Source: Nitrospinota bacterium (GTDB lineage: Bacteria > UBA8248). Taken from it: 37,995 nt of DNA. The translations under genes and the position numbers were made by a program. The stretch is from positions 1-37,995 of the forward strand of contig JAPOYD010000081.1 in the NCBI GenBank assembly GCA_026706735.1, in the 5' to 3' direction. Position 1 is the stretch's first letter; the number at the start of each line of letters is the position of its first letter. Positions 1-37,995 of this stretch are shown piece after piece. The notes below the pieces were generated by a model. The model was not told where the DNA came from and did no database searches. It worked only from the letters and a program-made list of their open reading frames with translations.

Positions 1-666
1 ACGCGCGTCCGGTTCGTGCATGCGCGCATCAGGAACCTGCTGGCGAAATCAGGCGGTTGGGACCAAGAGACCTGGGGCACGCCGCTGAGCGCGGCGAACC
101 TGGGATTGGCCATCGCCATCTTCTCGATGCAGCTGCTCAGATACTCGAAACTCGTGGGAACGAGCTTCAGCATCGAGGAACAAGAGAGCGTTCTTGCCGT
201 CTGGCGCTACGCGGGCTACCTCATAGGAATCCCCGAAACCATCCTCTACACCGACGGCGCGGACGCCGAGAGAAAACACGACATCGCCTATATGTGCGAA
301 CCGCCGCCGGGCGCGGATTCGGTAGCCATGGCGAACGCGCTGATCAAGGCCATTGCGCCTGTTGCGGGGGTTACGGACCCGAAAGAACAAGAAGACTTGA
401 CGGATCTGGCCTATCGCCTTTCCACGGCGTTGATAGGACGGGAACTCGCGGGTCAGTTCGGGTATCCAAAGCACTCCCGCCTGTCTACGATGCTGACGCT
501 TTACAGTTTCCGGACGAAGCAACGTCTACAGCGATTTTTGCACAGCAAACAAATCGTCAAATCCCAGAATTTCTCGCAGCTTCTCAAGATTTCGGTATAC
601 GACGAGGGTGGAATCAGCTACCGTATGCCCGACCAGGTCAAAGCGTCGGAATCAAGCAGATGGTAA
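1..666 (+). CDS. DUF2236 / MpaB-type oxygenase-like protein, 5' truncated by the window edge
   Basis: The frame is open to the first base. The GTG at 16 is an internal valine of a motif reading RFVHARIR, so the real start lies to the left and 221 codons remain. The HAR-R motif, then WGTPLSAANLG, then WRYAGYLIGIPE match the order of conserved blocks in the MpaB / rubber-oxygenase (latex-clearing protein) catalytic family, PF09995, where a conserved histidine and arginine lie near a b-type heme. The histidine of HAR is visible here. No membrane helix or signal can be judged because the N-terminus is missing. The substrate is unknown; many bacterial members are uncharacterised. It is followed after 72 bp by the RND exporter on the same strand, so the two may be co-transcribed. 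Family assignment is from motif memory, not from a search. Confidence 0.72.
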   Translation, partial: TRVRFVHARIRNLLAKSGGWDQETWGTPLSAANLGLAIAIFSMQLLRYSKLVGTSFSIEEQESVLAVWRYAGYLIGIPETILYTDGADAERKHDIAYMCEPPPGADSVAMANALIKAIAPVAGVTDPKEQEDLTDLAYRLSTALIGRELAGQFGYPKHSRLSTMLTLYSFRTKQRLQRFLHSKQIVKSQNFSQLLKISVYDEGGISYRMPDQVKASESSRW

Positions 667-738
667 GCGACCCTGTGACATGGCGCACGCCGAACAACCA
701 ATCCACGCCCGGCCCGTGACGAGGAGGCGATAACTCCC

Positions 739-3018
739 GTGCAACTGGAACGCTATATCGACGCCGTTCTGCGCCACCGGTGGCTGGTCGTCGCGCTGGC
801 CGTGTTGATCCTGCTGATCACGGGAACGGGCGGACGCTTCATCAAGACCACGAACGACTACCGCATCATGTTCGGCGAAGACAATCCCCAACTCACCGCC
901 TTCAGAGCGCTGGAGAAAACTTTTTCCACTTCCGACACCGCGCTCATCGCCGTCGCGCCCAAAGGGGGTTCGGTGTTCACCAAAGAGGCGCTCGGCGCGC
1001 TCGAGGAGTTGACCGAAACAGCGTGGAAGACGCCGCATTCGAGCCGCGTCGACTCCCTCACGAACTACAACCACAGCCGGGCGGAGGAGGATGACCTGAT
1101 CGTCGAGCCGCTCGTAGACGACGCGAGCGCGCTGGGTAAAGCCGACATATCGCGAATCAGGAAAACCGCGCTCGGCGCCAAGGAAATCGCCGGACGCCTC
1201 GTCTCCCATGACGGGCACGTGGGCGGGCTGGCGATCACTTTCATCCTGCCTGACGACCTCGACAAAGCTGTGATCGATATATCTGATTATCTAAACGCAG
1301 TCCTCGAGAAAGCCCGCGCGAAATACCCGGACATTTCCTTTTATCTGACCGGCGACGTCATCATGCACCGCGCCTTCGCAGACGTCACGAAAGAAGAGCT
1401 GGAAACGCTCATGCCGCTCGTGTTTCTCATGATCATCATCACTACCGCGCTTCTTCTGCGCTCGGTGCTGGGAACGCTGGCCATCGTCATCTCAATCGTT
1501 TTCATCCTCATAAACACCCTGGGGGTCGCAGGCTGGCTCGGGGCGGTGTTCAGCCCCACCAATTCCGGCGTGCCGATCATCATCATGGCGATCTCCGTCG
1601 CGAACTCGGTTCACATCGTCACGGCCACCCTGCTGGGCATGGGGCGCGGACTCGACAAGAATGCGTCGATTGCCGAATCGCTTCGCAACAACGCCTGGCC
1701 GGTGTTTCTCACCTCGCTCACGACCGCGATCGGGTTCCTGAGCCTGAACACATCGGATTCGCCGCCCTTCCACGTCCTGGGCAATCTCGTGGCGCTCGGC
1801 GTGCTGTTCTCCTTCATCTACGCCATGACACTGTTGCCGGCGCTGCTCTCCATTCTGCCCTTGCGCCCGCGCCGAATTTCTCCTGAGAAATCTTCCTTTT
1901 TCGATCGTTTCGGCGACTTCGTCGTCGAACGCCGCGTGCTTCTGCTTTCGTTCGTCGCCATCATGGCGCTTGTTCTCCTCAGCGGCATTCCCCGCAACGA
2001 GCTGACCGAGCGGTGGGCGCACTACTTCGACGAGCGCTACCAGTTCCGCCGCGATACGGATTTCGTGTTCGAGAACCTGACCGGCCTGGATTCGCTGGAA
2101 TACTCGCTCAAGTCGGGGCGTGAAGGCGGCATCACCGACCCTGAATATCTGAAAAAAGTCGAGGCCTTCGCCGAATGGTGTCGGAAGCAGCCGAAAGTGA
2201 GCCACGTGCGGGCGTTTTCGGATATCATGAAGCGACTGAACAAGAACATGCACGGCGACGACCCGGCCTTCTACAAAATCCCGGAGGACCCCAGGCTCGC
2301 CGCGCAATACCTGCTGCTCTACGAGTTCTCGCTCCCCTTCGGCATGGACCTCAACAACCGCATCGACGTCGCCAAATCCACGACGCGCATGACCGTCGTG
2401 ATCCGCAGCCTCTCCTCCAAGGACCAGCGCGATTTCGACGAGCATGCGCAAGCCTGGCTCCGCGCCAACATACCCGAGTTCGCCGCCGAGGCGTCGGGCA
2501 TCACCATGGTCTTCGCGCACCTCACGCTCCGGAACATCCACAGCATGCTGCGCGGCACGGTCATCGCCATGGCCCTCATCTCGCTCATTCTGATCCTGGT
2601 CTTCAAGAACGTGCGCATCGGCCTCATCAGCCTCTTGCCGAACTTCATCCCCGCCGCCATGACCTTCGGCCTGTGGGGCCACCTGGTCGGCCGCGTGGGT
2701 CTCGCAGGCTCGGTGATGACCGCCATCGCGTTCGGGATCATCGTGGACGACACGATTCACTTCCTGAGCAAATATCTGAGATTTCGCCGCGAGGGCCTCT
2801 CCGCGACCGATGCGGTGCGATCCGTCTTTCACACCGTGGGCCATGCGCTTTGGACGACGACCGCGGTCTTGTCACTCGGTTTTCTGGTGTTCGCCTCATC
2901 GGGGTTCGAGGTCAGCTGGGCGCTCGGCCTGATGGTGGCGATCACGCTCGTCTTCGCGCTCCTCGCCGATTTCCTGCTGCTGCCTCCCCTGCTGATGCTC
3001 CTCGACCGGAAGGATTGA
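739..3018 (+). CDS. RND/MMPL-family exporter
   Basis: This 759-residue inner-membrane protein belongs to the RND/MMPL superfamily (HpnN/MmpL-like), which moves lipids, hopanoids or hydrophobic compounds using proton motive force. The layout is typical: an N-terminal helix (about residues 15-35), a periplasmic domain, a helix bundle around residues 225-375, a second helix near 400, a second periplasmic domain, and a final bundle at about 610-755. The second half carries the GIIVDDTIHF motif around residue 670, the hallmark of MMPL domains. The GTG start at 739 is chosen because GAGGAGG lies at 721-727 and the first helix follows directly. No outer-membrane factor or adaptor gene is adjacent, as is common for the HpnN-like branch. 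Cargo cannot be told from sequence. Confidence 0.88.
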   Translation: MQLERYIDAVLRHRWLVVALAVLILLITGTGGRFIKTTNDYRIMFGEDNPQLTAFRALEKTFSTSDTALIAVAPKGGSVFTKEALGALEELTETAWKTPHSSRVDSLTNYNHSRAEEDDLIVEPLVDDASALGKADISRIRKTALGAKEIAGRLVSHDGHVGGLAITFILPDDLDKAVIDISDYLNAVLEKARAKYPDISFYLTGDVIMHRAFADVTKEELETLMPLVFLMIIITTALLLRSVLGTLAIVISIVFILINTLGVAGWLGAVFSPTNSGVPIIIMAISVANSVHIVTATLLGMGRGLDKNASIAESLRNNAWPVFLTSLTTAIGFLSLNTSDSPPFHVLGNLVALGVLFSFIYAMTLLPALLSILPLRPRRISPEKSSFFDRFGDFVVERRVLLLSFVAIMALVLLSGIPRNELTERWAHYFDERYQFRRDTDFVFENLTGLDSLEYSLKSGREGGITDPEYLKKVEAFAEWCRKQPKVSHVRAFSDIMKRLNKNMHGDDPAFYKIPEDPRLAAQYLLLYEFSLPFGMDLNNRIDVAKSTTRMTVVIRSLSSKDQRDFDEHAQAWLRANIPEFAAEASGITMVFAHLTLRNIHSMLRGTVIAMALISLILILVFKNVRIGLISLLPNFIPAAMTFGLWGHLVGRVGLAGSVMTAIAFGIIVDDTIHFLSKYLRFRREGLSATDAVRSVFHTVGHALWTTTAVLSLGFLVFASSGFEVSWALGLMVAITLVFALLADFLLLPPLLMLLDRKD

Positions 3019-3105
3019 TGAGCGAGGTTGCCTCGCCCACCTGACGTGAAGGAACTGTAGGGGCCGCATACATGCGGCCCGCTCGATCTCCCTCGGTTTG
3101 AAAAG

Positions 3106-3149
3106 CAACCCCCCCTACCCCCCCTTGTCAGGGGGGGTAGGGGGGGTTG
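3106..3149. repeat. perfect 19-bp inverted repeat (hairpin)
   Basis: Arms 3106-3124 and 3131-3149 are exact reverse complements with a 6-nt loop TTGTCA. Each arm contains two runs of seven C (or G) separated by TA. The G-rich strand could also form a G-quadruplex-like structure. It lies between two convergent genes. Confidence 0.9.
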
Positions 3150-3164
3150 ACTTTACCCTGTCAA

Positions 3165-3184
3165 GGGACTTTTTCAACAACCCC
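3165..3184 (-). repeat. GGGG(T/C)TGTTGAAAAAG(T/C)C repeat, copy 1
   Basis: The reverse complement of this 20-mer matches 5860-5879 at 17 of 20 positions. The two copies lie in inverted orientation on either side of the molybdenum hydroxylase gene. Motifs of the form TGTTGAAAAAG are common dispersed intergenic repeats in related bacteria, as I recall. Confidence 0.6.
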
Positions 3185-3360
3185 TTGAGGGTCTGGCTTC
3201 CCGAGGGGAAAGCCAGACGATGAAGCCGAGCGGTTTGTGCGAAGGCTGAATCGGTGGGGGGACATGCCACAGAAAAATCTCCCCCCACCAACGCGGCTGC
3301 GGACATTGTCCTTGCCGCGTTGTCGGCCTTCCCGAGAAGGAAAGGCCGACCCTCAAGGGG
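3181..3360. repeat. nested palindromic intergenic element
   Basis: Outer arms 3181-3193 (CCCCTTGAGGGTC) and 3348-3360 are exact inverse copies. Inside lie four further perfect stems: 3191-3199 with 3210-3218 (GTCTGGCTT), 3253-3262 with 3280-3289 (GGTGGGGGGA), 3289-3297 with 3314-3322 (CAACGCGGC), and 3322-3330 with 3342-3350 (GTCGGCCTT). The stems abut one another almost without spacing, giving a multi-branched cruciform. No protein is encoded. Confidence 0.85.
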
Positions 3361-3449
3361 GGAGTGGATTACTCTTTCGTCGGACGGCAAGAACCCTCAA
3401 GGGGGAGCGAGAAAAAACTAGGCTTGAGGGAGTGGTTTCGGAGCGGGAA

Positions 3450-5744
3450 TCACGACCTCGCCTTCAGGATCGCCATCGCAACCCTGTCCGGGGTCAAGGG
3501 CAGGTCGTGGAACCGCACGCCCGTGGCGTCGTAAATCGCATTGGCGATAGCCGCCGCCGTGGGCACGGTCACCTGCTCCCCGACGCCCTTCGCCCCGTAA
3601 GGGCCGTTCGAGTAGGAATCCTCCACGATGAGGGACGCCACCCGGTCCGGCACGTCCTCCACCGTGGGAGCGAGGTAGCCGTGCATGTCGGGATTCAGCA
3701 TCAGGCCCTCGCGCTGGACGACTTCTTCCATCATGCAGAATCCGATGCCCATGTAGACGCCGCCCTCGATCTGCTGCTCCACGCCCATGGGGCTGATGGC
3801 CCGGCCCACGTCGTGAGCGGCCCAGACGCCGGTGACTTCCACCTCGCCCGTCTCCTCGTCCACGAGCACATCGGCCACCTGGCTGCCGAACCCGTAGATT
3901 TCATACGGCTCGCCCTGGCCCGTCTCCTTGTCGGTTTTCGCAGGCGGGGGAATGTTGTCCGCAGCGCCGATTTGCTTGAGCTCATCGGCGACGAAGGCTC
4001 CCGCGATCTCGGCGAGCGTGACCCTCGTTTCCTCATGCGAGCGCGAGCGAACCACGCCGCCGCGAAGCTCCAAGTCTTCGGGGTCCGCCTCCAGTAGAAT
4101 TCCGCCAAGGCGCAGCAACTCCTCGCGCGCCTTGACGGCTGCGTTGTAGACCGCCTTCCCGCCCTGCATGGTGATGCGCGAACTCGAACTCGTGCCGCCG
4201 AACGGATCGATGGCGGTGTCCACGCTCTCCATCAGGAACTCGGAATACGGGACGTCCAGCGTCTCGGCGGCGATCTGGCAGAGCACCGTCTTGCTCCCCT
4301 GGCCGAAATCCACGACGCCTGCCGCCACCTGTACCTTGCCCTCCGCCGTGAGGAATACGTGCGCCTCCGCCGGGGAGTAGGCGTTGCCCGTTCCGTAGAG
4401 ACAGCTCGCCACGCCGCGCCCGCGCAAGCGGCCGTCCGCGGCTCTTCCGTTCCCCCCACTTCCCCAGGAAGAGGCCCGCTCCACCTCGCTCAGCGTATCG
4501 AGAAAGCCGACGCTCTCGGGCAGGTGCTGGTTCCAGGCCGTACGTGTTCCGACGCGCAGCCCGTTCACGCGCCTGATCTCGATGGGGTCCATCTTAAGCG
4601 CCCTGGCGAGCGCATCCATCTGCTGCTCGCCCGCGAAATGCACCTGGGGGCACCCCGGCCCGCGCATCTGGCCCCCGTAGGGGTGGTTCGTGTGCACGCA
4701 GTGGACGTCCACCTTCACGTTGGGCGCCTGGTAGGGGCCCGCGGCATGGTAGGTCGCGCGCTTGAACGCAGGCGGATTGTCCCCCCCGTTGGCCACGTAC
4801 GCCCCCTTGTCGAGCCAGACTTCCACCTGAACGGCGGTGAGGCGTCCGTCTTTCGTCGCTCCGGTTTTGGAGCGGATGAACGCGGCGTGGCGCTTGGTAG
4901 AAGCGATCATGCTCTCCTCGCGCGAATACACGAGCTTCACGGGCCTGCCGGCGGCGCGGGCGAGAACGGCTACGCGCAGGCACACGTCGAGGCTCGCCTC
5001 GCTCTTCCCCCCGAAAGCCCCGCCGGTGGTCGTCTGGACGAAACGAACCGAGCTCTCGCCCTTGAGGCCGAGTATCCGGGCGACGTTCTGCCGCACCAGG
5101 AAGGGCTGCTGGGTCGAACCCCATATCTGGATTCCGCCGCCCGGGTTGGGGCTCGCGCAAGCCGCCTCGACTTCGAGATAGAGGTGATCGACGGAGGGCG
5201 TCGAGTATTCGTTCCCGACAATGACGTCGGCCTTCCCGAAACCCTCCTCGACATCCCCTTTCCGTATCTTCGACTGGTTGAGCACGTTGCCGCCGGGAAA
5301 GATGATCTCGGCACCCTCTTCCATCGCCTCGCGCGGACAGGAGACGACGGGCAGGGGCCGGTATTCGACCTGTATCAGCCGCGTCGCCGCCTCGGCCGCC
5401 TCGAGCGTCTCCGCTGCGACGAGCGCAACCACCTCGCCCGTGTAGCGCACCCTGTCGTGGGCGATGACGGGCATGGCCCGATCATGCGCTGTGATGCAGG
5501 GATGGTGCGGCAGGTCCTCTCCCGTGAGCACGGAGACGACGCCGGGGACGCGCAGTGCCTCGCTCGGGTCGACCGAAACTATCTCGGCGTGCGCGTGTTC
5601 GCTGCGAAGCGCCTTGCCGACCAGCATACCCGGAAGCTGGAGGTCGTCGAGATAATCCGCGGCGCCCGCCGCCTTTTCCGGATCGTCCAGAAAGGGAAGG
5701 GACTCGCCGATCACGGCGCCGCCCATGTCTTTGGCTTCCGCCAT
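3450..5744 (-). CDS. xanthine dehydrogenase-family molybdopterin-binding subunit
   Basis: This 764-residue protein is the large molybdenum-cofactor subunit of a xanthine oxidase-family hydroxylase (XdhA/CoxL type), which oxidises heterocycles, aldehydes or related compounds using water as oxygen source. Two visible hallmarks are the cofactor-binding motif GGAFGGK at residues 241-247 and GAKGVGE with the catalytic glutamate at residue 723. A GGQMRGPG segment stands where related enzymes have G-G-F-R-G-x-G. The CO-dehydrogenase active-site loop AYxCSFR is not present, so CO oxidation is unlikely. The ATG at 5744 is preferred over an upstream TTG at 5756 because GGAG sits 6 nt before it. No FAD subunit, no 2Fe-2S subunit and no maturation gene lies next to it, which is unusual because these enzymes normally work as three-part complexes. 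Confidence 0.9.
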   Translation of the reverse strand: MAEAKDMGGAVIGESLPFLDDPEKAAGAADYLDDLQLPGMLVGKALRSEHAHAEIVSVDPSEALRVPGVVSVLTGEDLPHHPCITAHDRAMPVIAHDRVRYTGEVVALVAAETLEAAEAATRLIQVEYRPLPVVSCPREAMEEGAEIIFPGGNVLNQSKIRKGDVEEGFGKADVIVGNEYSTPSVDHLYLEVEAACASPNPGGGIQIWGSTQQPFLVRQNVARILGLKGESSVRFVQTTTGGAFGGKSEASLDVCLRVAVLARAAGRPVKLVYSREESMIASTKRHAAFIRSKTGATKDGRLTAVQVEVWLDKGAYVANGGDNPPAFKRATYHAAGPYQAPNVKVDVHCVHTNHPYGGQMRGPGCPQVHFAGEQQMDALARALKMDPIEIRRVNGLRVGTRTAWNQHLPESVGFLDTLSEVERASSWGSGGNGRAADGRLRGRGVASCLYGTGNAYSPAEAHVFLTAEGKVQVAAGVVDFGQGSKTVLCQIAAETLDVPYSEFLMESVDTAIDPFGGTSSSSRITMQGGKAVYNAAVKAREELLRLGGILLEADPEDLELRGGVVRSRSHEETRVTLAEIAGAFVADELKQIGAADNIPPPAKTDKETGQGEPYEIYGFGSQVADVLVDEETGEVEVTGVWAAHDVGRAISPMGVEQQIEGGVYMGIGFCMMEEVVQREGLMLNPDMHGYLAPTVEDVPDRVASLIVEDSYSNGPYGAKGVGEQVTVPTAAAIANAIYDATGVRFHDLPLTPDRVAMAILKARS

Positions 5745-5859
5745 GGCACACTCCAAATGAGAAGAGAACCGAGTAAATGATGAGTCGATGAATGCGCCGT
5801 CAATCTACATGCTCGGGCCTCGTTTGTCCATGAAATGGGGGGTCAAACGCGAGTGAGGA

Positions 5860-5879
5860 GGGGCTGTTGAAAAAGCCTC
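5860..5879 (+). repeat. GGGG(T/C)TGTTGAAAAAG(T/C)C repeat, copy 2
   Basis: Inverted partner of 3165-3184, identical at 17 of 20 positions. The pair brackets the molybdenum hydroxylase gene. Confidence 0.6.
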
Positions 5880-5947
5880 GATTTCGTGATTCGGCTTATG
5901 GAACCAACCATCTAGGAAATAAATACCCACCCATATTTTGAGACGTA

Positions 5948-6103
5948 GTAGGGCGACCCCCTATGGTCGCCCTACCCCCCGTGGCCGCCCGTATCGAATA
6001 TGTCTACCTTCGTGTTTGCGCTTCGCATGGACAGGCACGGGGGCCTGTCCCTACAAACCCTCTACTTGCAGCGGCCCTCTAATACGGGGTGTTTCAACAC
6101 CCC
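5948..6103. repeat. cluster of three perfect hairpins
   Basis: First stem GTAGGGCGACC (5948-5958) pairs with 5965-5975, 11 bp with a 6-nt loop. Second stem GGACAGGC (6029-6036) pairs with 6043-6050. Third stem GGGGTGTT (6086-6093) pairs with 6096-6103. The first belongs to the same general style as the hairpin at 3061-3080 (GTAGGGG-C...). They look like dispersed palindromic units rather than one gene's regulatory site. Confidence 0.8.
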
Positions 6104-6274
6104 CCCTCGGTCGGGATTGATCCCGCAGTTGCGTTTGCAGGACGGGCCGACATTCACCTCCCCGCCCTGCGCCGCCGCATCGGCTGTGCGATACTTGGGC
6201 GATACAGCTACAACCCGGCGCGTAGAACGGAGCGCAGCGGGCGCATCGACGAACGCCGACCAGGGAACGACGAG

Positions 6275-7021
6275 ATGTTCGACGCCGCCACCATCCTCGC
6301 CATCGCCGGAACCTTCCTGCTCGCGGGCGCGGTCAAAGGCGTCATCGGCCTCGGACTGCCGACGGTCAGCCTCGCCCTTCTGGCGGTGGCGCTCAACCTG
6401 ACGAACGCGATGGCCCTGCTCCTCGTGCCGTCGTTCGTGACCAACGTCTGGCAGGCGGTGGTCGGCGGCCACGGGCGGGCCCTGCTGCGCCGGATATGGC
6501 CCTTCCTGCTTGTGGCGGCGATCACCGTGCGGCTCGGAGCGTCCGCGCTCACGCGCGTCGATTCCTCGCTGCTGGCCGCGCTTCTCGGCCTGCTGCTCGC
6601 GGCGTACGCCGCCGCGAACCTGCTCGGCCTCAGATTCCAAGTCCAAGTCCGTCATGAAAGGTGGGCGGGCGCGCTGGTCGGACTGGTGAACGGCGTACTG
6701 ACGGGCATGACGGGGTCTTTCGTCGTGCCGGGGGTGATGTACCTACAAGCGCTCGGCCTCCCGCGGGACGCGCTGATTCAGGCGATGGGGATGCTCTTCA
6801 CGGTTTCGACGCTGGCGCTGGGGTTCGCGCTTCAGGCCAACGACCTGCTGCGGATGGAGCACGGCGTCCTTTCCACCATGGCGCTCGCGCCCGCGATGGC
6901 GGGAATGGTCATCGGGCAGCGAGTCCGGAAAAGGCTCTCCGAGCAGCTGTTCCGGAAGGTATTCTTTCTCTCCCTCTTAGCACTTGGCATCTACCTCGCC
7001 TCCCGCACGTTCGGCGGCTGA
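6275..7021 (+). CDS. TSUP-family (TauE/SafE) membrane carrier
   Basis: A 248-residue, very hydrophobic protein with about seven or eight membrane helices and no signal peptide. The pattern GAVKGVIGLGLPT near the N-terminus (residues 18-30) and its loose echo VNGVLTGMTGSFVVPG in the second half reflect the internal duplication of the TSUP family (sulfite exporter TauE/SafE, PF01925). Members carry sulfite, sulfoacetate, taurine-derived or other small organic anions. The ATG at 6275 is chosen because the first helix begins just after it; the frame is open further upstream, but that stretch contains the palindromic repeat and is not protein-like. No ribosome binding site stands out. It is a single-gene unit, so the substrate is not indicated. 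Confidence 0.85.
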   Translation: MFDAATILAIAGTFLLAGAVKGVIGLGLPTVSLALLAVALNLTNAMALLLVPSFVTNVWQAVVGGHGRALLRRIWPFLLVAAITVRLGASALTRVDSSLLAALLGLLLAAYAAANLLGLRFQVQVRHERWAGALVGLVNGVLTGMTGSFVVPGVMYLQALGLPRDALIQAMGMLFTVSTLALGFALQANDLLRMEHGVLSTMALAPAMAGMVIGQRVRKRLSEQLFRKVFFLSLLALGIYLASRTFGG

Positions 7022-7106
7022 AAGAAGCGGACCCCTCGACCGGCGAACCGGGGCGAAGGTCGTCCTTCCGTTCAGGTGAACCCGGCCTCTCCCGTGAGGA
7101 GGCGGG

Positions 7107-7195
7107 GCGCATTTCCCCGCATTTGCCCGCCGTAGTGGTGATGGCCTCGAAACGAACCAGGGTGGCCGATGCGCGCATTTTCCCGCATTTGCTCG
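7107..7195. repeat. short direct repeat pair
   Basis: 7107-7129 and 7173-7195 share a 23-nt pattern beginning GCGCATTT and containing CCCGCATTTGC, with two differences. Related words (GCGCATTTGCCG, GCGCAATTCCCCGC) recur in the right inverted arm near 11081-11112. Confidence 0.6.
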
Positions 7196-7256
7196 TGGCG
7201 GCGAAGTTCCGGGTCGGGTATGGTGGCGGTGCGCAAAGAAATCGAGCGGAATAATG

Positions 7257-7441
7257 AATTTCCGTAAAATTCGATAAATTTAGGTAAATTTAGATAAATT
7301 CACGGGGTTTTTCGATAAATTAAATGAATCATTTTTTGAGGATCGAATAGACGCCGCCCATCGGGGCGCAGGGGAATCCTGCCATGGGCCGCGGCTTCCG
7401 CGATAACGGCAAATGCGCGGAAATGCGGAGAATTGCACGTT
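7257..7441 (+). repeat. left arm of a long imperfect inverted repeat
   Basis: This segment is related to the reverse complement of 11081-11250. Matching blocks occur in the same order: an exact 25-bp match (7291-7315 against 11202-11226), a block around GGCGCAGGGGAAT and CTGCCATGG, and a block around CGGCAAATGCGCGGA. Sequence between blocks has diverged. The arm ends just before the ribosome binding site of the DinB-like gene. Confidence 0.8.
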
Positions 7442-7461
7442 CGACCGGAGGAATCCAGAAG

Positions 7462-8133
7462 ATGCAGGACCGAGAGAATCCAGCGCGCAGGCTGTTTCCC
7501 GGATTCCCGCAAGTCGTTGATTTATATAGACAAGAAACGCGAGGCCTATCCGAGGCGGTGTTGAGGAGAACGAGGGAGGAGAAGAGCTGGGGCCTTTGGT
7601 CGATCCGGGATCAGGTGAGCCACGTGGCGTCTCTGCCCTACCGGTGGCTGCTCATTCGCTGGGGCGCAATCCTCTTCGGCGATGCGCTTCCGCGCGATGA
7701 GGCGTTGTTCGATCGCTTCGATGGGCGAATGATGAAAGACGGGTATTACCCACAAATTCAAGACCTTATCGGCGTCATGCGGGATTCGTTCGCCCTCGCC
7801 TGGGAGGTGTTGGGAGCGGAGACGACCGAATCGATCCGGGATAAGAGAAAGATATCCGAGCGCGTGCCGGTGGACATGACACGGCCCGGAACCGGCGAGG
7901 ACGTGCGCAGGTGGCGCGAAAACGTCACCCTCAAGGCCCACCGCACCGGCGTGTGGATCGACCCCGAAGATACGGAGCTCTTTCATTTCAATCTCGAATA
8001 CACGTTCCGCCACATGCTCTGGGAGGCGTATGCGCACCTCAAAACCATCCAGATGCACAAGAAAGAGGAGGGCCTGGAGCCGCTCGCCCAGATTCCGCAA
8101 GAAGGCTATCTGCTTGTGTTGAAATGGGAATAA
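7462..8133 (+). CDS. DinB/YfiT-like putative metal-dependent protein
   Basis: A 223-residue soluble, mostly helical protein. It has the DinB-fold pattern: a histidine in an early helix (residue 54 in DQVSHVAS) and a late helix with H184, E188 and H192 in RHMLWEAYAHL, the three-histidine metal site seen in DinB/YfiT/maleylpyruvate-isomerase relatives. Many such proteins act as thiol-dependent S-transferases or are of unknown role. The ATG at 7462 is chosen because GGAGGA at 7447-7452 precedes it at good distance, and the upstream frame belongs to an intergenic repeat. It is followed 67 bp later by the OsmC-family selenoprotein; both families handle thiols or oxidants in some members, so a link is possible but not shown. 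Confidence 0.65.
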   Translation: MQDRENPARRLFPGFPQVVDLYRQETRGLSEAVLRRTREEKSWGLWSIRDQVSHVASLPYRWLLIRWGAILFGDALPRDEALFDRFDGRMMKDGYYPQIQDLIGVMRDSFALAWEVLGAETTESIRDKRKISERVPVDMTRPGTGEDVRRWRENVTLKAHRTGVWIDPEDTELFHFNLEYTFRHMLWEAYAHLKTIQMHKKEEGLEPLAQIPQEGYLLVLKWE

Positions 8134-8200
8134 TATACATATAAACAACCACTTATGGGAATAAAATCATTCGCATCCAAACCCAGGAGGACATACAAAC

Positions 8201-8764
8201 ATGGTGGAGAGCATCAATTATCCCTGGCATGAGAGCACCGTGCCCGGCGAGCGGCCGATCGACAAGCCCGAACTCCCCAAAGACGGCTATGAGATCACCA
8301 TGCTCGCCGAGACCGAAACGATGGACGACGGGCAGCTCAAAATCGGGCGCTTCCGGCATTTCGAGGTATTCAGCGACGAACCGCCCCGCATCGGAGGAGA
8401 AGACAGGTATCCCCAGCCTCTCACGTACATCGCCATGGGGGTCGGGTTCTGACTGCTGACCCAGCTTGGGCGGTACGCCCATATGACGAAAACCACCTTC
8501 GAGAAGGCCGCCTGCCGCGTGGAATTCGATTATTTCCTAAAGGGTTCCGTCTTGAAAGGCGACGTGAATTCAGGGTGCAGAATGGTGCGTACGCACTTCA
8601 AGGTCGAATCGAGCGAAGCGGAAGAGAAAATCCTGAACATCATCCGGTTGGCGAAACAAGGCTGCTATGCCGAACAGATGGTCCAGACGGCGGTTCCACT
8701 CACGAGCACTGTTGAACTAAACGGGAAAAGCATCGAACTGGAGGGAATCACGAATCCCGCTTGA
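8201..8764 (+). CDS. OsmC-family protein with in-frame TGA read as selenocysteine
   Basis: Read through the TGA at 8450-8452, the frame gives 187 residues with Sec at position 84. Before the TGA stands GGEDRYPQPLTYIAMGVGF, the normal OsmC approach to the peroxidatic cysteine; after it, LLTQLGRYA continues the same helix. The second OsmC cysteine is present as C155 in AKQGCYAEQMV, 71 residues later (66 in E. coli OsmC). So Sec stands where the catalytic cysteine belongs. The only good ribosome binding site (AGGAGG, 8185-8190) is before the ATG at 8201; none precedes the later in-frame ATG at 8483. A SECIS-like hairpin follows. OsmC/Ohr proteins reduce organic hydroperoxides with small thiols; a Sec form should be a faster peroxidase. 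OsmC-like selenoproteins have been predicted from marine metagenomes, as I recall. The alternative is a pseudogene with a single nonsense change. Confidence 0.85.
8450..8481 (+). promoter_or_regulatory. UGA-Sec codon and bacterial SECIS-like hairpin
   Basis: The TGA is at 8450-8452. Downstream, TGGGC (8467-8471) pairs with GCCCA (8477-8481) around the loop GGTAC; an extra G-C pair may reduce the loop to GTA. The loop begins 19 nt after the UGA, inside the 16-37 nt range known for bacterial SECIS elements, and has G in the first loop positions followed by U, as in the GGU loop of E. coli fdhF. This hairpin would bind SelB and direct Sec insertion. Confidence 0.75.
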
Positions 8765-8782
8765 CGCGTACGGGATGGTATC

Positions 8783-8859
<77 letters not shown>

Positions 8860-8896
8860 GTATGTGGAGCAATCGACAGACAACCAAGGGTTGTTG

Positions 8897-8925
8897 CTTA
8901 TCGGCCCATTTCCCGTAAAAGGCAA
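8897..8925 (-). promoter_or_regulatory. candidate sigma-70 promoter for tRNA-Phe
   Basis: On the minus strand TTGCCT (8925-8920) and GATAAG (8902-8897) are separated by exactly 17 nt and lie about 40 nt before the tRNA. Each hexamer matches the consensus at four of six positions. Confidence 0.45.
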
Positions 8926-9040
8926 GTGTTTCCATACCTTTATCAGGAAGACGGGATTCTAAAACGCCCCAACCCGGTCGTCAACATAGAAACGTCTTGT
9001 GCCCCTTGATGTTATACAGTCTCCTCCTTATGGTGAAAGA

Positions 9041-10054
9041 ATGGTGAAACGGTCTCCATTTCCCGTGGGCAAACTTCCCCCAGATGTGCTGGGCGCTCTG
9101 CTCAAGAACACGACTTCTCACCCGCGCCTCATCGTGGGACCACGGGTTGGAGAAGACGCGGCCGTTATCGACATGGGAGATCGCTACCTTGTCGCGAAAT
9201 CTGACCCCATCACGTTTGTGGAGCATCATATCGGGCGCTATGCCGTACATGTGAACGCAAACGACATCGCTTGCATGGGAGCCACTCCTCTGTGGTTTCT
9301 GATGACTCTGCTTCTGCCTGAAGGACGCGCTGATGAGGCGATGACAAGCCGTATCTGGGAAGAAGTGGAAGATGCATGCGCCGATTTGGGCATTACTTTA
9401 TGCGGGGGTCATACCGAGGTTACGTCGGGTTTGGAATTTCCGATTCTTTCGGGCCACATGCTGGGTGAAGTCTCCAAGGAGAATCTGATACGCGGCGCGG
9501 ACGCGCAAGTAGATGATTTGATTCTGCTTACGCGCGCGATACCCGTCGAGGGAACGACGATCCTGGCGGACGCAAAATACGATTATCTCAAAAGCATCAT
9601 GGATGCCGAGATACTGGAGAATGCGAAAAAATACGTGGAATCTCCCGGCATCAGCGTGGTAGCGCAAGCTCTGGCGGCGGCCGGAACCGGCTCCGTGCAC
9701 GCGATGCACGACCCGACCGAAGGCGGCCTCGCCACCGGCATCCATGAAATGGCGGGGGCGGCAGGTCTGGGAGCAATCGTGGAAGAAGCCGGCATTCCCA
9801 TCTCTCTTGAAGGCGGAATGATTTGCAAAGCGTTGGATCTCAATCCTTTGGGCGTCATTACCTCGGGGGCGCTTTTGCTGGCGGTTCCAGCCGAAGGAGA
9901 AGGGGTTGTGAGAGAAACGCTCATGGCGACGGGCGCGATGGGCGTTCGCATCGGCAAATTATGCGCTCCTGAATTTGGGGTGCGCATGAACAGTGGCGGG
10001 AAAACCTCTCCGCTCAAGCGCTTCGATTCCGATGAAATCTCAAGAGTGCTGTGA
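9041..10054 (+). CDS. AIR synthase-related (HypE-like) ATP-binding protein
   Basis: A 337-residue protein of the PurM/HypE/SelD/ThiL superfamily of ATP-dependent enzymes. Visible features in order are GEDAAVI (37-43), SDPIT (54-58), VNANDIACMGA (71-81), the glycine-rich stretch LCGGHTEV, and HDPTEGG in the second domain. It most resembles HypE-like proteins, but the C-terminus ends DEISRVL and lacks the PR-x-C tail whose cysteine is carbamoylated in true HypE. The SelD signature (GCxxK-type Cys/Sec and Lys near the N-terminus) is also absent, so it is not selenophosphate synthetase despite the selenoprotein next door. The ATG at 9041 is preferred over a GTG at 8999. The HAD gene starts 10 bp after its stop, suggesting a two-gene operon. 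Substrate unknown. Confidence 0.8.
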   Translation: MVKRSPFPVGKLPPDVLGALLKNTTSHPRLIVGPRVGEDAAVIDMGDRYLVAKSDPITFVEHHIGRYAVHVNANDIACMGATPLWFLMTLLLPEGRADEAMTSRIWEEVEDACADLGITLCGGHTEVTSGLEFPILSGHMLGEVSKENLIRGADAQVDDLILLTRAIPVEGTTILADAKYDYLKSIMDAEILENAKKYVESPGISVVAQALAAAGTGSVHAMHDPTEGGLATGIHEMAGAAGLGAIVEEAGIPISLEGGMICKALDLNPLGVITSGALLLAVPAEGEGVVRETLMATGAMGVRIGKLCAPEFGVRMNSGGKTSPLKRFDSDEISRVL

Positions 10055-10064
10055 GGAAGGAAAA

Positions 10065-10649
10065 ATGAAACGAGCCATGGAGGGCGTGTTGCTCGATTTT
10101 GACGGCACGCTCACGAAACCCGCCTTTGACTGGCCCGCCATGAAAGAGGAGATGGGCCTGGCCGACGGGGAGGTATCCATCCTGGATCACATCCCCACAC
10201 TCTCTCCCGATCGCGCGCGTGAGATATCGGATATCCTTGAAAAACATGAACTTAAGGCCGCCGACATGGCCGAAGCCAACGACGGCGCGCATGATTTGCT
10301 CGCTTACCTGAGAACGAAAAGAATCCCCTTCGGCGTCGTGACGAACAACGCGGAGCGGCATGTTCTGAAAATGGTGAAAAAAATCAACATCTCATTCGAA
10401 GTCCTGATCACCCGGGATATCGGCTATTGGAAACCGGACCCGAGGCCAATGCTCAAAGGCGCCGAGGCCATCGGCGTGTCGCCTGAGAAATGCGTCGTCA
10501 TCGGGGACGGGAAATACGACATGATGGCCGCTGAAGCGGCCGGAATGTTGTCGGTCCACCTGGCGGAACACTCCTCGATCCCCAGTGACTTGACCCTTCG
10601 CACCCTCAGGGAAGCGCCCGCCCTGATCGATCAACTCCTTGATAAATAA
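10065..10649 (+). CDS. HAD-superfamily hydrolase (phosphatase-like)
   Basis: A 194-residue protein with all four HAD motifs: LDFDGTLT with nucleophile D11 and acid/base D13, VVTNN with T93, the KPDP lysine K123, and GDGKYD at 147-152 with D148 and D152. The helical cap between residues 20 and 80 marks it as subfamily I, like phosphoglycolate phosphatases. The ATG at 10065 follows GAGGAAGG closely. It starts 10 bp after the AIR-synthase-like gene, so the two are probably co-transcribed; the pair could act on one phosphorylated intermediate, but that is inference. Substrate cannot be named. Confidence 0.87.
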   Translation: MKRAMEGVLLDFDGTLTKPAFDWPAMKEEMGLADGEVSILDHIPTLSPDRAREISDILEKHELKAADMAEANDGAHDLLAYLRTKRIPFGVVTNNAERHVLKMVKKINISFEVLITRDIGYWKPDPRPMLKGAEAIGVSPEKCVVIGDGKYDMMAAEAAGMLSVHLAEHSSIPSDLTLRTLREAPALIDQLLDK

Positions 10650-10654
10650 AGACT

Positions 10655-10683
10655 TGGGGCACGCCCTTGTGGGACATGCCCCA
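10655..10683 (+). terminator. possible stem-loop terminator after the HAD gene
   Basis: TGGGGCA (10655-10661) pairs with TGCCCCA (10677-10683), with an inner CCC/GGG stem. It begins 6 bp after the HAD stop codon. There is no U-run after it, so intrinsic termination is uncertain. Confidence 0.4.
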
Positions 10684-11080
10684 TGATGGAAGGAATCCGC
10701 CAATCAAGGCGAATCATTCGGCGAGATGTCAGTGAATCAGCATCGGGGGACCCTTCAACTGACCACCGGGGAGAAAAGGCTCCTCTATGAAAGGCGCCCA
10801 TTGAGGGCAAAAGGTTCACACCCCCATATTTAGCAATAATCATGCCAAAATAAGACATACGCTGCTCCAAAATCGACCCTGGGCTTTAAGCTTAAATATA
10901 TCAACGCGATAAAAGACCTTTCGAAGGCGCAAAAACCCGGAGGAACCCCCTCGGTTGCGGCGTCCGGCTTCTCATTTGACTATTTTTCGGGAATAGGCGG
11001 TTTGAGTCTGACAAAATGTCAATCCGGGACCCGGGTGGCCGCTGTGGAAGGCTGAAATAATGGCAATCGCTCAAAAGCCC

Positions 11081-11250
11081 GCGCAATTCCCCGCAAATCC
11101 GCGCATTTGCCGTCTTCGGGTGAGGTGCAGGCCATGGCAGAATTCCCCTGCGCCGCGATACCACGTCGTCATTTCCCAGGAATTTTATTTACCGAAATTT
11201 GTCGAAAAACCCCGTGAATTTATCTAATTTTATCTAAATTTACGGATATT
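11081..11250 (-). repeat. right arm of the long imperfect inverted repeat
   Basis: In reverse complement it matches 7257-7441 block by block, with an exact 25-bp core at 11202-11226. The two arms enclose five genes and about 4 kb. No flanking target-site duplication or terminal inverted repeat of a known insertion sequence was seen. Confidence 0.8.
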
Positions 11251-11555
11251 ATTTTTTGCATTTTCCGGGTTCTGCGCCTCGCCGGAGCGGCCGCCTTACT
11301 CCTGCGGGCGGCGCCTGAAAAACCCCGGGGCGCACCCTGGAAAGATCAATGACGGCCTGGACGGCCGTCCGAGCGCGCGGGCCCTCACGGCGCCCGCATC
11401 AAGGGCAGGCGGCATCCCGTCTCCATCATGGCGGCGGGATGCCCGGAAAGTCGAATTCCGGGTGAAGGCGCTCCGGTTCCGAGATTCTCCCGGGAGTGTC
11501 CGGCTCCTTCTGCTCCCCGGCGGGAGGGGCGGTTCCCGCAACTTGCGGGGACGCC

Positions 11556-12878
11556 TCAGCGCACGATTGTCCCGGCGACGTCCGGTTTTCGTATCTCGAG
11601 GCGATCCTTCATGCAGATGTCATGGGCGGCGTTGACGAACACGTGGGTGCCTTTGGTGAGATCATGGACCGATGCGTGCTCTCCCTCCTTCGGGTAGTAG
11701 CCCGTGCCGCCTCCGCTGGCGCGGCCCTGGGGGCCGTAGCAGATCGCCGGAATCCCGGCGCGGGTCAGCGGCGCGGTGTCGGCGTACCAGCCGTCCCAGG
11801 TGATCTCGGGGCGCTCGCCCCAGACGAGATCGTGCGAGGCGGAGATGCTGCGCACCACGTATTCCTCGGGCGATATTTCGGCCGCGTACGCCGTCTGGAT
11901 CACTTGAAGCTCGATCTCCATGGCGGGGTCCTTCTCCCGAAGCTGCCGGATGACCTGATCCACCTCGGCGACGGTATCGCCGTGCAGCTGACCCGGCATG
12001 ATCCCGACTTCCAGATAGAGCCGGCAGAAGCACGGCAGCTTGCTCGCCCGGAACGGATGCCCCCCTTCGATGGCGATGATGTTGACGTTTCCGGCCTGCT
12101 CCCCATTGTAGCGGGTCCTGCTCAGGTAGTCCTTGCCCCAGCTCTTGAGGGCGGGTATGGCGTTCAGCATCTTCTCGATGGCGTCTTCGCCGGGCTTGAT
12201 CTTCACCGTGTTGCCGCCGCGGGCGTAGGTGGCGGCCGGGTTGCCCCGGGTCATGAGTTCCATGAACACGTATCCGCCCGTGGCCACCGAAATCCGGTTG
12301 GACGTCGGCTCGGGTATGACCACCATGTCGGCGGTGATGCCGTTGTTGACCATGAAACGGGCGCCGATCCCGCAGCCCCGGTAGCGCTTGCCCTGGTAAC
12401 GCCCCACCGGCGTGTGGCAGGTCTCGCCGACGACGCCGGCGATCATCAGGTTGCCTCGCAGCTTCGCCTTCGAGCGGGCCATGGCCTCCACGGCGAGGAT
12501 GGCCGATGCGTGGCCGCTCTTCATGTTGTAGGTGCCCATGCCGTAGATCCACTCGCCCTCGCGCCAAGATTTCGGCTGGTACCCCGGCCCGAGATCGCAG
12601 ATGCCCTCCTCGTCGCCGCCGTAGGTCGTGTCCAGGTGGCCGCAGTACATCAGTGTTGGGCCGTCGCCCGTGCCCTCAAGCTCGCCGTAGACGTTATATC
12701 GATCCGGCTCGACCTCCTGCATCCAGGTCTTCAGGCCCGCCGCCCGGAAGCGGTCGGCGAGATATTCGGCGAGCGCCTTCTCGCCGCCCTGGGGGCTCGG
12801 GATGTCGACCATCTCCATGGTCAACTGGGCGATAGCTTCCTCGTCGACGTATGCCAGTGCGTCTTCGACCATGCTCAT
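11556..12878 (-). CDS. M20-family amidohydrolase/peptidase-like protein
   Basis: A 440-residue protein of the M20 (ArgE/DapE/CPG2/ACY1) fold, normally di-zinc enzymes that cut N-acyl or peptide bonds. H81 and D83 (CGHLDT) match the first metal motif, E152 (VVGET) the catalytic glutamate, E190 (VIPEPT) another metal ligand, and H401 (GEHAS) the last histidine. Two usual ligands look changed: the bridging aspartate is N118 (MGTYNMKSG), and the glutamate following the catalytic one is T153. So the metal site may be different or weakened. The ATG at 12878 is preferred because AGGAGGG lies 7 nt before it; an upstream in-frame ATG has no such site. It sits 101 bp after livF on the same strand, so it probably processes what the Liv-type transporter brings in. 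Confidence 0.85.
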   Translation of the reverse strand: MSMVEDALAYVDEEAIAQLTMEMVDIPSPQGGEKALAEYLADRFRAAGLKTWMQEVEPDRYNVYGELEGTGDGPTLMYCGHLDTTYGGDEEGICDLGPGYQPKSWREGEWIYGMGTYNMKSGHASAILAVEAMARSKAKLRGNLMIAGVVGETCHTPVGRYQGKRYRGCGIGARFMVNNGITADMVVIPEPTSNRISVATGGYVFMELMTRGNPAATYARGGNTVKIKPGEDAIEKMLNAIPALKSWGKDYLSRTRYNGEQAGNVNIIAIEGGHPFRASKLPCFCRLYLEVGIMPGQLHGDTVAEVDQVIRQLREKDPAMEIELQVIQTAYAAEISPEEYVVRSISASHDLVWGERPEITWDGWYADTAPLTRAGIPAICYGPQGRASGGGTGYYPKEGEHASVHDLTKGTHVFVNAAHDICMKDRLEIRKPDVAGTIVR

Positions 12879-12979
12879 CGTTCGTCCCTCCTCGGTTCGC
12901 GCGATCCATGGTTCCACGGACGCCTCGGCCTCTCGTGGCGGGCGCCCCGGTGACTTCGTGCCAGGAATAATTTGTCAGA

Positions 12980-13699
12980 CTACATGCCAAGGTACATCTG
13001 GCGAATGTTCGGGTCAAGAAGAAGCTCCGCCGAGTCTCCCTCGCGGCGATTCCGGCCCATGTCCAGCACGTATCCCCGGTCGGAATTCTCCAGGGCCTTG
13101 GCCGAGTTCTGCTCCACGACCAGGATCGATACGCCGTCGCGGTGAATCCGCTCGATGCTCTCGAAGATGGTATCCATCACCGTGGGTGCGAGTCCGATCG
13201 TCGGCTCGTCGAGCAGGATGAGGGTCGGCCTGGTCACCATGGCCATCCCGAAGCTGAGCATCTGCCGCTGGCCGCCGCTGAGGGTCCGGGCCTTGCTGCT
13301 CTCCTTCTCCTTCAGGATGGGGAACAGGCCGAATACCCCCTCGCGCGCGCGGCGGCGCTCCTCGGCGTCGCCCACCGTCCAGGCGCCGAGGTTGAGGTGC
13401 TCGCTCACCGTCATCTGGGGGAAGATGTTGCGCCCTTGGGGGCAATACGCGACCCCGTGCTGGATGATCAGGTGCGGCTCGATCCCGGTGATGTCCTCTC
13501 CCTCGAGGACGACCTTCCCCTCCGTCGGCTTCAGGTAGCCCAGGATGGTCAGCAGCACGGTGGACTTGCCGGCGCCGTTCGGCCCGATGAGGGCGATCGT
13601 CTCGCCGCGGCTGACTTCGAGCGAGACGCCGTGCAGGATTTGCTTCTTGCCGTAGCCGGAGGCGATCCCCTCGACCTTCAGCAGCGTATCCCCGGCCAT
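12980..13699 (-). CDS. livF: branched-chain amino acid-type ABC transporter ATPase
   Basis: A 239-residue cytoplasmic ABC ATPase of the LivF type. Walker A GPNGAGKST is at residues 39-47, the signature LSGGQRQ follows mid-protein, and Walker B runs straight into the D-loop region as LILLDEPTIGLAP. Short length and the GLAP segment are typical of LivF. The ATG at 13699 lies just past the livG stop, so translation is probably coupled. It should pair with LivG as the ATPase heterodimer driving LivH and LivM. The transported compound is not shown; LivF-type systems also serve urea, amides and aromatic acids. Confidence 0.93.
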   Translation of the reverse strand: MAGDTLLKVEGIASGYGKKQILHGVSLEVSRGETIALIGPNGAGKSTVLLTILGYLKPTEGKVVLEGEDITGIEPHLIIQHGVAYCPQGRNIFPQMTVSEHLNLGAWTVGDAEERRRAREGVFGLFPILKEKESSKARTLSGGQRQMLSFGMAMVTRPTLILLDEPTIGLAPTVMDTIFESIERIHRDGVSILVVEQNSAKALENSDRGYVLDMGRNRREGDSAELLLDPNIRQMYLGM

Positions 13700-13702
13700 G
13701 GC

Positions 13703-14410
13703 TCAAGCCCCGAAATAGGCGGTGAGGACCGCCTCGTCCCGCCGGACTTCATCCGGCGAACCTTCGGAGATCTTCTCACCCATGCTCAGGACGACGACGC
13801 GTTCGCAGTTGTTCATGACCACGTCCATGTTGTGCTCGATGATCAGAAAGGTCCTGCCGTCCTCATTCAGATAATGGATCAGTTCCAGCAATTTCTTCTG
13901 CATGACGGGACTGACGCCGGCGGCCGGCTCGTCGAGCAGGATCAGCCCCGGATCGAGCATCAGAACCTGGATGATGGAGAGCAGGCGTTGCTGGCCGAAG
14001 GAGAGGTCGCTCGCGTACTCGTCGCGCAGGTCGGCCAGGCCGACGAACTCGAGGAGTTCATGGGCCCTCTCGTTTGCGGCGGCGTTTCCCGTCGGCAAGG
14101 TGACGTTCTCCAGCAGCGTCATCTTGGGGAAGATGCGCGTCACCTGGAAGGTGCGGCCGATGCCCTTCCGGGCGATCTGGTAGGGCGGCAGTCCCGTCAC
14201 GTCCTCTCCGCGGTAGAGGATGCGCCCGCCGTCCAGCGGCAGATATCCCACGATGGTATTGAACAAGGTCGTCTTGCCGGAGCCGTTGGGGCCGATCAGG
14301 CCGACGATCTCGCCCTCTCCGACGGAAAAGCCGCACCCGGCGAGCGCGTGGACGCCCCCGAAGCTTTTCCGGACGTCGTGGATCTCCAGGATCGGCCCCT
14401 CGGTAGTCAT
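13703..14410 (-). CDS. livG: branched-chain amino acid-type ABC transporter ATPase
   Basis: A 235-residue ABC ATPase of the LivG type. Walker A is GPNGSGKTT at residues 40-48, the signature is LSFGQQR, and Walker B is LILLDEPAAGVSP. The segment IARKGIGRTFQ before the Q-loop is characteristic of LivG. GGGAGAAG precedes the ATG at 14410 at good distance. The end of the gene is 3 bp from the livF start. Partner of LivF in the same importer. Confidence 0.93.
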   Translation of the reverse strand: MTTEGPILEIHDVRKSFGGVHALAGCGFSVGEGEIVGLIGPNGSGKTTLFNTIVGYLPLDGGRILYRGEDVTGLPPYQIARKGIGRTFQVTRIFPKMTLLENVTLPTGNAAANERAHELLEFVGLADLRDEYASDLSFGQQRLLSIIQVLMLDPGLILLDEPAAGVSPVMQKKLLELIHYLNEDGRTFLIIEHNMDVVMNNCERVVVLSMGEKISEGSPDEVRRDEAVLTAYFGA

Positions 14411-14471
14411 GCTCTTCTCCCGGGTGTGCTCGAGCGGCCTCGCGCGGCGCGGCGGGTTTTCGCCTCCATCG

Positions 14472-15425
14472 TCAGATCCACCTCGTTTTCGGCAGAATCC
14501 CCATCTCCTTGAGACGGACTAGGACGCCGTCGGGCATCCAGATGACCAGGCAGACCATCACGAGACCGAAGACGGTGATGTTGGCCTGGCCCAGGTGCAG
14601 CCAGACGTAGTCGCTGATGAGTTGGAGCGTGACCGCGCCGATCACCGCACCGAGAACGGTTCCCAGCCCGCCGAACATGGCCATCACGATGGACAGCATG
14701 GTGTACTTGATATCGAAAGCCGCGAACGGTTCGATGTAGTGCAGAAAAGTGGCCTGGATGCCGCCCGCCGTCCCGGCGAAGAAGGCGCTCACCACGAACA
14801 CGCTGACCTTCACGGCGGTGGTATTGACCGCGAGACCGCTCGCCGCGGCCTCGTCTTCGCGTACGGCTATCAGCGACAGGCCGTAGTACGAGCGGGCGAA
14901 ATACAAGGTCGCCAGCACGATGCAGACCGCCAGCAGGAAGATGGCGTAGTACTTCTGGTTCAGGGTTCCCGCGAGGACGGGCATGCCGGCGCCGCCGCGC
15001 GTGAGCGGCGTCAGGTATTTGGTGGATATGAATACCCGGGCTCCCTCGGCCAGGGCCAGCATGGAGATCGCGAAATAGGCCCCGCGAATGCGCAGCAGCG
15101 GATAGCCTATCACCGCCGCGACGATGGCGGAGACGAGCCCGCCCGTCAGGTAGCCCGGGATCAGCCCCATTTTGTAGTCGACGAAGCCGATCACCGAGCC
15201 GTACATGCCGAGCCCGACGAACAGGACGAAACCGAAATTGATATAGCCGGAAAAGCCGGAGAAGAAGTTCCAGGCGCCGGCGAGGCAGACGTAGTAGAGG
15301 GTCAGGAACAGCAGGGAGAGCGCCGCCGGACTCAGAAAGAGCGGCGCAGTACCCGCGATGACCACGTAGGCGATCAGGCCTAAGGCGCCGACGACGGGAA
15401 TCGCGCGTCTCCAGGTCATGGCCAT
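14472..15425 (-). CDS. livM: branched-chain amino acid-type ABC transporter permease
   Basis: A 317-residue inner-membrane permease with about eight to ten helices. The GFSGYINFGF segment around residue 60, and the later pattern GLSLIAVREDEAAASGLAVN, which is the cytoplasmic coupling loop with the EAA-like helix, are typical of LivM. The ATG at 15425 lies one base past the livH stop; a second in-frame ATG two codons later is possible. It pairs with LivH to form the pore. Confidence 0.92.
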   Translation of the reverse strand: MAMTWRRAIPVVGALGLIAYVVIAGTAPLFLSPAALSLLFLTLYYVCLAGAWNFFSGFSGYINFGFVLFVGLGMYGSVIGFVDYKMGLIPGYLTGGLVSAIVAAVIGYPLLRIRGAYFAISMLALAEGARVFISTKYLTPLTRGGAGMPVLAGTLNQKYYAIFLLAVCIVLATLYFARSYYGLSLIAVREDEAAASGLAVNTTAVKVSVFVVSAFFAGTAGGIQATFLHYIEPFAAFDIKYTMLSIVMAMFGGLGTVLGAVIGAVTLQLISDYVWLHLGQANITVFGLVMVCLVIWMPDGVLVRLKEMGILPKTRWI

Positions 15426-15426
15426 A

Positions 15427-16302
15427 TCAATCCTCCACCCCGTGGCCGAGCAAACCGCGTCGCCGGACGGCCAGAATCAGCACGATGATCAGGTATGGCA
15501 GCACCTGCGCCATGCGCGTCGTCAGGAAATGGGTGCCGACGCTCTCGACGATGCCGAAAATGTAGGCCCCCAGAAACGCGCCGGGCAGACTCCCGAGACC
15601 GCCGATGACGACGATGGCGAAAGCCTTGGCCACGTAGATCAACCCCATTTGCGGATATATCGTCCACACCATCGCCACCATGGTCCCGCAGGCGCCTGCG
15701 AGCGCGATGCCGAGGCCGAAGGTCACCGCCATGACCTGCTTGACGTCGATGCCGCAGGCTTGCGCCAGGTTCCGGTTCTGCGCGGTGGCGCGGATGGCCT
15801 CGCCGTATGCCGTGAACCGGAGCAGGGCGAAGAAAGCGGCGAGCAGAAGCAGCGCCAGCGCGAAGGCGACGAGGTATATCTTGCTGGTGGTGAGAAATCC
15901 GACCGTCACCGGCTCGCCCAGATAGTCGACCGAGCGAAAGGTCGGCGTGAAGACCACCTCCGCCGTGTTCCACAGGATCATGGAGATCCCGAAGGTCAGC
16001 ATCATCGGCGGCATCAGCCCGCGGACGGCGACGACGTTGATCAGGAAATGCCCCAGTCCGAAGCCGACGGCGAAGAGCAGCGCCATGCTGAGGGGCAGCG
16101 CCAACAGCGGATTCAGGCCGAGGAAAGACCAGGCGCCGAAGGTGGTGAAGGCGCCGAGCATCACGAATTCGCCGTGGGCCGCGTTGACGACCCCGCAGAC
16201 GCCGAAGATCAGGCTCAGACCGATGGCCACCAGGGCGTACATCGTCCCCAGGATGATCCCGAACGCGATCAACTCGCCGAAGGCGCCGAGGGTTTCGATC
16301 AT
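15427..16302 (-). CDS. livH: branched-chain amino acid-type ABC transporter permease
   Basis: A 291-residue permease with about eight helices. The N-terminal segment ALVAIGLSLIFGVCGVVNAA and the later coupling loop (EAIRATAQNRNLAQACGIDV) are LivH hallmarks. The ATG at 16302 is chosen because the first helix (LIAFGIILGTMYALVAIGLS) starts 11 residues later; the frame is open further upstream but that part lies in the intercistronic hairpin region. The start signal is weak (GGGAAACC), so translation may depend on the upstream binding-protein gene. Confidence 0.92.
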   Translation of the reverse strand: MIETLGAFGELIAFGIILGTMYALVAIGLSLIFGVCGVVNAAHGEFVMLGAFTTFGAWSFLGLNPLLALPLSMALLFAVGFGLGHFLINVVAVRGLMPPMMLTFGISMILWNTAEVVFTPTFRSVDYLGEPVTVGFLTTSKIYLVAFALALLLLAAFFALLRFTAYGEAIRATAQNRNLAQACGIDVKQVMAVTFGLGIALAGACGTMVAMVWTIYPQMGLIYVAKAFAIVVIGGLGSLPGAFLGAYIFGIVESVGTHFLTTRMAQVLPYLIIVLILAVRRRGLLGHGVED

Positions 16303-16355
16303 GCAGGGTTTCCCAAACGATGGGTGGTCAGCCGAAGCCGGCGACTCGGCGAAGC

Positions 16356-16389
16356 CGCCGGGAGCCCGCATCGAGGCGGACTCCCGGCG
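16356..16389 (-). promoter_or_regulatory. intercistronic hairpin between binding protein and livH
   Basis: CGCCGGGAG (16356-16364) pairs perfectly with CTCCCGGCG (16381-16389), with a 16-nt loop. It lies 33 bp after the binding-protein stop codon, inside the 120-bp gap before livH. Such hairpins commonly protect the 3' end of binding-protein mRNA or attenuate transcription, so that the binding protein is made in excess of the permease. Confidence 0.6.
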
Positions 16390-16422
16390 AAATGCAAAGG
16401 TTCCGCCGGGGGGCGCTTGCGC

Positions 16423-17709
16423 CTACATGGCTTCCCACTTGAACGGATGAACGAACTTGGCGGAGGCGATCTTGCTCGGGAAGATCACCTCGGGCACCAC
16501 CTTGCCGTTCTTGATCTGGTTCTGCAGAGCGAGCCGTGTGCCGCCGACCTGCAGTCCGGAATCGGCATGGCCCAGCGGGTTCACCCGGAAGCGTCCGAAC
16601 ACGGTGGCGCGGTCGAGCGAGAACATGACGTCGCGGATCGCCGAGCGATTCTCCACCGAGCCGGCCCGTTTGACCGCCTCCTCGAGAATCTGGCAGCCGC
16701 CGTATCCGGCCGCCGCGAGCCAGTCGGGCGCCTTGTTGTACTCCTTGGCGAAGGCGTCGACGAACTTCTTGTTGCCGGGCCAGTCGGCCGTCGGGAGCCA
16801 TTCGGTGTCGCTGCAATGCCAGGCCGCGTTCTTGCCGAGCGCCTGATTGAAATCCACGTGGCCGAGAGCGGACATGTACCAGATCGCCTTGGGCGCCCAT
16901 TTCAACGAAAGGGCGGCCTTGGCAATCAGGATGGAGTCGGCCGAGTAGCCGCCGCCGCAGACCACCTCGGCGCCGGCGTCGCGGGCCTTGCGGATCAGCG
17001 GCACCATGTCCTGAATCCCGATGGGATAGGCCTCGTCGAGAACGAGGTCGAGGCCCGCGGCCAGGATCCGCTTGCGCACGCCCTCCGCCGCGGCGATCGG
17101 CATCGCGTCGTCGATGTGCAGGAGGGCGACCTTCTTCATCCCGGCGTTCTTGCACATCACCTCCATGCCGGCGAATCGATCGCGGCTCGGGACCATGAGC
17201 TGCACCTGCCAGTTGAGTTTCTGTTTCAGCCATATCTTCTGGCTGGAGGCGGTGGCGCTGACGGTAGGAATCTTCGCCGCGGCGATGATGGGCCGCACCG
17301 CCAGGTTGATGGAGCTGGCGTAGGGGCCGAGCAGCAGATCGACCTTCTGGTTGTGGATGAGATGCAGCATGAGCCGCGCGCCCTGGGTGGGGTCGCTCGT
17401 ATCGTCGAGAACGGTCAGCTCGACCTTGCGTCCGTCGATGAGCCCGGGTCCGCTGTGCGGAAGCTTCTCGTTGCCGTAGCTGTACCCCTTCTCGTTGATG
17501 TGCTTGGCCCATAGCTTGTAGCCCTCGACGCAGTAGAGCGCCTCGCGGGAATACCGCCCGGTGAGCGGCATCGGGCAGCCGATCTTGATGGGCTTCGCGG
17601 CGCGCGCCGACGTCAGGATTCCCGGCGCCGCCAGGGTGCTGAGGCCGGCCAGTGAACCAGCGGTTGAATACTTCAGGAACTCGCGTCTCGTGATTATGCT
17701 CTTGGACAT
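16423..17709 (-). CDS. Tat-exported periplasmic binding protein of the Liv/urea-type importer
   Basis: A 428-residue periplasmic substrate-binding protein of the Peripla_BP_6 (LivJ/UrtA/AmiC-like) family. The N-terminus carries a twin-arginine signal: TRREFLK, a hydrophobic stretch, then a likely cleavage site at ARA-AKP. The mature protein opens with KIGCPMPLTGRYSREALYCVEGYK, written here in part, the usual first strand of this fold. The ATG at 17709 is chosen because GGAGGAGC lies just upstream and the Tat motif follows; a longer frame upstream is not needed. It is the first gene of the livH-M-G-F operon with the M20-type hydrolase at the end. Tat export suggests a protein that folds in the cytoplasm first. 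The ligand is probably an amide, N-acyl compound or amino acid, by inference from the hydrolase. Confidence 0.9.
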   Translation of the reverse strand: MSKSIITRREFLKYSTAGSLAGLSTLAAPGILTSARAAKPIKIGCPMPLTGRYSREALYCVEGYKLWAKHINEKGYSYGNEKLPHSGPGLIDGRKVELTVLDDTSDPTQGARLMLHLIHNQKVDLLLGPYASSINLAVRPIIAAAKIPTVSATASSQKIWLKQKLNWQVQLMVPSRDRFAGMEVMCKNAGMKKVALLHIDDAMPIAAAEGVRKRILAAGLDLVLDEAYPIGIQDMVPLIRKARDAGAEVVCGGGYSADSILIAKAALSLKWAPKAIWYMSALGHVDFNQALGKNAAWHCSDTEWLPTADWPGNKKFVDAFAKEYNKAPDWLAAAGYGGCQILEEAVKRAGSVENRSAIRDVMFSLDRATVFGRFRVNPLGHADSGLQVGGTRLALQNQIKNGKVVPEVIFPSKIASAKFVHPFKWEAM

Positions 17710-18095
17710 ACCTGCTCCTCCCTGATGTGTGCGATCGAACCGTCTCGCTTTGCGGGCCATCACCGACGGGTGTTCGAACGGGCGTCATCGCGAGCAGTCG
17801 ACTCCTCACGCCGCAATTCAAACGCCGGGCGGTTCGTTACGCCCCGCACGATGGATAAAAAAGCCAGTATGGATACTGCATGGTACCACCGGGACCCCGC
17901 CGAAGCAAACGATCGCGGGGGAGGACGGAACCCGGTTGCGGATCCGAAAAGGCGCGGGAGCCGGGCGCCGCCGAAGTGGAACCCGCCCGGGCCATTCTCG
18001 ACATGACGGACGGCGCGAGGGCCGACGCAGCGCTCGAAATCGTCGGCGGCAGGGGCCGCCCCGGCCCCCGACTCATTTTCCAATCTTGTGCTTCA

Positions 18096-18129
18096 TTGAC
18101 AACTTAGGTAACATTTCTCATCTTATAAG
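18096..18129 (+). promoter_or_regulatory. weak candidate promoter for the NitT/TauT-type operon
   Basis: A perfect -35 word TTGACA is at 18096-18101. The best -10-like word, TTATAA (18123-18128), is 21 nt away, longer than ideal; shorter spacings give poorer -10 words. The AT-rich setting supports a promoter here, but the exact one is uncertain. Confidence 0.3.
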
Positions 18130-18162
18130 CTCTCTTTTTATTGGCTACCGGCATATTTGTGG

Positions 18163-18230
18163 ACCTGGAGAACGGAGTTGCCCGTCCGTGGCGAGTACGT
18201 CTCCAGGTTGGGGGGTGAATGCGTACCTGG
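18163..18230 (+). promoter_or_regulatory. structured leader with mutually exclusive stems
   Basis: ACCTGGAGA (18163-18171) pairs with TCTCCAGGT (18200-18208), enclosing a small stem ACGGA / TCCGT (18172-18176 with 18185-18189). A second copy of ACCTGG at 18225-18230 can instead pair with the same CCAGGT (18203-18208); this alternative stem is followed by GGGGCTTTTC, a weak terminator-like tail. The binding-protein ribosome site follows at 18261. This is the design of an attenuator or riboswitch, but I recognise no known class. Confidence 0.4.
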
Positions 18231-18275
18231 GGGGCTTTTCCTCACCAAAGCGTAGTCAAAAGGAGGGTTTTCGAT

Positions 18276-19322
18276 ATGAAGAGCGCGTGGAAACGATTCA
18301 ATTTTTTACTGCTCGTTGCGGTTGTGGCGGTCTGGGCCTTCGGTTCGGGCGCCGGCGACTCGGAAGCGGCCAAGTATAAACTCGTCGTGGGCTCGGGGGG
18401 CGGCAACATCGGGGCGCCCATCCACGTCGCCAAGGTGAAGGGCTACTTCGCGCAGGAAGACCTCGAGATTTCTCACAAGATCTTCTCCTCCGGCGCGGCC
18501 ATGGTCGAGGCGCTCGCGGCGGGCGGCGTCGAGCTGGGCCACTCGGGGGATCTGCCGTTCGTCTCGCTGGCCGCCGCCAACGTGCCCGCCTGCATCATCG
18601 CCCAGAACGGGCAGGACAAGGATTACCTCGAGATTTTCGTCGGCAAGGACTTAGGCATGACGAAACCCACCGACTTCTACGGGAAGAAGATCGGATTGCG
18701 GTTCGCGTCCGCGGCCCACATCCTGTGGATCAATTTTATTGAAAGATACAAACTGGACGCCAAGAAGATCCGGGTGGTGAACCTGACGCCGAACGATCTC
18801 ATCGCCGCCTTCAAGAACAAGGACGTAGACGGTGGGGTGGTCTGGTATCCGCATCTGACGACGGCGGAGCAGGTCCGGCCGACGCATTTTGCGCATTCCC
18901 AGTTGCTCAACAAGTTCGGCAAAATGGCGAAGCCCGCCAACATCCACCTTTCCTTCACCCTCATCAGCGCGCGGAAAGCGGCCCTGAAGAACAAGCCGGA
19001 CGCCATGAAGGCGTATATGCGCGCGATGCTGAAGTCCTACCGGTTCATGAACGATTCAGGGAATCGCGCGGAGTTTCTCAGCATCCTGGGCAAGGCGTAC
19101 AAGATGTCCACGCCCGCGATGAAACCCATTCTTGACAACACTTTCTACAGGCTTGAGATTACGGATGAAATGGTGAACGCCGAGCAGGCGGTGGCCGACA
19201 GCATGAAAAGGGTCGGCAGGAAGCTCAAGAGAACGCCGAACATGAGAGAATTCGTCTATACGGATCTCCTGAAGTCGGTCGCGAAGGATATGGCGAAGAC
19301 CGAAGGGGCCTGCAAGCTTTAG
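18276..19322 (+). CDS. NitT/TauT-family ABC transporter substrate-binding protein
   Basis: A 348-residue periplasmic binding protein of the SsuA/TauA/NMT1-like family. A Sec-type signal peptide spans about residues 1-32 (positive KSAWKR, then a hydrophobic core, then SEA-AKY as likely cleavage). The mature start KLVVGSGGGNIGAPIHVAK, written in part, and the segment GAAMVEALAAGGVELGHSGDLPF are typical of this family, where the ligand lies between the two lobes. AGGAGGG at 18261-18267 fixes the ATG at 18276. The genes for the ATPase and two permeases follow. Family ligands include sulfonates, taurine, nitrate, cyanate and thiamine precursors; nothing here selects one. Confidence 0.9.
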   Translation: MKSAWKRFNFLLLVAVVAVWAFGSGAGDSEAAKYKLVVGSGGGNIGAPIHVAKVKGYFAQEDLEISHKIFSSGAAMVEALAAGGVELGHSGDLPFVSLAAANVPACIIAQNGQDKDYLEIFVGKDLGMTKPTDFYGKKIGLRFASAAHILWINFIERYKLDAKKIRVVNLTPNDLIAAFKNKDVDGGVVWYPHLTTAEQVRPTHFAHSQLLNKFGKMAKPANIHLSFTLISARKAALKNKPDAMKAYMRAMLKSYRFMNDSGNRAEFLSILGKAYKMSTPAMKPILDNTFYRLEITDEMVNAEQAVADSMKRVGRKLKRTPNMREFVYTDLLKSVAKDMAKTEGACKL

Positions 19323-19372
19323 GGGGACAGTTTCACCTTACCGGTTTGGGGTGTCTGTATGGAATTTCCGGT

Positions 19373-20185
19373 ATGACGGTCAGTCTGCAAGTTAACGGGG
19401 TCTCGAAAGAATTCGTCGACCGGCGCTCCAAATCGACGGTGCGTGCGCTGGATGAAATCAACCTCGAGGTCCAGAAAGGCGAAGTCATCTGCATCCTCGG
19501 TCCCAGCGGATGCGGAAAATCCACTCTCCTGAACATCGTCGCGGGATTTCTCCCCCCCTCGGGGGGAGAAGTCCGCGTCGACGGGCGTCCGGTCGTCGAG
19601 CCGGGACCCGACCGGGGTTTCGTCTTCCAGGAATTCGCCCTTTTCCCCTGGCGGACGGTGCTCCAGAACATCGAGTTCGGTCCCGTTCTGAAGGGGATGG
19701 AAAAAGGCGACCGGCACGCCCGCGCGCGGGAACTCATCCAGCGCATCCACCTCACGGGATTCGAGGACAAATTCCCCTTCGAGCTCTCGGGCGGCATGAA
19801 GCAGCGCGTGGGGATCGCCCGGGCGCTGGCGAACGATCCCGAAGTGCTGTTGATGGACGAGCCTTTTGGCGCATTGGACGCCCAGACGCGCCGGGTGATG
19901 CAGGAAGAGCTCCTGAAGCTCCTCGGCGAGACGCAGAAAACCGTCCTCTTCGTGACCCACGCCATCGACGAGGCCATCGTTCTGGCCGACCGGGTGATGA
20001 TCATGACGGCCCGCCCGGGCCAGGTGAAGGCTCTTCTCGGCGTCGACCTCCCCCGTCCCCGGGAGAGGACTTCTCCCGAATTCAACGAACTGTACCGGAC
20101 GATGGACGACCTCATCCGGGTCGAGGTGGAGAAGTCGCTTGAAGTGCAGGATTCCGGCGCCGCGGCTTCGGGAGAGGGCGCATGA
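19373..20185 (+). CDS. NitT/TauT-family ABC transporter ATPase
   Basis: A 270-residue ABC ATPase of the SsuB/TauB type. Walker A GPSGCGKST is at residues 43-51, the signature is LSGGMKQRVGIARAL, and Walker B is VLLMDEPFGALD, the wording typical of this family. The Q-loop FQEFALFPW is also characteristic. The ATG at 19373 is chosen because family similarity begins right after it (SLQVNGVSKEF); upstream in-frame starts are possible. The stop overlaps the start of the first permease (ATGA at 20182-20185), so the genes are translationally coupled. Confidence 0.92.
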   Translation: MTVSLQVNGVSKEFVDRRSKSTVRALDEINLEVQKGEVICILGPSGCGKSTLLNIVAGFLPPSGGEVRVDGRPVVEPGPDRGFVFQEFALFPWRTVLQNIEFGPVLKGMEKGDRHARARELIQRIHLTGFEDKFPFELSGGMKQRVGIARALANDPEVLLMDEPFGALDAQTRRVMQEELLKLLGETQKTVLFVTHAIDEAIVLADRVMIMTARPGQVKALLGVDLPRPRERTSPEFNELYRTMDDLIRVEVEKSLEVQDSGAAASGEGA

Positions 20186-20952
20186 ACAGAAAATTCGTGA
20201 CGCGCGTCATCTCCATCGGGGGATTGTTTACCCTCTGGTTCGTGGTGACGAAATACCAACTGGTCAATCCGCTCTTCCTGCCGCCTCCCAAAGATGTCTG
20301 GGAGGGAGCGGTCGATCTGATTCAGGCGGGTGAGCTGCGGGAGCACATCGCCGCCAGCCTCTGGCGAATGTTCATGGGTTTCGTCGTCGGTTCGGTTACC
20401 GGCGTAGTCATCGGAATCCTGATGGGCCAGTTCCGCCTCTTCCACGCGGCGGTGGGGCCGTTGGTCGAAATCATCCGGCCCATTCCCGGCCTGGCCTGGA
20501 TCCCGGTGGCCCTTATTTGGTTCGGCATCGAAGACGCCTCCAAGGTATTCATCATATCCATGGGCGTGTTCATCGCCGTCGTCACCAATACCTTTGTGGG
20601 GGTCCGCTCGCTGGACCCCGTTCTGGTACGCGCCGCGCGCAGCCTGGGGGCCAACCACCGGGACATTTTCTTCCGCGTGGTCCTTCCCGGATCCCTCCCT
20701 TACATCTTCACCGGTTTCCGGCTGGGCGTTCAGGTCTCCTTCGCCCTGCTGGTCGCGGCGGAGCTGGTGGGTTCCACGTCGGGCCTGGGATTCCTGATTC
20801 AGGACGCCCGGAATTATTTCCGCGGGGATCTGGTCATCCTGGGCATGGCCGTAATCGGCGCTTTGGGATTCAGCATCACGCGCCTCGTGGAAATCGTGGA
20901 CAGGTGGCTTCTCCGCTGGCAACCCACGAGCCGCGAAGGCACGTTCTACTAG
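20182..20952 (+). CDS. NitT/TauT-family ABC transporter permease, first copy
   Basis: A 256-residue inner-membrane permease of the SsuC/TauC type (BPD_transp_1 fold), with about six helices. The EAA coupling loop is visible as AARSLGANHRDIFFRVVLPGSLPYIFTG, quoted by its parts AARSLGA and VVLPGSLP. The ATG overlaps the ATPase stop codon. It is followed 8 bp later by a second permease gene of nearly equal length, so the pore may be a heterodimer rather than the usual homodimer. Confidence 0.92.
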   Translation: MNRKFVTRVISIGGLFTLWFVVTKYQLVNPLFLPPPKDVWEGAVDLIQAGELREHIAASLWRMFMGFVVGSVTGVVIGILMGQFRLFHAAVGPLVEIIRPIPGLAWIPVALIWFGIEDASKVFIISMGVFIAVVTNTFVGVRSLDPVLVRAARSLGANHRDIFFRVVLPGSLPYIFTGFRLGVQVSFALLVAAELVGSTSGLGFLIQDARNYFRGDLVILGMAVIGALGFSITRLVEIVDRWLLRWQPTSREGTFY

Positions 20953-20960
20953 GAGAGACG

Positions 20961-21734
20961 TTGCAAACGCAATCCGTGTCAGGCCGTCTTGGAATATCCA
21001 CCATCTCGGTGGCGGGGTTCGTCGTCCTCTGGCAGCTCTGCGCCACCCTCGAACTGGTGGACCCGCTCATCCTGCCGTCTCCATGGATGACCATCCAGTC
21101 AGGCATCAGGCGCTCCGAGGGGGGCGAGCTCCTCCACCACATCATCGCCTCGGTGGTCCGCATCACCGAGGGGTTCTTCCTGGGCTCCGTCCTGGGCATC
21201 CTGATCGGCCTGCTCATGGGGCAGGTCCGGATCATCGGCGAGGCGCTCGAACCGATCGTGGACATTTTACGGCAGATACCCGAGGTCGCGTGGATTCCCC
21301 TCGCCATCCTGATGTTCCAGATGGGGGAGGGTTCCAAGGTTTTCATCATCACCTACGGCGCGTTGTTTCCCGCCATCATCTGCACCTTCGACGGCGTCAG
21401 GATGACCGATCCCGCCATCATCCGCGCGGCGCGCTCCCTGGGCGCGGGCCGGGGGCAGCTTTTCTGGCGGGTCACGCTGCCCGCCACCCTGCCCCACATC
21501 ATGACCGGGCTGTGGATCGGGCTCGGCTACGCTTTCCGCGGGCTCATCGCGGCGGAGCTGGCGGGAGCGCAGGAGGGAATCGGGTTCATGATCATGCTGG
21601 CGCGCGAAGACAACCTGACCGCGGACGCCTTCATGGGCATGGCGCTCATCGGGGTGATCGGCTTTATCGCCATCTACGGCCTGGGCGCGGTGCGCAACCG
21701 CGTTCTCCGCTGGCACGAGAGCACGCAGGAGTAG
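20961..21734 (+). CDS. NitT/TauT-family ABC transporter permease, second copy
   Basis: A 257-residue permease homologous to the preceding one: the EAA loop AARSLGAGRGQLFWRVTLPATLP and the LVDPLILPSPW entry segment correspond to AARSLGA...VVLPGSLP and LVNPLFLPPP in the first copy. About six helices. No ATG fits the N-terminus. A TTG at 20961 is chosen because AGGAG (20951-20955) stands 5 nt before it; a GTG at 20976 is the alternative. The first gene's stop codon overlaps this ribosome site. The two copies have diverged considerably, so this is an old duplication, not an assembly repeat. Confidence 0.88.
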   Translation: MQTQSVSGRLGISTISVAGFVVLWQLCATLELVDPLILPSPWMTIQSGIRRSEGGELLHHIIASVVRITEGFFLGSVLGILIGLLMGQVRIIGEALEPIVDILRQIPEVAWIPLAILMFQMGEGSKVFIITYGALFPAIICTFDGVRMTDPAIIRAARSLGAGRGQLFWRVTLPATLPHIMTGLWIGLGYAFRGLIAAELAGAQEGIGFMIMLAREDNLTADAFMGMALIGVIGFIAIYGLGAVRNRVLRWHESTQE

Positions 21735-21867
21735 GGTTTCTCATCCGGCCCGCCCTGTCCTTCCATTCGGGTCGGGCGGCAAGGCCCCGCCGAGAGAGAA
21801 GCGCGCGCTATCAGTCCCGCTCAGGAGGAGGAGAAAAGCGCGCAGCCGTCTGGATTGCGTGTGATTG

Positions 21868-23373
21868 CTAAATAAACCCGGCGACGGTGCCCTTCGCCGC
21901 GTCCAGGAAGCTGCCCGGGAAGATGCCCAGCAGAAGCGTCCCCACCACCAGCACCACCATCGCGAAGAAAAGCGAGGGCGCGCTCGAGAGGCTCATCACC
22001 TCCTGGGTCTCGCCACGGTTCTCCATGTAGAGCACCATGATGATGCGGCCGTAGTAGTACATTGAGACCGCGCTCATCACGAGCCCGATGGCGGCGAGCC
22101 AGTAATACTCGTTCTGCACCGCCGCCGCGAAGAGGTAGAGCTTGCCGACGAAGCCGGCCGTCGGCGGAATGCCGCCGAGCGAGAGCAGGAACACCACGAA
22201 GGCCATGCCCGCCCAGGGGTGCGCCTGCCCGATTCCCTTCCAGTCCTCGATGTTGTCGCCCCGGTACCCCTCCCGGCACACGAGAATCAACATCCCGAAG
22301 GCGCCCAGGTTCGTGAACAGGTAGGCGAGCAGATAAAACGCCACAGCACTGATGCCGATGTCCGAGAACGTCACCTTGCCGTCGATAATGCTCATGGAGA
22401 CCACCACGCCCATCAGCACGTAGCCCGCGTGTCCGATGCTCGAGTACGCCAGCATGCGCTTCAGGCTCGTCTGCGCGATGGCCGCCACGTTCCCCCACAC
22501 CATCGTGAACGCCGTGAGCACCCACAACAGGGTGTTCCACCTCTCGGCCATGGCCGGGAACGCCACGAAGAATATCCGCATCAGGGCGGCCACGGTCGCG
22601 AATTTGACGGCCACGGACATGAAGCCCGTAATCGGCGTCGGCGCGCCCGTATAGGCGTCGGGCAGCCACATGTGAAACGGCGCCAACGCCAGCTTGAAGC
22701 CGAAGCCCGCGACGAGGAGGATGAGGCCGAAAATCATCACCGGGTTCTGCGCGATGGCCGCGCCGCCCGAACCTGCGAACGCCTCCGCGATTCCGCGAAT
22801 CGAGGTCGTACCACAAAACCCGTACGTCAGGGCCATGCCGTATAAGAGGATGCCGGAGGCGAAAGCGCCCATGAGGAAATACTTGAGGCCCGCCTCCCGG
22901 CTCAGGGGATCGTGCCGCATGAACGCCACGAGCACGTAGATGCTGATGCTCATGGTCTCGAGCCCCAGGTAGACCGTAAGCAAATCGTTGCCGGACGCCA
23001 TCACGAGCATGCCGAATACCGAGAAGAGCAGCATGGCGTAGAGTTCGCCGTAGTTGATCTTCTCCACCTTGGCGTATTGAAGCATCAGCAGAATGGAAAT
23101 GGCCGTACAGGCCAGCACGCACACCTTCACGAACACGCTCAGGTTGTCGACCACGTAGAAATCGTTGAACGTCGTTCTCGCGCCCCCGCCCCATTGCCCG
23201 AAGGCGACGAGCGCCAGGATCACGACCCCCACGAACGCCACGACGCCCACGCGGGACTTGTTCTCTATCGACACGAACAGGTCGAGGATCAGAACCGCGC
23301 AGACGAGAATGGCCAGCCCTATCTCGGGAAGCGCCAGGGACAAGGCGATGTCGGGAATCACCACTTCCAGCAT
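21868..23373 (-). CDS. nuoN: NADH-quinone oxidoreductase subunit N (cluster B copy)
   Basis: A 501-residue proton-pumping membrane subunit of complex I with about 14 helices. Family marks are GLETMSISIYVLVAFMR, the LKYFLMGAFASG stretch, APFHMWLPDAYTGAPTP and KRMLAYSSIGHAGY. The ATG at 23373 has GGAG 8 nt upstream. It closes the second complex I cluster (nuoA to nuoN) and meets the end of the permease operon tail to tail. A homologous copy is at 31681-33159. No truncation or frameshift is seen. Confidence 0.95.
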   Translation of the reverse strand: MLEVVIPDIALSLALPEIGLAILVCAVLILDLFVSIENKSRVGVVAFVGVVILALVAFGQWGGGARTTFNDFYVVDNLSVFVKVCVLACTAISILLMLQYAKVEKINYGELYAMLLFSVFGMLVMASGNDLLTVYLGLETMSISIYVLVAFMRHDPLSREAGLKYFLMGAFASGILLYGMALTYGFCGTTSIRGIAEAFAGSGGAAIAQNPVMIFGLILLVAGFGFKLALAPFHMWLPDAYTGAPTPITGFMSVAVKFATVAALMRIFFVAFPAMAERWNTLLWVLTAFTMVWGNVAAIAQTSLKRMLAYSSIGHAGYVLMGVVVSMSIIDGKVTFSDIGISAVAFYLLAYLFTNLGAFGMLILVCREGYRGDNIEDWKGIGQAHPWAGMAFVVFLLSLGGIPPTAGFVGKLYLFAAAVQNEYYWLAAIGLVMSAVSMYYYGRIIMVLYMENRGETQEVMSLSSAPSLFFAMVVLVVGTLLLGIFPGSFLDAAKGTVAGFI

Positions 23374-23408
23374 CAGAAAAACTCCATCAAATCAAGCGAA
23401 ATCTCTGT

Positions 23409-24956
23409 TTATTTCTCGAGCTTCGTCATTTTGCCGAGCGCCGCCTTCTGCGGCGCCTCCGCCACGTTCACCATCTTCACGACCTTCTTCACGCTCGCCT
23501 CCATCCTCCCGAGGAACGGCTTGGGATACAGGCCAATCCAGAACATCAGGATGACCAGCGGCAGAAGGTAGAGCACCTCGCGCGCGTTGCAGTCGGTGAG
23601 CTTCTCGTTCTCGGGATTATCCAGATTCCCGAAGAACACCCGCTGGAAGAGCCAGAGCATGTAGGCCGCTCCCAGGACGATGCCGATGACGGCGAAGGCG
23701 GCGTACACGTAGCTCTTCTTGAACGCGCCGATGAGGATCAGGAACTCGCCCACGAACCCGTTCAGCCCCGGCAGCCCGATGCTGCTCAGCATCGTGATGG
23801 CGAAGATCACCGTAAAGACCGGCACGACTTTCGAGAGGCCGCCGTAATCGGAGATGAGGCGCGTATGACGCCTCTCGTAAACGACGCCCACCAGGAGGAA
23901 CAAGGCGCCCGTGCTGATTCCGTGGTTGATCATCTGAAGCTGTCCGCCGAGCACGCCCTGCTCGTTCAGGGCGAAGATGCCCAGCATCACGAAGCCCAGG
24001 TGGCTCACGGAGGAATAGGCCACCAGCTTCTTGATGTCGGTCTGCGCCATGGCCACCAGCGCCCCGTAGATGATCCCGATGATGGAGAGCAACACCATGA
24101 AGGGCACGAAAACATGGCTCGCCTGGGGCAGCAGGGGCAGGGCGAAGCGCACGAATCCGTAGGTTCCCATTTTCAACAGGATGCCCGCCAAGATCACGCT
24201 GCCCGCCGTGGGCGCTTCCACGTGCGCGTCCGGCAGCCAGGTGTGGAAGGGGAACATGGGGACCTTGATGGCGAAGCCGATGAAGAACGCCAGGAATATC
24301 CATATCTGGAGCGACAGCGGTATCTTCGGCCCCACGGCGTAGAGCTCCACCAGGTCGAACGTGAGGGTGCCGGTGCCCATCTTGAAGTTGGCGAAGTAGT
24401 ACGCCAGGATTCCCAGCAGCATCAACACGCTGCCGAACAGCGTATAGAGGAAGAACTTGATCGCCGCATAGAGCTTCCTCGGCCCGCCCCACACGCCGAT
24501 GAGGAAGTACATCGGCACCAGGGTGATCTCGAAGAACACGTAGAAGAGGAAGATATCGAGCGCGATGAAGGTGCCCAGCATGCCGGTCGCCAGCAAGAGG
24601 AGGCAGACGTAGTATTCCTTTTCGCGCTCCTCGATGGCGGTGAACGAGCACACGACCCCCACGATCATCGTCAGCGTCGTGAGCAGGACGAGCAGCACGC
24701 TGATCCCGTCGATGCCGACGAAGTAGCTCACCCCGATGGTGGGTATCCAGCTCACCTTCTCCACGAACTGGAATCCGGCTTCGGACTGATCGAAACTGAA
24801 CCAAAGCGGAAGCGAGATCAGGAAGTCCAAGACCACCACCGCCGTGGCGAAACCCTTGATGGCTTTCGTCTGCTCTTTCTTCATGAAGAGCATGATAATC
24901 ACCGCGCCCAACGCGGGCAGGAAGGTGATCAGCGTAAGAAGCGGCATGTTACTCAT
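23409..24956 (-). CDS. nuoM: NADH-quinone oxidoreductase subunit M (cluster B copy)
   Basis: A 515-residue antiporter-like membrane subunit. The essential membrane glutamate is E143 (FFEITLVPMY). The lysine-bearing segments FAIKVPMFPFHTWLPDAH and LLKMGTYGF, and GLPGLNGFVGEF in the second half-channel, are all present. GGAGGAA stands 2-3 nt before the ATG at 24956. Its paralogue at 33162-34718 aligns without a gap over the first 150 residues. The C-terminal tail beyond the last helix is lysine- and alanine-rich. Confidence 0.96.
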   Translation of the reverse strand: MSNMPLLTLITFLPALGAVIIMLFMKKEQTKAIKGFATAVVVLDFLISLPLWFSFDQSEAGFQFVEKVSWIPTIGVSYFVGIDGISVLLVLLTTLTMIVGVVCSFTAIEEREKEYYVCLLLLATGMLGTFIALDIFLFYVFFEITLVPMYFLIGVWGGPRKLYAAIKFFLYTLFGSVLMLLGILAYYFANFKMGTGTLTFDLVELYAVGPKIPLSLQIWIFLAFFIGFAIKVPMFPFHTWLPDAHVEAPTAGSVILAGILLKMGTYGFVRFALPLLPQASHVFVPFMVLLSIIGIIYGALVAMAQTDIKKLVAYSSVSHLGFVMLGIFALNEQGVLGGQLQMINHGISTGALFLLVGVVYERRHTRLISDYGGLSKVVPVFTVIFAITMLSSIGLPGLNGFVGEFLILIGAFKKSYVYAAFAVIGIVLGAAYMLWLFQRVFFGNLDNPENEKLTDCNAREVLYLLPLVILMFWIGLYPKPFLGRMEASVKKVVKMVNVAEAPQKAALGKMTKLEK

Positions 24957-24979
24957 AGTTCCTCCAAAACCTCATCGCA

Positions 24980-27001
24980 TCAGCGGAAAAGGTACGCGCT
25001 CAGCATCACGAAGATGCCCAACAGCATCACGAAAAGATAATTCTGAACCATCCCGGATTGCAGGTATTTGAATACCTGGGAGAAAAAGCGGATGAAGCTC
25101 GCCGTGCCGTTCACCGCGCCGTCCACCGTCCGAAGGTCGAATATGCCCGAGAAGCGGCTCGACACGACGGTGATGAGCGAACTGCCGTTCACAGCACCAT
25201 CCACCACCTTCGCATCGAAGGTCCACAGGCCGCGCATGAGCTTGTATGTCGGTTCGACGATGCAGGCCTGATAAATCTCGTCGATATAGTATTTCTCGAG
25301 AAGCAGACGATATATGCCCGTAAAACGCTCGTACAGGCGACCCGGCGCATCGGTGTCTTTGACGTACATGTACCACGCCAGGGCGATGCCGCCCAAGGCG
25401 ACGGCGATGGCCAGGATGATCAGGAACACCACCGCCGGCCCGCTGTGCCCGCCGCCGGCCGCGGCGTTCATCAGGTGCACGCCCTGGTCCATGGCGTGGC
25501 CGCCCGCCGGCACCTTCGCCAGCGAGGGGGCGAGGAAGCGGTGTATCCAGCCGGCCTCGGGCGGGAAGCCGGGAATCACGCCGCCGATGACGCTCAGGAC
25601 CGCCAGGATGACGAGCGGAACCGTCATCGTAGCGGGCGATTCGTGAATGTACTCGCGGGCGTGATGGTCGACGCGCATCTCTCCGTGAAACGTCATGAAG
25701 ATGAGCCGGAACATGTAGAAGGCCGTCATGAAGGCCGCAACGGTGCCCATGATCCAGACCGTATAGTGTCCCGTGAAGAAGGCGTTCGCCAGAATCTCGT
25801 CCTTGCTCCAGAAGCCCGCCAGCGGCGGCACGCCCGCGATGGCGACCGCGCCGATCAGGAACGTCCAGTACGTGATGGGCATCTTGTCCTTCAGGCCCCC
25901 CATGTAGCGCATGTCCTGCTGCTGTTCCTCGGGCGCGTGGTGAAGCGCGTGGATGACGCTGCCGCTGCCCAGAAAGAGCAGGCCCTTGAAGAAGGCGTGG
26001 GTCATCAGGTGGAAGATGCCGGCCGTGAAGGCGCCCACGCCCAGCGCCATGAACATGAAGCCGAGCTGGCTCACCGTGCTGTAGGCGAGCACGCGCTTGA
26101 TGTCGTTTTGCACCAGGCCGATGCTCGCGGCGAAAAGGCCCGTGAGCGCGCCGACGACCGCGATGACGCTCATCGCGTCCGGCCCCATGACGTAGATGGG
26201 GCTCGTGCGCGCAACCATGTAGACGCCCGCCGTCACCATGGTGGCGGCGTGGATGAGGGCGCTCACCGGCGTCGGGCCTTCCATGGCGTCGGGCAGCCAG
26301 ACGTAGAGCGGAATCTGCGCGCTCTTGCCGATGGCGCCGACGAACAGCAGAAGACCGACGGCCGACGCCATCGCCGCGCTCATCTCGGGCGCCGCCTTGA
26401 AGACCTCCGTGTAGGTGAGGCTGCCGGTCAGCGTCCAGATGAGGAACATGCCGAGCAGAAAGCCCGCGTCGCCGATGCGGTTGACAATGAACGCCTTCTT
26501 GCCCGCGTCGGACGCGGATTGCTTCTCGTACCAGAAGCCGATGAGCAGATAGCTGCAAAGGCCCACGCCCTCCCAGCCGACGAACATGACGAGATAGTTG
26601 TCGCCCAGCACGAGGAGGAACATCGAGAGCATGAACAGGTTGAGGTAGGTGAAAAAGCGCGGGTAGCCCGGGTCCCCGTGCATGTAGCCCACGGCGTAGA
26701 CGTGCACCAGAAAGCCCACGCCCGCGACCACCAACAGCATGATGGTGCTGAGCGGATCGATGAGGAAACTCATCGACGCGCTGAAGCTGCCCGCTTCCAC
26801 CCAGGTCCAAAGCGGCACGGTGTGGCTGCCGCCCGCGCCGAAGATCATCTCAAACGCAATGCCCAGCACTACGAGAAACGACAAGCCCGCCATGACGGAA
26901 GCGATGGGGCCCGCCTTCTCGCCCACCTGCTTTCCGAACAATCCGTTGATCAGAACCCCGATCACCGGAAAAACGGGAATGAGCCAAGCCAGTTCGATCA
27001 T
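24980..27001 (-). CDS. nuoL: NADH-quinone oxidoreductase subunit L (cluster B copy)
   Basis: A 673-residue distal antiporter-like subunit of complex I. Visible marks are E144 in FVGWEGVGLCSY, GKSAQIPLYVWLPDAMEGPTPVSALIH, HAATMVTAGVYMVAR, and a long C-terminal region ending with the LQSG.VQNYL segment of the lateral helix and final transmembrane helix, so the piston arm is complete. AGGGG precedes the ATG at 27001. It is longer than the paralogue at 34755-36659 (634 residues), mostly in the loop before the lateral helix. Confidence 0.96.
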   Translation of the reverse strand: MIELAWLIPVFPVIGVLINGLFGKQVGEKAGPIASVMAGLSFLVVLGIAFEMIFGAGGSHTVPLWTWVEAGSFSASMSFLIDPLSTIMLLVVAGVGFLVHVYAVGYMHGDPGYPRFFTYLNLFMLSMFLLVLGDNYLVMFVGWEGVGLCSYLLIGFWYEKQSASDAGKKAFIVNRIGDAGFLLGMFLIWTLTGSLTYTEVFKAAPEMSAAMASAVGLLLFVGAIGKSAQIPLYVWLPDAMEGPTPVSALIHAATMVTAGVYMVARTSPIYVMGPDAMSVIAVVGALTGLFAASIGLVQNDIKRVLAYSTVSQLGFMFMALGVGAFTAGIFHLMTHAFFKGLLFLGSGSVIHALHHAPEEQQQDMRYMGGLKDKMPITYWTFLIGAVAIAGVPPLAGFWSKDEILANAFFTGHYTVWIMGTVAAFMTAFYMFRLIFMTFHGEMRVDHHAREYIHESPATMTVPLVILAVLSVIGGVIPGFPPEAGWIHRFLAPSLAKVPAGGHAMDQGVHLMNAAAGGGHSGPAVVFLIILAIAVALGGIALAWYMYVKDTDAPGRLYERFTGIYRLLLEKYYIDEIYQACIVEPTYKLMRGLWTFDAKVVDGAVNGSSLITVVSSRFSGIFDLRTVDGAVNGTASFIRFFSQVFKYLQSGMVQNYLFVMLLGIFVMLSAYLFR

Positions 27002-27008
27002 GATTCCC

Positions 27009-27311
27009 CTACCACTTCAAAAGGTTGACTTCGTCCACGTTGACCATCGTGCGGTCGCGGTTGAGCGCAATGAGAATCGCAAGTCCCACGGCCGCCTCGC
27101 ACGCCGCCACGGTGATGACGAAGATGCCGAACACCTGGCCCGTCATGTCCGCCAGATGGCGCGAGAAGCCCACGAAGGTCACGTTCACGGCGTTGAGCAT
27201 CAATTCGATGGACAACAGGATGATGATGGCGTTGCGGCGCATCAGAACGCCTGCCGCGCCGATGAGGAACAAGATGGCGCCCAGAACGAGAAAATGAGTC
27301 ATCGGTATCAT
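27009..27311 (-). CDS. nuoK: NADH-quinone oxidoreductase subunit K (cluster B copy)
   Basis: A 100-residue, three-helix membrane subunit. The two conserved membrane glutamates needed for proton transfer are E36 (LLSIELMLN) and E72 ([12 protein letters not shown]). The ATG at 27311 is taken as start; an ATG three codons later is equally possible. It lies 7 bp before nuoL and 19 bp after nuoJ. Confidence 0.96.
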
Positions 27312-27330
27312 CGCGTGTTCTCTCTTTCCT

Positions 27331-27840
27331 CTATCTCTCTATCGTGCGCTTCGCCAGGACGATGGCGCCGATCATCGCGGCCAGCAGAAGGACGGAGGCC
27401 ACCTCGAAGGGGAACAGGAATTTCGTGTACAAGACCGCGCCCAGCGCCTCGACGTTGCCCGGCGTGGCTCCCAGGGACCACTCCCACTGCTTGGGCGCCG
27501 CGAACTCCACCTCCCCCAGCACGGCCCATATTTCGAGGCCCAGAAGCACGGCCGCCACGAACACCACGACGCCCTGTCGGTGCCACTGCCGCATCCGCAC
27601 GGCGACTTCCACGTTCATCAACATGATCGAGAACAGGTAGAGCACCATGATGCCGCCCGCGTAGAGCAGAATCTGCACCGCCGCCAGGAACTCCGCTCCC
27701 GCCAGTACGAAGACGCCGGCGAGGAAGAAGAACGTCAGCACCAGCAGCAGGGCCGCGTGAATCACGTTCGCGCGCGTAACCATCAGCAGGGAGGTGAGGA
27801 TCATCCCGCCCGCGAACATATAAAAGAAATAGATTTCCAC
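27331..27840 (-). CDS. nuoJ: NADH-quinone oxidoreductase subunit J (cluster B copy)
   Basis: A 169-residue membrane subunit with five helices. The segment [21 protein letters not shown] and the following [22 protein letters not shown] (quoted by position, about residues 22-70) carry the pi-bulge helix typical of NuoJ. A GTG at 27840 with GGGAG before it is taken as start; an ATG at 27819 is possible. It starts 17 bp past nuoH: the nuoI normally found between H and J is absent here. Confidence 0.9.
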
Positions 27841-27857
27841 CCTGCGTCTCCCGTGCG

Positions 27858-28829
27858 TTACAAGAACAGGTACTTCAGGAATCCGGTCAGGAAAATGTTG
27901 AGCATCACGAGCGGGAACATGAACTTCCAGCCCACGCGCATCAGCTGGTCGTAGCGATAGCGCGGCAGCGTCGCCCGCAGCCATATGAAGACGAACATGA
28001 ACACGGAGAGCTTCAAGACGTACCATACGAAGCCGGGAAGCGGAATGAAATCCGGCCCCTCCCATCCGCCGAAGAAGAGCACGATGCCTATCGTCGATAT
28101 GACCATCATGCTGGCGTATTCCGCCAGGAAGAAGAACGCGAACTTCATCCCGCTGTATTCCGTGTGAAAACCCGCCACGAGTTCGGTTTCCGCCTCGGGC
28201 AAATCGAAGGGCGCGCGGTTCGTCTCGGCCAGCGCGGCGACAAAGAAGACGATGAACGCCACGGGCTGGTAGAACACGAACCACACGTCGCGCTGCGCGT
28301 GCACGATCTCCTGTAAGTTCAAGGAACCGGCGAGCATCAGCGGCCCGATGACGGAGAAGCCCAGGAATATCTCGTAGCTCAGCATCTGCGCCGCGCTCCT
28401 GAGCGCGCCCAGAAGCGAGTATTTGCTGTTCGAGGCCCAGCCCGCCATCACCACGCCGAACACGCCGAGCGAACTGATCGCCAGGACGAAGAACAGCCCG
28501 ATGTTGATTTGCGTGATGTAGAACGTCGCGCTGAAGGGCAGCACCGCATAGACGACCAGGGCGGGCACCAGCACCATCACGGGCGCCAGGACGAACACGA
28601 CCCGGTCCGCCTTGTCGGGAACGATGTCTTCCTTGAGGAACAGCTTCAGTCCGTCCGCAATCGGCTGGAGAAGGCCGTGCCAGCCCACGCGCATGGGTCC
28701 CAGGCGCAACTGGGCGTGGGCGATCACCTTCCGCTCGACGTAGATCAGATACGCCACCACGAGCTGCACCACGTTGACTACGATGAATATCTTTATCGCG
28801 GCGACCGCGACTTCAAGCGCCATGTCCAA
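27858..28829 (-). CDS. nuoH: NADH-quinone oxidoreductase subunit H
   Basis: A 323-residue membrane subunit that forms the quinone chamber with NuoB and NuoD. It shows [36 protein letters not shown] and [24 protein letters not shown] (in parts), all quinone-site loop sequences. The TTG at 28829 is preferred because AAGGAG is 8 nt before it, while the ATG two codons later would be 14 nt away. The ribosome site overlaps the nuoD stop. It is the only nuoH in the window. Confidence 0.95.
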
Positions 28830-28841
28830 CGAAGCTACTCC

Positions 28842-29984
28842 TTACCGATCACACTCGCCCAACACGATGTCGATGCTTCCGATAATGGCCACCACGTCCG
28901 CGACCAACTGCCCGACGCACAGCTTCTTCAGCCCGCCCAGGTTGATGAATGAGGGCGGGCGGATGCGGACGCGATAGGGCGTCGTCGTCCCATCGCTTAC
29001 GATGTAAAAGCCGAACTCGCCCTTGGGGTTTTCGATGCTGTGGTATATCTCGCCCTCGGGGGGCTTGATGGTTCGCGGCGTCTTGCAGCTCGCCGGTCCG
29101 CCGGGAAGCTGCTCCAGGCACTGCTGGATGATGTAGGTGCTCTGGCGCAACTCCTCGATGCGCACCAGATAGCGATCGTAAATGTCGCCGTTCTCGCCGA
29201 TCGGCACGACGAAATCGAGATAGGGATACGCCGCGTAGGGCTTGGCGCGCCTCAGGTCCCATTTCACGCCGCTGCCCCGGATGATCGGGCCCGTGAGGCC
29301 CAAATCCATCGCGTCCTCGGCGGAGATGATGCCCACATCGCGCGTTCTCTGCAGCCAGATGCGGTTGTTGGTGAGCAGCGTCTCGTAATCGTCTACCCGG
29401 CTCGGGAAAATGTCGACGAACTCCTGCGTGAGCTGCAGGAACTTCTCCGGCACGTCCTCGTGCAGGCCACCCAGGCGGAAGGCGTTCACCGTGAGGCGGC
29501 CGCCGAACGCCGTCTCGAAGAGATCGAGCACCATCTCGCGCTCTCTGAAGCACCACAGGAACACCGTCATCGCCCCGATGTCCAGGGCGTGCGTGGCGAG
29601 CCAGAGCAGATGGCTGGCGATGCGGGAGAGCTCTCCCACCATCGAGCGGATGTACTGCGCCCGCATGGGGATCTCCCAATCGAAGAATTTCTCCACCGCC
29701 GTGACCCAAGCGAGATTGTTCGAGGGAGCGGCGATGTAGTCGAGGCGGTCCGTATAGGGGATGAACATCGTGTAGTTGATGTTTTCGCCGATCTTCTCGG
29801 TGCCGCGGTGCAGGTAGCCGATGTCGCAGTCGAGATCGTTCACCGTCTCGCCGTCGAGCTTCAGGATCACCCGGAGCACCCCGTGCGTGCTCGGGTGCTG
29901 GGGACCCATGTTGATCACGAGTTCTTCGGTCCCGTGCAGGGTGCTCTGCTGATCTATACGAGACACGTTCGCTACGCCGACCAT
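28842..29984 (-). CDS. nuoD: NADH-quinone oxidoreductase subunit D
   Basis: A 380-residue peripheral-arm subunit (49-kDa homologue) that forms the quinone head-group site. H30 and H34 in GPQHPSTHG are the conserved histidines. LHRGTEK, the ALDIGAMTVFLW helix and the C-terminal RIRPPSFINL with DIVLGECDR are all in place. AAGGAATAAGGA lies before the ATG at 29984. It is separate from nuoC, 29 bp downstream of it, unlike the fused NuoCD of E. coli. Confidence 0.97.
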   Translation of the reverse strand: MVGVANVSRIDQQSTLHGTEELVINMGPQHPSTHGVLRVILKLDGETVNDLDCDIGYLHRGTEKIGENINYTMFIPYTDRLDYIAAPSNNLAWVTAVEKFFDWEIPMRAQYIRSMVGELSRIASHLLWLATHALDIGAMTVFLWCFREREMVLDLFETAFGGRLTVNAFRLGGLHEDVPEKFLQLTQEFVDIFPSRVDDYETLLTNNRIWLQRTRDVGIISAEDAMDLGLTGPIIRGSGVKWDLRRAKPYAAYPYLDFVVPIGENGDIYDRYLVRIEELRQSTYIIQQCLEQLPGGPASCKTPRTIKPPEGEIYHSIENPKGEFGFYIVSDGTTTPYRVRIRPPSFINLGGLKKLCVGQLVADVVAIIGSIDIVLGECDR

Positions 29985-30013
29985 ATCCTTATTCCTTCAA
30001 AAGGTACGCCGCT

Positions 30014-30616
30014 CTAATCGCCGATTTCCTTGCGTTTCGGCTTGGTGTAAATCCGCTCTCCCCTGCCCTCGAGCGGATAGTCCTTCCGCATCGGATGGCT
30101 GCCCCAGTTGTCGGGCAGAAGTATCCGCCTGAGATCCGGATGGTCCTCGAACTCAATACCGAACAAATCGTACACCTCGCGCTCCATCCAGTCCGCGCTG
30201 CTCCACACGCCCGAAACCGTAGGCATGGACTGGCCTTCCTTGATCCGCACCTTGAGGCGCAGCCTGCGGTTATGCTCGAAACTATAGAGGTGGTAGAGCA
30301 CTTCGAGGGGATTTTCGGCCTCAGGGTAATGCGCCGCCGTCAAATCGGTGAGGAGCTTGAAGAGCGAATCGCCGTGATCGCGCAGATGCGTGGACACGGC
30401 GACGATGGAATCGACGTCCAAGACGAACGTCGCCTCGTCCTCATCGTCCTCATATGCGCTCTGCTCCAGGACGGCGCCCGGAAACGCCGACTCCACCACC
30501 TCCTTCAAATCCTCGCCGGGCGGGGTCTTTACGGCTTCGGCAACCTCATCGGCGGATTCCTCGGAATCGGGCGCGCCGTTCGTTTCTTCGCTGTTTTCCA
30601 CTGCTTCGTCGGACAT
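30014..30616 (-). CDS. nuoC: NADH-quinone oxidoreductase subunit C
   Basis: A 200-residue peripheral-arm subunit (30-kDa homologue). The core signature is EREVYDLFGIEFEDHPDLRRILLP followed by GSHPMRKDYPLEG, quoted by parts. The first ~40 residues are extremely acidic and serine-rich, an extension not needed for the fold. AAGGA precedes the ATG at 30616, and no later in-frame start has a comparable site, so the acidic extension is probably real. It follows nuoB by 26 bp. Confidence 0.95.
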   Translation of the reverse strand: MSDEAVENSEETNGAPDSEESADEVAEAVKTPPGEDLKEVVESAFPGAVLEQSAYEDDEDEATFVLDVDSIVAVSTHLRDHGDSLFKLLTDLTAAHYPEAENPLEVLYHLYSFEHNRRLRLKVRIKEGQSMPTVSGVWSSADWMEREVYDLFGIEFEDHPDLRRILLPDNWGSHPMRKDYPLEGRGERIYTKPKRKEIGD

Positions 30617-30642
30617 CTTCTTTCCTTGTGCGCCGCAGGCTC

Positions 30643-31119
30643 TTACCGGCGGATGTATTTTTCCTGTTCAATTTTTTTCTGAAGCTGCATGACGCCCCAC
30701 ATCAAGGACTCGGGCCTGGGCGGGCAACCCGGAACGTAGACGTCCACCGGGATGATTTCATCCACTCCCTGCATCACCGCATAGTTTGCGTACGGGCCGC
30801 CGCAGGTGGCGCAGTTGCCCATCGCGATCACCCAGCGCGGCTCGGGCATCTGGTCGTAGACCTTGCGAATCGCGTCCCCCATCTTGTGGGTGACGGTGCC
30901 CGCCACGATGATCACGTCGGACTGGCGCGGCGTGGCGCGGAAGATCACGCCGAAACGGTCGAAATCGTAGCGCGCCGCGCCCGAGGCCATCATCTCGATG
31001 GCGCAGCACGCCAGGCCGAAGGTCATCGGCCAAAGCGCGCTTTTTCTCGCCCAGGCGACCAGGCTGTCGACTTTCGACGTGATGAAGTTGTCGCTGAACT
31101 TGCCCTCGACTATGCCCAC
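30643..31119 (-). CDS. nuoB: NADH-quinone oxidoreductase subunit B
   Basis: A 158-residue subunit that holds iron-sulfur cluster N2, the last electron donor to quinone. The four ligands are C38 and C39 ([10 protein letters not shown]), C103 ([10 protein letters not shown]) and C132 (PGCPPRPE). A GTG at 31119 with AGGAG 9 nt upstream is the start; it overlaps the end of nuoA by 10 nt. A longer frame upstream overlaps nuoA and is not coding. Confidence 0.96.
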
Positions 31120-31511
31120 TCCAACGCTCCTTTCCGCCAAGCGTAGAAATATCCCACCAACAGGATGGCGATGAACAGCATCATCTCGATGAATCCGAAC
31201 AGCCCGAGGGCGTCGTAGCGAACCGCCCAGGGGAAGAGGAACAGGGCTTCCACGTCGAACAGCAGGAACAGGATGCCCAGCAGGTAAAACCGGATGGAAA
31301 AGCGCTCGTGCGCCTCCATGAGGGGGGGCATGCCGCACTCATAGGGGGAGTTCTTCTCGGGGTCCGGGTTATTCGGGCGGATGATGAACGCGAAGATCAG
31401 AATGCTCGCGGCGAGCGCGGCCGCCATGAGCGTGATCAGGAAGATGGGGATGTAGGGATTGATGACCTGATAATCCCTGAAAAATGCGCCGACAACCTCC
31501 ACCGGATCCAT
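31110..31511 (-). CDS. nuoA: NADH-quinone oxidoreductase subunit A
   Basis: A 133-residue, three-helix membrane subunit at the heel of complex I. The quinone-channel loop [10 protein letters not shown], then [26 protein letters not shown] (quoted in part), identify it. The ATG at 31511 has only a weak GGGGG site before it. It opens cluster B, 169 bp after the end of the preceding nuoN, so a separate promoter may exist in that gap. Confidence 0.96.
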
Positions 31512-31632
31512 GCGTGAACCCCCACAAAAACTGCCAACCGCCAGGGTGATGAAAATGCGCCGCCCTCAATGTTGCCGCAAGGCGGGCATTCCCCTCGAAA
31601 ACCCCTGGAACAAAAGCCTGAAATCGAACGAA

Positions 31633-31656
31633 CCGCCATGACTTATATCATGGCGG
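31633..31656. repeat. perfect 9-bp hairpin between the two nuo clusters
   Basis: CCGCCATGA (31633-31641) pairs with TCATGGCGG (31648-31656), with a 6-nt loop. It lies in the 169-bp gap between the end of cluster A (nuoN) and nuoA. Both directions lack a U-run. It could be a weak terminator for cluster A, a protein binding site, or an mRNA processing site. Confidence 0.6.
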
Positions 31657-31680
31657 CAACCGAAAAACCAACCCCTGAGG

Positions 31681-33159
31681 TCAATTAAAAAAGACTGTGG
31701 AGCGATGGGCGAAATCCAGCACCGAGGAGGGGAAAATTCCCAGCTGCAGAGTACTCGCGACGGCGAGCGTGAGCGCCGCGGCCGCATAGGACCAGCCCGG
31801 ATGCGGAGCGCGCCTCACCTCACCGCCCTGTGGTTCGCGCATGTACATCACCACGACGAGCCGCAGGTAATAATACACGGCCACCACGCTGTTGAGCACC
31901 GCTATCACGGTCAGCCAGACGTACCCGCCGTTCAGCGCCGCGCTGAACACGTGGAATTTCGCCACGAAACCTCCGGTGGGCGGAAGCCCCGAGAGCGACA
32001 CCATGAACACGGCCATCGCCGCCGCAAGACCTGGCCGGAAAGAGGCCAGACCCGCGAGATTGTCCAGCTTCGTGCTCCCGTCCTCGCGCATGTTCGAGAT
32101 GAGGATGAGCACGCAGAAAGCGCCCATGTTCATGAAAACGTAGACGAGCATGTAGTACAGGAACCCGCTCGTGGCCAGTTCCGCGCTCGAGCGTGAGGCC
32201 ACGAGCGCGACCATCAGATAGCCGGCGTGGGCGATGCTCGAATAGGCGAGCATCCGCTTCACGCAGGTTTGCCAGATGGCGATGAGGTTCGCCAGGCTCA
32301 TCGTGAGGACGGCCATCACCCACAAAACCGCATCGAAACTCCCGCCGGCGTCGCCCGCGGAGAGAAAAACCCGGAAAAACGCGGCGAAAGCCGCCGCCTT
32401 CGGCCCCACGGACATGAACGCCGTCACCGCGGTGGGCGCGCCCTCGTATACGTCCGGCGTCCACATGTAGAACGGCGCGGCCGCCACCTTGAAGCCTAGG
32501 CCCACCACCATGAAGCCCAGACCCATCAGAAAGGCCGCCCCTCGCGAGGCGGGATTCTCGTGAAGCCGCGTCGCTATCTCGATCAGGTCGACCGAGCCGG
32601 TCGCGCCATAGACGAGCGCCATGCCGTAGAGCAGAAAGCCCGAGGCGAACGAACCGAGCAGAAAGTATTTGAGCGACGCCTCGTTGCCCTCGGGCCGCGC
32701 GCGCAAATAACCCGCCAGGACGTAGAGCGACAGGGAGAACACCTCGAGACCCACGAAGATCATCAGCAGGTTCCGCGTCGCCGCCATGAGCATCATGCCT
32801 GAGGTGGCGAAGAGGATGAGGCCGAAATACTCGCCCGCCGGCGTATCGTCCAGCTCCCGCTGGGCCGCGGCGATGAGCACAGCGAATATGCTCGCGAACA
32901 GGATGACGACGTAGAGGAACTGCGTGAACCCGTCGAAGAGGTACATGCCGCCGAACGACGCGGCCAGACCCGGCAGCGCGCGCGCGCCGAGCGTCACGCC
33001 CAGGGCGGCGGCAAGCGTCAACAACGAGATGATGATGATGACGGAGCGCTCCCCCCTGGCGAGAAAAGCGTCCCACATCAACACCAGCACTGCCCCGCAC
33101 ACCGGCAGGATCACCGGCAGCAGGTATCCCCAATGGATCGTAGGATAAACGATATCCAA
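31681..33159 (-). CDS. nuoN: NADH-quinone oxidoreductase subunit N (cluster A copy)
   Basis: A 492-residue homologue of the NuoN at 21868-23373. Shared marks include GLEVFSLSLYVLAGYLR, LKYFLLGSFASG, APFYMWTPDVYEGAPT and KRMLAYSSIAHAGY. The start is a TTG at 33159, with GAGGTG upstream that overlaps the end of nuoM. The frame is full length. It closes cluster A. Confidence 0.94.
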   Translation of the reverse strand: MDIVYPTIHWGYLLPVILPVCGAVLVLMWDAFLARGERSVIIIISLLTLAAALGVTLGARALPGLAASFGGMYLFDGFTQFLYVVILFASIFAVLIAAAQRELDDTPAGEYFGLILFATSGMMLMAATRNLLMIFVGLEVFSLSLYVLAGYLRARPEGNEASLKYFLLGSFASGFLLYGMALVYGATGSVDLIEIATRLHENPASRGAAFLMGLGFMVVGLGFKVAAAPFYMWTPDVYEGAPTAVTAFMSVGPKAAAFAAFFRVFLSAGDAGGSFDAVLWVMAVLTMSLANLIAIWQTCVKRMLAYSSIAHAGYLMVALVASRSSAELATSGFLYYMLVYVFMNMGAFCVLILISNMREDGSTKLDNLAGLASFRPGLAAAMAVFMVSLSGLPPTGGFVAKFHVFSAALNGGYVWLTVIAVLNSVVAVYYYLRLVVVMYMREPQGGEVRRAPHPGWSYAAAALTLAVASTLQLGIFPSSVLDFAHRSTVFFN

Positions 33160-33161
33160 AG

Positions 33162-34718
33162 CTATTTCACCTCGACTCTTTGCGCATAGGCGAGCGCGCT
33201 CTTTCGCAATTTCCGCTCAGGCGCTTTCTCCACGCGCAGCACCCGCCGGTTCACCTGCGAGAGCCATACCTTGGCTGAGGGCTCGATTCGCTCGAACAGC
33301 GGCTTGGGATAAAGCCCGATCCAGAACATGAGGGCCACCATGGGCAGCATGACGAGCCACTCGCGCCTGTTCATGTCGGCGAGCCCCAGGTTCGCCCGCA
33401 CGCTCACCTCGCCGAACAGGACGCGCTGGAGCATCCAGAGCATGTAGACCGCCGAGAGAACCACGCCGGTGGCCGCGAATACGGCGAACCAGGCGTTGCG
33501 CTCGAACGCGCCCAGCAGAATCGTGAACTCGCCCACGAACCCGTTCAGTCCCGGAAGGCCGATGCTGCTCAGCGCCGTGATGATGAAAAACGTCGAAAAG
33601 ACAGGCATCACCCGGAGCAGCCCGCCGAACTCCTCGATTTCCCTTGTGTGCCGCCTCGAATAGATGAAGCCCACGATCAGGAAGAGCGCCCCGCTGCTGA
33701 TGCCGTGGTTCACCATCTGTATAACGCTCCCCGAAGCGCCCAGAAGGTTGAAGGAAAAAAGCCCCAGCATCACGAACCCCAGGTGACTCACCGAGGAGTA
33801 GGCCACCAGCTTTTTCACGTCGGTCTGCACCATGGCCATGAGCGCGCCGTAGATGATCCCCACCAGCGCCAGGCAGATGATGAGAAACGCGAACTCGCGC
33901 GCCGCCGTCGGGAACAGCGGCATCGCCAGCCTCATGAAGCCGTATGTGCCCATCTTCAGGAGGACGCCGGCGAGGATGACGCTTCCCGCCGTGGGCGCTT
34001 CCACGTGGGCGTCGGGCAGCCAGGTGTGAAACGGGAAAATCGGCACCTTGATGGCGAAGGATATGGCGAACGCGGCGAACAGCCACGGCTGGAGAGCGGC
34101 GTCCACGGGTTCTCTGAAATGCGCGAGGATGTCGAACGTGCCGACCCCGCTCGCGAAATACAGCCAGATGATCGCCACGAGCATCAGCACGCTTCCGGCC
34201 ATGGTGTAGAGGAAGAACTTTACGGCCGCGTAAATCCGGCGGCTTCCGCCCCAGACCCCGATGATGAGGTACATCGGAATCAGCATTCCTTCCCAGAAGA
34301 CGTAGAACAGGAAGAAATCGAGCGCGAAGAACACGCCGAGCATCCCCGTCTCCAGGAACAGCAGGGACATGTAGTAGAGCCGCGTCTTTTTCCGCACGTC
34401 CTCGAAGGAGAAGAGAATCGCGACGGGCGTCAGGATGGTGGTCAGCATCACGAGCAGCAGGCTGATGCCGTCCACGCCCACTTTGTATGCGATCCCGAAC
34501 CTCGGTATCCAGGCCGCTTCCTCGACGAACTGCATGCCCGCGTAATCGGCCCGGAAGCCCAGGTACATCACGGCCGAAAGGGCGAACGTGGCCAGGGACA
34601 CCGCCAGCGCGAACGCGCGAACGCTTCCGCTTCCCTTCCGCGCGTCCTCGCGCGCGAACAGGAGCAGCAGGCCCCCGAGCATGGGCAGGAACAGTATCGA
34701 GGTGATTATTCCAGGCAT
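33162..34718 (-). CDS. nuoM: NADH-quinone oxidoreductase subunit M (cluster A copy)
   Basis: A 518-residue antiporter-like subunit, paralogue of 23409-24956. E143 (FWEGMLIPMY), FAIKVPIFPFHTWLPDAH, LLKMGTYGF and GLPGLNGFVGEF are all kept, so proton pumping residues are intact. GAGG lies upstream of the ATG at 34718. The stop is 2 bp from the TTG of nuoN. Its sequence differs substantially from the cluster B copy. Confidence 0.95.
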   Translation of the reverse strand: MPGIITSILFLPMLGGLLLLFAREDARKGSGSVRAFALAVSLATFALSAVMYLGFRADYAGMQFVEEAAWIPRFGIAYKVGVDGISLLLVMLTTILTPVAILFSFEDVRKKTRLYYMSLLFLETGMLGVFFALDFFLFYVFWEGMLIPMYLIIGVWGGSRRIYAAVKFFLYTMAGSVLMLVAIIWLYFASGVGTFDILAHFREPVDAALQPWLFAAFAISFAIKVPIFPFHTWLPDAHVEAPTAGSVILAGVLLKMGTYGFMRLAMPLFPTAAREFAFLIICLALVGIIYGALMAMVQTDVKKLVAYSSVSHLGFVMLGLFSFNLLGASGSVIQMVNHGISSGALFLIVGFIYSRRHTREIEEFGGLLRVMPVFSTFFIITALSSIGLPGLNGFVGEFTILLGAFERNAWFAVFAATGVVLSAVYMLWMLQRVLFGEVSVRANLGLADMNRREWLVMLPMVALMFWIGLYPKPLFERIEPSAKVWLSQVNRRVLRVEKAPERKLRKSALAYAQRVEVK

Positions 34719-34754
34719 CCGCCCCTCGCACTCCTCAAAGAATCGAAAGAATCA

Positions 34755-36659
34755 TCAGCGCGCCGTGAGATACAGCAGAATCACCAGCGCGCCGACCAGC
34801 ATCGAAACGGCGTAGCTCTTCACGTAGCCCGTCTGGAGACGCCTCAGGACGCCGCCCAGGGAGCGCACGAAAATGCCCGCCCCGTTCACGGCCGCGTCCA
34901 CCAGGCCGTCCTCGAACGCTCGCCAGCACCAGATCGACGCCCGCTTCACCGGTTGAACGATCAAGGCGTCGTATATCTCGTCCACGTAATACTTGTTCAC
35001 CAGAAGGCGGTGAACCCCCGGCCAGAGTTCCGCATAGGCGCTGCCGCCGTCGTTTTTCAGCACATAGAGATTGTAGGCCGCGTAAATGCCGATGAAGGCG
35101 ATGACGAGCGAGAACACCATCATCAACAGTTCGAACACCACCTCGTGGTGCGCCTCGGCGTGAGCGCCGAAAACGGGCGCGAGGAAATCGCCGAAAACGT
35201 TCGCCCCCGTGATGATCGGAATCCCCACCCAGCCGCCGACGATGGAGAGCGCCGCCAGCGCCTGAAGCGGGAGCGTCATGTTTGTGGGGGATTCATGGAC
35301 TTTCTGCTGCTCCTCCAGACTCAGATTGCAGGTGCCGAAGAATACCCGGAACAAGAGCCTGAACATGTAGAACGCGGTCATCAGCGCGCCGGCCGCGCCG
35401 GCGAGCCACAGGAGGATTCCGCCGCGCTCGGCCGTCATGGCCGAGTAGAGAATGGCGTCCTTGCTGAAGAAACCGGCGAAGGGGAATATGCCCGCAATCG
35501 CCAGCGCGCCGATAACGAAGGTGTTGCTCGTTCGCGGCAGGGCCGCCTGGAGTCCGCCCATCCTGCGAATGTCCTGCTCGCCGTCCAGGGCGTGGATCAC
35601 GCTTCCCGCGCCCAGGAACAGGAGCGCCTTGAAGAACGCATGGGTCATCAGATGGAAGATCGCCGCGGAGAACGCCCCCACGCCGCATGCCAGAAACATG
35701 TAGCCCAGCTGGCTCACCGTGCTGTAGGCGAGCACCTTCTTGATGTCGGTCTGCACCAGGGCGATGGACGCCGCCATCAACAGCGTGAGCGCGCCGATGA
35801 CGGCCACCACGAACATCGCCGCCGATGAGAGTTCGAAGAGCACGTGTGTTCTCGCCACCATGAAGACGCCCGCCGTCACCATCGTTGCCGCGTGTATCAG
35901 AGCGCTGACCGGGGTGGGGCCTTCCATCGCGTCGGGCAGCCAGACGTATAGGGGAATCTGCGCGCTCTTGCCCGTCGCGCCCGCGAAGAGCAGCAGGCAG
36001 ATGATCGTCGCCGCGGCACTTTCGGGACCGAGCAGCCCGGGGGCTTTTGCGAACACTTCCGAGAAATCCAGCGAGCCGACGACGCTGTAGATGTAGAAAA
36101 GCGCTATCAGGAAGCAGAAATCACCCACCCGGTTCACGATGAAGGCCTTCTTGCCGGCCTCGGCCGCCGCCTTGCGCTCGTACCAGAAGCCGATGAGCAG
36201 GTAGCTGCACAGGCCCACCGCCTCCCAGCCCACGAACATGACCACGAAGTTATCGCCCAGAACGAGCGTGAGCATGGAGAGCGAGAAGAGGTTCAGATAG
36301 ATGAAATAGCGCACGACGCCGCGGTCGTCGTGCATGTAGCCCATCGAGTAGAGGTGGATCAGCGCTCCTACGCCGGTGACGACCAGCGCCATGACGGCGG
36401 AAACCGGGTCCAGCGAGAAGCCCGCCTTGACCTCGAAGGCGCCCACGGGAATCCACTCGAACAAGACGACCCGGATGAGCCGCCCCTGCTCGGGCATCGC
36501 CAGCAGGCGGAGCCAGCTCACGAGCGACGCCGCGAACGCGAGCGCCATCGCCAGCGTCGCGGTCCAGCCGGCGAATTTCTCCCCGCGCTTCCAGCCGAAG
36601 AGCAGATTCACGAAAACGCCGATGAGGGGGAACGCCAATATGAGAGTCAAACTATCCAT
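34755..36659 (-). CDS. nuoL: NADH-quinone oxidoreductase subunit L (cluster A copy)
   Basis: A 634-residue antiporter-like subunit. E146 (FVGWEAVGLCSY), GKSAQIPLYVWLPDAMEGPTP and HAATMVTAGVFMVAR are present. The C-terminal part ends with LQTGYVKSYA and a last helix, so the lateral helix is complete. GAGGA precedes the ATG at 36659. The paralogue at 24980-27001 is 39 residues longer. Confidence 0.95.
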   Translation of the reverse strand: MDSLTLILAFPLIGVFVNLLFGWKRGEKFAGWTATLAMALAFAASLVSWLRLLAMPEQGRLIRVVLFEWIPVGAFEVKAGFSLDPVSAVMALVVTGVGALIHLYSMGYMHDDRGVVRYFIYLNLFSLSMLTLVLGDNFVVMFVGWEAVGLCSYLLIGFWYERKAAAEAGKKAFIVNRVGDFCFLIALFYIYSVVGSLDFSEVFAKAPGLLGPESAAATIICLLLFAGATGKSAQIPLYVWLPDAMEGPTPVSALIHAATMVTAGVFMVARTHVLFELSSAAMFVVAVIGALTLLMAASIALVQTDIKKVLAYSTVSQLGYMFLACGVGAFSAAIFHLMTHAFFKALLFLGAGSVIHALDGEQDIRRMGGLQAALPRTSNTFVIGALAIAGIFPFAGFFSKDAILYSAMTAERGGILLWLAGAAGALMTAFYMFRLLFRVFFGTCNLSLEEQQKVHESPTNMTLPLQALAALSIVGGWVGIPIITGANVFGDFLAPVFGAHAEAHHEVVFELLMMVFSLVIAFIGIYAAYNLYVLKNDGGSAYAELWPGVHRLLVNKYYVDEIYDALIVQPVKRASIWCWRAFEDGLVDAAVNGAGIFVRSLGGVLRRLQTGYVKSYAVSMLVGALVILLYLTAR

Positions 36660-36671
36660 GATTCCTCGGCT

Positions 36672-36974
36672 CTATAGCTTCAGTAGGTTGATCTCGTCGA
36701 GATCCGTGGATTCGCGGTTGCGGTAGATCAGCACCACGATGGCCAGCCCGATGGCGGCCTCCGCCGCGGCCACCGCCATCACGAAAAACACGATCATCTG
36801 GCCCGCCATCGAATCGAGGTACCGGCCATAGGCCACGAACGCCAGGTTCGCCCCGTTCATCATCAACTCGATGCACAAGATGACGACGATGGCGTTTCTG
36901 CGCACCACGACGCCCACGACGCCCAAGGAGAAGAGAACCGCGCTCAGAATCAGATAATGTTCGAGCGGCGCCAC
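36672..36974 (-). CDS. nuoK: NADH-quinone oxidoreductase subunit K (cluster A copy)
   Basis: A 100-residue, three-helix subunit with conserved E36 ([10 protein letters not shown]) and E72 ([11 protein letters not shown]) in exactly the same positions as the cluster B copy. The start is a GTG at 36974, with AGGAGG 8 nt upstream. It lies 12 bp after nuoJ. Confidence 0.95.
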
Positions 36975-36986
36975 GTCCCATTCCTC

Positions 36987-37505
36987 CTAGCGGCTTCGCC
37001 TGCGCGCCAGCACCACGGCACCGACGATGCCCACGAACAACAAGACGCCCATGGCCTGAAACGGCAGAACGTAATCCGTCAACAACAGGTTTCCGATTAC
37101 CTGCGTGTTGCCCAGCTCATCCACCCGCTCGGGCGGAAAACTCCCCTTCTTGCCCGTCATGAGGGAAGTGGAGAGGAATATCTTGAGCAGCACGCTGAAA
37201 ACGGCGAGCCCCGCGATGGCCCCCAGCAGCTTCTGGCCGGGCAGTTGCAGTTCCCTTTTCTCCTCCCGGCCCAGGTTGATCAGCATCACCACGAACAGGA
37301 AGAGCATCATGATCGCGCTGGCGTAGATGATCACCTGAACGATGGCGACGAACTGCGCGTGAAGCGAGAGATACAGCCCGGCGAGGCCCAGGAAGGTCAG
37401 GATCAGGGCGAGTACGCTGTAGAGCGGGCTGGGAAACGCGACGACGGCTATCGCGCCCACCGTCGTCACCACCGCCAGGAAATAAAAAAACAGGGAACTG
37501 GCCAC
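36987..37505 (-). CDS. nuoJ: NADH-quinone oxidoreductase subunit J (cluster A copy)
   Basis: A 172-residue membrane subunit with five helices. The NuoJ signature region VAIVQVIIYASAIMMLFLFVVML is at about residues 53-75. The middle loop carries a TGKKGSFPPE stretch not shared by the other copy. The GTG at 37505 with GGAGGAAGG upstream is the start. It follows nuoI by 45 bp and ends 12 bp before nuoK. Confidence 0.94.
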   Translation of the reverse strand: MASSLFFYFLAVVTTVGAIAVVAFPSPLYSVLALILTFLGLAGLYLSLHAQFVAIVQVIIYASAIMMLFLFVVMLINLGREEKRELQLPGQKLLGAIAGLAVFSVLLKIFLSTSLMTGKKGSFPPERVDELGNTQVIGNLLLTDYVLPFQAMGVLLFVGIVGAVVLARRRSR

Positions 37506-37550
37506 TACCGCCCTTCCTCCAGCGGGCGGGCGCCCGCTTCAAATCGAACC

Positions 37551-37995
37551 CTAGACATACGTGAGCAGGTTTTTCTCTTTATAGCGGGCATGAAGCTCCG
37601 GATAATCCTCTGTCCGCTCCACGAGCAAATCGCCCTTCTCGTAGAGGAACTTGCCGCGATCGTCCTGGCAGAATTCATACTCGTTGCCGAGCACGACCGC
37701 GCCGACTGGACAGGCTTCCTCGCAGTATCCGCAGAAGATGCAGCGAAGCTCGTTGATCTCGTAAATGCTGGCATAGCGCTCGCCCTTGGAAGTCGGCGCC
37801 CCGGGGTCGTTCTCTTCCGATTCCACGTAAATGCAATCCACGGGACAGGCTGCCGAGCAGAGCTTGCACCCCACGCAGCGCTCCAGGCCGTCCTCCCAGC
37901 GCAGCAGCTTGTGGAGGCCGCGGTAGCCCACGGGCATCTCCTCTTTGACGTCGGGGTATTGCACGGTCACGCGGTTTTTGAAGGAATGCTTGAGC
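37551..37995 (-). CDS. nuoI: NADH-quinone oxidoreductase subunit I, 5' truncated by the window edge
   Basis: The frame stays open to the window end, where the upstream codons read LKHSFKNRVTVQYPD, the usual N-terminal approach of NuoI, so the GTG at 37970 is internal and the true start lies outside. Two 4Fe-4S ferredoxin motifs are complete: CVGCKLCSAACPVDC and CIFCGYCEEACPVGA (clusters N6a and N6b). It passes electrons from NuoG toward NuoB. It heads the visible part of cluster A, and no second nuoI is found in cluster B. Confidence 0.96.
   Translation of the reverse strand, partial: LKHSFKNRVTVQYPDVKEEMPVGYRGLHKLLRWEDGLERCVGCKLCSAACPVDCIYVESEENDPGAPTSKGERYASIYEINELRCIFCGYCEEACPVGAVVLGNEYEFCQDDRGKFLYEKGDLLVERTEDYPELHARYKEKNLLTYV

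Follow-up and report, generated by a model that had tools for sequence, protein, structure and literature searches.

The question raised by this locus is whether a reading frame interrupted by an in-frame TGA represents a broken gene or encodes one protein that carries selenocysteine (Sec) at the point of interruption. The window, that is, the whole stretch of DNA analysed here (37,995 nucleotides, contig JAPOYD010000081.1 of the Nitrospinota assembly GCA_026706735.1), contains a frame that is open apart from this TGA, has TGA also as its closing codon and on read-through gives a product of 187 amino acids with the TGA as residue 84 (Table 1). The first-pass annotation had placed both halves of an OsmC protein in one frame, split only by a TGA at the site of the catalytic cysteine, and the homologue alignment confirms this arrangement. 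Comparison of sequences suggests that the locus as a whole is best explained, with high probability, by a single OsmC-fold protein in which the UGA is read as Sec.

Table 1. Positions of the OsmC-like selenoprotein gene and its signals in the window
Feature	Position	Strand	Basis
OsmC-like selenoprotein gene, branch A, NCBIfam NF041052 (predicted)	8201..8764	+	frame, profile matches, homologue column, selection
AGGAGG, likely ribosome-binding site, 10 nt 5' of ATG 8201	8185..8190	+	sequence
In-frame TGA, predicted to be read as selenocysteine U84, motif GFULLTQ (UxxT)	8450..8452	+	homologue column
SECIS-type hairpin (bacterial) UGGGCG-GUA-CGCCCA	8467..8481	+	folding and homologue comparison
C155 codon (second Cys, conserved; candidate for the resolving role)	8663..8665	+	alignment
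TGA ending the OsmC gene	8762..8764	+	sequence

The distribution of residues at the TGA column was analysed in two collections of homologues. The genome search gave a match in 29 of 98 genomes, the window's own genome counted in. Across 88 homologous stretches, a count built on the fetched loci with five weak matches of the genome search outside it, the column shows TGA in 76 and Cys in 9, while 3 fragments end short of the site; all 76 close homologues covering the site have TGA, and the nine Cys rows are remote OsmC proteins scoring 21-44 bits. The second collection, comprising the best 80 of 134 confirmed loci and overlapping partly with the first, involves 87 matching stretches, with TGA at the site in 84; the remaining three comprise two Cys OsmC proteins of a different kind plus a fragment. 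A survey of homologues for Cys or Sec at this column had been proposed along with the first reading, and its outcome in both collections is the one expected of a selenoprotein. Within these best 80 of 134 loci, the 84 TGA copies belong to records titled Nitrospinota, Tectomicrobia, Betaproteobacteria/Burkholderiales, SAR202/Dehalococcoidia and a few others, and the nearest relatives of the window copy (79-96% identity) come from records with the titles Nitrospinota, Nitrospinae or Candidatus Tectomicrobia, or in two cases simply 'bacterium'. The threonine at +3 from U84 (U84-L-L-T) is present in 76/76 copies, giving a UxxT motif together with the in-frame UGA, and the catalytic column is Cys or Sec in 119/119 rows of the protein set used for the tree described below.

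A lone TGA within an otherwise normal frame is also the expected look of a fresh pseudogene, created by a nonsense mutation, and a sequencing or assembly error might produce the same appearance. Such a broken gene is at odds with the identical TGA in all the homologues covering the site and in the 84 copies of the second, partly overlapping collection. It is equally at odds with the evolution of the downstream part: the frame after the TGA is under purifying selection. When the gene of the window is compared with its counterparts in six congeneric genomes (7 genomes in all), mean dN/dS is 0.014 for the part preceding the TGA and 0.080 for the part following it. The synonymous and nonsynonymous codon differences after the TGA, given as sums over 21 non-independent pairs, are 441:165 in frame as compared to 84:445 and 28:551 in the other frames. 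Considering in addition that the hairpin following the TGA is conserved, we rejected pseudogene and sequencing or assembly error alike, their probability being very small.

The hairpin had been claimed to start 19 nt past the TGA. It was recovered with its loop 19-20 nt downstream of the UGA, and its conservation across homologues goes far beyond chance. Folding of the window sequence by itself identifies a structure that is only moderately unusual (z -1.67, with 10/200 shuffles equally stable), and 1.2% of synonymous recodings reach the same stability. Since the fold of a lone sequence is weak evidence, the case for the hairpin rests on the comparison across homologues, for which 64 distinct homologous windows out of the 76 copies were evaluated against random synonymous codons from the same genes (1000 runs). 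The four inner pairs are present in 63/64 windows, compared to a mean of 5.5 and a maximum of 14 in the recodings, and five pairs are present in 57/64 as opposed to 4.9 expected; the outermost stem pair is found in 49/64 windows only, and the next in 58/64. The second base of a variable codon covaries with the wobble base of an Ala codon (GCG/GCG 40, GGG/GCC 10, TCG/GCG 8, GAG/GCT 2, and four more combinations once each). The loop G, which in 63/64 windows occupies the wobble position of a codon for Arg, is retained in 64/64 compared to 29 expected. The hairpin is conserved beyond coding needs and is under selection. The criteria for bacterial SECIS elements given in the available part of a recent catalogue, a list that is perhaps incomplete, are a loop of 3-9 nt, a stem of 4-16 bp, a G among the first two loop nucleotides and a spacing of 16-37 nt (PMC13188914). 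With a GUA loop, a stem of 5-6 bp and a spacing of 20 nt, the window hairpin falls within these partly seen criteria.

The presence of an ATG 30 nt past the TGA (position 8483) could suggest two genes, one stopping at the TGA and the other starting from this ATG. However, the peptide LLTQLGRYA between the TGA and the ATG is conserved as protein, inspection by eye reveals no ribosome-binding site upstream of ATG 8483, and the read-through protein gives one Pfam OsmC domain match (43 bits, cut-off 27.5; residues 66-168) that spans both halves. Two separate genes were dismissed on these points as an extremely improbable arrangement. The frame would likewise be open whatever residue the TGA stands for, as in a genome that has reassigned TGA throughout or reads it as another amino acid, e.g., Trp. 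Reassignment of this kind was discarded as having hardly any likelihood, given that the same gene terminates at the TGA at 8762, that relatives show Cys in the column and not Trp, and that the genome encodes Sec machinery.

Regarding this machinery, the first-pass annotation had pointed to selA, selB, selC and selD as the genes to look for in the same genome. All are present in the host assembly (3.79 Mb in 191 contigs, 93.7% complete), which characterizes the organism as an equipped Sec user: selA (578 bits), selB (383 bits) and selD (334 bits, the match containing one TGA) each exceed the curated cut-off, as does the tRNA-Sec (75.8 bits), to which ARAGORN assigns Sec with the anticodon tca (UCA in RNA). 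Among 11 genomes checked that have TGA-containing OsmC genes, a tRNA-Sec match above cut-off was found in 11 and a selA match above cut-off in 9. The remaining two are G016 (estimated 98% complete, 8% contaminated), with no selA over the cut-off and a best match of 48.9 bits, and G048 (86% complete), with no selA match and a tRNA-Sec barely above cut-off (50.3 vs 47 bits). The UGA at 8450-8452 is almost certainly decoded as Sec, because the TGA is invariant in the homologues covering it, the sequence behind it is under purifying selection, the hairpin is kept beyond coding needs and the host possesses the Sec machinery. The core of the original proposal, an OsmC-family selenoprotein with Sec at the catalytic position, thus draws support from column, hairpin, selection and sel genes together.

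The read-through protein is a member of the NCBIfam family NF041052, OsmC_like_Se ('OsmC-related (seleno)protein'), at 161.6 bits (cut-off 95), and no difference from that family was found; 28/28 members of alignment A1 match the model at E <= 0.001. In an alignment with the OsmC-like structures 3cje, 2opl and 2onf, the residue at the TGA falls on their cysteine. An AlphaFold model built with 28 sequences has a mean pLDDT of 89.2, and its nearest solved folds are the OsmC/Ohr proteins 2onf and 1lql (TM 0.82-0.84 when normalized to target length and 0.63-0.65 when normalized to query length), so that model and fold search assign to the window protein the OsmC fold of the Ohr/OsmC hydroperoxide reductases. 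These enzymes are lipoyl-dependent hydroperoxide reductases that carry a pair of redox residues. The window protein has the corresponding pair in U84 and C155, at places equivalent to those of the reductases, yet with Sec where the reductases have Cys. The second, resolving cysteine had been noted as retained, and this holds widely: C155 occurs in 28/28 rows of alignment A1 and its motif in 73/76 Sec copies, the remaining 3 matches ending earlier.

Another feature of Ohr proteins, an acidic residue some ten residues ahead of the peroxidatic one, is missing from the window protein. Neither E nor D is found at -9 or -10 in any branch-A copy, that is, in the close homologues of the window protein (0/76), as opposed to an acidic residue at -9 in 40/44 and 27/35 rows of Cys OsmC proteins and in 16/16 rows of the branches B, C and D introduced below, the Cys forms of C included. 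Except for NF041052, no NCBIfam model, Ohr and OsmC among them, matches the window protein at E <= 0.001, and an Ohr model has a weak match in 1/28 aligned relatives. The acidic residue is also absent from 2/2 Cys proteins that group with branch A, implying that its loss is independent of Sec.

In the reading favoured here, SelB together with tRNA-Sec most probably inserts Sec at the UGA, directed by the hairpin just downstream, and the TGA at 8762 terminates the protein. The selenolate of Sec84 might then attack an oxidant, for which an organic hydroperoxide or some other electrophile is the probable candidate, and afterwards form an Se-S bond with C155 as the resolving residue, the Sec84/C155 pair being recycled by a thiol donor. 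Because the acid at -9 is absent and the NCBIfam models of Ohr and OsmC find no match, peroxidase activity, which the first-pass annotation had expected to be highly reactive, is a guess, and by analogy to the known reductases we put hydroperoxide chemistry of Sec84 at an even chance. A selenoprotein with another role, in which Sec84 serves a different redox or transfer reaction (its partner being, e.g., a thioester, a metalloid or a thiol of low molecular weight), is a realistic reading to which we give a little less than an even chance. In favour of such a role, branch A lacks the acidic residue that the Cys proteins and branches B to D mostly or always have, and up to 11 copies per genome would fit with substrates that diverge. 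It is countered by the retention of the U84/C155 pair, as in Ohr/OsmC peroxidases, and by the two Cys proteins grouping with branch A, in which the acid is absent without Sec being present. Under either chemistry, the protein is understood here as a single OsmC-fold chain with Sec at residue 84.

The copy in the window is one of several. In 18 genomes of the host phylum, NF041052 has 72 matches over the cut-off, each with one TGA, which by hand count amounts to between 1 and 11 copies per genome, with 3 in the window's genome. Beyond this branch A, three further OsmC branches have TGA at the catalytic column. Branch B (motif AG[HY]AGUGL) belongs to the host lineage, with Sec in 7/7 copies from 7 genomes, and one member is encoded in the window's own genome (L203, G000:C103:2294-2788). 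Its hairpin, CGCUGCU-GGG-AGCAGCG, has the stem formed in 7/7 copies, compared to 1.5% expected with synonymous codons, and the stem varies by G-U pairs only. Branch C (motif LSGLG[AS]UM), likewise of the host lineage, combines Sec forms in 3 genomes (L205, L206, L207) with Cys forms in 4 (L253, L254, L293, L294), all within one bacterial family. Its seven-pair stem, one pair of which is compensatory, is complete in 3/3 Sec copies (0.1 of 3 expected, maximum 2 in 2000 runs) and in 0/4 Cys copies, where 3 to 6 of the 7 pairs are left, one copy being at 6/7. Branch D (motif SALGAUTSM) is from two species of one genus in another bacterial family (L281, L282), both genomes having selA and tRNA-Sec above cut-off; its hairpin was seen by inspection only. 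Two Sec representatives of B and one of C score 57.9, 55.9 and 42.7 bits with NF041052, below the cut-off of 95.

A quick tree of 119 proteins, calculated with the catalytic column removed, requires at least 5 changes between Sec and Cys; one of these hangs on the two Cys proteins beside branch A, where the forks are unresolved, and 4 remain without it. The Sec and Cys forms of branch C constitute one clade (SH-aLRT 99%). SH-aLRT is the sole measure of support, and a program warning was issued that long branches meet, the branch leading to A included. Of the 76 copies of branch A the tree has 22, and of the 9 remote Cys rows it has 4; Cys proteins from within the lineage were taken at >= 100 aa and >= 17 bits, with L229 left out. 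Further Cys rows are from loci among the matches listed, up to 30 in each of two lists, with many more existing. On this evidence, OsmC proteins have probably swapped Cys for Sec, or Sec for Cys, repeatedly at a single catalytic column, as represented by branches A to D. If true, the OsmC fold provides a natural series in which the contribution of Sec can be compared. The paralogues, which in branch C include Sec as well as Cys forms, also offer a natural test of what a bacterium gains from selenocysteine in a redox protein of this small size. At two loci from betaproteobacterial bins (L165, L180), a Cys OsmC protein with the motif AGIAFCYMTQ is encoded on the minus strand near a Sec copy; the tree places it with branch A.

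Proteins of this kind are already known, in that OsmC selenoproteins with UxxT were listed in 2005 and an NCBIfam family exists for them. The assertion that OsmC-like selenoproteins had been predicted in metagenomes was borne out by the accessible text of the original surveys, which list three sequences from the Sargasso Sea in 2005 (PMC1088965) and five from GOS in 2008 (PMC2398784); the available portions of reviews from 2022 (PMC9312934) and 2026 (PMC13188914) also include them, the latter as a catalogue in which one OsmC-like family is entered. As far as the available text of these sources goes, the published proteins share with the window protein their membership of the OsmC family, a UxxT motif that contains Sec and a predicted bacterial SECIS downstream, a likeness by motif and description (PMC1088965, PMC2398784, PMC13188914). 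Compared to the metagenomic proteins as described there, the window protein is distinguished by its lineage, which is of the Nitrospinota/Tectomicrobia type and has several paralogues in a genome. The available sections of published accounts of OsmC-type selenoproteins contained no biochemical data. Our literature search found no paper that mentions NF041052 by name, and none that combines organic hydroperoxide resistance, selenocysteine and peroxidatic cysteine. In the accessible text on Nitrospinota, Nitrospinae and Tectomicrobia, the word selenoprotein was not found and selenocysteine appeared once, in one paper.

Gene callers for which TGA is always a stop split the gene into two fragments, and copies are easily lost from annotations. 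The OsmC selenoprotein and its paralogues are thus easily overlooked in annotations of these uncultured bacteria. Two OsmC selenoprotein copies elsewhere (L102, L103) occur in two pieces and are apparently frameshifted, either decayed or misassembled; their pieces were kept unjoined. At the congeneric loci, the gene is flanked by an AIR-synthase-type gene, a gene for a HAD-type hydrolase, tRNA-Phe and a gene that by eye is DinB-like but matches neither Pfam nor NCBIfam models. The tRNA-Phe is present at 12/21 loci, of which some have short flanks. These flanking genes were not found at the examined loci of more distant copies, some again with short flanks, and the neighbourhood therefore gives no functional hint. 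The AIR-synthase-type protein of the window (8999-10054) reaches 100 bits with HypE and 90 bits with SelD, below both cut-offs, and a SelD above cut-off is encoded elsewhere in the host genome. Farther along the window, on the minus strand at 21868-37970, lie two successive gene runs that resemble by eye subunits of respiratory complex I.
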